Source: an uncultured Oscillospiraceae bacterium
Lineage (GTDB): Bacteria > Bacillota > Clostridia > Oscillospirales > Oscillospiraceae
Assembly: GCA_947625355.1 (NCBI GenBank)
Contig: CANQOA010000005.1
Location: 18,713 to 82,712, forward strand
Reading direction: 5' to 3'
DNA length: 64,000 bases
The position numbers were made by a program, and so were the translations under genes. The stretch's first letter is position 1. Each line of letters begins with the position of its first letter. Positions 1 to 64,000 of this stretch are shown here, one piece after another. Under the pieces are notes generated by a model. The model was given only the letters and a program-made list of their open reading frames with translations. It was not told where the DNA came from and did no database searches.

Positions 1-768
1 TGGCTGGGCACGGCAGCCTCGGCGGCGGCAGGGGTCCTCTTATGGTTCCCGAATGCCGCGGGGCTGGCTGTTTTGCCGCCCCTTTGCTGTGCGGCGGTGT
101 TCAGCCTGTTCTTCGGGACGGAGCACGCCGATGGGACCATGCGCAATAAGCTGGCCGCCGGGCACAGCAGAGAGGCGATCTATCTTTCCACGCTGGCCGC
201 GGCGCTGGTGGTGATGCTCTTCTTTCTGGCCCTGTCCAGCCCCGGCATACTCGTCACCGCCCGGTTATACCCATTCGGGCGCTATACCCCCGGCCAGGCG
301 GCGCTGGTCATCGTCACGGTGGCTCTGGCCTCGGCGGCGGTGGCGGCGGTGATGGTCTGTCTGTGTATGCTGGCGCACAAGCGGGCCGTCCTGGCCCTGG
401 CGCTGGTATTTCTGACGCTGGGCGGTGTCATGGCGGCCTCGGCCGTGTATGACGAGCTGCAGGCCTACGCTGGGTACTGGACGGTGGAATACGCCCCGGC
501 GGAGCCCGCTGAGGGCGAGCTTCCCATAGAATCCTACGGGGTGACGGACGAGGGCCCCGCTCTGGCGCGAAACGTATACGTCCCGCCCGAAAAGCCCCCG
601 GCGGCGCTGTCGTTTTTCGTCCATGTTCTGCCCGCGGCCCAGATCTTCCAGGCCATAACCCCCGAGGATTTCTCCGTCACATGGACCATGCCCCTGTGCT
701 CTTTTTCTGAGATCGTACTGGTCACGGCGCTGGGGCTGGCGCTGTTCAAGCGAAAAGACATCAAATAA
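1..768 (+). CDS. ABC-2 type transporter permease, 5' truncated by the window
   Basis: The reading frame is open from base 1, so the true start lies upstream. The visible part has several hydrophobic segments (around residues 25-35, 60-80, 95-120 and 130-150), then a soluble stretch of about 90 residues, and a last membrane segment ending in the cationic tail LFKRKDIK. The motif FFGTEHADGTMRNKLAAG resembles the loop between early helices of ABC-2 permeases (FxxEx..GTxRNKL), which supports an exporter or lantibiotic-immunity type permease. A histidine kinase follows after 13 bases. Permease plus two-component pairs of this kind usually respond to cell-envelope-active peptides; that role is inferred. 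Confidence 0.75.
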   Translation, partial: WLGTAASAAAGVLLWFPNAAGLAVLPPLCCAAVFSLFFGTEHADGTMRNKLAAGHSREAIYLSTLAAALVVMLFFLALSSPGILVTARLYPFGRYTPGQAALVIVTVALASAAVAAVMVCLCMLAHKRAVLALALVFLTLGGVMAASAVYDELQAYAGYWTVEYAPAEPAEGELPIESYGVTDEGPALARNVYVPPEKPPAALSFFVHVLPAAQIFQAITPEDFSVTWTMPLCSFSEIVLVTALGLALFKRKDIK

Positions 769-781
769 AGGCGGTGTACGC

Positions 782-1669
782 ATGACTGCTCTTGCCGTCA
801 TATGCGCCATACTGGCCGCGACCGCCCTGGCGCTGGGACTTAAGGTCCTGTCCATGCGCCGGGCGGCCCGGGACATCCTCCGGGAGCTTTCCGAAAAGCT
901 CTCGGAGGACACCAATACCCTCATCTCCCTGTCAAGCTCCGACAGGGAGATGCGCCATCTCGCGGCGGCGCTGAACCGGGAGCTTCGGATTTTGCGGGAG
1001 CAGCGGCTGCGCTACCGCCAGGGGGACCAAGAGCTGAAGGACGCCGTCACCAACGTCTCCCACGATCTGCGCACGCCCCTGACCGCCATCTGCGGGTATC
1101 TGGAGCTGCTGGAGCGGGAGCCTATGAGCGAGAGTGCCGCCCGGTATCTGGACCGGATCTCCGAGCGGACCGAGGCCATGAAGGCGCTGACGGAGGAGCT
1201 TTTCCGCTACTCGGTGGTGCTGTCCACGGCGGAGGACATGACGCCGGAGCCGGTGGATCTGAACGCCGCTTTGGAGCAGAGCGCCGCGGGCTACTACGCC
1301 GCCCTCACCGGCCGGGGCATCGAGCCGGTCATCCGCATGCCGGAGGAGCGCGTGGTGCGCAGTCTGAACCGGGCGGCCCTGAGCCGCATCCTCTCCAACC
1401 TCTTCTCCAACGCCCTCAAGTACAGCGACGGGGACCTGGAGGTGACGCTCTCGGAGCGGGGGGAGCTGTCCTTCTCCAACGGGGCGGCGGACCTGGACCC
1501 GGTGCAGGTGGGCCGGCTTTTCGACCGGTTCTTCTCCCTGGAGGCCGCCCGCAACTCCACAGGGCTGGGTCTGGCCATCGCCAAGACCTTGGCCGAGCGC
1601 ATGGGCGGCTCCATCGCCGCCGGGTATGAGGACGGCCGCCTCACCGTGACGGTGGCGTTCCCCGCTTGA
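782..1669 (+). CDS. Sensor histidine kinase
   Basis: The 295-residue protein has one N-terminal membrane helix (about residues 3-23) and no extracellular sensor domain, as in intramembrane-sensing kinases. The dimerisation box NVSHDLRTPLTAI puts the phosphorylated histidine at residue 94. The ATPase domain shows an N box (NLFSNALKYS) and the G box GLGLAIAKTLAERMGG near the C-terminus. It lies 13 bases after the ABC permease, so the two are probably co-transcribed and the kinase likely senses the transporter's substrate. A cognate response regulator is expected upstream, outside the window. Confidence 0.9.
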   Translation: MTALAVICAILAATALALGLKVLSMRRAARDILRELSEKLSEDTNTLISLSSSDREMRHLAAALNRELRILREQRLRYRQGDQELKDAVTNVSHDLRTPLTAICGYLELLEREPMSESAARYLDRISERTEAMKALTEELFRYSVVLSTAEDMTPEPVDLNAALEQSAAGYYAALTGRGIEPVIRMPEERVVRSLNRAALSRILSNLFSNALKYSDGDLEVTLSERGELSFSNGAADLDPVQVGRLFDRFFSLEAARNSTGLGLAIAKTLAERMGGSIAAGYEDGRLTVTVAFPA

Positions 1670-1716
1670 CAGCCGTGCTATAGTGATGGGAGAAAGAGGA
1701 AACGGAGAACGGATCT

Positions 1717-2451
1717 ATGAAGCTCATCATCGTGCGCCACGGCGACCCGGACTATGAACACGACTCCCTGACCGAGAAGGGCTTCCGGGAGGCGGACTAT
1801 CTGGCCGAACGGCTGGCAAAGCTGGAGGACGTGCGCGGCTGCTACGTGTCCCCCATGGGCCGGGCCAAGGCTACCGCCGCGCCTACCCTGGCCCGGACCG
1901 GCTGGCACTGGGAGCAGCGGCCCTGGCTGCGGGAGTTCTCCGCGTTCATCCTCCGGCCCGACGCGCCGGACCGGCGGAACGTGGCCTGGGACTGGCTGCC
2001 CCAGGACTGGACGGCGGTCGCGCGGTTCTATGACAAGGACCGCTGGTATGAACACCCGGCCATGGCGGAGGCCGGCGTGGGCCCGGAGGCCCGCTGGGTG
2101 GCCCAGGGACTGGACGCGGTGCTGGCCGAGCATGGCTATGTCCGGGAGGGCCAGCTCTATCACGCGGCGGCGGCCAACGGCGGTACGCTGGTGTTTTTCT
2201 GCCACTTCGGGGTGGAGTGCGTGATGCTCTGGCACCTGCTGGGGGTGTCCCCCATGATCCTGTGGCACGGGACCAGCGCCGCTCCCTCCTCCGTCACCAC
2301 CCTGATCAGCGAGGAGCGCCGGGAGGGGATCGCCGCGTTCCGCATGAGCGGCTTCGGGGACATCTCCCATCTCTACGCCCACGGTGAGCCACCCTCCTTC
2401 GCCGCCCGGTTCCGGGAGCTGTATGCCAACGACTGGGAACGCCGGGACTGA
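1717..2451 (+). CDS. Histidine phosphatase family protein
   Basis: The N-terminus MKLIIVRHGDPDY carries the RHG motif of the phosphoglycerate-mutase-like phosphatases. A second catalytic histidine is likely in LVFFCHFGVECVM near residue 170. At 244 residues it is slightly longer than simple family members. Substrates cannot be read from sequence in this family; candidates are phosphorylated sugars or nucleotides such as alpha-ribazole phosphate. A start-proximal AACGGAGAACGG ribosome site fits the chosen ATG. It follows the kinase after 47 bases and ends at a shared convergent terminator. Confidence 0.85.
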   Translation: MKLIIVRHGDPDYEHDSLTEKGFREADYLAERLAKLEDVRGCYVSPMGRAKATAAPTLARTGWHWEQRPWLREFSAFILRPDAPDRRNVAWDWLPQDWTAVARFYDKDRWYEHPAMAEAGVGPEARWVAQGLDAVLAEHGYVREGQLYHAAAANGGTLVFFCHFGVECVMLWHLLGVSPMILWHGTSAAPSSVTTLISEERREGIAAFRMSGFGDISHLYAHGEPPSFAARFRELYANDWERRD

Positions 2452-2461
2452 CAGACAGATA

Positions 2462-2496
2462 AAAAACTGGCATGACGGAAAGTCATGCCAGTTTTT
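2462..2496. terminator. Bidirectional rho-independent terminator
   Basis: A perfect 15-bp stem (AAAAACTGGCATGAC paired with GTCATGCCAGTTTTT) with a 5-base loop has A and T tracts on both sides. It lies between the convergent phosphatase gene (+) and the permease operon (-). Confidence 0.9.
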
Positions 2497-2526
2497 GCGT
2501 TTTGCAGGGTCATCGCGCCCTGCCCG

Positions 2527-3558
2527 TTATCTCTTGCCCTTGTCGTAGGGGACGCCCTCGGCCTTGGGGGCACGGGAGCTCTTGGAGGTGAACGCCAGCA
2601 CCAGCAGCGTCACCAGGTAGGGCAGCAGCCGGTAGAAGTTGGAGTTCAGGCCGATGTTGGCCAGCAGGAACACCCCGTCGCCGTTGATGTCGATGCTGGT
2701 ATAGGACGCGGCGATGCACTTGAAAAGACCGAACAGCAGCGCCGCTCCGGCGATGTTCAAGGGCTTCCAGTTGCCGAAGATCATGACGGCCAGGGCCAGG
2801 AAGCCGAAGCCCGCCACGTCGCCGTTGGAGGCGCAGTTGGTGGTGGTCAGCGCGTACACGAACCCGCCCATGCCGGCCAAGGCGCCGGAGATGGTGACGC
2901 CGGCATAGCGCATCTTCACCACGTTGATGCCCAACGAGTCGGCGGCCTGGGGATTCTCGCCGCAGGAGCGCAGCCGCAGGCCGAACCGAGTCTTATACAG
3001 GATGATGGACAGGATGATGAACAGCAGGATGCACACATAGGTGGTCAGATACACCTTGTCCAAAAACGCGCTGGCGAAGAAGCCCAGCTTGGCCTTCTTG
3101 TCGAAGCCCAGCATGGTCTTTTTGATCATGAACCAGCTGGCGGCGTCGCCGGTAGCCATCTGCAGGGTGTTCTGGTTGACGATGAGCCGGATGAGGAACA
3201 GCACCAGGGCCGGGGCCAGCAGGTTCAGGGCGGTGCCGCCGATGGTCTGGTCGGCCTTCAGGTTGATGGCCGCGAAGGCCAGCAGCAGCGAGAATACCGC
3301 GCCCAGCGCGGCCGCCACCGCCATGGTCAGGATCATGAAGCCCTGCAGGGCGATCCAGTTGTTCATCTCCTTGGCGGCGTCGAACCAGCCCCATTGCTGG
3401 ACCAGACGCACGAACAGCACGCCCACGAACGCGCCGAAGATCATGATGCCTTCCAGCGCCAGGTTGATGATGCCGCTGCGCTCGGCGAACACGCCGGCCA
3501 GGGCCACGATCATCAGGGGCACGGCGTAGACCAGCGTAGAACGAACGAGAAATGCCAT
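2527..3558 (-). CDS. nupQ: ABC transporter permease, NupQ-like (nucleoside uptake)
   Basis: The start is the ATG at 3558, whose first base is the last base of the upstream permease's stop codon; this gives MAFLVRSTLVYAVPL and 343 residues. A longer frame exists upstream but only overlaps the neighbour. The sequence is polytopic, with the GIINLALEGIMIFGAFVG motif typical of the second permease of BMP/NupNOPQ and YufQ transporters. Together with the adjacent permease, ATPase and BMP-type binding protein it makes a complete nucleoside importer; guanosine or other purine nucleosides are the usual substrates of this family. The C-terminus is short and basic. Confidence 0.85.
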   Translation of the reverse strand: MAFLVRSTLVYAVPLMIVALAGVFAERSGIINLALEGIMIFGAFVGVLFVRLVQQWGWFDAAKEMNNWIALQGFMILTMAVAAALGAVFSLLLAFAAINLKADQTIGGTALNLLAPALVLFLIRLIVNQNTLQMATGDAASWFMIKKTMLGFDKKAKLGFFASAFLDKVYLTTYVCILLFIILSIILYKTRFGLRLRSCGENPQAADSLGINVVKMRYAGVTISGALAGMGGFVYALTTTNCASNGDVAGFGFLALAVMIFGNWKPLNIAGAALLFGLFKCIAASYTSIDINGDGVFLLANIGLNSNFYRLLPYLVTLLVLAFTSKSSRAPKAEGVPYDKGKR

Positions 3559-4802
3559 TACTCCTTGCCCTCCTTTCCGCCGTCTGCCGCGCTCGCGGCA
3601 GGGGCAGCGGGTTCCGCGTTGGCGTCCGGCTTGGGGCCGGCCTTTTTCTTCGCCTTGCCGCCCAGCCAAAGCTTGATGACCAGAGAGAAGGCGGACAGAT
3701 ACACGATCACGGCGATGATCACGTCGGTGATGTATTCATTGTATGCCGTGAGATTCGTCAGCTGCAGTCCGGCGATGTCCAACATGGACATGAACATGCC
3801 GGTGAAGATGACGGCGATGGGGTTGCACACCGCCAGCAGCGCCACGGGGATGCCGTTGAAGCCGGTGGCCGGCAGGGACTGGTAGGTACTCCAGAAGAAC
3901 TCCGTGTTGCCGGCCAGATAATACAGCGCCGCGCCTGCGCCGGACATAGCGCCGGCGATGGCCATGCTCAGCACGATGCTGCGCTTGTCCTTGATGCCCG
4001 CGTACTTGGCCGCGTGGCGGTTGGCGCCGCAGGCCTTCAGCTCATAGCCGAAGGTGGTCTTGGAGAAGATGATGTACATCAGCACCGCCAGCAGGATGGC
4101 GATGAGGATGCCGCCGTTGACCTGGGAGCCGGGGAAGATCTTGTCCAGGAACATCTTGGGGGTCTGGACCCCGTTGAAGCTGGTCTTGTAGATGTAAGCG
4201 GTCTTGGTGTTCTCCACCACGTTCTTGAGGTTGCTGACGTCGAACACCCAGGTCACCAGGTTGGCGGCGATCCAGTTGGTCATGATGCAGGCCAGCACCT
4301 CGTTGATGTTGAGGAACGCCTTGAGCATGCCGGGGATGGCGCCCCACAGGCCGCCGGCGGCCATGCCGCCCAGGAACGCCAGGATCCAGACGATCCAGGC
4401 AGGCACCACAGAGGTGGGGATCTCCAGGGCGATGAACAGGGTGGCGGCGGTGCCGGCCAGGTACTGGCCCGGCGCGCCGATGTTGAAAAGGCCGGTCTTA
4501 TAGGCCACGGCCACGGACAGGCCGGTGAGGATCAGGGGGGTGGCCCGGAACAGCATGTTGCCGAAGGTCACCGGGTTGAAGCCGAAGGTCAGCTCGCCGG
4601 CGGCGTCGCGGCCGGTGCTGATGATGCCCAGGAAGATCAGCTGGATGCCCTCCCAGGCGGACTTGAGGCTCATGCTCTTGTTGAACAGCCCCACCAGGAA
4701 CACCACCAGCGCGCCGGCCACCAGGCCGATGAGGATGGAGAGCAGGGAGGCCAGCACCGAACGGGTGCCGTCACGCTGCATCAGGGGAGTCTTTTCCTTC
4801 AT
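3558..4802 (-). CDS. nupP: ABC transporter permease, NupP-like (nucleoside uptake)
   Basis: This 414-residue polytopic protein has about ten hydrophobic segments and the motif LTGLSVAVAYKTGLFNIGAPGQYLAGT, characteristic of the first permease of BMP-dependent transporters (NupP/YufP). The C-terminal 25 residues are Ala/Lys/Pro-rich and probably cytoplasmic. Its start overlaps the ATPase stop by 4 bases, so translation is probably coupled through the operon. It pairs with the downstream NupQ-like permease to form the membrane channel. Confidence 0.87.
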   Translation of the reverse strand: MKEKTPLMQRDGTRSVLASLLSILIGLVAGALVVFLVGLFNKSMSLKSAWEGIQLIFLGIISTGRDAAGELTFGFNPVTFGNMLFRATPLILTGLSVAVAYKTGLFNIGAPGQYLAGTAATLFIALEIPTSVVPAWIVWILAFLGGMAAGGLWGAIPGMLKAFLNINEVLACIMTNWIAANLVTWVFDVSNLKNVVENTKTAYIYKTSFNGVQTPKMFLDKIFPGSQVNGGILIAILLAVLMYIIFSKTTFGYELKACGANRHAAKYAGIKDKRSIVLSMAIAGAMSGAGAALYYLAGNTEFFWSTYQSLPATGFNGIPVALLAVCNPIAVIFTGMFMSMLDIAGLQLTNLTAYNEYITDVIIAVIVYLSAFSLVIKLWLGGKAKKKAGPKPDANAEPAAPAASAADGGKEGKE

Positions 4803-6349
4803 GCGCTCTCACGCTCCTTTCCCTGGCGCTTGGCGCCGGCCATATACAGGCCCAGTTCTTCCACGGTGGTCTTTTTCGGGTCGAGCTCGCCCACGATCTC
4901 GCCCTCGTACATCACCAGGATCCGGTCGGACAGGTTCATCACCTCGTCCAGCTCCAGGCTCACCAGCAGCACCGCCTTGCCGGCGTCCCGCTGGGCCACC
5001 AGCTGGCTGTGGATGTACTCGATGGCGCCCACGTCCAGGCCGCGGGTGGGCTGGACGGCCACGATCAGCGGCAGGTCCCGGTCGATCTCCCGGGCCACGA
5101 TGGCTTTCTGCTGGTTGCCGCCGGACATGCTCCGGGCGACGGTGATGGGCCCCTGGCCGGAGCGGACGTCATACTGCTCGATCAGGTCCTCCGCGTAGGA
5201 GCGCACCGCGCCGAAGCGGATGAAGCCGTGGTTTTGGAACTGGGGCTCATAATACCGCTGCAGGACCATGTTCTGCTCCAGGGTGAAGTCCAGCACCAAG
5301 CCGTGCTTGTGTCGGTCCTCGGGGATGTGGCTCATGCCGGTCTGGCTGCGGGAGCGGATGGACTGGTGGGTGATGTCATGTCCGCAGAGCGTGATCTTTC
5401 CGGCGCTTGCCTTCTCCAGACCGGTAAGGGCCTGGACGAACTCCGTCTGGCCGTTGCCGTCGATGCCGGCGATGCACACGATCTCTCCGGCCCGGACGGT
5501 AAAGGAGACGTCTTTCACCGCCTCGTGCTTGTGGACCTTGGAGGGCACGGTGAGCCCCTCCACGGTGAGCACCGGCTCCTTGGGCTGGGCGGGGGACTTG
5601 TCCACCACCAGCTGGACGGGGCGGCCCACCATCATGCGGCTCAGCTCCTCCTTGGTGGTGCCGGCGGTGTCGATGGTGCCCACATACTTGCCCTTGCGCA
5701 GCACCGTCACCCGGTCGGAGACCTCCATGATCTCGTTGAGCTTGTGGGAGATGAACAGGATGCTCTTGCCCTCGGCGGCCAGGTTCTTCATGATCTGCAT
5801 GAGCTCTTCGATCTCCTGGGGGGTGAGCACCGCGGTGGGCTCGTCGAAGATCAGGATCTCGTTGTCCCGGTAGAGCATCTTCAAAATCTCCGTGCGCTGC
5901 TGCATGCCCACGGTGATGTCCTCCACCTTGGCGTCCAGGTCCACATGCAGCCCGTACTGCTCGCTCAGGGCCTTCACCTTGGCCCGGGCGTTCTTTTTCT
6001 GCAGAAAGCCCATTTTCGTGTCCTCGGCGCCCAGGATGATGTTGTCCAGGACCGTGAACACCTCGATCAGCTTGAAGTGCTGGTGCACCATGCCGATGTG
6101 CAGGGCGGTGGCGTCGTTGGGGCTCTCTATCTTCACCGGCTTGCCGTTTTTGCGGATCTCCCCCTGCTCCGGCTGATACAGGCCGAACAGCACGCTCATC
6201 AGCGTGCTCTTGCCGGCGCCGTTCTCGCCCAGCAGGGCGTGGATCTCGCCCTTGCGGAGCTGGAGGGTGATGTCGTCGTTGGCCTTGATGCCGGGAAACT
6301 CCTTGGTGATGTGGAGCATCTCAATGACATATTCCGGGTTTTGCTCCAT
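4799..6349 (-). CDS. nupO: ABC transporter ATP-binding protein, NupO-like, double ATPase
   Basis: The 516 residues contain two tandem ABC domains. The first has a canonical Walker A (LLGENGAGKST, near residue 40) and Walker B (LIFDEPTAVLTP). The second has the divergent GIDGNGQTE P-loop that is normal in the second half of RbsA/NupO-type ATPases, a signature MSGGNQQK and PTRGLDVGA. This architecture is specific to sugar and nucleoside importers with paired permeases. It sits directly downstream of the binding-protein gene, separated by a hairpin at 6407-6433. Confidence 0.9.
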   Translation of the reverse strand: MEQNPEYVIEMLHITKEFPGIKANDDITLQLRKGEIHALLGENGAGKSTLMSVLFGLYQPEQGEIRKNGKPVKIESPNDATALHIGMVHQHFKLIEVFTVLDNIILGAEDTKMGFLQKKNARAKVKALSEQYGLHVDLDAKVEDITVGMQQRTEILKMLYRDNEILIFDEPTAVLTPQEIEELMQIMKNLAAEGKSILFISHKLNEIMEVSDRVTVLRKGKYVGTIDTAGTTKEELSRMMVGRPVQLVVDKSPAQPKEPVLTVEGLTVPSKVHKHEAVKDVSFTVRAGEIVCIAGIDGNGQTEFVQALTGLEKASAGKITLCGHDITHQSIRSRSQTGMSHIPEDRHKHGLVLDFTLEQNMVLQRYYEPQFQNHGFIRFGAVRSYAEDLIEQYDVRSGQGPITVARSMSGGNQQKAIVAREIDRDLPLIVAVQPTRGLDVGAIEYIHSQLVAQRDAGKAVLLVSLELDEVMNLSDRILVMYEGEIVGELDPKKTTVEELGLYMAGAKRQGKERESA

Positions 6350-6406
6350 GCTTCCTCCTCCTTTGTCGGGATCTTGCCGGAAAAAACACTACGTCTCTTA
6401 GAAAAG

Positions 6407-6433
6407 AAGGGGAAGAGTGGCGCTCTTCCCCTT
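6407..6433 (-). terminator. Intra-operon stem-loop between binding protein and ATPase genes
   Basis: An 11-bp perfect stem (CTCTTCCCCTT paired with AAGGGGAAGAG) surrounds a 5-base loop, followed on the minus strand by CTTTTC. It lies after the bmp gene but inside the operon, so it probably acts as a partial terminator or 3' RNA stabiliser that raises binding-protein output. Confidence 0.7.
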
Positions 6434-6452
6434 CCATTCGTTGCTTGTCAGA

Positions 6453-7601
6453 TCACTCGATGTAGTTGATGGTCACAAGATCGGTGCCCGCGTCAGCAAT
6501 GGCGCCGCCCTCGAGGACGGAGTTGTCCACCACGATGTCGCCAGCCTTCATGGCCTCGACCAGAGCCTCATATTCCTCGACGGAGAAGTTCTCCAGGCTC
6601 CAGGTGGCGGTGGGGATGCCCACGTAGTCGCCGTTGATGCCCAGGACCGTGCCGGTGCCGCCGATGTCATCCCAGGTGCCGTCATAGAACTTGCCGATGG
6701 CCCACTCGGTGGAGCCCTGCAGGTTCTTCAGAGCGGAGGTCACGACATAGTCGGACTGGAAGGACTGGTCCACGTCCACGCCGATGACAGCGCCGTCGTT
6801 GGCGCCGGCAGCAGCGGTGATGGAGTCGAACATGGAGCCGCCGCAGGCGAACACGATCTCGGTGCCGTTCTCATACCAGCCGTTGACCATGGTCTGCAGC
6901 TCGCTGGACGCCTGGAAGTTGGCGCCGTAGTTCCAGGAGTAGTTGATGTTGACCTCGGCACCCAGCTCCGCGGCAGCCGCCTCGGCGCCCTGGACGAAGC
7001 CATAGCCGTAACGGCAGCAGGCCGGGTTGGTGCCGCCGCCGCCGCCGCAGAAGCCCAGCTCCGTGTAGCCTTCCTTCACAACGGCGTAGCCGGCGAAGTA
7101 GCCGCTCTGCTCCTCCTGATAGGAGATGCCGGCGACGTTGGCCAGCATGGGGCTGTCCTCGACCGAGGGATCTTCAGCCAGAGGATAGCCATCGATAAAG
7201 ACGAATTTCACGTCCGGGTTGGCGGAAGCGGTGGCGCGCAGAGCGCCCTCCTGCAGGAAGCCGGCGCACACGACGATCTTGGCGCCGCCGTCCACAGCGG
7301 CCTGCATCGCGCCGATGCGGTCGTCATCGGTGGCCTCGGAGCCGTTGGCGGGCTGATAGTACTTGTAGGACAGGCCGTTGGCGTTGGCATAGCTCTTCAC
7401 GCCGTTCCAGGTGCCCTCGTTGAAGCTCTTGTCCTTCAACTGGCCCACGTCGGTGACGAAAGCGACTTCATAGACATTGTCGTCAGAGGTCATGTTGTCC
7501 TCGATGGAGTCAGGGTCGACGGGCTCGGCGTCCGCGAACGCGACGGCGGACAGAGCGAAGACCATGGTCAGAGCGAGGATGAGCGCAAGGATCTTTTTCA
7601 T
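6453..7601 (-). CDS. nupN: BMP family nucleoside-binding protein
   Basis: The 382-residue protein begins with a signal peptide (MKKILALILALTMVFALSAVAFA, predicted cleavage after residue 23). The mature part starts VAFVTDVGQLKDKSFNEGTW, the diagnostic beginning of BMP/Med/PnrA-like binding proteins, which bind purine nucleosides. It should capture nucleosides outside the cell for the NupOPQ-like transporter. Oddly, no lipobox cysteine is visible, although most monoderm binding proteins are lipid-anchored. An AGGAGG ribosome site lies just upstream and a strong promoter is at 7662-7690. Confidence 0.9.
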   Translation of the reverse strand: MKKILALILALTMVFALSAVAFADAEPVDPDSIEDNMTSDDNVYEVAFVTDVGQLKDKSFNEGTWNGVKSYANANGLSYKYYQPANGSEATDDDRIGAMQAAVDGGAKIVVCAGFLQEGALRATASANPDVKFVFIDGYPLAEDPSVEDSPMLANVAGISYQEEQSGYFAGYAVVKEGYTELGFCGGGGGTNPACCRYGYGFVQGAEAAAAELGAEVNINYSWNYGANFQASSELQTMVNGWYENGTEIVFACGGSMFDSITAAAGANDGAVIGVDVDQSFQSDYVVTSALKNLQGSTEWAIGKFYDGTWDDIGGTGTVLGINGDYVGIPTATWSLENFSVEEYEALVEAMKAGDIVVDNSVLEGGAIADAGTDLVTINYIE

Positions 7602-7661
7602 GGGGTTCCTCCTTAAAAATTTTAAAAATTCGACTCAATAAACCATTGTCCGAACATAGAA

Positions 7662-7690
7662 ATTATAGCATGTCCACCTCGCGGATTCAA
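7662..7690 (-). promoter_or_regulatory. Sigma-A promoter of the nucleoside transporter operon
   Basis: On the minus strand TTGAAT and TATAAT are separated by 17 bases, with a TGC extension before the -10 box. It lies about 60 bases upstream of the BMP gene start. Confidence 0.8.
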
Positions 7691-7761
7691 TGCGGACGAC
7701 TATAAAAATCTGGAAACAGAAATCTCAATTTGGTTGCAAAACCGCCAAGAGCCGCCGCCAC

Positions 7762-7790
7762 TTGCAAGACGGTTTTATTTATGATATCAT
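7762..7790 (+). promoter_or_regulatory. Sigma-A promoter of the udk-tdk operon
   Basis: TTGCAA and TATCAT are separated by 17 bases, with a TGA extended -10. It is divergent from the transporter promoter and 44 bases before the udk ATG. Confidence 0.7.
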
Positions 7791-7833
7791 ATTTGATCAA
7801 TAAAGCGACAAATCTCCCAAGGGAGGTCCGGGC

Positions 7834-8478
7834 ATGGGCAGGATACTCACCATCGGCATCGCCGGGGGCACCGGCAGCGGCAAGACCACCATCACCCGCC
7901 GCATCCAGCGGCAGTTCGGCGGCCAGGTCTGCACGCTGTACCACGACAACTACTACCGCTCCCATGACGGCCTGACCATGGAGGAGCGGGCCAAGCTCAA
8001 CTATGACGAGCCCGCCGCCTTCGAGACGGACCTGCTGGTGGAGCATTTGGCGGCGCTGCGCCGGGGCGAGGCGGTGGACGGGCCCCAGTACGACTACACC
8101 GTACATAACCGCGCCCAAAGGACCCTGCGCATCGAGCCGGCGCCGGTGGTGCTGGTGGAGGGCATCCTCATCCTGGCGGACGACGAGCTGTGCCGGAGCC
8201 TGGACATCAAGGTATTCGTGGACGCGGATGCGGACGTGCGCATCCTGCGGCGGATCGTCCGGGACGTGCGGGATCGGGGCCGGAGCCTGGAGAGCGTGGT
8301 CAACCAGTATCTGACCACGGTCAAGCCCATGCACGAGCTGTATGTGGAGCCGTCCCGCCGGCGGGCCGACGTGATCATCCCCGAGGGCGGGCACAACGAG
8401 GTGGCCATGGAGCTGCTCATCCGGCGCATCCAGGCCCATTTGCAGGAGGAAGGACAAAATGGCAAAGCTGTACTTTAA
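7834..8478 (+). CDS. udk: Uridine kinase
   Basis: This 214-residue P-loop kinase opens with GIAGGTGSGKTTITRRIQ (Walker A). DNYYRSHDGLTMEERAKLNYDEP is the substrate-binding region typical of uridine/cytidine kinases, and the lid-like RRIVRDVRDRGRS follows. It phosphorylates uridine and cytidine to the monophosphates in pyrimidine salvage. The GGGAGG ribosome site fits the start. Its 3' end overlaps the thymidine kinase start by 20 bases, and it is divergently placed from a nucleoside transporter that may feed it. Confidence 0.9.
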   Translation: MGRILTIGIAGGTGSGKTTITRRIQRQFGGQVCTLYHDNYYRSHDGLTMEERAKLNYDEPAAFETDLLVEHLAALRRGEAVDGPQYDYTVHNRAQRTLRIEPAPVVLVEGILILADDELCRSLDIKVFVDADADVRILRRIVRDVRDRGRSLESVVNQYLTTVKPMHELYVEPSRRRADVIIPEGGHNEVAMELLIRRIQAHLQEEGQNGKAVL

Positions 8479-9049
8479 ATACGGGGCGATGGGCTCGTCC
8501 AAGTCCGCCCAGGCCCTGATCGCCAAGTTCAACTACGAGGAGCAGGGCATGCGCTGCTGGCTCATCAAGCCCGCCACCGACACCCGGGACGGTGTGGCCA
8601 CGGTGCGCTCCCGCATCGGCCTGGAGGCCGAGGGCGACGTGATCGCCCCGGAGGACAACATCGGCGACCTGTATCAGTCCGCCGGCTGGTGCGATGTGAT
8701 CATCGCCGACGAGGCCCAGTTCTTCACCCCCGCCCAGATCGATCAACTGCGGGACATCGTGGACCAGGCGGACGTGCCGGTGATGTGCTTCGGGCTGCGG
8801 ACGGACTTTCTCACCCATCTGTTCCCCGGCGCCCGGCGGCTGATGGAGGTGGCCGATTCCATCACGGAGATCAAGACCATCTGCACCTGCGGCCGCAAGG
8901 CGGTGGTCAACGCCCGGCTGGACGCGGACGGGAACGTGGTCACCCAGGGCCAGCAGGTGCTGCTGGGCGGCAACGACACCTACACCGCCATGTGCCACCG
9001 GTGCTGGCGCAAGCGCATCCGGGAGCAGGAGGAGGCCAAGGCCAACTGA
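8459..9049 (+). CDS. tdk: Thymidine kinase, type II
   Basis: The 196-residue protein has the KYGAMGSSKSAQAL P-loop (family GxMxSGKS form, here with S in place of G), Walker B DEAQFF, the FGLRTDF lasso region and two zinc-binding CxxC pairs (CTCG and CHRC). It phosphorylates thymidine. Strong GGAGGAAGGAC ribosome site; the start lies inside udk, implying coupled translation. With udk and the divergent transporter it forms a nucleoside uptake and salvage module. Confidence 0.93.
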   Translation: MAKLYFKYGAMGSSKSAQALIAKFNYEEQGMRCWLIKPATDTRDGVATVRSRIGLEAEGDVIAPEDNIGDLYQSAGWCDVIIADEAQFFTPAQIDQLRDIVDQADVPVMCFGLRTDFLTHLFPGARRLMEVADSITEIKTICTCGRKAVVNARLDADGNVVTQGQQVLLGGNDTYTAMCHRCWRKRIREQEEAKAN

Positions 9050-9052
9050 CAG

Positions 9053-10225
9053 ATGGGAGCGACGGATAAAAAACGCACCGCCCTGGTGGTGGGCGGCTCC
9101 AGCGGCATCGGCCTGGCGGTGGTCCGGGCGCTGCTGGCCCGGGGCCGGCACGTGTGCGTCCTGGCCCGGCACGCCCCCGAGCCGGAGCTGCTGCCGGCGG
9201 GAGACTGGGAATTCATCCCCACGGACCTGCGCTATTATGACGAGGCGCTGTTCGACCGGCTGAGCGGCGATGGTGATGTGGACACGCTGTTCATCAGCGC
9301 CGGCTTTGGCCGATTGGCGTGCTTCGAGGACCTGCACCCCGCCGAGATCAAGACCATGACGGAGGTGAACACCTCCGTCGTGCTGCGGCTGGTGCGGCAG
9401 TTTTACGGGCGCATCAAATGCCCCGAACGGTTTTACTGCGGCCTTGTCAGCTCCATCGCGGGGCTGGTCAGCTCGCCCATGTTCTCGGCATACGCCGCCA
9501 CGAAGGCCGCCCTGTGCCGCTTCGCCGAGAGCGTGAACATCGAGCTGGAGGCTGCGGGCGTGACCAACCGTATCCTGAACGTGGCCCCCGGCTCCGTGCC
9601 CGGGACCCGCTTCAACGGCGGGGAAAACGACCCGGCCCTCCTTGGCTCTCTGGGGGAGGACATCGCCGACCGGCTCCTGGCGGGCGAGACCCTCTATATC
9701 CCCAACTATGAACCCACGTACCGGGGCGTGCTGGAGCGGTACGCCGCCGACGGCCACGCCTTCGGTCTGGACAGCTACCGCTACAAGCAGCAGTCCGGCC
9801 GGGTCCGCGCCGATCGCAGCGCGGTGGTCGGATACCTGTCCGGGACCTTCGACCTGTTCCACATCGGCCATTTGAATCTGCTGCGGCGGGCCAGGGCCGA
9901 GTGCGATCATCTGATCGTGGGCGTACATGAGAGCGGTTCCTGGAAGGGGAAGGTATCCTTCATCCCCTTTGAGGAGCGCATGGCCATCGTGGGGGCCTGT
10001 CAGTATGTGGACCGGGTGGTCACCTCCCCGGTAGAGGACAGCGAGGCATGGGAGCTGTACCGATTCGACAAGCTCTTCGTGGGCAGCGACTATCAGGGCA
10101 CCGAGCGGTTCAACCGCTATGAGGAATTTTTCCGGGACAAGGGCGTGCAGATCGTCTATTTCCCCTACACCCGGGGCACCAGCAGCACCCAGCTGCGGGC
10201 GGTCTTGGAGAAGAACATCCACTGA
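9053..10225 (+). CDS. Fusion of short-chain dehydrogenase and CDP-alditol-type cytidylyltransferase
   Basis: Residues 1-250 are a classical SDR: nucleotide motif GGSSGIGLAV, catalytic serine in CGLVSSIAG and YAATK. Residues 260-390 are a cytidylyltransferase of the glycerol-3-phosphate/ribitol-5-phosphate type: GYLSGTFDLFHIGHLNLL contains the HxGH motif, and RGTSSTQLR corresponds to the C-terminal RxxxSTT-like motif. Such pairs normally reduce a keto-sugar phosphate and then activate the product with CTP (compare TarJ/TarI and Bcs1), so a CDP-polyol for wall or capsule polymers is plausible. The fusion order and exact substrate are unknown. It follows tdk by 3 bases and ends at a terminator. 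Confidence 0.8.
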   Translation: MGATDKKRTALVVGGSSGIGLAVVRALLARGRHVCVLARHAPEPELLPAGDWEFIPTDLRYYDEALFDRLSGDGDVDTLFISAGFGRLACFEDLHPAEIKTMTEVNTSVVLRLVRQFYGRIKCPERFYCGLVSSIAGLVSSPMFSAYAATKAALCRFAESVNIELEAAGVTNRILNVAPGSVPGTRFNGGENDPALLGSLGEDIADRLLAGETLYIPNYEPTYRGVLERYAADGHAFGLDSYRYKQQSGRVRADRSAVVGYLSGTFDLFHIGHLNLLRRARAECDHLIVGVHESGSWKGKVSFIPFEERMAIVGACQYVDRVVTSPVEDSEAWELYRFDKLFVGSDYQGTERFNRYEEFFRDKGVQIVYFPYTRGTSSTQLRAVLEKNIH

Positions 10226-10226
10226 C

Positions 10227-10253
10227 GGAGCGCGCGGGAGCGCGCTCCTTTTT
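10227..10253 (+). terminator. Rho-independent terminator of the udk operon
   Basis: A 9-bp GC stem (GGAGCGCGC with GCGCGCTCC) and GGGA loop are followed by five T. Confidence 0.9.
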
Positions 10254-10282
10254 CTGTCATTCCCGACCGGCCCCGCCAAGAT

Positions 10283-10315
10283 AAAAAACAGGCACATGGT
10301 CTCCCATGTGCCTGT
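10283..10315 (-). terminator. Rho-independent terminator of the cstA operon
   Basis: A perfect 12-bp stem (ACAGGCACATGG with CCATGTGCCTGT) is followed on the minus strand by six T. Confidence 0.9.
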
Positions 10316-10362
10316 CTCTATTTACGCCCGCATTGTGCAGGCGGATCGTCCTCGTCCGGGGA

Positions 10363-12084
10363 TCAGGCCTTGGCCTTCTTCTTGGACTGCTTGGAGAAGG
10401 TGCTGATGCCCTCGATGATCAGGAACACGGCCAGCACGACCATCGCCGCGGCGACGATCAGCATGAACCAGTCGCCCCAAGCGGCGCCGCCGCCGAAGCA
10501 GCTGGTGCACAGGGACTTGATCCGGATGACCAGGAAGGTCAGGGTGGCGACCAGCATGAAGATGGTGGGGATGAAGAACATCTTGTTGTTCTTGCCGATG
10601 TTGCCCAGCCAGGCAGCCACGGCCATCAGAGCCAGGCCGGCCAGCAGCTGGTTGGCAGCGCCGAACAGGCCCCAGATCGCGCTCAGGCTCATGCCGCCCA
10701 GCAGGCAGCCCACGACGACCATGAACACGGTGCCCACCAGGGGATGCGCCAGGAACTTGCGAATGCCAGTGGCGTCCTTCCAGGTAGCCTCGCCGTCCTT
10801 CAGGAACAGCTCGGTGAACATGAACCGGCTCAGACGGGTGCCGGTGTCCAGGCTGGTCAGCGCGAACACGGACACGGCCAGGGTCAGCAGCGTGTAGATC
10901 ACGTTGTAGACGTGGCTGGCGCTATCCAGGCTGAACATGGAGGCGATGCCGGTGGCGAAGGCCACGGCGGGGGAGCCGAACTCACCGTCGGTATAGCGCT
11001 TGAAGACCATGCCGACAGCGATCAGGGACACGACGCCCAGAGCGGACTCGATGAGCATGGAGCCGTAGCCGATGGGCTTGGCGTCCTTCTCGTTGGCCAG
11101 CTGCTTGGAGGAGGTGCCGGTGGAGATCAGGGAGTGGAAGCCGGAGCAGGCGCCGCAGGCCACGGTGATGAACAGGGCCGGGAACAGGGAGCCCAGGCTG
11201 GTGGACCAGCCGGTGAACATGGGCAGCTCGAAGGTGGCGGTCTTGTCGCCGGTGAAGGCGGAGAAGAAGATGCCGACCACAGCCACAGCCATCATGCCGT
11301 ACAGCAGGAAGCTGCTCAGGTAGTCACGGGGCTGGAGCATGATCCACACGGGGATCAGGGAGGCGATGGCGATGTACGCGCCAATCAGCACAATCCAGGT
11401 GTTGCGGCTCAGAGCCATGCCGCAGTTCAGGCCGATGACGATGGCGGCCACGATGCCGATGATGCCGATGACAGTGGCGGGCCCGGTCTTGAGGCCGGCC
11501 TTGTTGGTCAGCATGCCGTAAATGATGGCCAGGATGATGAACAGCACGGACACCATAGCGGTGGTCTGGTTGCCGGTGACGGCGTCGCCGGTGGTGAACA
11601 GGCCAGCGGGCTCGGCGGTCATGAAGGTGCCGGCCACCACGTTCACGAAGGAGGCGATGACCATGATGAGCACCAGCAGAGCGAACAGGATGAACAGCTT
11701 CTTGGCCCGGTCGCCCATGGAGGTCTTGATGATCTCGCCGACGGACTTGCCTTCATTACGGATGGAGGCGAACAGAGAACCGAAGTCCTGCAGGCCGCCA
11801 AAGAAGATACCGCCGATGACGCACCACAGGAAAACGGGCAGCCAGCCGAAAACGGAGGCCTGGATGGGTCCATTGATGGGGCCAGCGCCCGCAATGGACG
11901 AGAAGTGGTGACCCATCAGAACGGCGGGCTTGGCGGCGACGTAGTCAACGCCGTCTTCCATCTCCACCGCCGGGGTCTTTCTGCTGGGGTCGACGCCCCA
12001 CTGCTTTGCCAGCCAGGAGCCATATGTAACATAGCCGATGACGAGCAAAACGATAGCCGCAACGATGATCAATACAGCAGTCAT
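10363..12084 (-). CDS. cstA: CstA family carbon-starvation / pyruvate or peptide transporter
   Basis: A 573-residue polytopic membrane protein with the CstA signatures GHHFSSIAGAGPINGPIQA near residue 58 and a central HSLISTGTSSKQLANE. Many hydrophobic segments run the full length; the C-terminal tail is basic (SKQSKKKAKA). Family members take up pyruvate or peptides when carbon is scarce. It is shorter than the E. coli protein, as is usual for Firmicute homologues. An unknown 166-residue protein gene ends 12 bases upstream, so the two form an operon ending at the 10283-10315 terminator. Confidence 0.9.
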   Translation of the reverse strand: MTAVLIIVAAIVLLVIGYVTYGSWLAKQWGVDPSRKTPAVEMEDGVDYVAAKPAVLMGHHFSSIAGAGPINGPIQASVFGWLPVFLWCVIGGIFFGGLQDFGSLFASIRNEGKSVGEIIKTSMGDRAKKLFILFALLVLIMVIASFVNVVAGTFMTAEPAGLFTTGDAVTGNQTTAMVSVLFIILAIIYGMLTNKAGLKTGPATVIGIIGIVAAIVIGLNCGMALSRNTWIVLIGAYIAIASLIPVWIMLQPRDYLSSFLLYGMMAVAVVGIFFSAFTGDKTATFELPMFTGWSTSLGSLFPALFITVACGACSGFHSLISTGTSSKQLANEKDAKPIGYGSMLIESALGVVSLIAVGMVFKRYTDGEFGSPAVAFATGIASMFSLDSASHVYNVIYTLLTLAVSVFALTSLDTGTRLSRFMFTELFLKDGEATWKDATGIRKFLAHPLVGTVFMVVVGCLLGGMSLSAIWGLFGAANQLLAGLALMAVAAWLGNIGKNNKMFFIPTIFMLVATLTFLVIRIKSLCTSCFGGGAAWGDWFMLIVAAAMVVLAVFLIIEGISTFSKQSKKKAKA

Positions 12085-12096
12085 AGTTACTCTCTC

Positions 12097-12597
12097 CTAC
12101 CTTTGATTTGTTATATTGCGAAAGAGCTTCTTCAGGTCCCCGCCCAGGCGGTTATAGGTGAGAGTGCCGGAAGAGGTCTCTAATGCAATCGCGCGATAGT
12201 TGCTCCAGCCCTGGAGGCTGAATCTGTAGCTCTTGGAGCGGTGGGACTTTTTCACCGTCTGCTTGGCCTCCGGCGTCATATGCCCCGCCAGGATGATGAG
12301 GGTGACGTCAGAATTGCGGTGGGCGCTGTGGGGCTTCACATGGGCCAGGCCCCGCTCCCAGGCGGCTTCCTCCAGCGCGGCGGCCCCCTCCGCGTCCAGC
12401 TCGTCCGCCACGGCGAAGTAGACATACTCGTGGGAGTCCGCCTCGGAGATGCGGGCGCTCTTCACCAGCACATAGGTCTCGCCATGGGAATGGAATCGCG
12501 CCTCCGCGGCAAAGGGCTCCTCCACGTCCTCCCGGATCACGTCGTAATACCGGACATAGGAGCGGAGGATCAGTTCAAGAGCTTCGTTGGGAGTCAT
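12097..12597 (-). CDS. Hypothetical protein upstream of cstA
   Basis: I do not recognise this 166-residue protein beyond its context. It is soluble, with an alpha/beta composition: an N-terminal helix (MTPNEALELILRSYVRYYDV), a central beta-rich section (ETYVLVKSARISEADSHEYVYFAVAD) and a basic C-terminal half (KQTVKKSHRSKSYRFSLQGW). No signal peptide or membrane helix is visible. It is the first gene of a two-gene operon with cstA and has a well-placed promoter at 12669-12697. A role in regulating or assisting the transporter is only a guess. Confidence 0.75.
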   Translation of the reverse strand: MTPNEALELILRSYVRYYDVIREDVEEPFAAEARFHSHGETYVLVKSARISEADSHEYVYFAVADELDAEGAAALEEAAWERGLAHVKPHSAHRNSDVTLIILAGHMTPEAKQTVKKSHRSKSYRFSLQGWSNYRAIALETSSGTLTYNRLGGDLKKLFRNITNQR

Positions 12598-12668
12598 ACG
12601 ATATACCTATAATTTCCAATTTCGCACGCTAACTGTTTTAAGCATTAAAGTCAAAATAAATCATTGTC

Positions 12669-12697
12669 ATTTTAGCGCTGTGCGACCGATTTTGCAA
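12669..12697 (-). promoter_or_regulatory. Sigma-A promoter of the cstA operon
   Basis: TTGCAA and TAAAAT are separated by 17 bases on the minus strand, about 70 bases before the 12597 start. Confidence 0.65.
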
Positions 12698-12738
12698 CCC
12701 TTTTCTTAAAAATTTTGTAATATTTTCGAGGGGCTTTT

Positions 12739-13104
12739 TCAATTCTGCGCCGGGCAGCCGAATTCCGCTTCCGGCACCCGTTTTTTCAGCTCGTCCATGA
12801 CGATCTTGGCGGCCTTTGTGCCCGGCAGCTGGATCTGAGCCAGCTCCTTGTCGTCGTCGCCGCAGATCACCAGGTGCTCGATCTCGAAGTCCCCCTTGCC
12901 GCAGCAGAGCTTCGCCGGCACGGCCAGCACCCGCCGGAACATCCGATGGATGCTGTGGTAAGGGATGTAATAGGTCTTGAGCCCGGCGCGGAAATACAGC
13001 CGCAGCTCTCCCAGCTTCAGCTTGCCGATCTCCCGGGCGGCCTTGTACTCGCTGTCCAGCTGGCTCTCGTCCTCCTGAACGTCGATGAGCGGATAATAAC
13101 GCAT
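12739..13104 (-). CDS. Hypothetical protein downstream of trkH
   Basis: A 121-residue soluble protein I do not recognise: an acidic start (MRYYPLIDVQEDESQLDSEYKAAREIGKL is partly charged), a beta-rich middle with LRLYFRAGLKTYYIPYHSIHRMFRRV, and a last third with LVICGDDDKELAQIQLPG. It reads like a small PH-like or nucleotide-independent regulatory fold, but that is only an impression. A good AAGGAGAAAAG ribosome site precedes the ATG, and it lies 50 bases after trkH on the same strand, so it may belong to the potassium-uptake operon. Confidence 0.7.
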   Translation of the reverse strand: MRYYPLIDVQEDESQLDSEYKAAREIGKLKLGELRLYFRAGLKTYYIPYHSIHRMFRRVLAVPAKLCCGKGDFEIEHLVICGDDDKELAQIQLPGTKAAKIVMDELKKRVPEAEFGCPAQN

Positions 13105-13153
13105 GTCTTTTCTCCTTTCTCAAATAGACCGGCGGGCCGTTTTTCCGGCGCGG

Positions 13154-14599
13154 TCAGCTCTTCCTGGCCCGGATGCCGGCGGCGAACAGCGTCAGCACCG
13201 GGAATATCTCCAGTCTCCCCAGCAGCATGCACAGGCTCAAAACGAGCTTGCTGGGCCCGCTCCAGAACGCGAAGTTGCCCGTGGGGCCCACGCGTCCCAG
13301 GCCGGGGCCGATGTTGGACAAACAGCTGATCACGCTGGTGAAGGTGGTCTCCAGATCGAATCCCTCCAGGCTCAGCAGCAAAAACGAGAGCAGCGCGATC
13401 AGGGTATAGAGCATGTAAAAGACCATGGTATTGTGGATGGCGCCGGCCTCCAGCCGCTCCCCGTCCAGGGTCACCCGGCCGACGGCCCGGGGGAACAGGA
13501 GCTTGCGGATCTCGCCCCAGATGGTCTTGCCCAGGATCACCAGCCGGGCCACCTTGGTGCCGCCGCCGGTGCTGCCGGCGCAGGCGCCCAGCAGCATCAG
13601 CAGCACCAGCAGCGCCCGGGAATAGCTGGGCCAGAGATCGAAATCCGCCGTGGCGAAGCCGGTGGTGGTGATGATGGAGGACACCTGGAAGAAGGAGTAC
13701 CGCATCGCCTGCAAAAAGCCGTCGTACAGATGGCTGATGTTCAGCGCGATGGTGACGGTGGCCGCGGCCACCACCAGCAGGTACACCCCCAGCTCCTGGC
13801 TCTTGAAGCCCTTGAGGGACCGGCGGATGAGCACGATATAATAGAGGTTGAAGTTCACGCCGAACAGGACCATGAACACCCCGACCACCATGTCCACATA
13901 GGCGCTCCCGTAGGCGCCGATGCTGGCGTTGCGCACGCCGAAGCCGCCGGTACCGGCGGTGCCGAAGGCCGTGGTCAGCGCGTCGAACCAGTTCAGCCCG
14001 CCCGCCAGCAGGAACACCACCTCCGCCGCCGTCATCACTAAATATATAATGTACAGCGACCGGGCGGTCCCGCGCATCTTGGGGGTCAGCTTGCCCTTCA
14101 CCGGGCCGGGGACCTCGGCGCGCAGCAGGTGCATGGAGTGCTCGTCGTCGGTGGGCAGCACCGCCATCATGAACACCAGCACGCCCATGCCGCCCACCAG
14201 ATGGGAGAAGCTGCGCCAGAACAGCACGCCCTTGGGCACGACCTCCACCGCGGGCAGGACGCTGGCGCCGGTGGTGGTGAAGCCGGAGATGATCTCGAAC
14301 AGGGCGTCGATGTAGTTGGGGATGGCCCCCGAGAACACGAAGGGCAGCGCCCCGAACAGGGAGATGACCACCCAGCTGAGGGCCACGGACGCGAACCCCT
14401 CCCGGGGGTGGAGCGTGCCGGTATGCTTGTGCCCCAGCGCCAGCAGCGCGCCGCCGCCGGCCAGGCACAGCCCGATCGTCCACACGAAGGGCATGACCGC
14501 CTCGCCGTACAGGACCGACACCGCCAGCGGCAGCAGCAGCAGCCCGGCCTCGATGGCCAGGATGCGGCCCAGGATACTCGTAATGATCCGGTAATTCAC
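13154..14599 (-). CDS. trkH: TrkH family potassium uptake channel
   Basis: This 481-residue polytopic protein has the four pore-loop arrangement of Trk/Ktr channels. Selectivity-filter-like segments include SGFTTTGAS, GTAGTGGFGVRNAS, TTTGFATADF and CLSNIGPGLG. It forms the K+-translocating membrane subunit. The start lies 6 bases after the trkA stop, and the two proteins form the complete system: TrkH in the membrane, TrkA as the nucleotide-gated ring in the cytoplasm. Confidence 0.93.
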   Translation of the reverse strand: MNYRIITSILGRILAIEAGLLLLPLAVSVLYGEAVMPFVWTIGLCLAGGGALLALGHKHTGTLHPREGFASVALSWVVISLFGALPFVFSGAIPNYIDALFEIISGFTTTGASVLPAVEVVPKGVLFWRSFSHLVGGMGVLVFMMAVLPTDDEHSMHLLRAEVPGPVKGKLTPKMRGTARSLYIIYLVMTAAEVVFLLAGGLNWFDALTTAFGTAGTGGFGVRNASIGAYGSAYVDMVVGVFMVLFGVNFNLYYIVLIRRSLKGFKSQELGVYLLVVAAATVTIALNISHLYDGFLQAMRYSFFQVSSIITTTGFATADFDLWPSYSRALLVLLMLLGACAGSTGGGTKVARLVILGKTIWGEIRKLLFPRAVGRVTLDGERLEAGAIHNTMVFYMLYTLIALLSFLLLSLEGFDLETTFTSVISCLSNIGPGLGRVGPTGNFAFWSGPSKLVLSLCMLLGRLEIFPVLTLFAAGIRARKS

Positions 14600-14605
14600 G
14601 GCCCG

Positions 14606-15964
14606 TTACCCTCTCAGTATATCCTCCAGGCGGGTCATGCCCGTCCTGGTGGTCACGGCCAGCACGCTGTCGCCGGCCCAGATCTCGTCGCTGCCGCCGG
14701 GGATGACGCATTTGCCGTCCCGGATGATGGCCGCCACCAGCACGTCCGGCCGGGTGGGCAAATCCTTCAGCGCCACGCCCACGCAGGGGCTGGACACCCC
14801 GGCCCGGAATTCCAGCACCTCCAGCTTCCCGTCCAGGATGCGCCGGAGCATCTCCACGCCGCTGGCACTGCTGGCGTTGTCCATGCTGCGCACATATTGC
14901 AGCACCTGCTGGGCGGTGATGTACCGGGGCTGCACCGGCTCCTCGATGCCGAAGCTCTCCGCCAGGGGCACCAGGTGCTCCTCGTTGACCTTGGCCACGG
15001 CCTTGTCCACGCCCGCGCTCCGGGCATAGGAGGCCAGGATGATGTTGATCTCGTCGGTGCCGGTGACCGCCACCAGCGCGTCCATGTCCCGCAGGCCCTC
15101 TTCCTCCAGGATATCGGGCCGGGAACCGTCGCAGCAGATGACCTCCGCCTTGGGCACTATGTCTTTGATGCGGACGCATTTGTCCGGGTCCCGCTCCGCC
15201 AGCGTGACCCGGATGCCCATGCCCAGCAGCTGCCGGCAGAGATACACGCCCACATGGCCGCCGCCCACGATCATCACGTTTTTGGCGCTTTTCTTGAACA
15301 CGCCCATGGCGCGGAAAAAGGAGTGGATATGCTTGGGCGCGCCCACCACGTTCACGCTGTCGCCCGCCTGGAGCACGAAATCGCCGCTGGGGATATGGAC
15401 CTGGCCGCCCCGGCGGACCGCGCAGATCAGCGTCCCCCGGTCAAAACGGCTGTGGAAGTTCTTCAGCTCCATGCCGCACAGGGGGTTATCTTCCGCCAGC
15501 TTGAACTCCACCAGCTCCGCCTGCCCCTTGGCAAAGGGCTCCACCTTGGCCGCCGAGGGGAAACGCAGTACGCGGCTGATCTCGCCGGCGGTATCGTAAT
15601 CCGGGTTGATGGTCATGGAAAGGCCCAGCTCGTCCCGCAGCAGCATGACCGCGTCATAGTGCTCCTGACGGCGGACCCGGGCGATGGTATGCCCCACGCC
15701 CAGCTTCCGGCCCATCATGCAGCACAGGATGTTGGACTCGTCGGAGTTGGTCGCCGCGATGAGCAGATCCGCCTTGTCCGCTCCCGCCAGGCGCAGCAGC
15801 TCGATGTCCACCGCCCCGGCGATGGAGATGGCGTCCATGGTGGTGTTCACCAGGGTGAGCCGCTCCGGGTTCCGGTCGATGACGGTCACATCGTGGCCCT
15901 CCCGGGTCAGATACTGGGTCAGGGTGAGACCGATCTTGCCCGCGCCCACAACGATGATATTCAT
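14606..15964 (-). CDS. trkA: Trk potassium transporter peripheral subunit TrkA
   Basis: The 452 residues contain two RCK repeats. The first starts MNIIVVGAGKIGLTLTQYL (Rossmann GxGxxG, NAD(H) binding) and the second at about residue 225 with VMIVGGGHVGVYLCRQL; each is followed by a TrkA_C-type domain. The length matches double-RCK TrkA rather than the single-RCK KtrA. It regulates TrkH opening by nucleotide binding. The promoter at 16009-16037 lies back to back with the promoter of the divergent parvulin gene. Confidence 0.93.
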   Translation of the reverse strand: MNIIVVGAGKIGLTLTQYLTREGHDVTVIDRNPERLTLVNTTMDAISIAGAVDIELLRLAGADKADLLIAATNSDESNILCCMMGRKLGVGHTIARVRRQEHYDAVMLLRDELGLSMTINPDYDTAGEISRVLRFPSAAKVEPFAKGQAELVEFKLAEDNPLCGMELKNFHSRFDRGTLICAVRRGGQVHIPSGDFVLQAGDSVNVVGAPKHIHSFFRAMGVFKKSAKNVMIVGGGHVGVYLCRQLLGMGIRVTLAERDPDKCVRIKDIVPKAEVICCDGSRPDILEEEGLRDMDALVAVTGTDEINIILASYARSAGVDKAVAKVNEEHLVPLAESFGIEEPVQPRYITAQQVLQYVRSMDNASSASGVEMLRRILDGKLEVLEFRAGVSSPCVGVALKDLPTRPDVLVAAIIRDGKCVIPGGSDEIWAGDSVLAVTTRTGMTRLEDILRG

Positions 15965-16008
15965 AAGTCCTCCTCATATCACACCAAAGCGCAATTATAA
16001 CGGATAAC

Positions 16009-16037
16009 ATATTAGCACCGCGGAGAAATTCCGTCAA
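16009..16037 (-). promoter_or_regulatory. Promoter of trkA-trkH
   Basis: TTGACG and TAATAT are 17 bases apart on the minus strand, with a TGC extended -10. The -35 box ends only 4 bases from the -35 box of the divergent promoter. Confidence 0.7.
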
Positions 16038-16041
16038 GCGC

Positions 16042-16070
16042 TTGTGGCGGCGCGCGGAACGTGGTATACT
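16042..16070 (+). promoter_or_regulatory. Promoter of the parvulin lipoprotein gene
   Basis: TTGTGG and TATACT are separated by 17 bases, 46 bases before the start codon. Confidence 0.7.
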
Positions 16071-16116
16071 GAAAACCGGTTTTTTCAAATCGGTCACATC
16101 ACAAAGGAGGTCCCCC

Positions 16117-17358
16117 ATGACCAAGAAACTGATCGCCCTGGCCCTGTGCCTGGCCCTGACGGCGGCTCTGGCCGCCGGCTGCGGCAGCCAGATCAAGGAA
16201 TACGAGCCCACCCCCGACCCCTTGGCGGAGAACACCGACGCCCCCGAGACGACCGCCGAGACCGCGCCCACCGACGCCCCCGAGGAAGCCGAGGGCACCC
16301 CGGCGCCCACCCCCGACCCCGGACTGGGCTACGCCGCCTTCGACCCGGACGAGCTCGTGGCGACCTATAACGGCACGCCCATCACGTGGCGGGAGTACTA
16401 TTACTGGCTGAACTACTATGTCGGCTACGTCCAGTACATGACCGCCATGGGCGCTCCCTTCTCCGGCTGGGACGGCAATGACTATGCCGCCGATATCTCC
16501 AACCAGGACCTGGTGGTGACCTCCGCCCGGGAGAGCATGTTCCCCCACCACGCCCTGGAGGATCTGGCGGAGGAGATGGATCTCCAGCTGGACGAGGCGG
16601 ACCAGGAGGGGATCCGGGATATCTTCGAGCAGAACGCCGACAGCTATGGCGACGGGGATGGCACCTGCACCCAGGAGGAGAGCGACGCGTTCGAGGAATA
16701 CCTGGACAGTCAGTTCATCGACCGGGCCTATTTTGATTACATCAGCGGCATCGAGCTGCTGTCGGAGAAGCTGTTCCCCGCCCTGTACGGCGAGGACGGG
16801 GCCGATCTTTCGGACGAGGAAGTGCTCTCCTTCGCCGAGGACCAATCCGTCATGGCCTGCAAGCACATCCTGTTCATGACCGTGGACAGCTCCACCGGGG
16901 AGCCCCTGGCGGACGACGTGGTCGCCGAGCAGAAAGCCAAGGCCGACGAGGTATACGCCCAGCTGGCCGCCGTGGCGGACGACAGGGACGCGCTTTTGGA
17001 GCTGTTCGACCAGCTGATGAATGAGTATTCCGAGGACACGGGCCTGGCCCACTATCCGGACGGGTATATCTTCGTGCCGGGGGTGATGGTGCCCGTCTTT
17101 GAGCAGACCACCATGGCCCTGGAGGAATACGGCCTGTCCGAGCCGGTGGACTCCAGCTACGGCTACCACATCATCCTGCGGCTGCCTGTGGACCCCGACG
17201 GGACCTATACGGACGCCTCCGGCACCTCCGGCCCCCTGCGCGCCGCCGCGGCCAGCGCGGCCTTCTCCCGGCGGCTGACGGACCTGGTCGCGGAGGCCGA
17301 GATCGTCTGGGAGCCCGACTTTGACCCCATGGACTTCACCGCCGTTTTCGGCGAGTGA
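16117..17358 (+). CDS. Parvulin-type peptidyl-prolyl isomerase lipoprotein (PrsA/SurA-like)
   Basis: The ATG at 16117 is chosen because AAAGGAGG sits 6 bases upstream and it begins the signal peptide directly. A longer frame starting inside the promoter is rejected. The lipobox LAAGC places the lipid-modified cysteine at residue 22. A Thr/Glu/Pro-rich linker (about 25-75) precedes a SurA_N-like helical region. A parvulin domain follows from about residue 245 (ACKHILFMT) to the YGYHIILRL strand. It probably helps fold secreted proteins on the outer membrane face. At 413 residues it is longer than PrsA, owing to the linker and helical part. Confidence 0.85.
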   Translation: MTKKLIALALCLALTAALAAGCGSQIKEYEPTPDPLAENTDAPETTAETAPTDAPEEAEGTPAPTPDPGLGYAAFDPDELVATYNGTPITWREYYYWLNYYVGYVQYMTAMGAPFSGWDGNDYAADISNQDLVVTSARESMFPHHALEDLAEEMDLQLDEADQEGIRDIFEQNADSYGDGDGTCTQEESDAFEEYLDSQFIDRAYFDYISGIELLSEKLFPALYGEDGADLSDEEVLSFAEDQSVMACKHILFMTVDSSTGEPLADDVVAEQKAKADEVYAQLAAVADDRDALLELFDQLMNEYSEDTGLAHYPDGYIFVPGVMVPVFEQTTMALEEYGLSEPVDSSYGYHIILRLPVDPDGTYTDASGTSGPLRAAAASAAFSRRLTDLVAEAEIVWEPDFDPMDFTAVFGE

Positions 17359-17369
17359 TCCCTGTCACG

Positions 17370-17407
17370 AAAAAAAGATCGCCGGTGCAGTCCGGCGATC
17401 TTTTTTT
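17370..17407. terminator. Bidirectional terminator
   Basis: A 16-bp perfect stem (AAAAAAAGATCGCCGG with its complement) and 6-base loop, with A/T tracts on both sides, lie between two convergent genes. Confidence 0.92.
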
Positions 17408-17431
17408 GTGTCTGGAACGGCGGGGCGTTTC

Positions 17432-18658
17432 TCACTTCTTCTCCCGCTTGCGCAGCAGATAGTAATCCAGCTTCTCCTTCATGTTCTCCGGCATCTCCCG
17501 GCCCACCGGGCAGCGGGCGGCGTTGGCCATCCGGTCGGCGAAGGCGGTGATGAAGCCGATGTCGTCCAGCATCCGCTCCGCCAGCAGCACCTGGGCGGTG
17601 TCGTAGCGGTCATGGATGGTGGCGGCGCTGTGGGGGGCCAGCCTGGCGAAGGACACGGCGGGCACGCCCTTGTCGGCGATGGGGGTGGAGTCGCTGGAGT
17701 AGACCCCCTGCCGGGGCTCCATGCCCCAGCCCAGCTCCGCGGCCATATATTCGATATAGTGCACCAGCTTTTCCTCGCCGGTGACGCAGGCGATGAACTT
17801 GCCCATGACCGAGCCGATCATGTCCAGGTTGATGTTCAGCACGCACTTGGCCAGCTCCTGCTCATGGGCGGCGGCATAGGCTTTGGAGCCCAGCAGGCCC
17901 CGCTCCTCGCTGCCGCACCAGACGAACCGCAGCCCGTAGCGGTGGGGGTGAGAGGCGAAGTGCTCCGCCAGGGCCAGCAGCCCCACGCTGCCGGTCATGT
18001 TGTCGTAGGTGCCCACGGACAGGCTGGTGGAGTCATAGTGGGCGGTGAAGAGGATGAACTCCTCCCGCTGGCCGGGCATGTCCAGCACCACGTTCCGGGA
18101 CTGGCCCTCATACTCGTCCTGCTCCAGCTCGATCCGCGCGTGGGAGGCGCCGGCCCGCACCAGCTCCACCGCGTCCTTGACGTTGATGTTCATGCCGGGC
18201 ACCTTCTTGCCCAGGCTGACGAAATCCCGCAGCTCCCGCCGGTCGATGTCCCGGTCGGCGTAATGGGTGTCGCCGTCATAGGTGATGAAGCCGACCATGC
18301 CGCTGTCCAGCAGGTCTTGATAGAGCCAGTGGCCCATGCGCCCGTCGATGAGCGCGATCTTGTCCCGGCAGGCCTCCCGGGCACAGGCGTCGGTGTTGGG
18401 CAGATACACCAGCGGGGCATCCACCGTGCCGCTGCCGGAGCAGAGGTAGCCCAGGCCGGGCACCTCCCGGCCGTCCACGGTGAGCCGCTCTTTGCGGACG
18501 GCGGCCATCTCCACGGGGAAGGGCTCGATGGCGGCGGTCAGGCCCATCCCGGCGCACCGCTCTGCCAGGTACTGGGCGCAGCGCAGCTCCTCGTCGCTGC
18601 CGCCGGTGCGCACATAGGCGGTGTCGGCAAATATCTTCATGATCTCGTTGGCGTCCAT
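17432..18658 (-). CDS. M28 family zinc aminopeptidase
   Basis: The 408 residues show the M28 metal ligands in order: FTAHYDS (His and Asp), DNMTGS (bridging Asp), the catalytic EERGLLGS, NLDMIGS (Asp) and the late ATIHDRYDT (His). A PA-like inserted segment lies around residues 100-220. No signal peptide is seen, so it probably acts in the cytoplasm on imported peptides. It has its own promoter at 18699-18727 and follows an AbgB-like amidohydrolase and an amino-acid ABC transporter on the same strand, suggesting a peptide or amidated amino-acid utilisation cluster. Confidence 0.87.
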   Translation of the reverse strand: MDANEIMKIFADTAYVRTGGSDEELRCAQYLAERCAGMGLTAAIEPFPVEMAAVRKERLTVDGREVPGLGYLCSGSGTVDAPLVYLPNTDACAREACRDKIALIDGRMGHWLYQDLLDSGMVGFITYDGDTHYADRDIDRRELRDFVSLGKKVPGMNINVKDAVELVRAGASHARIELEQDEYEGQSRNVVLDMPGQREEFILFTAHYDSTSLSVGTYDNMTGSVGLLALAEHFASHPHRYGLRFVWCGSEERGLLGSKAYAAAHEQELAKCVLNINLDMIGSVMGKFIACVTGEEKLVHYIEYMAAELGWGMEPRQGVYSSDSTPIADKGVPAVSFARLAPHSAATIHDRYDTAQVLLAERMLDDIGFITAFADRMANAARCPVGREMPENMKEKLDYYLLRKREKK

Positions 18659-18698
18659 TGTGATCCCTCTCTTTCTTCATGATCGCCATTGCGGGTCC

Positions 18699-18727
18699 AT
18701 TGTATCAGCTTCCTTCGCCGTTGACAA
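18699..18727 (-). promoter_or_regulatory. Promoter of the M28 peptidase gene
   Basis: TTGTCA and TACAAT are 17 bases apart with a TGA extension, about 40 bases before the start. Confidence 0.75.
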
Positions 18728-18755
18728 CACCTTTGCGCCCCATAAAACGCGGAAA

Positions 18756-18781
18756 GCCCGCGGGCCGATCGGTCCGCGGGC
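18756..18781 (-). terminator. Stem-loop after the amidohydrolase gene
   Basis: An 11-bp GC-rich stem with a GATC loop, followed on the minus strand by only TTT, directly after the stop. It is probably a weak terminator. Confidence 0.65.
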
Positions 18782-18796
18782 GAATGGCGCCATGGC

Positions 18797-20251
18797 TCAA
18801 TCCTCGATCACATAGGGCACCGCGTCGGCGGGGATGGGGCAGACATAGCCGCCGCCCGCCGTCCGCCGGGCGAACTCCGCCTTGGCCCCGTCGATCAGGG
18901 CCGGGTCCGCGAACAGGTCCGCCGCGGCCCCCGCCAGCACCTTGGCCGCGTAGAGCATGCCCTTGTCGGCCATGGGCGTGGTGCCGCAGGACACGTTCTG
19001 CCAGGAGTGGCCCGGAGAGCCGGAAGGCCAGGTGGCGGCGGTGATCTGGGAGGTAGGCGTCAGCCAGCTCACGTCCCCCACGTCGGTGGACCCGGGGGTG
19101 AACTCGTTGCTGGAGCAGAAGGGCATCACGAAGTCGTTGATGGCCCGGGCGCCGCCCTCGGTATGCTCCTGGACGAAGCGCCGGATCTCGTCGGACCATT
19201 TGGGCGCGTCGCCGGGCAGCTCGTCCCGGGGCGGGAAGGTCTTTTTCAGCGCTTCGGCAAAGGCCCATTCCTCCGGGGTATAGGCTGGCAGGGCCGTGGC
19301 GAGCATGTTCGCGTGCAGCACCTTCTCCAGCGCCGTGTTGGGCAGCAGGTCCGCCGTCCCGTCCACGAAGATGCGCTCATAGGTGGTCTCCGTCATCATG
19401 GCCGCCCCCTGGGCGATCAGGTCCACCCGCCGCTGGAGCTCCAGGGTGTCCTTCACCCGCTGGGACCGGACCATGTACAGCACCGAGGCGTGGGGCTGGA
19501 CCACGTTGGGGGACAGCCCTCCCCCGTCCACCATGGCGTAGTGGATGCGGCCCTGGGGCGGGATGTGCTCCCGCAGATACTGCACGCCCACGTTCATCAG
19601 CTCCACCGCGTCCAGAGCGGAGCGGCCGTCCTGGGGGTTGCCGGCGGCGTGGGCCGCCGTGCCCTTGAACTTATACAGCACCTGGGTGCAGGAGTTGTTG
19701 GTGCCGGTCATCAGCTCGTTGGTGTCGCCGGGGTGCCAGCTGAGGGCGCAGTCCAGCTGCTTCCACAGCCCCTCCCGGGCCATATAGGCCTTGGCCGCGC
19801 CGCCCTCCTCGCCGGGGCAGCCGTAGAACGTCACCGTGCCGGGCAGGCCGCTCTCCGCCAGAAAGTCCTTGACGGCGCAGGCCGCCGCGAAGGACCCGGC
19901 CCCCAGCAGATGGTGGCCGCAGCCGTGGCCGGAGCCGTTTTTCACGATCTCCTCCCGCTCCAGGGCCCCCGCCTTCTGGCTCAGGCCCGACAGGGCGTCG
20001 AACTCCCCCAGGATGCCGATGTGTGGCCCGCCGGCGCCGTAGGTGCCGGAAAAGGCCGTCTCGATGCCGCACAGGCCCGTCTGCACCTGGAAGCCCTCGT
20101 TTTCCAGCAGCTTGACGAACAGCGCCGCGGACTTGTGCTCCTTCAGGGATAGCTCCGCGTAGCCCCACACCGTATGGGCCAGGTCGATATACTCCTGGGC
20201 ATGGGCGTCGATATACGCCCCAATCTTTTGCTTATACGCCGCTAGTTCCAT
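18797..20251 (-). CDS. M20D amidohydrolase, AbgB-like
   Basis: The 484-residue protein matches the p-aminobenzoyl-glutamate hydrolase subunit B type: EYIDLAHTVWGYAELSLKEH near the start, GILGEFDAL, the metal-binding GSGHGCGHHLLGAGS and CPGEEGGAAKAYM. Members hydrolyse N-acyl or aminobenzoyl amino acids. The gene lies directly after the GlnQ-like ATPase with a strong AAAGGAGCGCG ribosome site, so the ABC transporter may import its substrate. No AbgA partner is present, so the native substrate may differ from p-aminobenzoyl-glutamate. Confidence 0.87.
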   Translation of the reverse strand: MELAAYKQKIGAYIDAHAQEYIDLAHTVWGYAELSLKEHKSAALFVKLLENEGFQVQTGLCGIETAFSGTYGAGGPHIGILGEFDALSGLSQKAGALEREEIVKNGSGHGCGHHLLGAGSFAAACAVKDFLAESGLPGTVTFYGCPGEEGGAAKAYMAREGLWKQLDCALSWHPGDTNELMTGTNNSCTQVLYKFKGTAAHAAGNPQDGRSALDAVELMNVGVQYLREHIPPQGRIHYAMVDGGGLSPNVVQPHASVLYMVRSQRVKDTLELQRRVDLIAQGAAMMTETTYERIFVDGTADLLPNTALEKVLHANMLATALPAYTPEEWAFAEALKKTFPPRDELPGDAPKWSDEIRRFVQEHTEGGARAINDFVMPFCSSNEFTPGSTDVGDVSWLTPTSQITAATWPSGSPGHSWQNVSCGTTPMADKGMLYAAKVLAGAAADLFADPALIDGAKAEFARRTAGGGYVCPIPADAVPYVIED

Positions 20252-20274
20252 CTGTACGCGCTCCTTTGCCGCAA

Positions 20275-20299
20275 AAGGCCGTCCGGGAAGGACGGCCTT
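20275..20299 (-). terminator. Stem-loop after the GlnQ-like gene
   Basis: A perfect 10-bp stem (AAGGCCGTCC with GGACGGCCTT) and 5-base loop end in TTTT on the minus strand; it overlaps the leader of the amidohydrolase gene. Confidence 0.75.
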
Positions 20300-20305
20300 G
20301 GTTTT

Positions 20306-21046
20306 TTAATACAGGACCTTGCTGAGGAATTCCTTCGTCCGGTCGTTCTGGGGATGCTGGAACAGCTCCTCGGGCTTGCCGCTCTCGGCGATGACGCCGT
20401 CGTTCATGAACAGCACCCGGTTGGACACCTCCCGGGCGAAGCCCATCTCATGGGTCACGATCACGCTGGTCATGCCGCTCTTCACCAGCCCCTTGATCAC
20501 GTCCAGCACCTCGCCCACCATCTCCGGGTCCAGGGCGGAGGTGGGCTCGTCGAAGAGCATCACGTCCGGCTCCATGGCCAGGGCCCGCACGATGGCCAGC
20601 CGCTGCTTCTGCCCGCCGGACAGCCGGCCGGGGTGCTCGTTGGCCTTCTCCGCCAGACCCACCCGGTTGAGCAGATCCATGGCCTGCTCGTCGGCCTCCT
20701 GCTGGGACTTTTTCTTCAGCATCACCGGCGCGAGGGTGATGTTCTCCTTCACGGACAGATGAGGGAACACGTTGAAGTGCTGGAACACCATGCCCATCTT
20801 CTGCCGGTGGAGGTTGATGTCCACCTTGGCGTTGGTGATCTCCACACCCTCAAAGAAGATCTTGCCCTCCTCCGGGGTCTCCAGCAGGTTCAGGCACCGC
20901 AGGAAGGTGCTCTTGCCGCCGCCGGAGGGGCCGATGATGGACACAACCTCGCCCTTCTCCACATGCTCGGTGACGCCTTTGAGCACATGCAGGGGCGGCT
21001 TGCCCTCGATGTGGAAGCTCTTATGCAGGTTCTCGGTCTTAATCAC
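20306..21046 (-). CDS. glnQ: Amino-acid ABC transporter ATP-binding protein
   Basis: A 246-residue single ABC domain of the polar amino-acid family: Walker [11 protein letters not shown]-loop [14 protein letters not shown], signature LSGGQKQR, Walker [15 protein letters not shown] and the switch VTHEMGFA. The QHFN..PH signature is typical of GlnQ/HisP-type proteins. Its start overlaps the permease stop by 8 bases. It energises uptake by the adjacent permease and binding protein. Confidence 0.92.
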
Positions 21047-21710
21047 TGGCCTTCAGCCTCCTCTCGAACACGCCCAGCAGACGGGTCAGCACAAAGTTCA
21101 GCACGAAATACAGCACGCCCACGATGAACAGGCACTCCATGGTCAGGAACGTCCGGCCCTTCACGATCAGGTAGCTGGTCATCAGCTCGCCCACGAAGAA
21201 GGTGGAGGCCATGGACGTCTCCTTGATGACGGTGACGAACTCGTTGCCCAGGGCGGGCAGGATGTTTTTGATGGCCTGGGGCAGCACGATCTTGGTCATG
21301 GTCTGGGTACCGTTCAGACCCAGGCTCCGGGCCGCCTCGGTCTGGCCCCGGTCCACCGCCTGGATGCCGGAACGGAACACCTCCGACACATAGCAGGCGG
21401 AGTTGATCACCAGCGCCACGCCGATGCTCACGATCTCCGGCACGTTGAAGGGCAGCAGCTTCGGCACCAGGAAATAGCCTATGTACAGCTGCAGCAGCAT
21501 GGGCGTGCCCCGGACCACCTCCACGATGGCCATGACCACCCAGTTGAGCGGCTTGAACTTCGCCATACGGCCCAGGCACAGAAACACGCCCAGCACCGAC
21601 CCGGCGGCCACCGTCACGAAGGACAGCAGCAGCGTGTAGCCCACGCCGGTGATCAGGAACACCCGCCAGTATTCCTGCAGGATCTTGATGATGTTATTGA
21701 TGTATTCCAA
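21039..21710 (-). CDS. Amino-acid ABC transporter permease
   Basis: A 223-residue permease with five hydrophobic segments and the conserved EAA loop [28 protein letters not shown] (partly quoted: [12 protein letters not shown]). The [18 protein letters not shown] motif identifies the His/Glu/Gln/Arg/opine family. It probably works as a homodimer with the GlnQ-like ATPase. The leading M is followed by a long periplasm-facing N-terminus, as usual in the family. Confidence 0.9.
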
Positions 21711-21750
21711 GGCAGGCTCCTCCCATTCCTTGACAGCGTCTCACAGCAAA

Positions 21751-21778
21751 GCGCATGGCCGGGGTTCCGGCCATGCGC
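21751..21778 (-). terminator. Intra-operon stem-loop after the binding-protein gene
   Basis: A perfect 12-bp stem (GCGCATGGCCGG with its complement) and a GGTT loop without a T run lie between the binding protein and permease genes. It mirrors the hairpin at 6407-6433 and probably stabilises or separates the binding-protein mRNA. Confidence 0.7.
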
Positions 21779-21794
21779 TCATTGAACCGGGGAT

Positions 21795-22676
21795 TTATTC
21801 GGCGGCCTCTTCTTCGCCTTCGGGGGCCTCTTCCTCTACGATGGCGTTGCCCTCGTCGTCATAGGAGACGTCCTCGGCGGTCTCGATGCCGGCCAGCTCC
21901 TTGGCCTCGGCGTACCACCCGGCGTACAGGCCTTCCTCATAGGCCTTGGCCAGGATCTCGTTGACCTGGGCGGTCAGCTCGTCGGCGCCCTTCTTGAGAA
22001 GGATCACGTTGTTCTCCTGCTCCTCGTCGATCTCGAACAGGAAGCCGGTGAAGGCGATGGCGTCGTTGCTGGCGATGATGGCCTCGCCGTTGCCCTGGGC
22101 CACGGCAATGGCGTCATACTGGCCGTTCCGCAGGGCCTCCACGCCGGTGCCGATGTCCACGAACTGCTTGATGGTGCAGTCCTCAGGCAGCTGGCTCTCG
22201 CACAGGTTCAGCTGCAGGGAGGCGGTCTGGGCGCCCACGGTCAGACCGGAGAAGTCCTCGGCGGTGGTCCACTTGCCCTCGTTCTCCTTCAGGGTGATGA
22301 TGGCCTGCTGGGTCTCATTGTCGCCGGCATAGTAGAAGTCGGACAGGTTGAAGTTCTCAGCACGCTCATCGGTCTTGGAGAAGCCGGAGATGGACATGTC
22401 CACGGCCCCGGTCTGGACGGCGGCCTGGCAGGCGTCGAAGCTCATGGGCTTGATCACCAGTTCCTTGCCCATCTGCTCGGCGATGTACTTGGCCAGGGTC
22501 ACGTCAAAGCCAACGTACTGGTCCTGGCCGGTCTTGGAGGTGTCCACGAACTCCATGGGGGAGAAGTCGGGGCTCAGGGCTACGGTCAGGGTCTCTTTTT
22601 CCTCCTCGGCGGAGGCGGTCACCGCCATGCTCAGGATCATCATGACGGCGAGGATCATTGCAAGCATCTTTTTCAT
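21795..22676 (-). CDS. Amino-acid ABC transporter substrate-binding protein
   Basis: The 293-residue protein has a signal peptide (MKKMLAMILAVMMILSMAVTASA, cleavage after about residue 23) and the bacterial extracellular solute-binding family 3 fold, beginning LTVALSPDFSPMEFVD. The VGFDVTLAKYIAEQMGKEL segment and TVGAQTASLQ are typical of polar amino-acid binders. There is no lipobox cysteine. The C-terminus is an unusual acidic tail (EEEAPEGEEEAAE). Strong promoter at 22745-22773 and AAGGAG ribosome site. Confidence 0.9.
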   Translation of the reverse strand: MKKMLAMILAVMMILSMAVTASAEEEKETLTVALSPDFSPMEFVDTSKTGQDQYVGFDVTLAKYIAEQMGKELVIKPMSFDACQAAVQTGAVDMSISGFSKTDERAENFNLSDFYYAGDNETQQAIITLKENEGKWTTAEDFSGLTVGAQTASLQLNLCESQLPEDCTIKQFVDIGTGVEALRNGQYDAIAVAQGNGEAIIASNDAIAFTGFLFEIDEEQENNVILLKKGADELTAQVNEILAKAYEEGLYAGWYAEAKELAGIETAEDVSYDDEGNAIVEEEAPEGEEEAAE

Positions 22677-22744
22677 GGTATCAGGTTCTCCTTAATATAC
22701 CGGATATACCGGAAGATTTTTTGATCGGTCCAGATCGTGATGTC

Positions 22745-22773
22745 AGTATAGCGCCGGGAAGCGCCGCTGTCAA
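22745..22773 (-). promoter_or_regulatory. Strong sigma-A promoter of the amino-acid transporter operon
   Basis: Consensus TTGACA and TATACT are separated by 17 bases on the minus strand. Confidence 0.88.
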
Positions 22774-23151
22774 CCAAAAAATGAATAATATTCGCTGAAA
22801 TTGGATTTTTTATCTTATCTGACAAAGGAACGGCCCTTTGTGCTCATTTCTTTTATGCACATTTTTGAATATTGCCAATGAATATATGAATATTTTCCTG
22901 TTCCCGCCGCGCAACGGTTCGGATATTTCTCTTCTCGCGAGCTGTGAATATTCACCGTCTGATTGCATATTTCCGCTTCGGACGGCAGCGGCGCCATCCG
23001 GCCGGGAAAAAGCGCCCTCACTGCATATTCGCATATTATTGAATAACATAGTCCATCCCCGCCCTGTCTCCCGCCGCGTTCGATGCGGTTTTGATTGATG
23101 AATGGGGCACAAGTGTGATAAACTAAAGGGAACACGCAAAGGAGGGCGCCT
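22774..23151. other. AT-rich intergenic region
   Basis: About 380 bases without a convincing gene separate the divergent transporter and helicase operons. It is AT-rich with many GAATATT and CATATT words. A short frame inside it has neither a ribosome site nor recognisable protein features. A weak -35/-10 pair (TTGATT..., TGTGAT) lies just before the helicase gene. Confidence 0.5.
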
Positions 23152-25410
23152 ATGGCCGGCAAAAACAGCAAATATTGGACCCTTGGCACGCTGAAGAGCC
23201 GGGGATGGACGAACGCCCTCATCCGGGAGCTGCTGCCCCGGCCCCGCTACCGGCACCAGGACGGCGGCAACGTAAAGACCTGGCAGGCGGACCTGGTATT
23301 GACCGCCGAGCAGTCCGAGCGGTTCCAGCGGGTGGTCCGGTCCAACAAGGCCGCCGAGGCCGCCCGGGCCAAGACCGGCGCCACCGCCGAGGACATCGGC
23401 CCGGCCCTGGAGGGTGCGGCCGCCTTTCTGAACGAGGCGTGGGACGCCTGGGCCCGGCCCGACGAGCCGGCGGCCGTACTGGCCCGCCGGTACCACGAGG
23501 CCATCCTGCGCCAGGTGCCCGCCGTGGGGTGGGCGGTGGTGCTCTCCCCCGGCCAGGCCGCGGGCCGCATCGAGAACTTCCTGGCCCAGGCCGCCCGTCC
23601 GGAGGTCAAGGTGGGCCGGATCGTGAAGAATTTCGTCACCGCCGCCCCCTGGCTGGGGCTCAATCCGGACGCCAGCATCGCCCAAAAGCTCCGCCGGTGC
23701 TATGGCGAGACATTGTACGCCATCGCCGGGCGGGAGCTGGCGGCGTTCATGGCCGCCCAGCCGGAGGTCCGGGTGGAGGACCTGCTGGCCATGGACGGCT
23801 TTCCCCTCCAGGAGCTGGTCAACAACGGGCTGGGCTATGTCTATTCCGTGTTCTATGTCCCCCGGGCCATCCGCACCAGCCTGGACGTTCTGGTGGCGCT
23901 GAACCCCAAGGACGAGTACCCGGAAGCCCGGGCCATCGCCCGTCACTTCGTGGTGCACATCGGCGGCACCAACACCGGCAAGACCTATGCCGGCTTCCAG
24001 CGGCTCATCCGGGCCCGGACCGGGGTGTATCTGGCGCCGCTGCGGCTGCTGGCCCTGGAGGCCCAGGAGCTGCTGCTGGACGAGGGGGTACTGTGCTCTC
24101 TCACCACCGGCGAGGAGGAGGACCGGCAGGAGGGGGACACCCATGTGGCCGCCACCGCCGAGAAGCTGGATCTGAGCCAGGAATATGAGGTGGCGGTCAT
24201 CGACGAGTGCCAGATGATCGCCGACAGCGAGCGGGGCTACGCCTGGACGAGGGCCATCCTGGGGGTGCGGGCGCCGGAGGTGCATCTATGCGCCGCGCCG
24301 GAGGCCAAGGGGCTGCTGCTGCGCATCATCCAGAGCTGCGGCGACACCTGGGAGGTCATCGAGCACAAGCGCAAGACGCCGCTCATCTGCATGAACCGCA
24401 CGGTGGACTATTCCGACATCCGCCCCGGCGACGCGCTGATCACCTTCTCCAAGGTGGGAGTGCTGTCCGTGGCGGAGGACCTGCGCTCCCGGGGCAAGGA
24501 GCCGGCCATCATCTACGGGGCCCTGCCCTACGCCACCCGCCGCAAGCAGGTGGAGGGCTTCCTCACCGGACGGATGCAGTACGTGGTCAGCACCGACGCC
24601 ATCGGCATGGGCCTGAACCTGCCCATCCGGCGGATCATCTTCATGGATACGGAGAAGTTCGACGGCCATGACCGCCGGGAGCTGAAGCCCGAGGAGATCC
24701 AGCAGATCGCCGGCCGGGCCGGCCGGTACGGGATGTACGACAAGGGCTTCGTGGGGGCCATGGAGGACCTGTCCCTGATCCGGGCGGGCCTGGAGACGGT
24801 GGTGCCGCCGCTGCAATACGCGGTGGCGGGCTTCTCCGACCTGATCGCGTCGGTGGACTTCGACCTTTTGGAGGTGCTGGAGGTCTGGAACCGGATGCCC
24901 ACCGCCGACCCCTATATCAAGCTGGATATCAGCCGGTACATCACCATCATCTCCCGCCTGCGGGAGGCGGGCTTCCAGCTGACCCGGGAGCAGGAGCTGC
25001 GGGCAGCCAACATCCCCTTCGACGAGACGGACCCGGCGCTGAACGAGCTCTTCTTCCGTTTCCTGCGCGCCTGGGCCGCGGGGGAGGGGCTGGAGCGGCC
25101 GGCGCTGGGGGAGAAGCAGACGGCCTATACGCTGCCGGAGCTGGAGCTGCACTATCGGAAGCTGGACCTGTTCTTCTCCTTCGCCAAGGCCTTCAGCTGC
25201 GACATCGACCGGGACGGGCTCTATGACGAGCGGGCCCGCACCGCCGACGAGATCAACCAGATCCTGCTCTATAACCTCAAGAACAACATCCGCTTCTGCG
25301 CCAAGTGCGGCCGGGCGCTGCCGCTCCATTACCGGGGCCGGCTGTGCTCGTCCTGCTACGGCCGGAGCCGCGCCATCCCCCGGCGGCATCCCGGGAGGCG
25401 GGGCTCATGA
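23152..25410 (+). CDS. SUV3-like DExH-box RNA helicase
   Basis: This 752-residue protein has a helical N-terminal part (1-260), Walker A HIGGTNTGKTYAGF (near 271), a DECQ motif II (near 351), TGEEED after motif Ib, and a helicase C domain with STDAIGMGLNLPIRRIIF and QIAGRAGRYG. That order and the HxGxTNTGKT loop are those of the mitochondrial SUPV3L1/SUV3 family rather than of ordinary DEAD-box proteins. The C-terminus ends with a zinc ribbon (CAKCG and CSSC). It probably unwinds structured RNA for degradation. Ribosome site AAAGGAGGG. It overlaps the next gene by 4 bases. Confidence 0.85.
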   Translation: MAGKNSKYWTLGTLKSRGWTNALIRELLPRPRYRHQDGGNVKTWQADLVLTAEQSERFQRVVRSNKAAEAARAKTGATAEDIGPALEGAAAFLNEAWDAWARPDEPAAVLARRYHEAILRQVPAVGWAVVLSPGQAAGRIENFLAQAARPEVKVGRIVKNFVTAAPWLGLNPDASIAQKLRRCYGETLYAIAGRELAAFMAAQPEVRVEDLLAMDGFPLQELVNNGLGYVYSVFYVPRAIRTSLDVLVALNPKDEYPEARAIARHFVVHIGGTNTGKTYAGFQRLIRARTGVYLAPLRLLALEAQELLLDEGVLCSLTTGEEEDRQEGDTHVAATAEKLDLSQEYEVAVIDECQMIADSERGYAWTRAILGVRAPEVHLCAAPEAKGLLLRIIQSCGDTWEVIEHKRKTPLICMNRTVDYSDIRPGDALITFSKVGVLSVAEDLRSRGKEPAIIYGALPYATRRKQVEGFLTGRMQYVVSTDAIGMGLNLPIRRIIFMDTEKFDGHDRRELKPEEIQQIAGRAGRYGMYDKGFVGAMEDLSLIRAGLETVVPPLQYAVAGFSDLIASVDFDLLEVLEVWNRMPTADPYIKLDISRYITIISRLREAGFQLTREQELRAANIPFDETDPALNELFFRFLRAWAAGEGLERPALGEKQTAYTLPELELHYRKLDLFFSFAKAFSCDIDRDGLYDERARTADEINQILLYNLKNNIRFCAKCGRALPLHYRGRLCSSCYGRSRAIPRRHPGRRGS

Positions 25411-26267
25411 GGCCGGCGGCGCTGTGCCTGGCGCTGCTGCTCCTGGCCGGATGCGCCGCCGCGCCGGGACCGCCGGCGGTATCCGAGCCCTGGCCCGGGC
25501 CGGACAGCGTCAACGTGCCGGTGCTCATGTACCACCACATCACCGACACCGGCGGCACCGACGCCACCATCTCCCCGGAGCACTTCCGCCGGCAGCTGGA
25601 CGCCGTCAAGGCGGCGGGATACACGCCGGTGAGCCTGGACGAGCTGATCGGGTTCGCGGACGGGGAGGGCGCGCTGCAGGAGAAGCCGGTGTGCATCACC
25701 TTTGACGACGGCTACATGAGCACCTACGACACCGCCTTTCCCATCCTGGGGGAGTACGGCTATCCGGCGGCGGTGTTCGTCATCGGCTCCTCCGTGGGCC
25801 GGGACACCTACAAGGACACCGGCCGGAGCATCATCCCCCACTTTGGCACGGACCAGATGGCCGAGATGACCGCCTCCGGCCGGATGGAGGTCCAGTCCCA
25901 CACCTTCGACATGCACCAGACCGCCGCCTATGAGACCGGGCCCGCCCGGACCTCGATCCTCCCGCTGGAGGGGGAGTCGGAGGAAGCCTATGCCGCCGCG
26001 CTGGAAGAGGACTTCCGCCTGGAGGCGGAGGCGCTGGCCCAGGGCGGCGTGGACCGGATCACAGCGCTGGCCTATCCCCTGGGGCGGCATTCCGACCTGG
26101 CGGACAGCGTCCTGCGCGAGCTGGGCGTGCGCGTGACGCTGACCACCGACAGCGGCCATGTGAACACCGTGACCCGGAACGACCCGGACAGCCTCTGGGG
26201 CCTGGGCCGCCTGAATATGACCAACGACACCACAGACGAGATGCTATTGGAGTACTTACAGAGATGA
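25407..26267 (+). CDS. Polysaccharide deacetylase lipoprotein
   Basis: The ATG at 25407 overlaps the helicase stop (ATGA) and begins a signal peptide with lipobox LLAGC (cysteine 16); a longer upstream frame is a shadow of the helicase. The NodB-type domain shows VLMYHHI, the catalytic ITFDDGY and the metal-binding SHTFDMH. It probably removes acetyl groups from peptidoglycan or another surface glycan. Its coupling to an RNA helicase and an AzlCD exporter is not obviously functional. Confidence 0.87.
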   Translation: MRPAALCLALLLLAGCAAAPGPPAVSEPWPGPDSVNVPVLMYHHITDTGGTDATISPEHFRRQLDAVKAAGYTPVSLDELIGFADGEGALQEKPVCITFDDGYMSTYDTAFPILGEYGYPAAVFVIGSSVGRDTYKDTGRSIIPHFGTDQMAEMTASGRMEVQSHTFDMHQTAAYETGPARTSILPLEGESEEAYAAALEEDFRLEAEALAQGGVDRITALAYPLGRHSDLADSVLRELGVRVTLTTDSGHVNTVTRNDPDSLWGLGRLNMTNDTTDEMLLEYLQR

Positions 26268-26998
26268 CTGCCAACACCACCAGACGCCAGGAGCTGCTGC
26301 AGGGGATGCGGGACGGCGTGCCCATCGGGCTGGGCTATTTCGCCGTATCCTTCTCTCTGGGCATCCTGGCCAAGAACGTGGGCCTGACGCCGCTGCAGGC
26401 GGCGATCATGAGCCTTTTCAACAACGCCTCCGCCGGGGAGTACATGGGCTTGACCATGATGGCCGCCGGGGCGACCCTCTGGGAGATGGCCGTGGCCACG
26501 CTCATCACCAACGCCCGGTATCTGCTCATGAGCTGCGCCATGAGCCAGCGGATGGACCCGGCCATGCCTTTCCGCCACCGGCTCTTCATGGCCTTCGACA
26601 TCACCGACGAGCTGTTCGGCATCACCATCGCCCGTCCGGGCTATCTGAGCCCCTGGTACATGTACGGCGGCATGATCCCCGCCATCCCCGGCTGGGCCAT
26701 CGGCACGGCTCTGGGCACCCTGGCGGGGAGCATCCTGCCCCTGCGGGTGGTCAGCGCCTTCAGCGTGGCCCTGTACGGTATGTTCATCGCCATCTTCATC
26801 CCCCCCGCCCGCAAGGACAAGGTCATCGCCGTGCTGGTGGTCCTGGCCTTCGCGGCCAGCTGGGGGTTCGCCTCCCTGCCGGTGGTATCGGACCTGTCCG
26901 ACGGCACCCGGACCATCATCCTGACGGTGATCCTGTCCGCCGGGGCGGCGGCCCTGTTCCCCCGGAAGGACGGCGAAGGGAAGGAGGACGGCACATGA
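26264..26998 (+). CDS. azlC: AzlC family branched-chain amino acid exporter, large subunit
   Basis: A 244-residue polytopic protein beginning with the AzlC signature GMRDGVPIGLGYFAVSFSLG and containing LMSCAMSQRM and TDELFGI. AzlC with AzlD exports branched-chain amino acids. It overlaps the previous gene and azlD by ATGA junctions, indicating a tightly coupled operon. Confidence 0.9.
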   Translation: MTANTTRRQELLQGMRDGVPIGLGYFAVSFSLGILAKNVGLTPLQAAIMSLFNNASAGEYMGLTMMAAGATLWEMAVATLITNARYLLMSCAMSQRMDPAMPFRHRLFMAFDITDELFGITIARPGYLSPWYMYGGMIPAIPGWAIGTALGTLAGSILPLRVVSAFSVALYGMFIAIFIPPARKDKVIAVLVVLAFAASWGFASLPVVSDLSDGTRTIILTVILSAGAAALFPRKDGEGKEDGT

Positions 26999-27297
26999 GG
27001 ATCTATCTCTACATCCTGGTGATGGCGGGGGTGTCCTACGCCATCCGCGCCCTGCCGCTGACAGTGTTCCGCAAGCCCATCAAGAGCCGGTTCATCCAGT
27101 CGTTCCTCTTTTACGTGCCCTACGTGACGCTGGCGGTGATGACCTTCCCGGCCATCCTGGACGCCACCCAGAGCCCCATATCCGGCGCGCTGGCCCTGGT
27201 GGTGGGCCTGGCGGCCGCCTGGTTCGGGGCGGACCTTTTCAAGACCGCCGTCGTCTGCTGCGCGGTGGTGTTCGTCCTGGAGTTTTTCGTCGTATGA
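26995..27297 (+). CDS. azlD: AzlD domain protein, small subunit of the exporter
   Basis: A 100-residue protein with about three membrane helices and the typical ISYAIRALPLTVFRKPI-like start (here GVSYAIRALPLTVFRK). It is the small partner of AzlC. The length and the ATGA overlap with azlC are normal for the family. It is the last gene of the helicase operon. Confidence 0.9.
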   Translation: MRIYLYILVMAGVSYAIRALPLTVFRKPIKSRFIQSFLFYVPYVTLAVMTFPAILDATQSPISGALALVVGLAAAWFGADLFKTAVVCCAVVFVLEFFVV

Positions 27298-27305
27298 GCG
27301 CGGAA

Positions 27306-27342
27306 GCGCCGCCACCGGCCATGCTCGGCCGGGGGCGGCGTC
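27306..27342 (+). terminator. Terminator of the azlCD operon
   Basis: A 15-bp GC-rich stem with one or two G-T pairs and an ATGCTC loop is followed by TTTCTTTCC, between convergent genes. Confidence 0.75.
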
Positions 27343-27354
27343 TTTCTTTCCGCG

Positions 27355-28335
27355 TTATTTTTTCCGCTTATGCACCAGGTGCAGGGCTGCGGAGACCGCC
27401 CCGAACAGTACTCCCGCCACCGGCCAGACGATCCAGGTGTCGTTCCACCGCCGGGTGGTAAAGCTCCAGCCCAGGTATATCGCCGTGACCGTGCACCAGT
27501 ACACGACCCAGACCGTCCGGAGCAGGGGCGACTTCTCCTCCGGGGCGTAGTCCCCCTCCTGCAGCAGCATCTGGCAGGCGTCCCAGGGGATAGACGCGGT
27601 GATGATGAGGTACACCCCCGCCGCCACCAGCACCAGCAGCGCTCCGACGCCGCAGGTGAGCAAAAACTCGTGCTCCGGGGCCGCCACGCACACCAGCAGG
27701 GGCACCGCCGATGCCACGCACAGGCTCACGCCCACCACGATCCGGCGGCTGTGGCTCTCCCGGTCCCGGTCCATGGCCTCCCGGGCCAGAGCCGTCACCC
27801 CGGGCGCGGCGGAAAACACCTCTTTCTCAAAGTATTCATATTTGCTCAGCCGCCCGCCCCAGGTCACGAACAGGGCCACCGCCGGCACCACGAAGGCGAA
27901 CAGCACCACCAGGCCCACTGCCACGGCGATCTGCTCCCGGACGGGGCGGATCGCGTGCAGCCCGCTGAGCAAAATGAGGCACACCGGCGAGAGGATGCAC
28001 AGCGCCACGCCCAGGGCGATGGGCCGGGCTGACGCCTCCTTCAGCGCCAGGAACGCCGCCGCCTCCTCCAGGGTCGCTTGCCGCATAGGCTCCCCGGCCG
28101 CCTCCGGAAGGGCGGGCTCCTCCGGCTCCGGCGACTGGAGCTCGTCCTTTAATAAATAATCGGTGCTCACGCCGAACAGCCGGCTCAGCTCCAGCAGCTT
28201 GTCCGTGGCGGGGTACGCCTGGCCCCCCTCCCACTTGGACACCGACTGGCGGCTCACGTCCAGCCGCTCCGCCAGATCGTCCTGGGTCCAGCACTCCCGC
28301 TTGCGCAGGGCGATGAGCTTTTCTCCCATGGTCAT
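27355..28335 (-). CDS. XRE family regulator with C-terminal membrane domain
   Basis: Residues 1-65 form an HTH_3 domain (TQDDLAERLDVSRQSVSKWEGGQAYP) followed by the conserved LFGVSTDYLLKDE extension. After an acidic/proline linker the rest contains about six hydrophobic segments, so the regulator is anchored in the membrane. It could sense an envelope signal and release or reposition the DNA-binding domain. AAAGGAGGT lies 8 bases before the ATG. The N-terminal half is closely similar to that of the next gene upstream (28464-29342), suggesting tandem duplication. Confidence 0.85.
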   Translation of the reverse strand: MTMGEKLIALRKRECWTQDDLAERLDVSRQSVSKWEGGQAYPATDKLLELSRLFGVSTDYLLKDELQSPEPEEPALPEAAGEPMRQATLEEAAAFLALKEASARPIALGVALCILSPVCLILLSGLHAIRPVREQIAVAVGLVVLFAFVVPAVALFVTWGGRLSKYEYFEKEVFSAAPGVTALAREAMDRDRESHSRRIVVGVSLCVASAVPLLVCVAAPEHEFLLTCGVGALLVLVAAGVYLIITASIPWDACQMLLQEGDYAPEEKSPLLRTVWVVYWCTVTAIYLGWSFTTRRWNDTWIVWPVAGVLFGAVSAALHLVHKRKK

Positions 28336-28364
28336 CGCTTGTGACCTCCTTTCTTACTGGCAAC

Positions 28365-28393
28365 AGCATACCCATTTTTCCCGTTGCAGGCAA
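28365..28393 (-). promoter_or_regulatory. Possible promoter of the 27355-28335 regulator
   Basis: TTGCCT and TATGCT are 17 bases apart on the minus strand, 30 bases before the start codon. The boxes are imperfect. Confidence 0.45.
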
Positions 28394-28430
28394 GAAAGAA
28401 AACTTGAAAATCCCGCGCCCTGTGGTTGCG

Positions 28431-28464
28431 AAAGCCCCGGAAATGCCCATTTCCGGGGCTTTTT
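28431..28464 (-). terminator. Terminator after the second XRE regulator
   Basis: A 15-bp stem (AAAGCCCCGGAAATG with its complement) lies immediately after the stop codon of the 28464-29342 gene. Confidence 0.8.
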
Positions 28465-29342
28465 CAGTCATGGTGGTCCTCGTCATGCTCCTGCGCGTGG
28501 TGCTCCACCCAGTGTTCGCCGTCCAGGCGGATGTCGCAGCTCTCCAGGTACAGCAGCGTGCCGCTACCGTGCTCGTCGCAGTGCTCGTAGTCCCGGACCG
28601 CGCGCACGTCGATGAAGCCCTCCCCGCTGAAGGTCCGCAGGGTCCCGTGGAAATCCCCGCTCGTCAGGCTCTCGCCGTTGCTGGTGAGGACGTCCGTGAA
28701 TACGCGGATGCGCTGGCCGTCCAGATACCAATGATGGTCCTCGTCGCAGGTGAGCCCGTAGGGCGCGTACTCCGCGGCCATGGCCGCCAGCGCCGCATCG
28801 TCGAAGCCGCCGGAGGTGACCGACTCGCCCTCGTAGACGTACTCCGTCATGCCGTCCTCTACGGCATTCGAGCCGGACACCGTCGTCTGCTCCACGGGCG
28901 TGTCCCAGATCCGGGATACCTGTACGGGGCCGCTGTAGGGCTCGACGATATAGAGCAACACGCTCGCCACCACGGGGATGACCACGAACACCACCAGGCA
29001 GGCCGCCAGCACCCAGGGCCATATCCGCCGCCGGGGCTTTTGCGCCGCCGGGGGCGCCTCCGGTCCGGGCCCCGGCTCCGCCTCGGGCTGGGGTGGCTCC
29101 TCGGGCGGCGGGGGAGGCGGCGCGTCGGCGCTTTCCGGGCCGGGGACCTCGTCCTTTAATAAATAGTCCGTCGTGACGGCGAACAGCTCGCTCATTTTGA
29201 TGATCTTGTCCAGCTCGGGCACCGCCTGGGCCATCTCCCACTTGGATACCGACTGGCGGCTCACGTCCAGCCGGTCGGCCAGGTCGATCTGGCTCCAGCC
29301 CTGCTTTTTCCGCAGCTCCATGATCTTGTCTGCCAAAGGCAT
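28464..29342 (-). CDS. XRE family regulator with one membrane helix and an extracellular domain
   Basis: The start at 29342 (MPLADKIMELRKKQGWSQ) is preferred because AAGGAGGG lies just upstream; a longer frame runs through the promoter. Residues 1-65 are an HTH_3 domain nearly matching that of the neighbouring regulator (DRLDVSRQSVSKWEMAQ). A proline/glutamate-rich linker (70-110) leads to a single membrane helix (about 115-140). The remaining 150 residues face outward and end in a His/Asp/Glu-rich tail, which could bind metal. It looks like a one-component transmembrane sensor; the ligand is unknown. Confidence 0.83.
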   Translation of the reverse strand: MPLADKIMELRKKQGWSQIDLADRLDVSRQSVSKWEMAQAVPELDKIIKMSELFAVTTDYLLKDEVPGPESADAPPPPPPEEPPQPEAEPGPGPEAPPAAQKPRRRIWPWVLAACLVVFVVIPVVASVLLYIVEPYSGPVQVSRIWDTPVEQTTVSGSNAVEDGMTEYVYEGESVTSGGFDDAALAAMAAEYAPYGLTCDEDHHWYLDGQRIRVFTDVLTSNGESLTSGDFHGTLRTFSGEGFIDVRAVRDYEHCDEHGSGTLLYLESCDIRLDGEHWVEHHAQEHDEDHHD

Positions 29343-29387
29343 GGGGGAAACCCTCCTTATCATTTTTAGGCGATCACCTTGGCCCTC

Positions 29388-29416
29388 AGTATACCGGCCG
29401 CCGCCCAAAACGGCAA
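29388..29416 (-). promoter_or_regulatory. Promoter of the 28464-29342 regulator
   Basis: TTGCCG and TATACT are 17 bases apart on the minus strand, 46 bases before the start. Confidence 0.6.
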
Positions 29417-29454
29417 CCAATCCGGCTGGGAAATGTGTCAACTGACAGTTGCAT

Positions 29455-29482
29455 GGCCCGGTTTTCCTGAGAAAACCGGGCC
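29455..29482 (-). terminator. Terminator of the polA-upp operon
   Basis: A perfect 12-bp stem (GGCCCGGTTTTC with GAAAACCGGGCC) and CTGA loop lie 20 bases after the upp stop; there is no clear T run. Confidence 0.7.
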
Positions 29483-29502
29483 TCTATAACTCATTTTTTG
29501 AT

Positions 29503-30132
29503 TTACTTGGTGCCGAAGATCCGGTCGCCGGCGTCGCCCAGACCGGGGACGATGTAGCCATGGTTGTTCAGATGGTCGTCCAGCGCGGCCACATAGATAT
29601 CCACGTCCGGATGGGCCTTCTGCATGGCGGCCACGCCCTCGGGCGCGCCGATGATGCACATGAGCTTGATGTGCTTGACGCCGGTCTCCTTGATGAAGGT
29701 GGCGGCCGCCACGGCGCTGCCGCCGGTGGCCAGCATCGGGTCCACGATGATCACGTCCCGCTCGGCGATGTCGGGGGGCATCTTGAAATAGTACTTCACC
29801 GGCTCCAGGGTCTTGGGGTCCCGAAACAGGCCGATGTGGCCCACCTTGGCGTTGGGGATCATGTCCACCATGCCGTCCACCATGCCCAGGCCGGCCCGAA
29901 GGATGGGCACGATGGCCAGCTTCTTGCCGGCGATGCGGTGGCAGGTGGCCTCGGCCACGGGCGTCTGGACCTTGACCTCCTCCAGGGGCAGGTCGCGGGT
30001 GGCCTCGTAGCACATGAGCTTGGCGATCTCGCTGATCAACTCCCGGAACTCCTTCACGCTGGTGTTCTCATCCCGGAGGATGGACAGCTTGTGCTGGATG
30101 AGGGGATGGGTGAAAACCATGACGTTGCTCAT
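29503..30132 (-). CDS. upp: Uracil phosphoribosyltransferase
   Basis: The 209-residue protein has the canonical length and motifs: [19 protein letters not shown] at the start, [14 protein letters not shown], the PRPP-binding [14 protein letters not shown] and the C-terminal [18 protein letters not shown]. It converts uracil plus PRPP to UMP in salvage. It is the last gene of the polA-rimI-tsaDEB-upp run, 15 bases after tsaB. Confidence 0.96.
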
Positions 30133-30147
30133 ATCAGTTTCTCCTTT

Positions 30148-30852
30148 TCAGGTAATTGATTCCTTTTCCATGCGGGCCAGCCGCTCCCGCTCGGCCTGGC
30201 TCAGGCGCAGATACACCGGCAGCAGCTCCCCGGCGGGAACGGCGTCCTTTCCCATGGCGGCCAGACCCACGCCCCGGGCGTTTTGCACCCGCAGCGGCTC
30301 CGGCGCCGTGAACAGCGTCACCAGGGACCGGTCCATGGCATTATAGCACAGCTCCGCCCCGTCGCCAAGCAGGATCCAGGGCTCCTGGCGGGCCACCAGC
30401 TCGTTTTCCAGCTCCGGCACCGAGATGGCCCGGTCCGGCGTCAGACGCACGGGCTTGCCGCCCTCCACGGTGAACAGGGCGTTATAGACCTGGTCCCGGC
30501 GGGCGTCCATGCAGCAGCACAGCATCTGCCCGTCCAGCACCGGTCCGCCCCAGGCCATGGCCTCCAGGGTGGACACCCCCACCGCCGGGATGTCCAGGGC
30601 CCAGCACAGGCCCTTGGCCTCCGCCAGGCCGATGCGCAGGCCCGTGAAGGAGCCGGGGCCGCGGCTCACCGCCACCCGGTCCAGCGCGCTCAGCGGCCGG
30701 TCCAGCTGCCGCATCAGGCCCTCCGCCATGGGCAGCAGGGTCCGGCTGTGGGTGAGGCCGGCGTTCTGGATGGCGAAGGCCAGCATCCTTTCGTCCTCGA
30801 ATACCGCCGCCGAGGCGGCCTTGGCGGAGCTCTCCAGCGCCAGTGTCAGCAT
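30148..30852 (-). CDS. tsaB: tRNA threonylcarbamoyladenosine biosynthesis protein TsaB
   Basis: A 234-residue ASKHA-fold protein starting LTLALESSAKAASAAVFED and containing the VSRGPGSFTGLRIGLAEAKGL motif diagnostic of TsaB. It forms the t6A-synthesising complex with TsaD and TsaE, which are encoded immediately upstream. The start overlaps the tsaE stop by 7 bases. Confidence 0.94.
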   Translation of the reverse strand: MLTLALESSAKAASAAVFEDERMLAFAIQNAGLTHSRTLLPMAEGLMRQLDRPLSALDRVAVSRGPGSFTGLRIGLAEAKGLCWALDIPAVGVSTLEAMAWGGPVLDGQMLCCCMDARRDQVYNALFTVEGGKPVRLTPDRAISVPELENELVARQEPWILLGDGAELCYNAMDRSLVTLFTAPEPLRVQNARGVGLAAMGKDAVPAGELLPVYLRLSQAERERLARMEKESIT

Positions 30853-31277
30853 AGCTTGGTCCCTCCCCCGATGGTGATGCGGCGCTCGTTCTCGCCGGTC
30901 TTTTCAAAGCGGACCTCGATCTCGTCCCCGTCGAAGGCGCCGGGCACGTTCTCGCTCCATTCCACGGCGCACACGCCGCCCCGGCCCAGATAATCCTCCC
31001 AGCCGATGTCGTAGAGCTCGTCCGCGCTCCCCAGGCGGTACATGTCGAAGTGGAACAGCGGCCGCTCGCCCAGGTACTCGTTGACAATGGTGAAGGTGGG
31101 GCTGTTGACCAGGCAGTCGAGCCCCATGCCCCGGGCCATGCCCCGGACGAAGGCGGTTTTGCCGCAGCCCAGCTCCCCGTACAGAGCCACCACCGCGCCC
31201 GCGGGCAGGTCTCTGGCGAATTCGGCCCCCAGGGCCTCCGTTTCCGATTCAGAATGGGTGATGTATGTCATCGTCAC
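30846..31277 (-). CDS. tsaE: tRNA threonylcarbamoyladenosine biosynthesis ATPase TsaE
   Basis: A 143-residue P-loop protein: ALYGELGCGKTAFVRGMARGMG (Walker A), VNSPTFTIVNEYLG and FHFDMYRLGSADELYDIGWEDYL (partly quoted: FHFDMYRLGSADEL). These are the fixed motifs of the family. It supplies the ATPase cycle for the TsaB-TsaD complex. It overlaps both neighbours by a few bases. Confidence 0.94.
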   Translation of the reverse strand: MTMTYITHSESETEALGAEFARDLPAGAVVALYGELGCGKTAFVRGMARGMGLDCLVNSPTFTIVNEYLGERPLFHFDMYRLGSADELYDIGWEDYLGRGGVCAVEWSENVPGAFDGDEIEVRFEKTGENERRITIGGGTKLC

Positions 31278-32278
31278 AGCTCCATCGTCGCGTAGGCGTT
31301 CAGGTCGGAGCCGGCCGTGTGCCCCGCCAGATATTCATAATACCCCTGGGCGCCGATCATGGCGGCGTTGTCGCCGCACAGGCGCAGCGGCGGCACGAAA
31401 AGGGTCTTTCCCGCCTTTTGGCAGGCGGCCTCGAAATCCGCCCGGATGCGGGAATTGGCCGCCACGCCGCCGGCCACGGCGATGTTCTCATAGCCCAGCC
31501 GCGCCGCCGCGTCCATGGTGCGGCCCACCAGCATCTCGCTCACCGCCCGGCAAAGGCTGGCGGCCAGACCGGGCTTGTCCAGCGGCTCGCCGGTCTGCTC
31601 GGCGTGGTGGGCCAGGTTCACCACCGCCGTTTTCAGGCCGGAGAAGCTCATGTCGTAGGGGCTGCCGCCGTTCACGGTGGGCCGGGGCAGATCATAGGCC
31701 CGGTCGTCCCCCCGCTTGGAGAGGTCGTCGATGGGCTTGCCGCCGGGGTAACCCAGACCCAGCACACGGGCGGATTTGTCGAAGCACTCGCCGGCGGCGT
31801 CGTCCCTGGTCTGGCCCAGGATGGACATGTCCGTATAGCCCCGCACATCCACCAGCATGGTGTTGCCCCCGGAGATGGCCAGGCACACGAAGGGCGGCTC
31901 CAGCTCCGGATAGGCCAGGTAATTGGCGGCGATATGGCCCCGGACGTGGTGCACTGGGATCAGGGGCACGCCCAGGGCCAGGGCCGCGCTCTTGGCGAAG
32001 TTGACGCCCACCAGCACCGCGCCGATGAGGCCGGGAGCATAGGTGCAGGCCACCGCGTCGATATCCCGCCGGGTGACGCCCGCTTTTTCCAGCGCCCGGT
32101 CCGCCAGCAGGGAAATGACCTCCAGATGGCTGCGGGCGGCGATCTCCGGCACCACCCCGCCGTAGATCTCGTGCAGGGCCACCTGGGAGAAGATCTCGTC
32201 GGCCAGCACCCGCCGGCCGTCCTCCACCACCGCCACGGCGGTCTCGTCGCAGGAGGATTCGAAAGACAGTATCAGCAT
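31274..32278 (-). CDS. tsaD: tRNA N6-adenosine threonylcarbamoyltransferase TsaD
   Basis: The 334-residue protein begins ILSFESSCDETAVAVVEDG, with the iron-binding HVRGH motif near residue 110, AISGGNTMLV and VAGGVAANSRIR. It transfers the threonylcarbamoyl group to A37 of ANN-decoding tRNAs. It lies between rimI (2 bases apart) and tsaE (4-base overlap). Confidence 0.96.
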   Translation of the reverse strand: MLILSFESSCDETAVAVVEDGRRVLADEIFSQVALHEIYGGVVPEIAARSHLEVISLLADRALEKAGVTRRDIDAVACTYAPGLIGAVLVGVNFAKSAALALGVPLIPVHHVRGHIAANYLAYPELEPPFVCLAISGGNTMLVDVRGYTDMSILGQTRDDAAGECFDKSARVLGLGYPGGKPIDDLSKRGDDRAYDLPRPTVNGGSPYDMSFSGLKTAVVNLAHHAEQTGEPLDKPGLAASLCRAVSEMLVGRTMDAAARLGYENIAVAGGVAANSRIRADFEAACQKAGKTLFVPPLRLCGDNAAMIGAQGYYEYLAGHTAGSDLNAYATMEL

Positions 32279-32280
32279 AT

Positions 32281-32721
32281 TTACAGCACCAGCGTCATCA
32301 AAATGGCGTCCTCTCTGGGTTTTTCATAGTAATTGGTCCGGCGGCCCACCGGGACGAAGCCGTGTTTGGCATAGAGCGCGGCGGCGGGCCCGTTGGACGC
32401 GCGCACCTCCAGGGTGATGAAGCGCAGCTCCATGGCCCGGGCTCGGGCCTCCACCGCGGTGAGCAGCGCGTCGGCGATCCCCTGCCGCCGGCGGTCCGGG
32501 GCCACGGCGATGTTGTCCAGGCTCCCCTCGTCCAGCACCGACGAGAGCACCGCGTAGCCGGCCAGCGCCCCGTCCTCAACGGCCGCCAGCAGCCCGTCCG
32601 TCCGCTGGACATTGGCAAAAAACCGCTCCGGCCAGGGCTCCGCCGGGAAGCATACCCTCTCCAGCGCCGCGATGGCGGGGATATCTTCGGTTGTGGCCTT
32701 CCGGACGATCATGTTCTCCAT
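32281..32721 (-). CDS. rimI: GNAT N-acetyltransferase, RimI-like
   Basis: The start MENMIVRKATTEDIP at 32721 is chosen because the longer frame runs back into polA; MIVRK at 32712 is an alternative. The acetyl-CoA-binding motif VAPDRRRQGIADAL is clear, and the C-terminal YAKHGFVPVGRRTNYYEKP resembles RimI of the tsa operons. It probably acetylates a ribosomal protein N-terminus, or another protein. Located 20 bases after polA and 2 before tsaD. Confidence 0.87.
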   Translation of the reverse strand: MENMIVRKATTEDIPAIAALERVCFPAEPWPERFFANVQRTDGLLAAVEDGALAGYAVLSSVLDEGSLDNIAVAPDRRRQGIADALLTAVEARARAMELRFITLEVRASNGPAAALYAKHGFVPVGRRTNYYEKPREDAILMTLVL

Positions 32722-32741
32722 TGCCTCGCAGTCGATCGACT

Positions 32742-35300
32742 CTAGTGTGCGTCCGCCCAGCTGCGGCCCATGCCGGCGTCGGCGGTGAGGGGGACGGAAT
32801 AGGCCACGGTGTGCTCCATCTCCTCGGTCAGTATGGCGGCCGCCCGCTCCCCCATGGCCGCCGGACACTCCACGATCAGCTCGTCGTGGACCTGCAGCAG
32901 CAGCTTTGCCTCGGGCAGCTCCCGCTCCAGCCGGTCATGGACCCGGATCATGGCCAGCTTGATGACGTCCGCCGCCGTGCCCTGGATGGGCATGTTCCGG
33001 GCCACCCGCTCGCCGAAGGAGCGCAGGTTGAAGTTGGAGGCGTGCAGCTCCGGCAGAGCCCGCCGCCGGCCGAACAGGGTGGACACATAGCCCCGCTCCT
33101 TCGCCTGGGCGATGGTGCTCTCCATATACTCGCGCACGCCGTGGTATTTTTCGAGATAGGTGTCGATATAGAGCTTGGCCTCCGCCTGGCTGACGCCGAT
33201 GTCCTGGCTCAGGGAGAAGGCGGAGATGCCGTATACGATGCCGAAGTTGACGGCCTTGGCCCGGCTGCGCATCTCATGGGTCACGTTCTCCAGAGGCAGG
33301 CCGAACACCTGGCTGGCGGTGACGGCGTGGATGTCCTCGCCGGAGAGGAAGGCCGCGCGCATGGTCTCGTCGCCGGAGATGTGGGCCAGCAGCCGCAGCT
33401 CGATCTGGCTGTAATCCGCGTCCACCAGCACATTACCGGGCCCGGCCACGAACATGCGCCGGATGCCGGCGCCCAGCTTGCGCCGGACGGGGATGTTCTG
33501 CAGGTTGGGGTCCCGGGAGGACAGCCGCCCCGTGTCGGTGACGGTCATCTGGAAGGTGGTGTGGATGCGGCCGTCGGGGCCGATGGCCTTTTGCAGACCG
33601 TCGGTATAGGTGCTCTTGAGCTTGCTCAGCTCCCGAAATTCCAGCACCTGGTCCACGATGGGGTGCTTGTCCCGGAGCCGGTCCAGCACGTCCGCGTTGG
33701 TGCTCCAGCCGGTGCGGGTCTTTTTCCCGGCGGGCAGCCCCAGCCGGTCGAAGAGCACCTCGCCCAGCTGCTTGGGGGAGTTGATGTTGAACTGGCCCCC
33801 GGCCTGGGCCCAGATGTCCTCCTGCAGGGCGGCGATGCCGTCGGTCAGCTCCTGGCCGAAATCGTAGAGGGCCTTGCGGTCCACCAGAAAGCCCGCCCGC
33901 TCCATATCCGCCAGCACGGCGCACAGAGGCAGCTCGATGTCGTAATAGAGCTCATGCATGCCCAGCTCGTCCAGTTTTCCCGGCAGCACGCCGTACAGCG
34001 CGAAAACGGCCTCCGCCCCGTCCAGCTCCCGGCCCAGATACCGCTGGCTCAGCCGGGGCAGGCTGTAGTCGGAGGCGATGGCGTCCAGCAGGTATCCCGC
34101 CAGGGCCGTGTCAAAAATGAACCCCTCGGTGGGGAGCCCCTCCGCCAGGAGCAGGCCCATCAGGTCCTTGACGTTGTGGCCCAGCTTTTTCACCTCCGGG
34201 GCGAACAGGGCCCGCAGCAGGCGGGTATAGTCCTCCCCGCCGTCGGTCCAGGAGGCGTCATAGACCGCTTTGCCGTCGCAGAGGGACAGGCTGTCCAGCC
34301 CCTCCGGCGCCAGCACGGCGACAGGCCCCGTCCCCTGCAGGGCGGCCAGGGCCGCCGCCGCGCCGGTGACATGGGGCAGGGCCGGGACGGCGCTCTCCGC
34401 GGGGGCGTCGTCCTCCGGGACCAGGCCCCAGCGCTCGATGAACCGGCCGAAGCCCAGCCGGCGGCACAGCCCGTACAGCGCCGGGGTGGGCCGGAGGGTC
34501 CATAGGGCCTCCGCCGGCTCGAACGGGATGGGGGCGTCCCGGCGGATGGTGGCCAAGGTATAGCTGAGGCGGGCGCTGTCCGCACCGGCCTCCAGCTTAG
34601 TCCGCTGGCCGGCCTTGACGGCGGGGTCCGGGAGATTGGCGTAAACCCCCTCCAGGCTGCCGAACCGGTGCAGCAGGTCCAGGGCCGTCTTTTCGCCGAT
34701 GCCTGGCACGCCGGGGATGTTGTCGGAGCTGTCGCCCATCAGGGCCTTCAGGTCCACCATCCCCAGCGGCTCCAGGCCGTACTCCTCCCGGAAACGGGCG
34801 GGGTCATATTCCACCGTCTCCGTCTGGCCCAGGCGGGTCTTGATATGGATGACGTGGGTGCCGTCGGTGATGAGCTGGAAGGCGTCCTTGTCGCCGGTGA
34901 CCAGCCGGCAGGCCCAGCCCGCCGCCTCGCAGCGGGCGGCGATGGTGCCCAGCAGGTCGTCCGCCTCCCAGCCGGCCAGCTCATACCGGCGGATGCCCAT
35001 GGCGTCCAGCAGCTCCTTCAAAAGCGGGATCTGTACCCGCAGCTCCTCCGGCATGGGCTTTCGGGTGGCCTTGTAGGCGTCGCTCATCTCATGGCGGAAG
35101 GTGGGCGCGTGCACGTCGAAGGTCACGCACAGCGCCTCCGGCTTCTCCTGGTCCAGCAGCCGCTGGAGGATGGCGATGAAGCCGTAGACGCCGTTGGTAG
35201 GGGTCCCGTCCGGGGCGTTCAGCATCCGGATGCCGAAAAACGCCCGGTTGACGATGGAGTTCCCATCCAGGACCATGATCTTTTTCCCAGTGTCGCCCAT
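32742..35300 (-). CDS. polA: DNA polymerase I
   Basis: 852 residues in three parts. The N-terminal 5'-3' exonuclease (about 1-290) includes VTFDVHAPTFRHE, YELAGWEADD and ALMGDSSDNIPGVPGIGEKTA. A middle region (300-480) corresponds to the proofreading domain but lacks a clear DxE site, as in many Gram-positives. The polymerase domain shows DYSQIELRLLAHIS (motif A), RSRAKAVNFGIVYG (motif B) and VHDELIVE (motif C). It fills gaps and removes primers. It heads the polA-rimI-tsaD-tsaE-tsaB-upp run. Confidence 0.96.
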   Translation of the reverse strand: MGDTGKKIMVLDGNSIVNRAFFGIRMLNAPDGTPTNGVYGFIAILQRLLDQEKPEALCVTFDVHAPTFRHEMSDAYKATRKPMPEELRVQIPLLKELLDAMGIRRYELAGWEADDLLGTIAARCEAAGWACRLVTGDKDAFQLITDGTHVIHIKTRLGQTETVEYDPARFREEYGLEPLGMVDLKALMGDSSDNIPGVPGIGEKTALDLLHRFGSLEGVYANLPDPAVKAGQRTKLEAGADSARLSYTLATIRRDAPIPFEPAEALWTLRPTPALYGLCRRLGFGRFIERWGLVPEDDAPAESAVPALPHVTGAAAALAALQGTGPVAVLAPEGLDSLSLCDGKAVYDASWTDGGEDYTRLLRALFAPEVKKLGHNVKDLMGLLLAEGLPTEGFIFDTALAGYLLDAIASDYSLPRLSQRYLGRELDGAEAVFALYGVLPGKLDELGMHELYYDIELPLCAVLADMERAGFLVDRKALYDFGQELTDGIAALQEDIWAQAGGQFNINSPKQLGEVLFDRLGLPAGKKTRTGWSTNADVLDRLRDKHPIVDQVLEFRELSKLKSTYTDGLQKAIGPDGRIHTTFQMTVTDTGRLSSRDPNLQNIPVRRKLGAGIRRMFVAGPGNVLVDADYSQIELRLLAHISGDETMRAAFLSGEDIHAVTASQVFGLPLENVTHEMRSRAKAVNFGIVYGISAFSLSQDIGVSQAEAKLYIDTYLEKYHGVREYMESTIAQAKERGYVSTLFGRRRALPELHASNFNLRSFGERVARNMPIQGTAADVIKLAMIRVHDRLERELPEAKLLLQVHDELIVECPAAMGERAAAILTEEMEHTVAYSVPLTADAGMGRSWADAH

Positions 35301-35393
35301 GAGAGTTGCCCTTTCCTATCGTGTTCCTCAAAATCATATCATGTTTTCGCCAAAAAAGAAACACAAAATCCGTCCGCCGGGACCGGCGGGCGC

Positions 35394-35423
35394 AAAAAAC
35401 GGCTCCCGGTCATCCGGGAGCCG
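35394..35423 (-). terminator. Terminator after the thioesterase gene
   Basis: A 10-bp perfect stem (CGGCTCCCGG with CCGGGAGCCG) and TCAT loop is followed on the minus strand by TTTTTT. A second GC stem (35374-35389) lies next to it. Confidence 0.88.
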
Positions 35424-35436
35424 AAGAGATCTTCGC

Positions 35437-35907
35437 TCAGCGCCGCGCGGCAAAATAGACGCCGGTGGCGGTACAGGTGGGCTTGTCCTCACATCCCTCC
35501 ACCCAGGCGGAGCCGGTGGTGTGGCACAGAGAGGACCCCAGCTTCGTCAGATCCGCCCGCAGGTAGATGGCGGCGTTCACCGGCGTGGGCAGCAGGTAGT
35601 TGACCGTCATGCTGACGGTGGGCGTCATGCCCCCGCCGGCATAGTACCGGCAGAGGGTGCCCATGGTCATGTCCAGCATGGCGGCCGCCACGCCCCCGTG
35701 GAGCGCGCCGTTGGGGTTCTCCATCCAGGGCTTGGTCTCGATCCGCAGCACCAGAGAGCGACTCTCATAATCGCAGCGGACCAGACTGGCCCCCAGCATG
35801 CCGTTGAAGGTGATGTCCGGCTGGGATTTCAGCCGCTCGAAATAGCCCCGTAGTGCCCGCTCCATCCCCTCCTGGGAGGTGAGGTCGGCTTTGTCCAGCC
35901 GGATCAT
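35437..35907 (-). CDS. PaaI-like hotdog-fold thioesterase
   Basis: A 156-residue hotdog protein: NPNGALHGGVAAAMLDMTMG contains the HGG motif with the catalytic Asp a few residues later, followed by TVSMTVNYLLPTP. Members hydrolyse acyl-CoA thioesters in the cytoplasm. Its start overlaps the GH25 gene stop by 4 bases, so it is translationally coupled to it; a functional link is not obvious. Confidence 0.88.
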   Translation of the reverse strand: MIRLDKADLTSQEGMERALRGYFERLKSQPDITFNGMLGASLVRCDYESRSLVLRIETKPWMENPNGALHGGVAAAMLDMTMGTLCRYYAGGGMTPTVSMTVNYLLPTPVNAAIYLRADLTKLGSSLCHTTGSAWVEGCEDKPTCTATGVYFAARR

Positions 35908-36869
35908 CCCGCGGCCCCCTCTCCGGCGGCGGCGTCCTCGGTCCCGGGCTCCGGAGTGGGAGAGGGCTTGGGGGTGGGATGGCGGAACACGGGCTCCTCG
36001 CCGCCCTTTATGTACATGGCGTCCAGGTCCACGTCCACCTCGATGCCCGGCACGGAGGCTGTGAAGGAATACTGCCAGAAATCGTGGTCAAAGTAGAAAA
36101 TAGGCTTGGTCCCCGGGTCGCCCATCCAGAAGGTATAGTGCCGCAGCTGGTCAAGGTCATAGCGGTAATAGGCCAGATTCAAATAAGAGTAGATGCCCGC
36201 CTCATAGCCGGCCGCGTCCACCAGCCGGCAGAACTCCAGCGCGCAGGCGGTCAGCGTGTCGTCGTCCAGCTCATCCGTGCGCGCCGGGGCCACGTCGATG
36301 GTCTCCCAGTCGTAGAACACCGGCAGCGTCACATCATAATCCTCGATCAGGTGCAGCGCGAACACCGCCTCCTCGGCCGCCTCCACGATGTTGGTGGCCT
36401 GGGAGAAGAAATACACGCCCACCTGCAGCCCCGCGTCCAGGGCGCCCTGGATGTTCTCCCGGAAGCGGGAGTCCTCGTTCAGATTGCCCTCTCCATAGCT
36501 GCGCCAGCCGCAGCGGATGATGGCGAACTGGATGCCGTAGTCCGCCACCTGCTGCCAGTCGATCTGCTTCTGGTGATCGGACACGTCGATGCCCCGGCGC
36601 ATGGTCAGGTCGCTGCCGGCATAATACGGCACCTGGTTGACGACGTTGAAATCCGTGGCCTCCCGGCCGAAGGGCCGGACCGTGGGATGCTCCGGAACCC
36701 ACATGGTCCCGCCGCCGCCCTTCAGCACCTCCACCTCGCCCTCATGAGGGTCCACGGTGGGGGCGGGCACCGGCGTGGGCGTGGGTTCCGGCTCGCGGAT
36801 GATACAGCTGGCCAGCAGCGCCGCGATCAGAAGCGCGGCGGCAAGCAAAAGAGAAATGTGTTTTTTCAT
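35904..36869 (-). CDS. GH25 lysozyme-like lipoprotein
   Basis: Signal peptide with lipobox LLASC (cysteine 22), then a proline/threonine linker. The GH25 domain starts RRGIDVSDHQKQIDW (the conserved catalytic-side Asp) and contains VFYDWETID with the catalytic Glu, plus FWQYSF near the end. GH25 enzymes cleave peptidoglycan beta-1,4 bonds. As a lipoprotein it would act at the outer membrane face on the cell's own wall. A promoter at 36879-36907 serves it. Confidence 0.9.
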   Translation of the reverse strand: MKKHISLLLAAALLIAALLASCIIREPEPTPTPVPAPTVDPHEGEVEVLKGGGGTMWVPEHPTVRPFGREATDFNVVNQVPYYAGSDLTMRRGIDVSDHQKQIDWQQVADYGIQFAIIRCGWRSYGEGNLNEDSRFRENIQGALDAGLQVGVYFFSQATNIVEAAEEAVFALHLIEDYDVTLPVFYDWETIDVAPARTDELDDDTLTACALEFCRLVDAAGYEAGIYSYLNLAYYRYDLDQLRHYTFWMGDPGTKPIFYFDHDFWQYSFTASVPGIEVDVDLDAMYIKGGEEPVFRHPTPKPSPTPEPGTEDAAAGEGAAG

Positions 36870-36878
36870 AGCACCCTT

Positions 36879-36907
36879 ACCATATCACATCTCGGACGGT
36901 TTTGCAA
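36879..36907 (-). promoter_or_regulatory. Promoter of the GH25 lipoprotein gene
   Basis: TTGCAA and TATGGT are separated by 17 bases on the minus strand, 10 bases before the start codon region. Confidence 0.6.
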
Positions 36908-36922
36908 ATCGGCGGCCGGGCG

Positions 36923-36951
36923 TTTACAAAAGGAAACATTTATAGTATAAT
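36923..36951 (+). promoter_or_regulatory. Promoter of prfB
   Basis: TTTACA and TATAAT are separated by 17 bases, 36 bases upstream of the prfB ATG. Confidence 0.8.
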
Positions 36952-36986
36952 CCAAAGGTCAATCATGGAGAGGAATGGTCTGATCA

Positions 36987-38096
36987 ATGGCAATGCTGGA
37001 ATTTGAAGAGTACAAGACCAAGCTGAACAACTGCCGGCCCGAGCTGGACCACCTGGCCGAGGCCATGCATCTGACCGACGCCCGGATGGAGATCGAGAAG
37101 CTCCACGCCGAGGCGGAGGAACCGGATTACTGGTCCGACCTGGAGCGGAGCCAGAAGGCCCAGCAGCGGCTGAAAACGCTCCAGAGCAAGTGCGACCGGT
37201 ACCAGAAGCTGTCCGCCGCCTGGGACGATATGATGACCATGTGCGAGATGGCGCTGGAGGAAAACGACGAGAGCCTGCTGCCGGAGCTGTCGGAGAGCTT
37301 CGGAAAGTTCGCCGCCGACCTGGAGCAGACCCGGCTGTCCACCCTGCTCACCGGGGAGTATGACGCCAACAACGCCATCGTCACCCTCCACGCCGGCGCC
37401 GGCGGCACCGAGGCCCAGGATTGGGCCCAGATGCTCTACCGGATGTATTCTATGTGGTGCGACCGCCATGGGTTCAAGTGCACCCTCATGGACTGGCAGG
37501 ATGCGGACCCGGCCGGCATCAAGTCCGCCACCATGAAGATCGAGGGCGAAAACGCCTACGGCTACCTCAAGAGCGAGCACGGCGTGCACCGCCTGGTGCG
37601 CATCAGCCCCTTCGACGCCTCCGGCCGCCGCCAGACCAGCTTCGCCGCCGTGGAGGTCATGCCCGAGATCGGCGACGCCGGCGAGATCGAGCTGCGGGAC
37701 GAGGATATCAAGATGGATGTGTACCGTTCCTCCGGCGCCGGCGGCCAGAAGGTCAACAAGACCAGCTCCGCCGTCCGCCTCACCCATATCCCCACCGGCA
37801 TCGTCGTCAGCAGCCAGGTGGAGCGCAGCCACTTCCAGAACCTGGAAAACTGTAAGGAGATGCTGCGGGCCAAGCTGGCGGAGATCAAGGAGCGGGAGCA
37901 TCTGGAGAAGATCGAGGACATCAAGGGCGTGCAGATGAAGATCGAGTGGGGCAGCCAGATCCGGTCTTATGTGTTCATGCCCTACACCCTGGCGAAGGAC
38001 ACCCGCACGGGCTATGAGAACAGCAACATCCAGGCGGTGATGGACGGTGACATCGACGGGTTCATCAACGCTTTCCTGGCCATGAAGGCGGGCTGA
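36987..38096 (+). CDS. prfB: Peptide chain release factor 2
   Basis: This 369-residue release factor has the RF2-specific SPF recognition motif (RISPFDASGRRQ) and the catalytic GAGGQKVNKTSSAVRLTH near residue 252. It releases peptides at UGA and UAA codons. Unusually for prfB it is one continuous frame: the place where many bacteria have CUU UGA C reads CAU CUG ACC, so no programmed +1 frameshift is needed and the usual autoregulation is absent. tRNA-Leu follows after 47 bases. Confidence 0.96.
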   Translation: MAMLEFEEYKTKLNNCRPELDHLAEAMHLTDARMEIEKLHAEAEEPDYWSDLERSQKAQQRLKTLQSKCDRYQKLSAAWDDMMTMCEMALEENDESLLPELSESFGKFAADLEQTRLSTLLTGEYDANNAIVTLHAGAGGTEAQDWAQMLYRMYSMWCDRHGFKCTLMDWQDADPAGIKSATMKIEGENAYGYLKSEHGVHRLVRISPFDASGRRQTSFAAVEVMPEIGDAGEIELRDEDIKMDVYRSSGAGGQKVNKTSSAVRLTHIPTGIVVSSQVERSHFQNLENCKEMLRAKLAEIKEREHLEKIEDIKGVQMKIEWGSQIRSYVFMPYTLAKDTRTGYENSNIQAVMDGDIDGFINAFLAMKAG

Positions 38097-38103
38097 AAAT
38101 GAC

Positions 38104-38132
38104 TTGATTTTTGGCCCTGCCGTATGTATAAT
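38104..38132 (+). promoter_or_regulatory. Promoter of tRNA-Leu
   Basis: TTGATT and TATAAT are separated by 17 bases, with the -10 box 11 bases before the tRNA 5' end. Confidence 0.85.
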
Positions 38133-38143
38133 GGGTGGGCCGT

Positions 38144-38230
38144 GCCGGTGTGATGGAATTGGCAGACGTACCGGACTCAAAATCCGGCGGTGGCGACACC
38201 GTGCGGGTTCGACCCCCGCCACCGGCACCA
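38144..38230 (+). tRNA. tRNA-Leu (anticodon CAA)
   Basis: An 87-base class II tRNA. Acceptor arms GCCGGTG and CACCGGC pair. The anticodon stem CCGGA/TCCGG carries loop CTCAAAA with anticodon CAA at 38178-38180. There is a long variable arm, a T arm with GGTTCGAC and an encoded CCA. It reads UUG. The GC-rich core ends here and the lower-GC island begins. Confidence 0.97.
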
Positions 38231-38234
38231 AATA

Positions 38235-38270
38235 GAAACGGTGATTGTGATACAATCGCCGTTTCTTTTC
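38235..38270 (+). terminator. Terminator after tRNA-Leu
   Basis: A 14-bp stem (GAAACGGTGATTGT with ACAATCGCCGTTTC, one G-T pair) is followed by TTTTC. Confidence 0.85.
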
Positions 38271-38279
38271 ATTTATCTG

Positions 38280-38324
38280 AAAAAGCCTGAAAAGCCCGGT
38301 ATTTCTGGGCTTTTCAGGCTTTTT
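38280..38324 (+). terminator. Second strong terminator
   Basis: An 18-bp perfect stem (AAAAAGCCTGAAAAGCCC with its complement) with a 9-base loop and T tract. Together with the previous hairpin it insulates the island from the tRNA transcript. Confidence 0.88.
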
Positions 38325-38410
38325 GCTTATGACCAGCCGGGGGATAACGCCAGCCGGTTAATCTGGTTTGTGGTGTTTTGCCCCTTGGTGGGATTGATGC
38401 GGAGGGTCGC

Positions 38411-38528
38411 TATCGTGTAATCATGGTGGTTATCGTGTAACCATGGCCCCCTACCGTGTAAGTATGGGTTGTATCGTGTAGTTATGGCTGCCTATCGTGT
38501 AATCATGGGAGCTATCGTGTAATCATGA
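38411..38528. repeat. Six direct repeats of TATCGTGTAATCATGG at 20-21 bp spacing
   Basis: Copies start at 38411, 38431, 38452, 38472, 38493 and 38513 and differ by only one to three bases (e.g. TATCGTGTAACCATGG, TACCGTGTAAGTATGG). The spacing alternates 20, 21, 20, 21, 20, two turns of B-DNA, so a protein could bind all copies on one face. This is unlike CRISPR because spacers are only 4-5 bases. It could be a solo end of an IS21-type element, whose termini carry repeated transposase sites, or an operator array. Confidence 0.8.
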
Positions 38529-38556
38529 TGTTATGCACTAAAATGTATCCCAGAAA

Positions 38557-38690
38557 CTGGACACTTGTTATCGTTCAGAACCCAATCTCTGGACAGTGTA
38601 ATTGTTCGGGACCCAAAGTCTGGACATGACAATTGTTCCGGGTGAAATGATATGCACCCTGGAAGTTGGACACTTGTTATCGTTGCGGTT
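38557..38690. repeat. Four degenerate direct repeats beginning CTGGACA
   Basis: Units start at 38557, 38589, 38620 and 38666 with a shared pattern TGGACA followed by (A/T)TTGTT or TTATCGTT and a GGACCC-like tail. The first three are 31-32 bases apart, three helical turns. They directly follow the first array. A second transposon end or a composite regulatory region are both possible. Confidence 0.65.
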
Positions 38691-38712
38691 ACATATTCTA
38701 ATAACTAGGGAA

Positions 38713-38753
38713 GACCGCCAGGATGGAGTAATCTTACTCCCCTGGCGGCCTTT
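38713..38753 (+). terminator. Hairpin upstream of the recombinase gene
   Basis: GACCGCCAGG pairs with CCTGGCGGCC around an inner GGAGTA/TACTCC stem, followed by TTT. It is probably a terminator that separates the repeat arrays from the recombinase. Confidence 0.6.
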
Positions 38754-38799
38754 GCTATACTACCCAAAACCATGGGCTGGACTTTGTGTAGTAATCGTA

Positions 38800-38828
38800 T
38801 TGATAACAGTGCGTAATTTATTTACTAT
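38800..38828 (+). promoter_or_regulatory. Possible promoter of the recombinase gene
   Basis: TTGATA and TACTAT are 17 bases apart, leaving a leader of about 150 bases. Confidence 0.4.
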
Positions 38829-38983
38829 GCTTCTATTACCTGAGCGGCTACCGCTCGGAACAGGATGGGGGCGTTATGGACATGGCATAGGCGTTTGGCC
38901 TTATTTGGTATTTGGAGCAAGAGTGGGAATGTGCTCTCGGGCTGGGTAAAATATCATCATTACACTGAACGGGGGTATTATTC

Positions 38984-39823
38984 ATGCGAATCATCAAGGA
39001 AAAACAACTGACAGACTTCTGCCTGTATATGAAAGAGGCGGAACACGCAAGTGCGACGGTTTCAAAGTATAAGCGGACCATTGAGGATCTCATGCTCTGG
39101 ATGGGCGGACGGGAAGTAACCAAGGAACTGGTGGTAGCATGGAAGGAGCATATCCTTGAACGGAACTATGCTCCGGCTACGGTAAACGGGATGCTGACTG
39201 CAGTGAATGTTTTCTTCAAGCACTATGGCTGGCATGACTGCATCGTAAAGATGCTGCGGCTCCAGCGCAGAGCGTTCAGGGACCCTGGCCGGGATCTGAC
39301 CAAGGAAGAATACGACCAGTTGGTAGACACGGCATATTCCCTTGGAAAGACCCGGCTGGCGCTCATCATGGAGACGATATGCGCCACAGGCATCCGAGTG
39401 TCAGAGCTACGGTTTGTCACCGTGGAAGCGGTCCAGCGCGAGAAAGCGGAGATCCGCTTGAAGGGAAAGATCCGCACCATTATGCTACCGGGGAAGCTCT
39501 GCCGAAAGCTGCTGAAGTATGCCAGAAAAAAGAAAATCGCCTCTGGTGAGATATTCCTCACCAGAAGCGGTAAGAGCTTAGGTCGTCATCAGATATGGTC
39601 GGAGATGAAATCCGTATGCGCTGCGGCGGGGGTGAACCCCAGCAAGGTATTCCCTCACAACCTCCGGCATCTGTTCGCCACCGTGTTCTATCGATCCTGC
39701 CATGACATCGTAAAGCTGGCGGACGTGCTGGGGCACTCGTCCATCGAGACAACGCGGATCTACCTCATCACCACTGGCGAAGAACATGCCCGCATGTTGA
39801 ACCAATTAGGATTGGTCAGCTAG
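38984..39823 (+). CDS. Tyrosine recombinase, probable invertase of the adjacent switch
   Basis: A compact 279-residue tyrosine recombinase. The N-terminal SAM-like core-binding domain spans about 1-90; the catalytic domain shows R138 (TGIRVSEL), H225 and R228 (HNLRH), H251 (LGHSS) and the nucleophile Y260 (TRIYLI). Stand-alone enzymes of this size in Firmicutes and Bacteroidetes often invert promoters of surface genes. The stop codon is only 5 bases from the first copy of a repeat that recurs inverted at 40166-40190, so the enzyme probably acts on these sites. A GGGGG ribosome site precedes the ATG. Integration next to tRNA-Leu is an alternative role. Confidence 0.88.
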   Translation: MRIIKEKQLTDFCLYMKEAEHASATVSKYKRTIEDLMLWMGGREVTKELVVAWKEHILERNYAPATVNGMLTAVNVFFKHYGWHDCIVKMLRLQRRAFRDPGRDLTKEEYDQLVDTAYSLGKTRLALIMETICATGIRVSELRFVTVEAVQREKAEIRLKGKIRTIMLPGKLCRKLLKYARKKKIASGEIFLTRSGKSLGRHQIWSEMKSVCAAAGVNPSKVFPHNLRHLFATVFYRSCHDIVKLADVLGHSSIETTRIYLITTGEEHARMLNQLGLVS

Positions 39824-39828
39824 TGAAA

Positions 39829-39853
39829 GACACGGAATAAAGATTGCGTAGCG
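39829..39853 (+). repeat. Recombination-site-like repeat, copy 1 (direct)
   Basis: GACACGGAATAAAGA followed by TTGCGTAG, starting 5 bases after the recombinase stop. It has the same orientation as copy 2 and is inverted relative to copy 3; the second half is more diverged. Confidence 0.8.
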
Positions 39854-39903
39854 TCTCATTTTGAAATGCACATAATTATAACACGTTCCGAGACTTTTAG
39901 CAA

Positions 39904-39928
39904 GACACGGAATAAAGAGTACGTAGGC
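39904..39928 (+). repeat. Recombination-site-like repeat, copy 2, left end of the invertible segment
   Basis: GACACGGAATAAAGAGT followed by ACGT. It matches the complement of copy 3 over 17 continuous bases plus further CGT matches. Confidence 0.85.
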
Positions 39929-39949
39929 ACAAATCCCACAAGTTACCCT

Positions 39950-39978
39950 ATTCTAGCACTTTCCCACACATCTGGCAA
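39950..39978 (-). promoter_or_regulatory. Sigma-A promoter inside the invertible segment
   Basis: On the minus strand TTGCCA and TAGAAT are separated by exactly 17 bases, with a TGC extended -10. Transcripts would leave through repeat copy 2 and run antisense to the 3' end of the recombinase gene. Confidence 0.8.
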
Positions 39979-40044
39979 GAGGGAAAAGCCCCCTGTTTCC
40001 AAATTATTTGACCTGTTTGTGCCTCAAAGGGCAATACAATAAGA

Positions 40045-40069
40045 CCGTTGAAAAAGTGGTCTTCAACGG
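40045..40069. other. Small hairpin within the switch segment
   Basis: CCGTTGAA pairs with TTCAACGG around a 9-base loop. Confidence 0.5.
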
Positions 40070-40096
40070 CCTGGATAACTGCGTCCTGATTTCCTA

Positions 40097-40132
40097 ACAG
40101 CCGCCCTGCATGTCCGCATGTAGGGCGGCTGT
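40097..40132. terminator. Strong hairpin within the switch segment
   Basis: ACAGCCGCCCT pairs with AGGGCGGCTGT, extended by GCATG/CATGT, with a TCCG loop. There is no T run on either side, so it may act as an attenuator or insulator rather than a classical terminator. Confidence 0.6.
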
Positions 40133-40165
40133 CTCTGTCATGCGCTTAAGATCGCCGCGCAGAGA

Positions 40166-40190
40166 ACGCACGCACTCTTTATTCCGTGTC
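40166..40190 (-). repeat. Recombination-site-like repeat, copy 3 (inverted), right end of the switch
   Basis: ACTCTTTATTCCGTGTC is the exact complement of the first 17 bases of copy 2, preceded by the imperfect ACGCACGC part. Confidence 0.85.
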
Positions 40191-40309
40191 ACTAAAGCGA
40201 TACCTAGAGCTTTCTCTTTTTTGCTATGTAATTGTTGAAGTTGAGCTTACGCATGGTTCGGCTTGAGCGATCACATAAGAAATACATGTATTTCAAGGAG
40301 GTAATCAAA

Positions 40310-41404
40310 ATGCGTATCATGAGGAAGGGGATCTGCGTTCTTGCGGTCCTGCTGGCATTCACGGTACTTGCGACTAGTGCTTTTGCCGCAATGCCCACGT
40401 TTGACAGCGTTCCCGACGGGGTCCTCACAGCCGAGGACCTTGCCCAGATCTGCAACGAGATTCTGGGTGCTGAGGAGGAGGCTCTGCCCAATGCCGGTCA
40501 GCAGCTCTCCGGGGCAGATGGACTGACCTACATCGCCGAGGCGTTCCATGTGGAACCTGCGGAGGAGACGGACTCCGCCGAGCCCATCGACTATGCCGAT
40601 GTGATGAAACAGGTCGGATATATCGACGATAGCTTCGACACCAGCGCTGCTTTTACGAAGGACGACGCCCTGAACATTATCGGCACGATGATCGAGGACG
40701 TCACCGATGAGAGCGCCAGCGGCGTGGAGACCGACAAGAGCTATGTCATCCGCAGCAAGGATGTTGAGCTGGCTGACGCGAAGATCGGCGGCGATCTGAT
40801 CATCGGCCAGGGTGTTGGCGATGGCGAGGTCACGCTGGACAATGTTTCCGTTGAGGGGAATCTGGTCGTTCTTGGCGGCGGCTCCAACTCTGTGGTCGTG
40901 CGCGGCAACTCCACTGTGGGCAAGGTGATCGTCAGCAAGACGGAGGGCGATCCTGTCCGCGTGAAGGTCGAGGATGGCGCTGTTGTTGGGACGGTCGCCG
41001 TTGATGACAATAGCAAGTTTATCATGAACGGAACAGTAGAGAAGCTGGTTGTCGGAGAGAAAGCGTCCGTTGAGCTGCAGTTCGCCAGCGTTGGGGATGT
41101 TACGATCAACGGGGCGGACGCTGCCCTGACGGTGGACGGCGGCTCGACTGTTACCGCTGTTACGATTGATGCGAGTGGCGTGCAGCTCACCGGCACGGGC
41201 ACAGTCGGCAAGGCTGATGTGACCGATAACGCAAAGAGCGGTGTCGTTATCGATACCAGCGGCACGCAGGTAACGGTTGCTCCTGGGGCTGGCGACGTGA
41301 CCAATTCGGGCGGCACCGTAGTGGTTCCGAGCGGCGGCAACGGCACGACGCAGGGCACGCCGACGGGGACCGGAGACGGAACTATTTCCAGCGGCAGCAA
41401 TTAA
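40310..41404 (+). CDS. Secreted repeat-rich surface protein, probable beta-solenoid
   Basis: The ATG at 40310 is chosen because AAGGAGG lies 9 bases upstream and it starts a signal peptide (MRIMRKGICVLAVLLAFTVLATSAFA). The mature 338 residues have an acidic N-terminal part (about 30-150), perhaps a degenerate S-layer-homology region. A Val/Gly/Asp-rich section follows (150-320) with short beta repeats such as GGDLIIGQGVGDG, SVEGNLVVLGGGSN and NSTVGKVIVS, suggesting a right-handed beta-helix. The Gly/Thr/Ser-rich C-terminus has no LPXTG or membrane anchor. It is the first gene after the switch, so its display is likely phase-variable. Confidence 0.8.
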   Translation: MRIMRKGICVLAVLLAFTVLATSAFAAMPTFDSVPDGVLTAEDLAQICNEILGAEEEALPNAGQQLSGADGLTYIAEAFHVEPAEETDSAEPIDYADVMKQVGYIDDSFDTSAAFTKDDALNIIGTMIEDVTDESASGVETDKSYVIRSKDVELADAKIGGDLIIGQGVGDGEVTLDNVSVEGNLVVLGGGSNSVVVRGNSTVGKVIVSKTEGDPVRVKVEDGAVVGTVAVDDNSKFIMNGTVEKLVVGEKASVELQFASVGDVTINGADAALTVDGGSTVTAVTIDASGVQLTGTGTVGKADVTDNAKSGVVIDTSGTQVTVAPGAGDVTNSGGTVVVPSGGNGTTQGTPTGTGDGTISSGSN

Positions 41405-41452
41405 AAAACTGATTGCGCGTAACCACAATCAATATGTGACCTTTGATATGAA

Positions 41453-41487
41453 AGAGCGTCATTTCAGGGGATCTGAAATGGCGCTCT
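41453..41487 (+). terminator. Stem-loop after the surface protein gene
   Basis: A 15-bp stem (AGAGCGTCATTTCAG with its complement, one G-T pair) and 5-base loop lack a strong T run. It may attenuate, giving more surface protein than downstream enzymes. Confidence 0.6.
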
Positions 41488-41523
41488 GTTCATGAATCTT
41501 ATGTTTGATATGAGTCGGATGAA

Positions 41524-44271
41524 ATGCAGCGTGTAAGAAACCATGCAGGGAACTGGTATGAGGCCGTGGGCGCATACGCAATCACTTTCATGTGTGTGTT
41601 ACTCGCGCTCTGGCTGACAGGGATCTACCCATTTGGTTCGTACAGTCTGCTCAAAATGGATTTGCTTCACGCATATGCGCCGGATTATCTGGAGATACGC
41701 CGTGCGTTGGCAGAGGACGGATGGGCGCTGTACTCCTGGAGTGGGATGTTGGGCAGAAACCTGTTGAGCGGCATTGTGACTGAAGCAGCCAGTCCGTTCA
41801 ATTTGCTGGCTGCTCTCTTTCCCGAACGGTATCAAGCGGATTTTTTCTCGGTCCTGACACTTTTAAAGATCCCGTGTCCGGCGGCGAGTTTCTGCGTGTA
41901 TGCCAAAAAGCGTCTGAATTGCGAGGGCACCGGCGCTATTTACTTCTCCGTTTCCTATGCGCTGTGCGCCTATGTAGCGGCGTTCCATTTCAATATCATG
42001 TGGCTGGACACCGTGATCGCCCTCCCTCTTGTCTTTCTCGGCATTGACAGGTTGCTGGATGAGGATGACGCCCGGCTCTATCTGGCAGCGTTGACCTACG
42101 CTGTTTTTACGAGCTACGGAACGGCGTTCCAGCTTTGTTTCTTCTGCGGACTGTATCTGCTATGCGGATGCATTCTGCGCAAGAGATACCGTGCGCGCTC
42201 TTTCCTGCGATTCGCTACGGCTTCTCTCCTAGTAGCGGGACTATGCGCGGTCACGCTGTTCGTGGTAGCGGACAGCTTTGATAACACGCAATATTTCCAC
42301 GAGACAGCGCCGGAGCTTGCTCTGAATTTTTCTCCGCTCCGATTCCTGGCGGCGCATTTTCTGGGAGGCTTTCCCTCCGTCAGATTTTACAGCGACAGTG
42401 CGCCGAACATCTACTGCGGCGTTTTGACACTTGTGCTGGTACCGCTGTTTCTGGGGTCCAGGCGAGTTTCGATTCGGGAAAAACTGGCATGGTGCGTGTT
42501 CACCGGGACAGTCTTGCTTTGTTTCTTTATCAGCTTGGCAACGTATGTCTTGCACGGACTACATTTTCCCGTGATGTTTCCACATCGGTACTCCTATGTG
42601 TACTCTTTCGCACTGCTGTCCGCAGCGGCGCGGACATACGGCAACAGGCAACGTATTTCACGGAAAGCTGCGATTCTGCTGGCAGCGGGGCTGTGTCTGC
42701 TGGTCATTTCCCTGTTTCTGCTCACGCCCCAGCGCGACGCTGCTAGCGCCTCTCTCCACACAAAGCTGTTTCCGGGTGTTGAAAGCACAGTCGGACCGCT
42801 CGTGCCGGGCCGGATTTCTTCTGGGTCGCTGGCGCTTAATATCGCACTGATCTGTGTGTATGTGGCGTTGCTTTGGGCGGACGAAGCCGCGGCAAAGCCG
42901 CTGGCGCACAAAGTCCTGACCTCGCTGCTGTTGATATGCGTGTGCGCAGAGGCAGTTCTTAGCTGTGAAAACGGCGTTAGCTACCTTCAGGAAGTCAAGC
43001 GGTCATGGTTCAATCAGGAGTTGCACGGTGACATGCAAGTCATTACCAAACGCTTGGATGAAGAGTCGGAGCTATACAGAGCGGAGTTTCATCGAAACCG
43101 TTCTCAGAGTGACAGCCGCGTGTACGGCTACAACGGTTTTTCAGCTCTCTGCGGAACCAGTGGAGGATACTCTGACGGATTGGAAACACTGATGCGGCGT
43201 CTTGGGCTGTGTTCCAGTTTCAATAATCTGATTTGGCAGGACCCCTCCCCTGTTGTGTCGAGCCTGTTCGCTCAGAAATATCTACTGGACGCGGGAACGC
43301 TGGCCAGCGAGAACGCAACGGCCTTTCGCTATCTGGAAAGCACAGGCAGCGTTGATGTATATGAAAACCCCTATGTTCTGCCGATAGGCTTCGCGGTCCC
43401 ACTGGACGCCAGCGCGTGGACGCCGGACGAGCATGCCGATCCATTTGACGTACAAAATGCGCTGTTCGGCAGCATGTCGGGACAACCGAATGTATGGGAC
43501 GATGTAGAGCCGAGCCTGCTCCAGTCGGAGAACCTGGATCTCTCCTATGGGGAGAAAACGGGAGAATACATCTTTGAGCTGCCGGGGTATCTCTCCTATG
43601 AGGATATCGCTTCTGGCATCCTTCCGCGGGCAGTGATACGCTACGCGCCCGACGAGGACGGGTTTATTTCGTTTTATGTTCATGGTACGAGCGTTTCCAG
43701 AGCGGTGGCGCGCGTCAACGGAGAGACTGTTTCTTCTCTATCTGTCCCCTGGGGGAATACCGGCCTGAACGCGGGTTTTGTGGAAGCTGGCGACACGGTG
43801 GAGATCGTGCTTGATCTCGATTCCATTCCAGACGGAGGAGAGCGCGAAATGGTGAGGCAAGGTGTGCTTACCGTCCATGCGGCCCGGCTGGATATGGACT
43901 TGTACGCAAAGGGCATCACACAGCTAAAAAACCGCAGCTTTCATGTCGAGAGCTACGACCGCACACATATCAATGGGTTGATCTCCTGTGATGAGGAGTG
44001 TCTGCTGTGGACATCCATTCCATACGATCACAACTGGCACGTCGTCGTGGATGGTGAAACAGTTCAAACGGATCGTTGGGACGATGCGCTGCTGTCTGTA
44101 ACATTGTCTCCGGGGAATCACAGCATTGAGTTTGAGTACAGGATGGACAGCCTGCCTGTAGCCGCTTGCGTCAGCCTTATGACACTTGTGTTGGCTCTGG
44201 TGTTTTGCCGGAAGTCTGCGAGTGAGCATGGTGATAAAGATATACGCGAAAAACGCATACGAATCGACTGA
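41524..44271 (+). CDS. YfhO family membrane glycosyltransferase (GT-C type)
   Basis: A 915-residue protein with about 13-14 membrane helices and a large C-terminal extracytoplasmic domain. The first loop has KMDLLHAYAPDYLEIRRAL and GRNLLSGI, matching the YfhO family in which an early Asp is catalytic in GT-C folds. YfhO proteins transfer sugar from undecaprenyl phosphate to teichoic acids or other wall polymers. With GtrA (45046) and GT2 (56851) it would complete a three-component surface glycosylation system. The ribosome site is weak, so the start is provisional. Confidence 0.8.
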   Translation: MQRVRNHAGNWYEAVGAYAITFMCVLLALWLTGIYPFGSYSLLKMDLLHAYAPDYLEIRRALAEDGWALYSWSGMLGRNLLSGIVTEAASPFNLLAALFPERYQADFFSVLTLLKIPCPAASFCVYAKKRLNCEGTGAIYFSVSYALCAYVAAFHFNIMWLDTVIALPLVFLGIDRLLDEDDARLYLAALTYAVFTSYGTAFQLCFFCGLYLLCGCILRKRYRARSFLRFATASLLVAGLCAVTLFVVADSFDNTQYFHETAPELALNFSPLRFLAAHFLGGFPSVRFYSDSAPNIYCGVLTLVLVPLFLGSRRVSIREKLAWCVFTGTVLLCFFISLATYVLHGLHFPVMFPHRYSYVYSFALLSAAARTYGNRQRISRKAAILLAAGLCLLVISLFLLTPQRDAASASLHTKLFPGVESTVGPLVPGRISSGSLALNIALICVYVALLWADEAAAKPLAHKVLTSLLLICVCAEAVLSCENGVSYLQEVKRSWFNQELHGDMQVITKRLDEESELYRAEFHRNRSQSDSRVYGYNGFSALCGTSGGYSDGLETLMRRLGLCSSFNNLIWQDPSPVVSSLFAQKYLLDAGTLASENATAFRYLESTGSVDVYENPYVLPIGFAVPLDASAWTPDEHADPFDVQNALFGSMSGQPNVWDDVEPSLLQSENLDLSYGEKTGEYIFELPGYLSYEDIASGILPRAVIRYAPDEDGFISFYVHGTSVSRAVARVNGETVSSLSVPWGNTGLNAGFVEAGDTVEIVLDLDSIPDGGEREMVRQGVLTVHAARLDMDLYAKGITQLKNRSFHVESYDRTHINGLISCDEECLLWTSIPYDHNWHVVVDGETVQTDRWDDALLSVTLSPGNHSIEFEYRMDSLPVAACVSLMTLVLALVFCRKSASEHGDKDIREKRIRID

Positions 44272-44320
44272 GGCGGCGGTGAATTTCGGAGAAATACTGA
44301 GACGGCTTTATTTTATCAGG

Positions 44321-45049
44321 ATGAATGTAGAAAGAAATAAGACAAATATAGGAGATGAACCGGAAGCGATCGTCGAAAGGCTGTTGACGAGATATCCAGA
44401 GATGACTGACTGTATCGAGGAAATCGACAGGGCCTATGACGTACTGGTCCAATGCTTTCAGAACGGGGGCCGGTTGCTGGTAGCCGGTAACGGAGGGAGT
44501 GCGGCTGACAGCGAACATATTTCCGGAGAATTGATGAAGTCTTTTCGTTTTCGGAGAGGAATAGACCCCAAAACCAGATTTTCTCTGAAAGAGCTATTCG
44601 GTGCTGAAGGAGAGCGTCTTGGCACGCAGTTGGAGGGTGCGCTTCCCGTGATCCCGCTCGTATCGTTTACATCTGTTTTGACAGCATACTCCAATGATAC
44701 CAATCCCGCTGCGGCTTTCGCTCAGGTGCTATACGGGTGCGGTCGTCCAGAAGATGTTTTCTTGGCCATTACTACATCCGGTAATTCGGAAAACATATAT
44801 AAGGCGTTGATGATCGCCCGCGCGAAAGAAATATCTACGATTTGCTTAACAGGCAGAGACGGTGGGCCTTGTGGGCGCATTGCCGATGTGACGATACATG
44901 TTCCGGAGGATGAAACATATCTCATTCAAGAACTGCATCTTCCCGTGTACCATGCCCTATGCGCAATGCTAGAGGCTCACTTTTTCAGACAGCAGAACGG
45001 ACGGATAACCGATGTTCTTCCGAGTAGACGCGATAGGGTCAGGGTGTGA
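44321..45049 (+). CDS. gmhA: Sedoheptulose 7-phosphate isomerase (GmhA-like, SIS domain)
   Basis: From MNVERNKTN the protein has 242 residues; frames starting further upstream run into yfhO. The SIS domain shows LLVAGNGGSAADSEHISGEL and ITTSGNSENIYKAL, hallmarks of GmhA. It converts sedoheptulose 7-phosphate to D-glycero-D-manno-heptose 7-phosphate, the first step of heptose nucleotide synthesis. Downstream genes encode the remaining GDP-heptose enzymes, which makes the call specific. It is longer than E. coli GmhA because of an insertion after the first motif that is common in Firmicute homologues. The ribosome site is poor. Confidence 0.88.
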   Translation: MNVERNKTNIGDEPEAIVERLLTRYPEMTDCIEEIDRAYDVLVQCFQNGGRLLVAGNGGSAADSEHISGELMKSFRFRRGIDPKTRFSLKELFGAEGERLGTQLEGALPVIPLVSFTSVLTAYSNDTNPAAAFAQVLYGCGRPEDVFLAITTSGNSENIYKALMIARAKEISTICLTGRDGGPCGRIADVTIHVPEDETYLIQELHLPVYHALCAMLEAHFFRQQNGRITDVLPSRRDRVRV

Positions 45050-45477
45050 TTTTTGTTATGGCAGTGCGAGATTTACTGAAAAAGTATCAGGAACTGATCG
45101 CCTATGGGATCGTAGGTGTATTGACGACACTTTTGAATCTGGTGGTGTATTTTGTCCTCACATCCTGGTTAGGCGTTCATTACATCCTGTCGGATATTAT
45201 CGCTTGGGTCATCTGTTTTGTTTTCTCGTTTGTGACGAACAAACTCTATGTATTCAAAAGCGCTACATGGACATTCAACGCACTGTTGAAGGAAGTTTCA
45301 AAGTTCTTTACCAGCAGTGTTTTTACCGGCATCGTGGATGTGGGACTGCTGTACGCCATGGTGGATCTTATGAAGATCAACGGAACGGTATCAAAGCTCA
45401 CAGATAATGTAGTTATTATTATTTTGAATTATATTTTGCGAAAACTCTGGGTGTTCAAGAAGAAGGCCGAGGAATGA
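45046..45477 (+). CDS. GtrA family membrane protein (flippase-like)
   Basis: 143 residues with four membrane helices: LIAYGIVGVLTTLLNLVVYF, SDIIAWVICFVFSFVTNKLYVF, a third around 85-105 and a last VIIILNYILRKLWVF. The conserved NKLYVF and NYILRKLWVF pattern is diagnostic of GtrA/GtcA. These proteins are thought to flip polyprenyl-phosphate sugars. The GTG at 45046 overlaps the gmhA stop; ATG at 45058 is an alternative start. Confidence 0.88.
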   Translation: MIFVMAVRDLLKKYQELIAYGIVGVLTTLLNLVVYFVLTSWLGVHYILSDIIAWVICFVFSFVTNKLYVFKSATWTFNALLKEVSKFFTSSVFTGIVDVGLLYAMVDLMKINGTVSKLTDNVVIIILNYILRKLWVFKKKAEE

Positions 45478-45524
45478 ATGGCCGCGGCATACAAAGCGGT
45501 ATTTCGTAAACGGAGGGTGCAGCT

Positions 45525-46403
45525 ATGTATCTGATCGTTGGCGGTGCGGGGTATTTGGGCACGAATCTGATAGAGGCAGTTCTGGAGAAAACGGATGAGG
45601 CAGTTTGTGCCACTGCAAGAAATATCCCACCTTTTCCCCCGACATCCCGTATCTGTTGGGAGGCATGCGATATTGAGGATCGCGATTCGGTGGATCGGCT
45701 GGCGGACAAGCTGGCTGGTGAGTCCTTAAAGGTGGTAGTTTGCGCGGCGTTCCACCACCCCGATGCCGTGCAGCAGCAGCCCAGAAAGGCTTGGAACGTC
45801 AATGTGACGTCTCTTTCATATCTTCTGAATCGCCTGGAAAATGTGAAACGGCTGTTTTATCCATCTACGGATAGTGTTTATGGAGAAAGCGAGGGCGGGC
45901 ACCACTTTCAAGAGGGAGACAAGACCACGCCTGTCAACATTTACGGCAGGCAGAAAACGGTCGCAGAGCAGTTGGTGAACGGTTATGGATACAATGTGGC
46001 TCGTTTCCCCTTCCTTATCGGACCCAGCCTGGTTCCGGGGAAACCGCATTTTTATGACCGCATTGCGGAGACGATTCTCCGTGGAGAGCCTATGGAGATG
46101 TTTCAGGATTCATACCGGTCTACTCTATCGTTCGCCTCTGCCGCCCGATTTGTTGTTGATCTGATAGAGATGGTGGCCCCGGTTCCGCAGATAATAAACA
46201 TCTGTGGGGACGATGATTTGAGCAAGTATGATGTGGGACTGATGATCGCACGAAAACTAAATGTCCCGAAGGATCTAATCGTACCTATTTCTATAAGCGG
46301 CAAGCAAGGGATTTTTGAGACCGCCCGTGCGCAGTCCACCCTGATGGACAACAGCCTCCTCAAGTCCGTGTTGGGTCTGAAACGGATAGAATTGGAGCTT
46401 TGA
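45525..46403 (+). CDS. NAD-dependent sugar epimerase/dehydratase (SDR)
   Basis: A 292-residue extended SDR. The Rossmann motif is GGAGYLGTNLIEAV; DSVYGE follows the active serine region, and YGRQK supplies the Tyr and Lys. It resembles RmlD/4-ketoreductase-type enzymes, but the product cannot be assigned from sequence. It probably modifies a nucleotide-activated heptose. The GGAGGGTGCAGCT ribosome site fits, and the stop overlaps the next frame. Confidence 0.8.
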   Translation: MYLIVGGAGYLGTNLIEAVLEKTDEAVCATARNIPPFPPTSRICWEACDIEDRDSVDRLADKLAGESLKVVVCAAFHHPDAVQQQPRKAWNVNVTSLSYLLNRLENVKRLFYPSTDSVYGESEGGHHFQEGDKTTPVNIYGRQKTVAEQLVNGYGYNVARFPFLIGPSLVPGKPHFYDRIAETILRGEPMEMFQDSYRSTLSFASAARFVVDLIEMVAPVPQIINICGDDDLSKYDVGLMIARKLNVPKDLIVPISISGKQGIFETARAQSTLMDNSLLKSVLGLKRIELEL

Positions 46404-46429
46404 AAATAGTAAGCGGAGAGAACGGCGAT

Positions 46430-47689
46430 ATGAAAGTGGTGGTTTCGGCTGGCGGAAAGGGGACGCGGATCTCCAGTGTGGCCAGCACCATTCCGAAGCC
46501 CATGATCTCTATCTGTGGAAAGCCGGTACTGGAACATCAGGTTGAATGCCTTCGCCGGCAGGGTTTCCGTGACTTCATATTTACGGTGGGGCATCTGGGA
46601 CAGCAGATACAGGATTATTTTGGGGACGGCTCAAGATTCGGCGTCACGATTACATATTACGTCGAGAGAGAACCTCTAGGAACTGCTGGGGCGTTGGTGG
46701 CGCTTCGGGAGCAATTGAAAGAAGATTATCTTCTGATAAACGGTGATTTGATTTTTGACGTGGATATAGGGCGGATGATCCGTTTCCACCAGCAGAAGAA
46801 TGCCGCTGCTACACTGCTGACGCATCCGAACAGCCACCCTTACGATGGGGCGATCATAGAAGCGGACAAAGATCACAGGATCATCCGTTGGCTCAACAAA
46901 GAGGAAGATCGCGGCCTGTATGAGAACAGAGTAAATTCTGGGATACACATTCTTTCACCCCGGCTGTTCGACCGGTTTACAAAGGTCGAAAGGATCGATT
47001 TAGACAGGGAGGTCTTAAAGCCAAGGATTCCAGAAGGCGATGTGTTTTCCTATGACTCCCCTGAGTACATTCATGACATGGGCACACCGGAGCGCTATCG
47101 ACAGGTATGCGAGGCGGTGAAGAACGGGCTTCCGGCCCGCCGAAATCTTTCCCACCCACAAGAAGCGATATTTCTGGACCGCGACGGAACAATCAACGTA
47201 CATAAAGGTTTTGTGACGCGCTGGGAGCAGATCGAGTTGCTGCCGGGCGCAGCGGAGGCAATTGCTCGTATAAATCAGAGCGGGTATTTAGCAATTGTGG
47301 TGACAAATCAGCCGGTCATTGCCAGAGGTGAGTGTACCTGGGAAGAACTGTGGGATATCCACCGGGTCTTGCAGATGAAGCTGGGCGAGAAAGGTGCGTA
47401 TCTGGACGATATTTTAATCTGCCCTCATCATCCGGACAAAGGTTTCCCTGGTGAACGGTCCGAGTACAAGATCGACTGCAGCTGTAGAAAACCCAAACCA
47501 GGTCTGCTGTTGGAGGCGGCGAAAAAATACAACATTGACCTGACCCGATCCTATATGGTCGGGGACAGTGAAAGAGATACCCTTGCAGGAGAAGCAGCGG
47601 GCTGCCAGAGTGTTCGCATCGGGGAAAGCGGCAGGTTTGAGTCGCTGTCGGCGTTTATAAATACATTGTTCGATTACGAGAAAAGTTAG
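46430..47689 (+). CDS. Fusion of heptose-1-phosphate guanylyltransferase (HddC) and heptose bisphosphate phosphatase (GmhB)
   Basis: Translation is placed at ATG 46430 after an AGCGGAG site. Residues 1-235 form a nucleotidyltransferase (VVVSAGGKGTRISSVASTIPKP, LINGDLIFDVD, NSGIHILS). Residues 245-419 are a HAD phosphatase of the GmhB/histidinol-phosphatase type: FLDRDGTINV, VVTNQPVIARG, zinc-binding CPHHPD and CSCRKPKPG, and MVGDSERD. Together they would turn heptose 1,7-bisphosphate into heptose 1-phosphate and then a nucleotide heptose, GDP being likely by analogy with HddC. The fused arrangement is compact and unusual. Confidence 0.87.
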   Translation: MKVVVSAGGKGTRISSVASTIPKPMISICGKPVLEHQVECLRRQGFRDFIFTVGHLGQQIQDYFGDGSRFGVTITYYVEREPLGTAGALVALREQLKEDYLLINGDLIFDVDIGRMIRFHQQKNAAATLLTHPNSHPYDGAIIEADKDHRIIRWLNKEEDRGLYENRVNSGIHILSPRLFDRFTKVERIDLDREVLKPRIPEGDVFSYDSPEYIHDMGTPERYRQVCEAVKNGLPARRNLSHPQEAIFLDRDGTINVHKGFVTRWEQIELLPGAAEAIARINQSGYLAIVVTNQPVIARGECTWEELWDIHRVLQMKLGEKGAYLDDILICPHHPDKGFPGERSEYKIDCSCRKPKPGLLLEAAKKYNIDLTRSYMVGDSERDTLAGEAAGCQSVRIGESGRFESLSAFINTLFDYEKS

Positions 47690-47699
47690 GAGAATACCT

Positions 47700-48722
47700 G
47701 TGGTTATTACAAAGACCCCGTTCCGCATGTCTTTTTTCGGAGGGGGAACAGATTATGAGCCGTTTTTTCGGGAATACGGCGGAAGTGTGATATCGACCAC
47801 GTTTGATAAGTATTGCTATGTGACGGTCAGACATCAACCTCGTTTTTTTGACTATGCAAACCAGGTCACCTATAACGTCATTGAGCGAACAAGGAGCGTT
47901 GATGAGATAGAGCATCCTGTAGTGCGAAACGCTATGAAGATGCTGGATATGCATGAGCTTCGTATCACCTATGACGCGGACTTGCCTGCTCGTTCCGGTT
48001 TGGGCAGCAGTTCCTCTTTTACAGTGGGGCTGCTCAACGGCTTTTATGCACTGAAAGGGAAAAACAAAAGCAAAAGGACCCTGGCCGAAGAGGCTATCTA
48101 TATTGAGCGTGAGCTGTGTGGAGAAAGCGGCGGTTGGCAGGATCAGATCGCTGTCGCATATGGCGGTCTTAACCGCATCGATTTCTCCAGCGAGGGTTTT
48201 GCCGTTCATCCTCTGGTCGTTCCCAAAGCGAGGATGCAGTCATTGAACGAACACCTCATGCTGTTCTTTACCGGCTTTTCCAGGTTTAGCAGCGATATTG
48301 CCACGGCTCAGATGTCCGCCATGAAAGATAAGCGGCAGGATCTGCTGGAGATGTTGAAGCTGGTGGATGTGAGCCAGGAAATTCTGACGGGGAAAGGCGA
48401 CATTTGTGAATTTGGGCGCTTGCTTGATTATACATGGAAACTGAAGAGCGGCCTTACGAGCAAGGTAACAAATGAGGCAATAAACAAAATTTACGCAGAT
48501 GCGATAAAAGCCGGCGCCATCGGTGGGAAGCTGCTGGGTGCCGGGGGCGGAGGATTTCTGCTTTTATTTGTCGAACCAGACAAACAGTCGGCGGTCCAGA
48601 AGGCCGTGGGACCATTGCTCAGGGTCCCGTTCAAGTTCGAGACGGGCGGGACCAGTATCATGCATTATGAACAGGAAGAATGGTCACGGGCCGATGCAAT
48701 AGATGAACTTGTAAACGTGTGA
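47700..48722 (+). CDS. hddA: GHMP kinase, D-glycero-D-manno-heptose 7-phosphate kinase (HddA-like)
   Basis: 340 residues starting with GTG after AGGAG. Family features: FRMSFFGGGTDYEPFF (substrate loop of heptose/fucose kinases), PARSGLGSSSSFTVGLL (ATP loop) and IGGKLLGAGGGGFLLLF. FFGGGTDY is typical of HddA and related heptose kinases. It phosphorylates C1 of heptose 7-phosphate. Its position between the HddC-GmhB fusion and a 4,6-dehydratase supports GDP-heptose synthesis. Confidence 0.88.
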   Translation: MVITKTPFRMSFFGGGTDYEPFFREYGGSVISTTFDKYCYVTVRHQPRFFDYANQVTYNVIERTRSVDEIEHPVVRNAMKMLDMHELRITYDADLPARSGLGSSSSFTVGLLNGFYALKGKNKSKRTLAEEAIYIERELCGESGGWQDQIAVAYGGLNRIDFSSEGFAVHPLVVPKARMQSLNEHLMLFFTGFSRFSSDIATAQMSAMKDKRQDLLEMLKLVDVSQEILTGKGDICEFGRLLDYTWKLKSGLTSKVTNEAINKIYADAIKAGAIGGKLLGAGGGGFLLLFVEPDKQSAVQKAVGPLLRVPFKFETGGTSIMHYEQEEWSRADAIDELVNV

Positions 48723-48738
48723 AGGAGATAATTGCATT

Positions 48739-49752
48739 ATGAAAGCACTGATCACTGGCATGACGGGAATGGTTGGCTCCCATTTGGCAGATTATCTGCT
48801 GGCGAACACAGACTGGGATATTTATGGAATGCAGCGCTGGCGCAGTCCGTTGGACAACATCATGCATCTGATGGATCGAATCAATCACCACGATCGTGTA
48901 TTTATTGAGTATGGCGATCTGAACGATCAAGCGTCTCTGATCACGGTCTTGGATAAGGTGAAGCCGGATTATATTTTCCATCTGGCTGCGCAGAGCTATC
49001 CGCTGACCAGTTTTACCGCCCCGATAGATACGCTGAACACGAACATACTGGGAACCTGTCGCCTGCTGGAGAGCGTGCGGCTGTTGGGCCAGAAGCCTAT
49101 CATCCACGTTTGCGCTTCCTCTGAGGTGTTTGGTCGTATACCGCGGGAAAAGCTGCCGGAAGCCGGAATCCATGAGGACTGCCCGTTCCATCCTGCGTCC
49201 CCTTACGCGATCTCCAAGGTCGGAACGGATCTGGTCGGGCGCTATTATGCCGAGGCGTATGACATGACGGTAATGACCACGCGGATGTTTACGCACACCG
49301 GCCCCCGCCGCGGCGATGTGTTCCATGAGTCCACGTTTGCCAAACAGATCGCCATGATCGAAGTTGGGCTGCAGGAACCGGTGGTAAAAGTAGGGAACCT
49401 GGATTCCCTGCGGACGTATGCCGACGTGCGGGACGCAGTTCGGGCCTATTACATGCTTGTGACGGTGAATCCGGTAAAGGGCGAGTATTACAACATCGGC
49501 GGGACTTATACCTGTACGGTGGGTGACACACTGAACACACTGTTGTCTTTTTCTACAGTCAAGAATATCAGAATAGAAACGGACCCTCAGCGGCTCAGGC
49601 CCATTGACGCGGATCTCCAGGTCCCTGACTGTTCTAAGTTCACCGCTCATTCCGGTTGGAAGCCTGAAATCCCCTACGAACAGACAATGCTGGACCTGTT
49701 GAACCACTGGCGTGCGAAAATCAAACAGACGGGCGCATACATCGACCGCTAG
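48739..49752 (+). CDS. GDP-mannose/GDP-heptose 4,6-dehydratase family SDR
   Basis: A 337-residue extended SDR with TGMTGMVGSHLADYLL, SSEVFGRIP and YAISK active-site motif, and RMFTHTGPRRG, a signature of GDP-sugar 4,6-dehydratases. In this locus the natural substrate is probably GDP-D-glycero-alpha-D-manno-heptose, giving the 4-keto-6-deoxy sugar used by later epimerases. GAAGGAGAT lies 11 bases upstream of the ATG. Confidence 0.85.
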   Translation: MKALITGMTGMVGSHLADYLLANTDWDIYGMQRWRSPLDNIMHLMDRINHHDRVFIEYGDLNDQASLITVLDKVKPDYIFHLAAQSYPLTSFTAPIDTLNTNILGTCRLLESVRLLGQKPIIHVCASSEVFGRIPREKLPEAGIHEDCPFHPASPYAISKVGTDLVGRYYAEAYDMTVMTTRMFTHTGPRRGDVFHESTFAKQIAMIEVGLQEPVVKVGNLDSLRTYADVRDAVRAYYMLVTVNPVKGEYYNIGGTYTCTVGDTLNTLLSFSTVKNIRIETDPQRLRPIDADLQVPDCSKFTAHSGWKPEIPYEQTMLDLLNHWRAKIKQTGAYIDR

Positions 49753-50326
49753 GGGGGTAATCGCTACGGGCGTTCATACTGTATCAACGGCCAACAAGAA
49801 AAAAACAGCGCTTTCTTTGTTATCTGCGGTCATCGTGGCCGTTGCGTTGAGCGTTGCTCTTTATTACCTGTTCCAGATTGAACCTCACTGCAATTACAGC
49901 AGATATGTCCATGATGCAGAGATAGACGGTTATCCCGCAGTAGAAGAAACTGAACAATACAGATATGAAATTGATTACGCTGACTATGTTAGAGATGACG
50001 TAGGCAACATCTCCGACTATTTCGGCCTGATTCGGATATCCGGCTGGGAAGTTGCCAAACAAGAAGAAGGCTGGGGTTCAAATATGAAGGGGCTTCTACT
50101 GGAATCAGACGACTGCGCGTACCGGGTCGATACAGAGATGAAGAAAGAAATTGAAATACCGTATCTAGACCAGTCTGATGCTGAGGACAAGTCGCTGAAT
50201 GTAGCTTTTTTCACTTATATTCCGCAGGATTCGATTTCGGCAGGCAGTTACAGAGTTGGAATTCTCGTTAAGGAAGAACAAATTGACAAAGTTCTGTGGA
50301 CTGAAAATCGAATAGAAGTGTTATGA
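49712..50326 (+). CDS. Hypothetical membrane-anchored protein
   Basis: An unrecognised protein of up to 204 residues with one membrane helix near the N-terminus (ALSLLSAVIVAVALSVALYYLF) and an acidic extracytoplasmic domain rich in Tyr and Asp (CNYSRYVHDAEIDGYPAV). The only in-frame start before the helix is GTG 49712, which overlaps the previous gene by 41 bases; GGGGGGTAATC after that gene's stop suggests the true start could be a rare codon near 49770. A structural or regulatory partner of the glycosylation machinery is possible. Confidence 0.55.
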   Translation: MRKSNRRAHTSTARGVIATGVHTVSTANKKKTALSLLSAVIVAVALSVALYYLFQIEPHCNYSRYVHDAEIDGYPAVEETEQYRYEIDYADYVRDDVGNISDYFGLIRISGWEVAKQEEGWGSNMKGLLLESDDCAYRVDTEMKKEIEIPYLDQSDAEDKSLNVAFFTYIPQDSISAGSYRVGILVKEEQIDKVLWTENRIEVL

Positions 50327-50365
50327 CAATTGCTTATCGAAATACTGGTTATGGGACATAAATAA

Positions 50366-52276
50366 ATGTTATTTTTGATGTTGTTTTGCGGCTTGTTTCT
50401 GTTAATCAGTTTGGGCTGCTTCGCAGTCGTCATGCGGAAACGGCTGTCTCGCCAAATGATAATGGGGATATGCATTGTTTCATTTGCAATTTCGGCTTTG
50501 TTCCCCATGCGATATATTCTATGTAATCCCATTCTAAAAGATCAAGTGACTATCACCGCTTTGCGGGAGCGAAATGACGCTTCTTTGGCTCTAGATGTTA
50601 TTATACACTATATCGATTCCAATTATTCTGAAAGAAGGATTGAGAATCCGGTTGAAGGAAAGTGGGCTTGGTGGGGCGGTGGTTATGTATGGTCCGAACC
50701 TTGGGAAGAAAAGGGACTGGAACCAACAGATTCTATTGTTTTTGATATCCCCGTCGGAGATAACCGTGCAATTGTGTTTTCAACTGGCCCAAGCTGCGGG
50801 ACAGCGGAGGTATCTTGCATGGGTATTTCCCAAAAGATTGATCTGTATAGCGCGGAAGAAGTATATTATCCAGTTCAACTCCCGGCATCTAAGCATGCTG
50901 ATTTCATAAAAGATTTGGGACTGCGGGCTGCTGTCTTTTCCTGCCTAGAAGTTTCGATTGTTATTCTAGTGTCGCTACTCGCTGGTTTTCTAAATAGAAA
51001 GACAAATTGGCGACGTCTCTTGAAATGGAAGTATGAAGCCTTCGTATTTGTGTTAAGTTGGATTAACATAGTTATTATGGGTAGATATCCAGAAGGATAT
51101 ACTTACTCTCTTACATATTATTTAATGCCATACGAGCGTGGCTTTGGGTCGAGAGGGCTGCTAGGTGCGGTTACTTCAGTATTAGGAGGACCATATATAA
51201 GTCAAAGAGGTATAATCCGTTACGTCTTTGTTTTCTTAACCTTTGCCTACCTTTTCTTTAGTATTTTGATTGTTAGGCTAGCAAAAAAAGAATCTGATTG
51301 GCGGATGGGCCTTTTTTGGGTTCTGCTTTATTTACTAACTCCGCTAATGTTCCTGGACATTTTTGATGACACGCGAGACTTGTATCTTGTAATCCTTTTT
51401 TTGATAAGTGTAATCCTTATAAACAAAAATCGCTTTGTACAATTGATACCAATTATTTGCGTCCTGATGATATTGCTCAATGAGACAAGTAGCGTGTTCT
51501 TTGTCGCCCCCCTACTAGCTCTTCTATTATATTCCTTTGTGAAAGAAAAAGATTTTGGCTATCTGTTTTCGTTCGTCAGTAGCGCAGCATTCACCTGTTT
51601 TACCACCTTATGGATCGTTTTTCTGGATAAGGAGAAACTGATACCGATTGACAGTTGTTTTGCTCACATGTCGCTACATACAGATATAGCGTTAGACTAT
51701 AACGCTTTTAGAGCAGAATATAGAGATTCCAGTGCTACTATTCGAGATTATGCGTATTGGATGGGAAGCCAAATTCCGTATTTTCAGCATCACGAATTAC
51801 TGATAACTTCTATACTGTTTTTCATTTTGATTCTTCCCTTCGTGCTCCTTGTAGTGATGTTATGGAAAGCAGTATACTTCGCCATCTTGGAAAATCAAGT
51901 TTATAAAAGGCTTGTGCCCCAAAGTGGGGAACGCAATACACCGTTTTGGCTGGTTAAATTTCTATACTGGATTCTTTTGTTGTCTTCCTGCGGCGGTGTG
52001 ATATGTATGTTAATGGCATGGGATTACCTTCGTTTTGCCTATTTTATCATGATTGCCGCTTTAGCAATTATCTTTACGCTAATTCATAAAGAAAACCTTT
52101 CATTACAGATTGATGACTTATACTTATTCACTCCACCAAAACGAGGTTTCCCAATACCTCCATTCGCTATATTGTTATATATGAAATTCTGGGGAACGGT
52201 TGCTTGTTTTGGGCCAGACACGAAATTATTACTGAATATAACCACGATTATAAGGGATTTTTTCAAAATCAAGTAA
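50366..52276 (+). CDS. Polytopic membrane protein of the glycan locus
   Basis: A 636-residue protein with two N-terminal helices flanking a soluble loop of about 140 residues, then roughly eight to ten helices. Motifs include YYLMPYERGFGSRGLLGAV, a short catalytic-like FDDTRDLY and ILLNETSSVF. The pattern (large loop with Arg/Asp, helices rich in aromatics) resembles polysaccharide polymerases or GT-C transferases, but no family is recognised. Base composition is much more AT-rich than the neighbours, pointing to a separate origin. A clear ribosome site is missing. Confidence 0.75.
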   Translation: MLFLMLFCGLFLLISLGCFAVVMRKRLSRQMIMGICIVSFAISALFPMRYILCNPILKDQVTITALRERNDASLALDVIIHYIDSNYSERRIENPVEGKWAWWGGGYVWSEPWEEKGLEPTDSIVFDIPVGDNRAIVFSTGPSCGTAEVSCMGISQKIDLYSAEEVYYPVQLPASKHADFIKDLGLRAAVFSCLEVSIVILVSLLAGFLNRKTNWRRLLKWKYEAFVFVLSWINIVIMGRYPEGYTYSLTYYLMPYERGFGSRGLLGAVTSVLGGPYISQRGIIRYVFVFLTFAYLFFSILIVRLAKKESDWRMGLFWVLLYLLTPLMFLDIFDDTRDLYLVILFLISVILINKNRFVQLIPIICVLMILLNETSSVFFVAPLLALLLYSFVKEKDFGYLFSFVSSAAFTCFTTLWIVFLDKEKLIPIDSCFAHMSLHTDIALDYNAFRAEYRDSSATIRDYAYWMGSQIPYFQHHELLITSILFFILILPFVLLVVMLWKAVYFAILENQVYKRLVPQSGERNTPFWLVKFLYWILLLSSCGGVICMLMAWDYLRFAYFIMIAALAIIFTLIHKENLSLQIDDLYLFTPPKRGFPIPPFAILLYMKFWGTVACFGPDTKLLLNITTIIRDFFKIK

Positions 52277-52354
52277 TATGACACGGGATGCAATCCTCTT
52301 TTTATAAATGTTGAACGTGGGCGCAACAAAAGCTAAACATAGGGAGGGTACTAT

Positions 52355-53242
52355 ATGATGGATAAATCCGATGTCGTATGGCTTCAGGAAAAATCGGCAG
52401 AACTGCGACACGAGCTGGTAGACTTGGTAAACTCAGCCGGTTCTTCACATATTGGCGGGCCTCTTTCTGCTTGTGATGTGGTCACGGCGTTATTTTATCG
52501 TTTTTTGAATTATTCAAAAAAGAATGCGGACAGTCCGGATCGGGATCGCTTCGTTCTCAGCAAGGGTCATAACGGCGACCTACTTTACTGCGTTTTTGCT
52601 GATTTGGGTTTCTATCCATTCGATTTGCTGATGGACCAGTTTAAAAAGAACGGGGGTCAGTGGGGCGAACATCCTAACCGGCACTATAATCCAGGATTTG
52701 AGTGTTCCACTGGGTCCTTAGGCCATGGGCTCCCTTTGGCAGCGGGTATGGCGATGGCGGCCAAGCTGGATAAACGCAAGAACAGAATTTACTGCCTGAC
52801 CGGCGACGGTGAGCTGCAGGAGGGCTCCAACTGGGAGACCATCATGTGCGCGGCGCGGCACGGATATGACAACCTTGTCCTGATCGTGGACAAGAACCAG
52901 GCACAAGGTACCCACATGGTATCCGACCTGTGTGACGATGAAAACCTGGAGCGACGGCTGGAGGATTTTGGCTGGAACGTATTCAGTGTACCGGACGGCA
53001 ACGATATGTTCCAGCTTTGCGAGACGTTCCAAGCCCTTCCGAAGCCCGACCAAACGGCCAAACCGGTCTGCGTGGTCCTGCACACGGTAAAGGGCAAGGG
53101 CGTGGACTTTATGGAGGCAGATCCGGCCAACTGGCATGCAGGCGGCTTTAAAGGAGATCGGTTGGAACTAGCGCATGCTTCTATCGACCGCTGGCTGGAA
53201 GAAGAGAAGAAAAAGGCAGCCAGCTTGCCAGTCTCGAACTGA
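52355..53242 (+). CDS. Transketolase, N-terminal (TPP-binding) subunit
   Basis: 295 residues matching the N-terminal half of transketolase: HIGGPLSACDVVTALFY, SKGHNGDLLY and the TPP motif GDGELQEGSNWE through VDKNQ. It pairs with the next gene to form a two-subunit enzyme. In this locus the likely job is to supply sedoheptulose 7-phosphate to GmhA; a two-carbon branch transfer onto a nucleotide sugar is an alternative. GGGAGGG precedes ATGATG. Confidence 0.92.
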   Translation: MMDKSDVVWLQEKSAELRHELVDLVNSAGSSHIGGPLSACDVVTALFYRFLNYSKKNADSPDRDRFVLSKGHNGDLLYCVFADLGFYPFDLLMDQFKKNGGQWGEHPNRHYNPGFECSTGSLGHGLPLAAGMAMAAKLDKRKNRIYCLTGDGELQEGSNWETIMCAARHGYDNLVLIVDKNQAQGTHMVSDLCDDENLERRLEDFGWNVFSVPDGNDMFQLCETFQALPKPDQTAKPVCVVLHTVKGKGVDFMEADPANWHAGGFKGDRLELAHASIDRWLEEEKKKAASLPVSN

Positions 53243-53255
53243 GGAGGGAGAAACA

Positions 53256-54239
53256 ATGCCACTGACTAGTGAAAGAGACAGTGAGTCCAAGATGGGCTCG
53301 GCCCGTTTTGCGGCCAACGATATGCTGTTTGAACTGGCGCGAAAGTATCCCAACGTGGTCGTTATGACCTGTGATAATTCCCAGGAGGGCACGCCTCTCT
53401 ACAGATTCTCTCAGGAGTTCGGGGAACGATTTATCGACACTGGCATTGCCGAGCAAAACACGGTCGGAATGGCCGCAGGACTTGCCCTGTCGGGGAAGAA
53501 AGTGTTTTGCCAGAGTTTTGCCTGCTTTTTGACTACACGGTCCATTGAATTCATGTATCTGGACGCGGCCTATAACAAGGCGCCGATTGTGTTCATGGGG
53601 ACACACTGTGGCGTCACGGCCTCCACATCCGGTCCTACGCACTTTGCGCTGATGGATATCGCCTATACAAGAGCAATGCCCAACATGACAGTGATCGCCC
53701 CCTCCGATCCACGCGTTTCCGCCAAGATCATGGAGCAGTCGATGTATTGGCCGGAGCCGATCTATCTCCGGTTGCCCAAGGGCGTAGAGCCGCTGGTCTA
53801 TGCGGATGATGTGGACGTACATATCGGCAAGGGGATCTTGGCAAAGGAAGGCAACGATATAACATTGATCGGCTGCGGCTGCGGTGTTTATCAATGCCTC
53901 CGGGCAGCGTGGAAACTGGAGCAGGAAGGTGTCAGTGCCAGGGTGCTGGATATACACACCATCAAGCCCATTGACGAGGATCTGATCCTTCGGGCTGCCG
54001 TAGAGACGAAGGGGATCGTCACCTGTGAGGACCACATGGTGACGGGTGGCTTAGGTTCGGCAGTGGCAGAGGTGATTACTGCCTCGCTGGATTCCCGGTC
54101 ACATGTTCCCGTGGTAAGGCTGGGCGTTCCGGATTGTTATCCTGCTCAGGGTGAAAAACCGGGGGACATATATAAGCGTTATGGCTACGATGCTGACGGC
54201 GTTTATACTGCCGCAATAGAGGTGCTGCGTTCAATCTAA
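53256..54239 (+). CDS. Transketolase, C-terminal subunit
   Basis: Starting at ATG 53256 (AGGAGGGAG upstream) the protein has 327 residues: ARFAANDMLFELARKYPNVV (partly quoted as ANDMLFELA), the TPP pyrimidine-domain motif DTGIAEQNTVGMAAGLA and a C-terminal transketolase_C domain with CEDHMVTGGLGSAVAE. It completes the split transketolase with the preceding gene, 13 bases away. An in-frame extension upstream lies inside the partner gene and is rejected. Confidence 0.92.
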   Translation: MPLTSERDSESKMGSARFAANDMLFELARKYPNVVVMTCDNSQEGTPLYRFSQEFGERFIDTGIAEQNTVGMAAGLALSGKKVFCQSFACFLTTRSIEFMYLDAAYNKAPIVFMGTHCGVTASTSGPTHFALMDIAYTRAMPNMTVIAPSDPRVSAKIMEQSMYWPEPIYLRLPKGVEPLVYADDVDVHIGKGILAKEGNDITLIGCGCGVYQCLRAAWKLEQEGVSARVLDIHTIKPIDEDLILRAAVETKGIVTCEDHMVTGGLGSAVAEVITASLDSRSHVPVVRLGVPDCYPAQGEKPGDIYKRYGYDADGVYTAAIEVLRSI

Positions 54240-54302
54240 GGAGCATATTTGCGCTTTAAATAGGCTCGCAGGCTATAAGTAAGTTCCCAATTATTTTATT
54301 AG

Positions 54303-54326
54303 TTGACCGTATCTTAAATCGGTCAA
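54303..54326 (+). promoter_or_regulatory. Inverted repeat before the 54340 gene
   Basis: TTGACCG and CGGTCAA flank a 10-base loop and abut the AAAGGAGG ribosome site. It could affect translation or be an operator. Confidence 0.4.
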
Positions 54327-54339
54327 AAGGAGGATTATC

Positions 54340-55323
54340 ATGAGCAACATCTACGAAGGAAAGAAAGTATTTGTCCCCGGCGGCAGCGGGATGGTGGGCC
54401 ATGTGCTTTGCCAGATGCTCCAGGAGGCCGGCGCAGAGGTGTTCGTAGCCGGTATGGACGAACCCAGCCGCGCGCCGGAGGGCGTCACCTATCACAAAGC
54501 GGACCTCATGAATTTCAACAACTGCCTGGAGCTTTGTGAGGGTATGGACTATGTGTTCAATCTGACGGGCGCGAAGGGTTCGCAGATCACGTGCCGGGAG
54601 CGTCCGGGCATCTACTTTGAGCACAGCGCCATTCTGGCCATGAATATGCTGCGCGCGGTCCGGGCCAAGAACGTGAAGCGGTATCTTTTCACCAGTTCCT
54701 ACAGTGTCTACGCTCCCGCAGAGGTGTTCAATGAGGACGACGTACTGACCACGTTCCCCTCCGACAACGACTGGGGCAACGCCTGGGGCAAGCGTGTGGG
54801 CGAGCTGCATATTGAGGCTTACCGCCGGGAACTGAAGCTGGACAACGTGTGCATCGTGCGCCCCTCCAGCGTGTTCGGTCCCTACGATATTTTCTCCCCG
54901 GATGGTATGGTCGTCTCCGCACTGATCTACCGCGCTGTGGCGGGACAGAATCCCCTGGTCGTTTGGGGTGACGGCTCCGCTGTCCGCGATTTCATCTACA
55001 GCAAGGAACTGGCCCGCGGCATGATGATGATGCTGGACAAGATGCCGGACAAGCCTGTAAACCTGGGTAGCGGCAATGGTTATTCCATCCGTCAGCTGGC
55101 AGAACTGGTGGTCAAGCATGTGGACCCCAGCATCACATTGCAGTTCGATACCTCCAAACCCTCTGGAGACCCCAAGCGTGTCATGAACGTGGAACGCGCT
55201 GCGTCCTATGGCTTTAAGGTCGAGGTTCCCATTGACCAGGCCATCAAGGAGACTGTGGAGTGGTATCGGGCCAACAAGGCCATTACCGGTAACCGCTACG
55301 ACATCTTCTCCGCCAAACTGTGA
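54340..55323 (+). CDS. NAD-dependent sugar epimerase/dehydratase with altered active site
   Basis: A 327-residue extended SDR: VPGGSGMVGHVLCQML, TSSYSVYAP and RPSSVFGPYD. The usual YxxxK motif appears as NAWGK; the Lys is kept but Asn replaces the catalytic Tyr. It may use another residue, act as an epimerase by a different mechanism, or be inactive. It is followed closely by another SDR and probably works on the GDP-4-keto-6-deoxyheptose made upstream. Confidence 0.8.
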   Translation: MSNIYEGKKVFVPGGSGMVGHVLCQMLQEAGAEVFVAGMDEPSRAPEGVTYHKADLMNFNNCLELCEGMDYVFNLTGAKGSQITCRERPGIYFEHSAILAMNMLRAVRAKNVKRYLFTSSYSVYAPAEVFNEDDVLTTFPSDNDWGNAWGKRVGELHIEAYRRELKLDNVCIVRPSSVFGPYDIFSPDGMVVSALIYRAVAGQNPLVVWGDGSAVRDFIYSKELARGMMMMLDKMPDKPVNLGSGNGYSIRQLAELVVKHVDPSITLQFDTSKPSGDPKRVMNVERAASYGFKVEVPIDQAIKETVEWYRANKAITGNRYDIFSAKL

Positions 55324-55334
55324 GGCATGGGCTG

Positions 55335-56294
55335 ATGGAGCAAAACAGCAAAATCTATGTTGCCGGCCACAGAGGAATGATTGGGACTGAACTGATAAAG
55401 AGGCTGCGAGAAAGAGGCTATAACAATCTAGTATATAAGCCTCATAGTGATTTGGACTTGACTAGGCAGGCTGATGTAGAGGCGCTTTTTGAAGAGGAAA
55501 GACCAGAGTATGTAATCATGAATGCTGGCGTCATGTCTAACGCGGTAAATATTTCGACTAATCCTGCGGGCATCATGATGGACAACACTGCCATGATCAG
55601 TAACGTGATTGGAGCATCGGTAAAATACCACGCGAAAAAGATGCTGTTTGTCGCCAGCGGTGGATGCTATCCTTCCGACGCTGAAGTGGAGATTTTGCCT
55701 GACGGCCAGCGGATGGTCAGAGAAACTGCCGTGCGCCCAGGACGGATCGATCGTGAATCAGAGCGCTATTACGTTATGCCAAAGCTCCTGGGTGCGGAGC
55801 TTTGTGAGACGCTTCGCAAAGCGAAACTACTGAAGACTGTTACCGTTTTTCCCGCGCATGTTTATGGTGACGCCTATTATTATAATGATCCTCAGCGTAT
55901 GCCGGTCTATCCCGCACTGGTCAAGCGTTTTTGCGACGCAGCGAGAGACAACACCCCAGAGGTTGTAGTGTGGGGCACAGGTAAACTTCGTCGAGAATTT
56001 GTTAATGTTAGAGATGTGGCTGATGCTTATATTCTCCTTTTGGCCGATGACAGTGCCGAGGGAATGTATAACATCGCCTCGGGCCGTATGATCTCCATTC
56101 GGGAACTAGCGGAGCGGCTCAAGGACGAGACTGGCTATCAGGGAAAAATCGTGTTTGACAGTACAAAACCAGAAGCTAATGAGTTTGCCATGATGAATTC
56201 AGATAAGCTCCGCGCTCTCGGTTGGGAACCAAAAGTTACGTTTGAGGCTGGTCTTAAAATGTCCTGTGATTATTACAGGAAAAACTATGGATAA
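55335..56294 (+). CDS. GDP-L-fucose synthase-like epimerase/reductase
   Basis: The ATG at 55335 starts MEQNSKIYVAGHRGMIG, the family-specific Rossmann motif. 319 residues follow the GDP-fucose synthase pattern: SGGCYPSDAEV, active YYVMPK, and PAHVYGDAYYYNDPQRMPVYP-type region (partly quoted). In this operon it probably epimerises and reduces a GDP-4-keto-6-deoxyheptose rather than the mannose derivative. An alternative GTG start lies at 55320. Confidence 0.87.
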   Translation: MEQNSKIYVAGHRGMIGTELIKRLRERGYNNLVYKPHSDLDLTRQADVEALFEEERPEYVIMNAGVMSNAVNISTNPAGIMMDNTAMISNVIGASVKYHAKKMLFVASGGCYPSDAEVEILPDGQRMVRETAVRPGRIDRESERYYVMPKLLGAELCETLRKAKLLKTVTVFPAHVYGDAYYYNDPQRMPVYPALVKRFCDAARDNTPEVVVWGTGKLRREFVNVRDVADAYILLLADDSAEGMYNIASGRMISIRELAERLKDETGYQGKIVFDSTKPEANEFAMMNSDKLRALGWEPKVTFEAGLKMSCDYYRKNYG

Positions 56295-56835
56295 CGCAGG
56301 ATACAAGCTGCAAAATGTGACGACGACGAAGCTGGGACGCTTCGCCGTCGTCTGCGGCCATGTCATGCGGGGAGGAAAGGAGCATCCATATTCTTACCTG
56401 CACGAGAAAAACTGCGTATGTATTTGTCCTATCTTCGAACAGGACGTCGTTCTGATTCGGCAGTATCGCTATTCGGTAAATGACTGGTGCCTGGAACTGC
56501 CGTGCGGGGCCATCGAGTACGGCGAGCATCCGGAACACGCAGCGGCACGCGAACTTCTTGAAGAAACTGGATGTGTGACGGAGCAGTTGACGCCGCTGGG
56601 GGACTGCTACGCCAGAGCAGGCATTTCGGATTGCAGAGTCTACTTCTATTTGGCGGAGTGCGATACGATGCGGGAGCAAGAACTTGATCCAACGGAAAGA
56701 ATCGAAAGGCTTCGTATTCCTATTGAGGATTTTGATGCGGTGATTGCTTCTGGTCAGTTTGCGCAGTTGATGGGCATTGCTTGCTGGCTGAGGGCAAAAG
56801 GCCGCCTTACCGCGCATAGAGAAAATAATTGGTAG
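56287..56835 (+). CDS. NUDIX hydrolase
   Basis: Starting at ATG 56287 (AGGAAAA upstream, 8-base overlap with the previous gene) the protein has 182 residues. The Nudix box is complete: GAIEYGEHPEHAAARELLEE, with the E-E pair for metal binding, followed by TG. ADP-ribose pyrophosphatase-type enzymes are the nearest class; here a GDP-sugar or sugar-nucleotide housekeeping role is plausible. Confidence 0.87.
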   Translation: MDNAGYKLQNVTTTKLGRFAVVCGHVMRGGKEHPYSYLHEKNCVCICPIFEQDVVLIRQYRYSVNDWCLELPCGAIEYGEHPEHAAARELLEETGCVTEQLTPLGDCYARAGISDCRVYFYLAECDTMREQELDPTERIERLRIPIEDFDAVIASGQFAQLMGIACWLRAKGRLTAHRENNW

Positions 56836-56850
56836 AGGAGGAAAACTCGG

Positions 56851-57606
56851 ATGTGGGCTGATTGCTTTGAGAACGTGTCTATTATGCTGCCGGCGCTCAA
56901 CGAGACGTTCTCCTTTGAGGAGACGGTAAGAATCATTTTAGACGAATGTCACCACGAAGATATCTGTGAGATGATTGCGATCGTGTGCGACCGAACCACA
57001 AAAGAATGCCTGGACTCGATAAAGTATTCCCAAAAAGAAGTGGAAAAAGCGGGTATTCCTTTTCAAATCCTCTGGCAGACAACCCCAGGGGCCGGTGGTG
57101 CGCTGCGGGACGGGATCGATATAGCCAAGGGAAGTCATATTATCACTATGTCTACGGATTTGGAGACGAATCCCCATACAGTAGTTGACCTGATTGAAGG
57201 CGAAAAGGATGCACCGAATGGGATCGTGACTGCTTCCCGATGGTTGAAAAAAGGATCATTCCAAGGATATAACAAAATCAAATATGTGCTGAATTTCTTT
57301 TTTCAAAAGATATTTTCAGTCTACTACGGTGTGCATCTTACTGACCTAACGTATTCTTATCAAATAGCACCAACCAAACTGTATCAGGCTATACGCTGGG
57401 AGGAGTGGAAGCATCCGTTCTTCTTAGAGCTGACACTAAAACCGATACGCCTTCATGTTCCTTTCCAGGAGATTTCTACAGAGTGGGTAGCGAGAAAAGA
57501 AGGAGAGAGCCAGAATACACTGTTGCAGACATTTAAATATCTTCGTATTGCACTCAAGGTCCGCTTTGAGACAAAAAAACAAATCCTAAAGGATGGAAAG
57601 GAATAG
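56851..57606 (+). CDS. Glycosyltransferase family 2
   Basis: A 251-residue GT-A-fold enzyme: SIMLPALNETFSFEETVRII at the N-terminus, GAGGALRDGIDIAKG and TMSTDLETNP, where the metal site DxD is replaced by DLE. The region KYVLNFFFQKIFSVYYG is hydrophobic, but no C-terminal membrane pair typical of GtrB/CsbB is evident. It could make the polyprenyl-linked sugar for the GtrA-YfhO pair. A ribosome site GAGGAGG precedes the ATG. Confidence 0.85.
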   Translation: MWADCFENVSIMLPALNETFSFEETVRIILDECHHEDICEMIAIVCDRTTKECLDSIKYSQKEVEKAGIPFQILWQTTPGAGGALRDGIDIAKGSHIITMSTDLETNPHTVVDLIEGEKDAPNGIVTASRWLKKGSFQGYNKIKYVLNFFFQKIFSVYYGVHLTDLTYSYQIAPTKLYQAIRWEEWKHPFFLELTLKPIRLHVPFQEISTEWVARKEGESQNTLLQTFKYLRIALKVRFETKKQILKDGKE

Positions 57607-57608
57607 AA

Positions 57609-58880
57609 ATGAAAATTGCTGTGTTGGGCGGAGGCGTTTCTGGATTATCCGTTGCAAGATATCTTCACGACGAAAACTGTGATGTGACACTCTATGAAAT
57701 GGAGGATCAGGTAGGCGGTTTATCGCGCTCCCGCTGGGTCGGCGAATATATCTTTAATATCGGGGGTGGACATTCACTCAGTCCTAAGTTGAAGGAGGTA
57801 ATCGACTGGGTCTTTTCCATCATGCCCCGGCAAGAATGGAATTACCGGGACAGGGTTGCAAAAATATACATAGGCGGTGAGTACGTTTCGTATCCTTTTG
57901 AGCTTTCTTTGCATGAACTTCCTATTGAGCAAGCGGTAGAGTGTGCCTATGACTATATCATGGCGCAACAGGGGGAGGAACCAGACAACTTCCGAGACTG
58001 GCTTACCTGGAACTTCGGTAAAGCAATCGCTGATTATTATCTGCTCCCATATAACACCAAGATTTGGAATTACCCGTTGGAGAAGATGGAAACCGGCTGG
58101 GTACGGGGAAAAATGCCCTTGCCGGAAAAGAAGGATATACTTCGCTCTCTGCTTCTGAAGCATGACCCAGACAAACAGCGCATGCCCCATACAAACCTCT
58201 ATTATCCAATGTCTGGTGGTATACAAACTTTTATTGACGCCATGGCAGCACCGCTGTGCATGAAGTGCGGTGAGCCAGTGAGATCCATTGAGAAACTCTC
58301 CAATGGGAAGTGGGCGGTGAATGGAGACACCGGATATGACATCGTTATCTGTACGATACCGCTGCCCTGTCTGCCGGATGCCATGGAAATGCCGGAAAGT
58401 GTCAGCGCTGCGATTAAGGCGCTAAAGTTTAATAGCCTTACTACTGTTTTCTTCAGCTGTCCTGACAACGGGCTTACGGACCTGTATATTCCAGAAAAAA
58501 AGTACCGGGGCCACCGAATTTGTTTCAGTGGGAAACTTGCGCCTGATGCCGCGCCGGAGGGGAAAAACTGCGGCGGTATCGAGATCATTGGCGAGAGATT
58601 CGATTTTGATCCGGAGACATATCTCAAAGCGGAGTGCGTTATCCCAGAGGAATTGGGTGCGGAGAAGATTCTGGACAGCGAGTTCTCTCCCTTTGCATAC
58701 GTGATCCATGACACGGATTATCGGAAGAATACAACGCTGATCAAAGAGTATTTCACGCAGGTTCCTGGTTTTGAACTACTGGGCCGGTGGGGCGAATGGA
58801 ACTACAACAACATGGATCTGTGCATTCGGGATGGCCTGAATCTTGGAAAGAGGATAATCGATTCTATCTATGTTAAATAG
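57609..58880 (+). CDS. FAD-dependent oxidoreductase, UDP-galactopyranose-mutase-like
   Basis: A 423-residue flavoprotein with the FAD motif VLGGGVSGLSVARYL, a substrate-region ending GGGHSLSP, and LPYNTKIWNYPLEKM, resembling UGM and protoporphyrinogen-oxidase-like mutases of glycan loci. It may convert a nucleotide-linked pyranose to furanose or oxidise a sugar. It follows the GT2 gene by 2 bases. Confidence 0.83.
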   Translation: MKIAVLGGGVSGLSVARYLHDENCDVTLYEMEDQVGGLSRSRWVGEYIFNIGGGHSLSPKLKEVIDWVFSIMPRQEWNYRDRVAKIYIGGEYVSYPFELSLHELPIEQAVECAYDYIMAQQGEEPDNFRDWLTWNFGKAIADYYLLPYNTKIWNYPLEKMETGWVRGKMPLPEKKDILRSLLLKHDPDKQRMPHTNLYYPMSGGIQTFIDAMAAPLCMKCGEPVRSIEKLSNGKWAVNGDTGYDIVICTIPLPCLPDAMEMPESVSAAIKALKFNSLTTVFFSCPDNGLTDLYIPEKKYRGHRICFSGKLAPDAAPEGKNCGGIEIIGERFDFDPETYLKAECVIPEELGAEKILDSEFSPFAYVIHDTDYRKNTTLIKEYFTQVPGFELLGRWGEWNYNNMDLCIRDGLNLGKRIIDSIYVK

Positions 58881-58911
58881 GGATGTTTTTTCATCTGAAT
58901 AGGAGGCGGAA

Positions 58912-59295
58912 ATGCTTTATAGGCTTAGGCAGATTGATTTTGTCCATGAAGATGACCGTGGGCAACTTAATCAACTAATTCATGAGGGGTTCAGTCAGGT
59001 CAATGTGATCACTTCAAAAAAGAATACATTCCGAGGCGGACATTATCATAAACAGAATATTGAAGCGTTTTATATCCTTTCCGGTGAAGGTGATGTATTC
59101 TTTACCGATGGAAAAACTACAGACGTATATCATTTTGGTCCCGGCTCTTTCTTTGAAATACCGGAAAATGTGAGCCACAGCTTCCGTTTTTTGGAGGATA
59201 CAGTCCTGGTGAGTATGTATTCCTCTGGTGTTGAGAACAGCGATGGGAGCAAAGACATATTTGATGAACCCGCAGAGTGGACGGCAAACACATAA
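58912..59295 (+). CDS. Cupin-domain protein, WxcM/FdtA-like
   Basis: 127 residues with a single cupin barrel: GGHYHKQNIEAFYILSGEGDVFF contains the metal-binding HxH...E arrangement (partly quoted: GGHYHKQNIEAF), and PENVSHSFRF the last His. Such small cupins in polysaccharide loci isomerise or epimerise nucleotide-linked keto sugars. AGGAGGCGGAA precedes the ATG. Confidence 0.82.
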   Translation: MLYRLRQIDFVHEDDRGQLNQLIHEGFSQVNVITSKKNTFRGGHYHKQNIEAFYILSGEGDVFFTDGKTTDVYHFGPGSFFEIPENVSHSFRFLEDTVLVSMYSSGVENSDGSKDIFDEPAEWTANT

Positions 59296-59361
59296 GATAA
59301 AGAGATGCCCCTTTCATTGGAAAACCGCATTTGGAAACGATGATTATTGGAGGACACATAC

Positions 59362-60936
59362 ATGAGAATTACTGAAAAAATCAAGAATACCGTGAGCATA
59401 TTGGCGGTATTGGCAGTATTTACGTTTCTGCCTTCAATGAGCGGATATGCGGAAGGAGAAGCGGGAGATACTTCCATTCCGGTGGAAGAAGGAACGAATG
59501 ATGTTGGCACGGATTTCTCATTAGGGCTAGCGTCCCTTGCCCTTGACCCAAAGCCAGTCACTATTGATTGTGATCAAAGCGTGTTGTTGACTGCGCTGGT
59601 ACCCAATGGAGTAGATGCTGTTTGGTCAAGCAGCGATGAGAAGGTGGCTACTGTCGGTGATAATGGAGATGGGAGCGTCACGGTGATGGGTGTCGGCGGC
59701 GGCACCGCAACGATTACCTGCTCCGTTGGTGAACAGGTTCGCACGTTTGATGTGACAGTTAACCCGCCTGAGACATTACAGATCAAGGATGTGGAATATC
59801 CCTCAACCTTGCAGATATCCCAAGGATGGAGTCTTGGAGGAGGTGTGATTACCTCGGTCGATGACCTGAAAACTATTACAAGCACGGTAAAAGCAGAAAA
59901 CGGCGAGTTGGTTGGAGCGCCGTATACCTTGGCGCTCGAAAGCGGAGTGAAGTACTTTGAGGTTATTGGGTTGAATGAATATGTGCCGTTCTCACAGATC
60001 CAAACGGAGGGAATGTATACTTGGATATTGGTTGCAGAGGACGCAAGGGGCAGATTGGTGACTTTGGATTTGCCGATTCGAGCGGTGACGGCTGAAGAGA
60101 CCGTTATCTCCGTGGGTCCAAAAGTATCTGCGCCGATGATTTCTGTGTCCGACAAATCAGGCAAGAGCGATGGGGTTGAATTATGGTTGAGTGAGAAAAA
60201 GAGTCTGGCTGCGACGGTGTTGAGAGGAAAAGAAATAGAGGGAGAGTTAATTTGGATGAGCTACGACCCGTCAATTGCGGCAGTATCGCCCACAGGGGAG
60301 ATAACGGGCGTGGGGACAGGCTCGACAACGATCGTGTGCAAAACATGGGATAATTCCATTTCTTCAGGAGGCTATAATGTGACCGTCCGCGATCGGGAGA
60401 TTACTTCTCTGGTAGATGGACGCTATGCACCAGGGAAAAGTTCGATGGAGAAATGGGTGAAAAACGGCCCCATGAGCGTGGTCGTTGATGGTGATGACGT
60501 GGCTGTTATGGATTGGCAGGCAAATCCTGTGCTTGAATGGAACGCCGCCATTACTCCTTCTATTAGATACTCGGAGTTGCGCGGTCAGGAGGTCACCATC
60601 TCGCTTGATGTACGTAGCGACGACGCAGATTTAATCGACAATGCGCTGGGTGATGACGGTGGCGGGTTCCTGATGGATATCAATATCGGATCGGAACCCG
60701 GCATACGCCAACGGTGGGTGTTTCTTGACCAAATATCCTATCCCAAGCTCAGTACAGAGTGGCAGCATTTCAGTACTACATTGACGCTGACAGATGACAC
60801 TTTCGCACTTGTGGGTGATCCGAGTTTTGTCATTGATGATAATTCCTGGGTGTATATAACCCTCACAAACCGGTCCGTTTTCCGAATGCAAATAAGAAAT
60901 CTTGAGCTGACTATTGGAGATGGAGCAGTCGGTTGA
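59362..60936 (+). CDS. Secreted Ig-like (BIG2) protein with carbohydrate-binding-like C-terminus
   Basis: ATG 59362 follows GGAGGACACATA. The 524-residue protein has a signal peptide (ending around SMSGYA-E), then BIG2-type domains: ATVGDNGDGSVTVMGVGGG and AAVSPTGEITGVGTGSTTI. The C-terminal 170 residues resemble a jelly-roll CBM (NGPMSVVVDGDDVAVMDW, ITLTNRSVF). It ends at a TGA, but the same frame continues into a membrane-anchor-like ORF (60937-61110). It is probably a surface binding protein for the glycan made by this locus. Confidence 0.82.
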   Translation: MRITEKIKNTVSILAVLAVFTFLPSMSGYAEGEAGDTSIPVEEGTNDVGTDFSLGLASLALDPKPVTIDCDQSVLLTALVPNGVDAVWSSSDEKVATVGDNGDGSVTVMGVGGGTATITCSVGEQVRTFDVTVNPPETLQIKDVEYPSTLQISQGWSLGGGVITSVDDLKTITSTVKAENGELVGAPYTLALESGVKYFEVIGLNEYVPFSQIQTEGMYTWILVAEDARGRLVTLDLPIRAVTAEETVISVGPKVSAPMISVSDKSGKSDGVELWLSEKKSLAATVLRGKEIEGELIWMSYDPSIAAVSPTGEITGVGTGSTTIVCKTWDNSISSGGYNVTVRDREITSLVDGRYAPGKSSMEKWVKNGPMSVVVDGDDVAVMDWQANPVLEWNAAITPSIRYSELRGQEVTISLDVRSDDADLIDNALGDDGGGFLMDINIGSEPGIRQRWVFLDQISYPKLSTEWQHFSTTLTLTDDTFALVGDPSFVIDDNSWVYITLTNRSVFRMQIRNLELTIGDGAVG

Positions 60937-60954
60937 ACTCACATATCGAAAACT

Positions 60955-61110
60955 ATGGAAAGTAGTGATTCCGAAGATATAGAGGACATAGATAGCATAG
61001 AGAATGATGATGTGAAAGCTGTATCCCCGAAAATTGTGGTGCCACTGTTTGTCCTTCTTTTTACCTTTTTCATTATTCTGGTCATGGTCCTCGCAAAACG
61101 GAAAAAGTAA
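60955..61110 (+). CDS. Small in-frame membrane-anchor ORF after the Ig-like protein
   Basis: A 51-residue frame: an acidic stretch (MESSDSEDIEDIDSIENDD), a 21-residue hydrophobic helix (VVPLFVLLFTFFIILVMVLA) and the cationic end KRKK. This is the layout of a C-terminal membrane anchor. It lies in the same frame as the preceding gene, separated only by one TGA and six codons, and has no ribosome site of its own. It may be expressed by UGA readthrough, or it may be a fragment left by a recent nonsense mutation. Confidence 0.6.
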   Translation: MESSDSEDIEDIDSIENDDVKAVSPKIVVPLFVLLFTFFIILVMVLAKRKK

Positions 61111-61124
61111 GTATGAGCAACGAG

Positions 61125-61160
61125 ACGGGTCATTTCACTACAACTGAAATGGCCCGTTTG
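61125..61160 (+). terminator. Terminator of the glycan operon
   Basis: A 13-bp stem (ACGGGTCATTTCA with TGAAATGGCCCGT) and 7-base loop are followed by TTGTCT, immediately after the anchor ORF. Confidence 0.8.
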
Positions 61161-61187
61161 TCTACCCAAAGTACATAATGCCATGTC

Positions 61188-61242
61188 CAGCGGCCACTGG
61201 TGCCCTATCTCAGCGGCCACTTCGAACCGATGCCAGCGGCCA
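61188..61242. repeat. Three direct copies of CAGCGGCCA spaced 23 bp
   Basis: Copies at 61188, 61211 and 61234 are separated by exactly 23 bases. Like the arrays near 38.4-38.7 kb they may be a solo transposon end or protein-binding sites. Confidence 0.6.
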
Positions 61243-61278
61243 AAAACTCCGATCTTGATAGGTCGTGAAAAGTTTTTC

Positions 61279-61307
61279 TTGACGGGCGAGCGAAAACATG
61301 ATATAGT
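61279..61307 (+). promoter_or_regulatory. Strong promoter of the XRE-ImmA genes
   Basis: TTGACG and TATAGT are separated by 17 bases, about 84 bases before the regulator start. Confidence 0.82.
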
Positions 61308-61312
61308 GTGTA

Positions 61313-61332
61313 TGCTAACAAGCTAATAAGCA
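61313..61332 (+). promoter_or_regulatory. Operator-like imperfect palindrome at the transcription start
   Basis: TGCTAACAAGCTAATAAGCA has nearly symmetric ends (TGCTAA/TAAGCA) plus a repeated GCTAA. It overlaps the expected start point and could be the site for the XRE repressor. Confidence 0.4.
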
Positions 61333-61390
61333 ACGCTGTGATGCTTCTGGCATGCAGCTATGCCCATCAATGAAAGAAATGGTGAACGAA

Positions 61391-61765
61391 ATGAACGAGA
61401 GTTATCGGAATTTTGGGGAGTTCCTGCAGAAGAAACGTGAAGAGCGGAAAATAACTCTGCGCAGGATGGCCGAGAAGATGGGGATCACACCGCCGTATCT
61501 CAGTGATATTGAGAAGGACAGACGGAATCCCCCCGAAATAGAAAAACTGTGCCAAATCAGCGCGATCCTCAACCTTTCCGATGAGGAAGAAACACTCATG
61601 TTTGATTTAGCGGGCAAGAAGCGGAATTCGGTCGCGCCAGATCTGCCTGAGTATATCATGAACAGGAACTATGTATCCGCAGCTCTGCGAACAGCCCGTG
61701 ACCTGGATGCTGACGAGGCGGATTGGATGCGTTTTGTTGAGGAACTCCGGCAGCGAAAGGGGTGA
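61391..61765 (+). CDS. XRE family repressor of a mobile element (ImmR-like)
   Basis: A 124-residue protein from MNESYRNFGEFLQ; starts at 61352, 61370 and 61379 are also in frame, but GGTGA precedes 61391. The HTH spans about residues 5-60 (RRMAEKMGITPPYLSDIEKDRRNPP). The C-terminal part has DLDADEADWMRFVEELRQ. Paired with an ImmA-like protease, it is likely the repressor of an integrative element. Confidence 0.85.
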   Translation: MNESYRNFGEFLQKKREERKITLRRMAEKMGITPPYLSDIEKDRRNPPEIEKLCQISAILNLSDEEETLMFDLAGKKRNSVAPDLPEYIMNRNYVSAALRTARDLDADEADWMRFVEELRQRKG

Positions 61766-61774
61766 TGGCGGCAG

Positions 61775-62563
61775 ATGTATCATCCCACGTTCGCTACAAA
61801 CCGTAAGGGCGTCCCCATATTGCGTAAGTCGGAGATCGACATTATAGGCGAGTGTTTTATACGGGACTTTCAGCCCAAAGTACTGAGCAAGCCGGAGCCG
61901 GTAGATATTGAGGCTTTCGTGGAGTATTACTTGGGCATGGCCACGGATTTCCAGTTTCTATCCCATAATGGGATCTACCTGGGTATGACGGTTTTCAATG
62001 ATACGGACAAGATACCAGTCTGGTGCCCGGAGACGAATCGGGCAGAATATGTTTCAGCCAGGGCGCGGACGGTCATCATAGATAATCGTCTGTTGGAGAA
62101 GAACCAGCATCACAGGTATCGTTTTACGGTAGGGCATGAGGGTTCTCATGACATTTTCCACACGGGTGTTTATGCAAGCAACCCCTATCAGACGAGCATC
62201 TTTGATAGTGAACAGATGCCGGTAATCCAGTGCCGCCTGGACAGTGGTCGAGGAAGAGGCGACCCAAGATACTGGAGCGACAAGGATCGCATGGAGTGGC
62301 AAGCGGATCGTCTCTCCTCTGCCCTGCTCATGCCAGCAACCGCAGTTCGGCTGGTGGCGGAGCGGTATGGCAACACACGCAGTCCTATACGCAACGCCAG
62401 AGTTATCAAGGACATGGTGGAGATTTTTGATGTGTCCACGGAGGCTGTTGTGTATCGGCTGAAGGATCTGGGCCTAATTCCCCAGAAGCTTAACCCACGA
62501 ACGTTATTTGATTTCCTTGATGTTATCATCGATGAAGATGACGAGGAAATGTGCATGATCTAG
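61775..62563 (+). CDS. ImmA/IrrE family metallo-endopeptidase
   Basis: 262 residues with the zinc motif VGHEGSHDIFH (HExxH) and the downstream EWQADRLSSALLMP, the classic IrrE/ImmA ligand region. Such proteases cleave the partner repressor to switch on the element. Follows the XRE gene after 9 bases. The N-terminal region (about 1-100) is longer than in the phage-type enzymes. Confidence 0.9.
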   Translation: MYHPTFATNRKGVPILRKSEIDIIGECFIRDFQPKVLSKPEPVDIEAFVEYYLGMATDFQFLSHNGIYLGMTVFNDTDKIPVWCPETNRAEYVSARARTVIIDNRLLEKNQHHRYRFTVGHEGSHDIFHTGVYASNPYQTSIFDSEQMPVIQCRLDSGRGRGDPRYWSDKDRMEWQADRLSSALLMPATAVRLVAERYGNTRSPIRNARVIKDMVEIFDVSTEAVVYRLKDLGLIPQKLNPRTLFDFLDVIIDEDDEEMCMI

Positions 62564-62689
62564 TCAAATGACCATAAAAATAAGCGGACAGCGCGCCGCT
62601 TATTATTAACCAAGTTGTGTAAGCCGATAAGCTGACACGTTATCACATTTTTCCACATGATATCTTGAGTGTAGCGGAAGGAGACCAAA

Positions 62690-62905
62690 ATGAAGAGATC
62701 CAAGAATATGATTTACACGCCACGGGAGCATATACCGATAGGTGAGTCCGTCGAGAAAGACGGTGAACCTATGCTCCGGGTCAAGAAACAGAACACCGAT
62801 GTCTATGAGGATGTGACGATAGGGACACTTCTCAATGGGATATACGGCAAGGGGGCACTGCAGGAAGTCCAAGCGAGACGTCCGCAGAAGCAGAAAACAG
62901 GATAA
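62690..62905 (+). CDS. Small hypothetical protein, mobile-element type
   Basis: A 71-residue basic protein (MKRSKNMIYTPREHIPIGES) with a central KKQNTDVYEDVTIGTLLNGIYG. A strong GGAAGGAG ribosome site lies 6 bases upstream and a perfect terminator follows at 62939. No family is recognised; similar small ORFs are common in integrative elements of gut Firmicutes. Confidence 0.7.
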   Translation: MKRSKNMIYTPREHIPIGESVEKDGEPMLRVKKQNTDVYEDVTIGTLLNGIYGKGALQEVQARRPQKQKTG

Positions 62906-62938
62906 CGCGCTCATTACGAGCTAGACCAAGCGAGTCAA

Positions 62939-63002
62939 GCCGGAACGAGCATCAACGGTACGAGATGTACCGTTGGTGATCGTTCCGGCTTTCTCTTTTT
63001 TT
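62939..63002 (+). terminator. Long terminator after the small ORF
   Basis: A 23-base near-perfect stem (GCCGGAACGAGCATCAACGG... with its complement) around GAGAT, followed by TTTCTCTTTTTTT. Confidence 0.9.
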
Positions 63003-63389
63003 CCGGGGAGGTATTTACCGGCGCAAGCCTGGCCGCTATGAAAGAGTGAAATACCACGCTTCCTATGCCATCGACAAGATGGAACACGTTGATCCCGACA
63101 TGCTCTCTCGCATGGGGATAAACAACATGATAGCAAAACCACCGTATAGAAAAGCCATGAAATTCCCGCCCTGATGGGCGGTGGCTGGGTGCTCTGGAGG
63201 TGAGCGCCCTCCGACCGTGGCCCAACAGACGGTACCTTAAAACAAAATACCAATGCCTGAGTGCGCACGACGGCGGCGGGATACATACAGCGGAACACGA
63301 GTTAGAAACTTATGTAAACCGACATGTACCCACCGAGCTTTGTCATGCGCACATTTTGACATCCAGCCGGTGGACATGGAGACCGCTGG
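63003..63389. other. Region with no clear gene; possible 42-residue remnant at 63046-63174
   Basis: One frame from GTG 63046 to TGA 63174 encodes VKYHASYAIDKMEHVDPDML followed by a basic, Pro-rich end (PPYRKAMKFPP). It reads like a protein fragment, perhaps of a mobilisation gene, but no ribosome site is visible. The rest shows only weak frames. Confidence 0.3.
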
Positions 63390-63440
63390 CATTTGAGTGT
63401 CCTTCCGCCCAGGCAACCGGGCGGAAAGGACACTCAAATG
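63390..63440 (+). promoter_or_regulatory. Translation-blocking hairpin over the ribosome site and start codon
   Basis: CATTTGAGTGTCCTTCCGCC... pairs with the segment ending GGACACTCAAATG, 21 bp with one bulged base and an 8-base loop. The AAAGGA ribosome site (63425-63430) and the ATG (63438) lie in the 3' arm. Confidence 0.8.
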
Positions 63441-64000
63441 AAAAACAACGATTCCAAGAGCCGCAAAAGCACCTATAACCCCAACCGCACCAGCTACCTA
63501 TCCGCAGATGGCAGGTTTTACTGCTATGAGGTTTGGGACCCGGACCAGCACAGAGTTGTCACTCAGCAGCTCGAAGTTGGTCGGGATCTGTCGTTAGAGC
63601 TGACGCTGTTCCTCGATTCCTCCGATCGCGACATGGACCTGAATGACCGTTACCAGGGGGAACTCCGCGACACGTTGTTTGACGAGAGGAGTAAACGACA
63701 CCAAAACGACCCTGGAATGGAGTGTGCCGACGATCCCTGGAGCGCGATCACTGACAAGGCCGGAAGCCCGGAAGATGTGCTATGCGCTGAACCCGAGCCG
63801 GAGAACCCGATGGCTGTTCAGGTGCGCCGCGTCATTGACGAGGGTTGCACCGGCGCACAGCAGGAATTTTTCTTTGAGCATTTCGGCTGCTGCACGCAGC
63901 TTGAGGAGATGCGCCAGGCAGAAGCCGCACGGACCGGGAAACTGCCGACCGCAGCGGCAATGAGCAACCGAAAAAACAAGATCATCGCCCGTGCTGCGAA
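63438..64000 (+). CDS. Partial gene of the mobile element, possibly a sigma-factor-like regulator
   Basis: A frame from ATG 63438 (AAAGGA 7 bases upstream) stays open to the window end, 187 residues. It begins MKNNDSKSRKSTYNPNRTSY and contains an acidic, Trp/Asp-rich middle (DPGMECADDPWSAITDKAG). The last part reads RRVIDEGCTGAQQEFFFEHFG followed by LEEMRQAEAARTGKLPTAAAMSNRKNK (partly quoted), which looks like a helix-turn-helix region. Similar proteins sit in integrative elements of gut Clostridia; the exact function is unassigned. Translation appears controlled by the hairpin over its start. Confidence 0.65.
   Translation, partial: MKNNDSKSRKSTYNPNRTSYLSADGRFYCYEVWDPDQHRVVTQQLEVGRDLSLELTLFLDSSDRDMDLNDRYQGELRDTLFDERSKRHQNDPGMECADDPWSAITDKAGSPEDVLCAEPEPENPMAVQVRRVIDEGCTGAQQEFFFEHFGCCTQLEEMRQAEAARTGKLPTAAAMSNRKNKIIARAA

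What the first reader, a model, noticed from the sequence alone, without database searches (positions are those of the whole stretch)
39904..40190. Invertible promoter controlling a surface-glycan operon
The sequence shows a tyrosine recombinase, a 287-bp segment with inverted 17-bp perfect repeats, and inside it an extended -10 promoter (TTGCCA-17-TAGAAT) aimed out of the segment. As given it points away from the glycan operon, and the fixed stretch before the operon lacks a promoter. Inversion would switch on about 20 kb of genes. This is the strongest candidate for an undescribed system in the window.
Basis: partly seen in the sequence, partly recalled or inferred. Interest (0 to 1): 0.9.

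Follow-up and report, generated by a model that had tools for sequence, protein, structure and literature searches.

The report
Flipping promoter with antisense-stopping recombinase gene
In a gut bacterium, a 287-base stretch of DNA carrying a promoter sits beside a recombinase gene and lies the opposite way round in a close relative, so it likely acts as an on/off switch for a surface protein and perhaps a sugar-coat gene cluster; in this clade of recombinases the gene's own codons also spell a predicted stop signal for the RNA that the promoter would make when it points the wrong way.

Summary
A tyrosine recombinase gene (38984-39823) is followed by a 287-bp segment (39904-40190) with 17-bp perfect inverted ends and an extended -10 promoter motif pointing back at the recombinase. 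In a same-genus genome (G308) the segment is inverted exactly at these ends, 286 of 287 bases identical, beside a recombinase identical in 278 of 279 residues. Inverted repeats follow the stop codon in 87 of 107 family loci, against 0 of 99 control stretches; 62 promoters point back, 25 forward. Three pairs of relatives keep both flanks in register with the segment reversed.

Invertible promoters are known. The antisense terminator and the three-site, two-promoter form make this a new variant. Flipping by this enzyme and expression were not tested.

The parts
38800..38828 (+). candidate promoter of the recombinase gene (TTGATA-17-TACTAT)
   Evidence: consensus scan only
38984..39823 (+). tyrosine recombinase gene, 279 aa; R138, K162, H225, R228, H251, Y260 invariant in an alignment of 20 sequences (its own protein cluster and 19 relatives)
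   Evidence: Pfam PF00589 E 1.8e-24; alignment A1; residues read in the window protein; calling these the catalytic set is recalled family knowledge
39528..39569 (-). predicted antisense intrinsic terminator inside the recombinase coding sequence (stem 39569-39538, T-rich tail ATTTTCTTTT)
   Evidence: 14-pair stem and T tail; family-wide synonymous-codon signal, pairing counts, strand test, clade limits
39829..39849 (+). site A, extra copy of the recombination site, 5 nt after the recombinase stop codon
   Evidence: kept in G308 and G317
39875..39903 (-). promoter P_A, TTGCTA-17-TATAAT with TG, pointing left, 46 nt from the outer edge of site A
   Evidence: -35 and -10 identical in G308 and G317
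39904..39924 (+). site B, left end of the invertible segment
   Evidence: recombinant junction seen in G308
39904..40190 (.). 287-bp invertible segment, here with its promoter pointing away from the downstream gene (OFF-like)
   Evidence: G308:C43:19222-19508 is its reverse complement, 286 of 287 bases
39950..39978 (-). promoter P_B, TTGCCA-17-TAGAAT with TG, pointing left, 46 nt from the outer edge of site B
   Evidence: all 29 nt identical in G308 and G317
40042..40072 (-). terminator-like hairpin upstream of P_B, in the promoter's direction
   Evidence: fold z -4.7
40097..40132 (.). strong hairpin inside the segment, no T-run on either side
   Evidence: fold z -4.9 (-) and -6.3 (+)
40170..40190 (-). 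site C, right end of the invertible segment
40310..41404 (+). first gene downstream of the switch: secreted S-layer-like protein, 364 aa, signal-peptide-like N-terminus
   Evidence: RBS and frame; 5 of 20 homologues, 30-44% identical, carry SLH domains, the protein itself matches no Pfam family; signal-peptide rule
41453..41487 (+). strong hairpin without T-run between the surface-protein gene and the glycan genes
   Evidence: fold z -5.3
41524..58880 (+). gene cluster, by its enzyme families for a surface glycan: YfhO-like membrane protein, relatives of GmhA, HddC/GmhB, HddA and GDP-sugar dehydratases, transketolase halves, Fcl-like reductases, NUDIX, GT2, amine oxidase; at least two ORFs without a Pfam match
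   Evidence: Pfam; NCBIfam relatives, the named pathway enzymes below their curated cut-offs

Best explanation
A 287-bp DNA segment that carries a promoter motif and lies between inverted sites beside a tyrosine recombinase gene stands in opposite orientations in two related genomes, and it is likely flipped by that recombinase so that its promoter would drive either the downstream surface-protein gene (ON) or RNA antisense to the recombinase (OFF). Shown: the sites, the promoter motifs, the inverted copy in G308, reversed segments between co-linear flanks in family members, and nucleotide-level conservation of a terminator-like hairpin on the antisense strand of the recombinase gene. Inferred: that the neighbouring recombinase does the flipping, that the promoters fire, that the OFF-state transcript (about 415 nt from P_B, about 340 nt from P_A) ends at the codon-embedded terminator, and that this confines or tunes antisense transcription over the recombinase. 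In this locus a tandem 75-bp unit (site A plus promoter P_A) lies outside the B-C segment and points left in both orientations seen, so antisense RNA would be made in ON and OFF alike unless an A-C inversion occurs. The glycan genes would be co-switched only if transcription passes the hairpin at 41453-41487.
For: Inverted copy in G308 with breakpoints at the sites, 286 of 287 bases, beside a recombinase that differs in 1 of 279 residues. The contig of G308 ends exactly at the outer base of the segment, which is what an assembler does when both junctions occur in the reads (inference). Pairs L040/L044, L040/L041 and L054/L074: both flanks plus/plus, segment minus. 53 of 53 homologous segment pairs agree between promoter direction and DNA orientation, 11 of them opposite (pairs share members and are not independent). 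IRs in 87 of 107 loci, against 0 of 99 and 1 of 107 in the controls. Promoter score >=10 in 73 of 87 segments, against 18 of 435 shuffled interiors. Antisense hairpin: mean z -2.81 against synonymous codon choice, 82% of 80 genes below -2, and apart from the overlapping window (-2.25) no antisense window of the gene below -0.79; 176 wobble pairs that form only on the antisense RNA against 21 only on the sense RNA, of 994 cells; Lys codons AAA 65-88% under the U-tract against 39% overall; strict scan 68 of 104 clade genes, 0 of 19 distant ones.
Against: No reads were examined. G308 shows only the left junction, and neither its downstream flank nor the surface-protein gene was found in that 79%-complete assembly. 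The window and G317 share one orientation, and the recombinase match in G317 covers residues 103-279 only. The window's own gene gives a modest codon-shuffle z (-1.32) in the 72-nt test, G308 -0.93. 36 of 104 clade genes fail the strict terminator scan. Loci with and without a detected strong IR carry the terminator alike (48 of 87, 12 of 20), and the distant recombinases, which lack it, have invertible-looking segments too (IRs in 13 of 18), so it tracks the recombinase clade and a switch can do without it. In the pairing count the number of further pair types is not above shuffles (17 against 15.3, 54 of 500). An earlier, looser comparison had one disagreeing segment pair (L020/L021).
Confidence: 0.82

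Rival explanations
1. The sites are attachment sites of an integrase-borne mobile element, and the inverted repeats do not serve to flip a promoter.
For: The protein is a Phage_integrase-fold recombinase, and a tRNA-Leu gene ends about 750 nt upstream of it, a usual integration target (recalled).
Against: The segment holds no recognisable gene (inspection); its reverse complement occurs precisely between the sites in G308; the recombinase-IR-promoter layout recurs in 87 of 107 loci; family pairs keep both flanks and reverse only the segment.
Confidence: 0.04
2. The segment is a decayed switch, frozen in the OFF-like orientation in this strain.
For: The window and G317 share one orientation; in G317 the recombinase match lacks the first 102 residues and the target gene is a remnant.
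Against: The window's recombinase is full length with the conserved residues; the nearly identical full-length recombinase of G308 stands beside an inverted copy; both promoters are conserved between the genomes.
Confidence: 0.08
3. The antisense hairpin is a by-product of codon or protein conservation (ASGEIFLTRSG motif) and not a terminator.
For: The peptide is strongly conserved, the sense strand also shows a weaker signal (mean z -1.27), and 36 of 104 clade genes fail the strict scan.
Against: The control keeps the protein and redraws synonymous codons; wobble pairs favour the antisense strand 176 to 21; Lys codons turn to AAA under the U-tract (65-88%; elsewhere 64% at most among positions with 30 or more Lys, 39% overall); sense-strand terminators in 1 of 123 genes, antisense in 73 of 123.
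Confidence: 0.2
4. The inverted copy in G308 is an assembly artefact.
For: The contig ends at the segment edge, and G308 is a fragmented genome of 79% completeness.
Against: The junction lies at the site to the base and carries the C-side bases on the left; family pairs show the same reversal with both flanks present.
Confidence: 0.06

Closest known systems
Inverton group 139 with invertase group 35 (Clostridia; PMC11892184, passages seen)
   Same: Short promoter-sized invertons in Clostridia next to a tyrosine-type recombinase/integrase; inversion measured there by reads, including Intestinimonas butyriciproducens DSM 26588 and Clostridium sp. D5. A relative of the window's cassette exists in I. 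butyriciproducens An565 (L046; 302-bp segment).
   Different: The passages seen mention no antisense terminator and no three-site form.
E. coli fimE-fimS-fimA switch (PMC9993118, passages seen)
   Same: An invertible promoter segment (314 bp) connects or disconnects surface-structure genes; it also carries a terminator that acts on the recombinase transcript (fimE), so orientation touches the enzyme as well. The gene order fimE-fimS-fimA is recalled.
   Different: fim uses 9-bp repeats and a Rho-dependent terminator inside the segment that acts on fimE mRNA; here the repeats are 17 bp and the conserved terminator is intrinsic, antisense and inside the recombinase coding sequence. The recombinase matches the DNA-invertase models PRK09870/09871 far below cut-off (24 and 23 bits against 221 and 222).
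C. difficile RecV-controlled switches, flagellar and cwpV (PMC7446863: passages; PMC2784873, PMC5386303: listing with start of abstract only)
   Same: Clostridial tyrosine recombinase, invertible segments upstream of surface genes, termination decides the OFF state.
   Different: RecV acts on several switches away from its gene (recalled); the flagellar OFF state rests on Rho within the leader (PMC7446863 abstract passage). Here the recombinase gene lies directly beside its segment.

Membership tests
Invertible promoter (inverton) | inverted repeats flanking a short segment | tested here: met
   17-bp perfect, 287 bp; family control
Invertible promoter (inverton) | promoter inside, directed out of the segment | tested here: met
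   sequence motif only; activity not tested
Invertible promoter (inverton) | both orientations exist at the homologous locus | tested here: met
   G308 left junction; both junctions in L040/L044, L040/L041, L054/L074
Invertible promoter (inverton) | both orientations within one population | not testable with these tools
   no reads held; the G308 contig end at the segment edge is only suggestive
Invertible promoter (inverton) | orientation changes expression of the neighbouring gene | not testable with these tools
   no expression data
Tyrosine recombinase | catalytic domain with the R-K-HxxR-H-Y set | tested here: met
   PF00589; invariant residues; the set itself is recalled
Inverton group 139 / invertase group 35 | IR motif and sequence clustering with that group | not testable with these tools
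   motif only in supplements; sizes in An565 do not match the published DSM 26588 element
E. coli fim switch | FimB/FimE-type invertase | tested here: not met
   NCBIfam tyrosine-type DNA invertase PRK09870/09871: 24 and 23 bits, cut-offs 221 and 222; that these models stand for the FimB/FimE type is recalled
E. coli fim switch | 9-bp repeats of a 314-bp element | tested here: not met
   17-bp repeats, 287 bp; fim values from PMC9993118 passages

The most novel reading that the evidence does not exclude
In this clade of gut-bacterial recombinases the OFF orientation of the switch is an active state: the flipped promoter makes a short antisense RNA over the recombinase's own gene, cut off by a terminator that selection has written into the recombinase's synonymous codons, so the switch reports its orientation back to its own enzyme. 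The three-site form in the window adds a second, fixed promoter (P_A) that uncouples this feedback from orientation.
Probability: 0.5. Interest if true: 0.75.

Novelty: new variant of a known kind. Interest (0 to 1): 0.62.

Why it matters
Invertible promoters are common in gut bacteria, but which enzyme flips which segment is often unknown (general knowledge). Here a recombinase clade comes with its own site pair and promoter next door, so enzyme and target can be paired by sequence. The terminator in the antisense codons is nucleotide-level evidence that transcription into the recombinase in the OFF state is frequent enough to be selected on, which makes an orientation-dependent feedback directly testable. 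An intrinsic terminator kept on the antisense strand of a coding sequence across many species would be unusual in itself.

Tried and rejected
A search of viral contigs for the 29-nt promoter P_B found nothing. No further copy of the sites (up to 2 mismatches in 15) or of the segment exists in the window's genome. A link to inverton group 139 through I. butyriciproducens An565 was tried: two cassettes of 302 and 305 bp, not the published 255 bp, so membership stays open. A cascade in which a second recombinase downstream owns a further inverton was looked for: no HxLRH...LGH motif was found in the up to 2.4 kb held downstream of each of the 87 segments, many of them with less. Antisense terminators in the matched stretches of the three other recombinases of the genome: none. 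Contig ends lie within 330 nt downstream of the recombinase in 16 of 123 loci and within 330 nt upstream in 5 of 123; suggestive of assembly breaks at the segment, not used as evidence. A first shuffle test for inverted repeats gave 59 of 2000; I take this to be palindromes, which it did not exclude; it is not used. The loose promoter comparison had one disagreeing pair (L020/L021, 45 nt, E 1.3e-5); one search used a stricter E (1e-6) and a promoter placed 20-100 nt from the segment end, and that pair fell out. Third sites: 10 of 87 loci, but reversed-arm controls gave 4 hits, so only the window, G308 and G317 are taken as certain. For the gene survey 65 proteins were scanned: the window's plus 64 of the 82 refs; 18 refs were left out (the window's own duplicate, another near-duplicate, several of the longest surface proteins, and short or doubtful ORFs), so surface proteins are under-counted there. 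The sliding codon test used the first 80 of 119 genes; the pairing count used the first 70 of 117 distinct regions plus the window. RNAalifold's own consensus kept 10 of the 14 pairs, energy -6.5 kcal/mol.

Literature: searches (open-licence PMC only) listed no paper that I recognised as describing an antisense terminator inside an invertase gene; I saw passages of five papers and otherwise titles and abstract starts, so this is weak evidence of absence.

Full report
What is there. A 279-aa tyrosine recombinase gene (38984-39823) is followed by three copies of a 21-bp site: A 39829-39849 (+), B 39904-39924 (+), C 40170-40190 (-). B and C bound the 287-bp segment of the finding. Inside, on the minus strand, lies P_B (TTGCCA-17-TAGAAT, TG before the -10). 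Between A and B lies a second promoter of the same build, P_A (TTGCTA-17-TATAAT, TG before the -10). They are the two best promoter-like sites in 38200-45000 (10 of 12 matches each; the region has 6 such sites against 5.0 in shuffles), both point left, and each -10 lies 46 nt from the outer edge of its site. A and B thus head two 75-bp units (39829-39903, 39904-39978), each running from a site to the end of its -35 box, alike in site and promoter but otherwise diverged. The segment also holds a terminator-like hairpin in the direction of P_B and a strong hairpin without a T-run.

It inverts. A search of 35 same-genus genomes with 39824-40310 found matches in 3: the window's own, G317 and G308. 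Contig C43 of G308 carries a recombinase identical in 278 of 279 residues, site A and P_A in place, and then the 287-bp segment reversed, 286 of 287 bases identical, with breakpoints at the sites. Promoter P_B therefore points downstream there. The contig stops at the outer base of the segment, so the right flank is not seen; a break exactly there is expected if both junctions occur in the reads (inference). G317 (same contig as L103, by number and length) has the window orientation, but its recombinase match covers only residues 103-279 and its target gene is a remnant.

It is one of a family. Relatives of the recombinase occur in 81 of 300 genomes drawn from the taxonomic family at E<=1e-30. 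Among 123 distinct loci, 107 had at least 320 nt downstream; 87 of these have inverted repeats (score >=12) starting near the stop codon, against 0 of 99 control stretches 700 nt further on and 1 of 107 shuffles. A promoter score of at least 10 occurs in 73 of 87 segments against 18 of 435 shuffled interiors; 80 of 87 have a 17-nt spacer, 69 of 87 a TG before the -10; 62 point back at the recombinase and 25 forward. Of 53 homologous segment pairs, 53 agree between promoter direction and DNA orientation and 11 are opposite (pairs share members; one weaker pair disagreed). In L040/L044, L040/L041 and L054/L074 both flanks align plus/plus and the segment minus, with boundaries at the repeats; L054 and L074 are two loci of one assembly. 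So members of this family flip, and what flips is the segment.

What it controls. The first gene after the segment (40310-41404) encodes a 364-aa protein with a signal-peptide-like start. It matches no Pfam family, but 5 of 20 homologues, 30-44% identical, carry S-layer homology domains. In the family 28 of 82 first downstream ORFs start with a signal-peptide-like stretch by a simple rule; of 65 scanned, 14 match the DUF4379 zinc finger, 9 a recombinase domain, 3 SLH, 3 ResIII. In the window a strong hairpin without a T-run (41453-41487) lies between this gene and the YfhO, heptose and GDP-sugar genes (41524-58880). No plus-strand promoter-like site was found from 40190 to 50838. Co-switching of the glycan genes is therefore plausible but unproven.

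The antisense terminator. Leftward transcripts from P_B or P_A would run into the recombinase gene. There, at 39569-39538 on the minus strand, lies a 14-pair hairpin with the tail ATTTTCTTTT, listed first of 20 terminator-like sites of 38200-45000 (6.3 expected). In the family, against synonymous codon choice that keeps the protein, the antisense fold of this stretch has mean z -2.81, with 82% of 80 genes below -2; the overlapping next window has -2.25 and no other antisense window of the gene is below -0.79; the sense strand has -1.27 there. In a wider 72-nt test over 120 genes the mean is -1.99, the window's own gene -1.32. On 71 sequences 93.6% of 994 cells pair and 19 cells show changes on both sides against 6.0 in shuffles; the number of further pair types is not significant. 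Wobble pairs that exist only on the antisense RNA number 176, those only on the sense RNA 21. Lysine codons under the U-tract are AAA in 65-88%, against 39% overall and at most 64% at the other positions with 30 or more lysines. A strict scan finds an antisense terminator in 73 of 123 genes and a sense one in 1; at 275-305 nt from the stop codon, 68 of 104 genes with at least 55% identity (the window, G308 and G317 are among the 104) have it and 0 of 19 more distant ones. The distant ones have segments with repeats as well (13 of 18; close ones 74 of 89). It thus looks like an addition of this clade that a switch can do without. It is equally common in loci without a detected strong repeat (12 of 20, against 48 of 87), several of which have 9-bp repeats at the usual place.

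How it most likely works. OFF: the segment promoter points left; its RNA would be antisense to the last ~290 nt of the recombinase message and end at the codon-embedded terminator. ON: after flipping, the promoter would drive the surface gene. Terminator-like hairpins upstream of the promoter in 50 of 87 segments (7 of 261 shuffles; 27 face against the promoter, 13 with it, 10 both) would help to keep recombinase and target transcripts apart. In the window's version P_A stays left of the flipped part, so antisense RNA would continue in ON. Transcription, flipping by this enzyme and any feedback are inferred.

Compared with what is known. Closest in print are inverton group 139 with invertase group 35 in Clostridia (PMC11892184, passages), inverted by read data but not shown to be this family, and the fim switch, where a Rho-dependent terminator inside the segment acts on fimE mRNA (PMC9993118, passages). 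The kind is known; the antisense intrinsic terminator in the enzyme's codons and the three-site, two-promoter form are the features that I did not find described (searches named in Tried and rejected).

Noticed in passing
39904-40190 versus L121: The segment is 286/287 identical between the window and G308 while the flank 38394-39924 is 95.8% identical; recent exchange or strong constraint, unexplained.
   Followed up: partly
L122 (G317:C58): Decayed relative: recombinase match lacks residues 1-102, target gene is a remnant, a gene with a serine-recombinase-like start (recalled motif) follows; sites and both promoters are kept.
   Followed up: partly
L053, L080, L089, L098, L135, L150: Possible extra copies of the site at other family invertons (some may be chance); L080 also has a leftward promoter motif between its two left sites.
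   Followed up: partly
downstream genes of the family segments (alignment A3): The gene behind the switch matches a recombinase domain in 9 of 65 loci (PF00589), without the HxLRH...LGH motif in the scan.
   Followed up: partly
downstream genes of the family segments (alignment A3): 14 of 65 switched genes encode DUF4379 treble-clef zinc-finger proteins of unknown role.
   Followed up: no
38141-38522: DNA similarity to G308 begins at the tRNA-Leu gene (38144-38230), and short internal repeats lie in 38280-38522.
   Followed up: no
61352-62563: Xre-like HTH gene followed by an M78 peptidase (IrrE-like) gene, a usual pair of phage or mobile-element regulation (the pairing is recalled).
   Followed up: no
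G020 (C1, C2, C6, C8, C17, C25, C42): A family genome with eight matches to the recombinase at 43-45% identity, apparently a multi-copy set.
   Followed up: no
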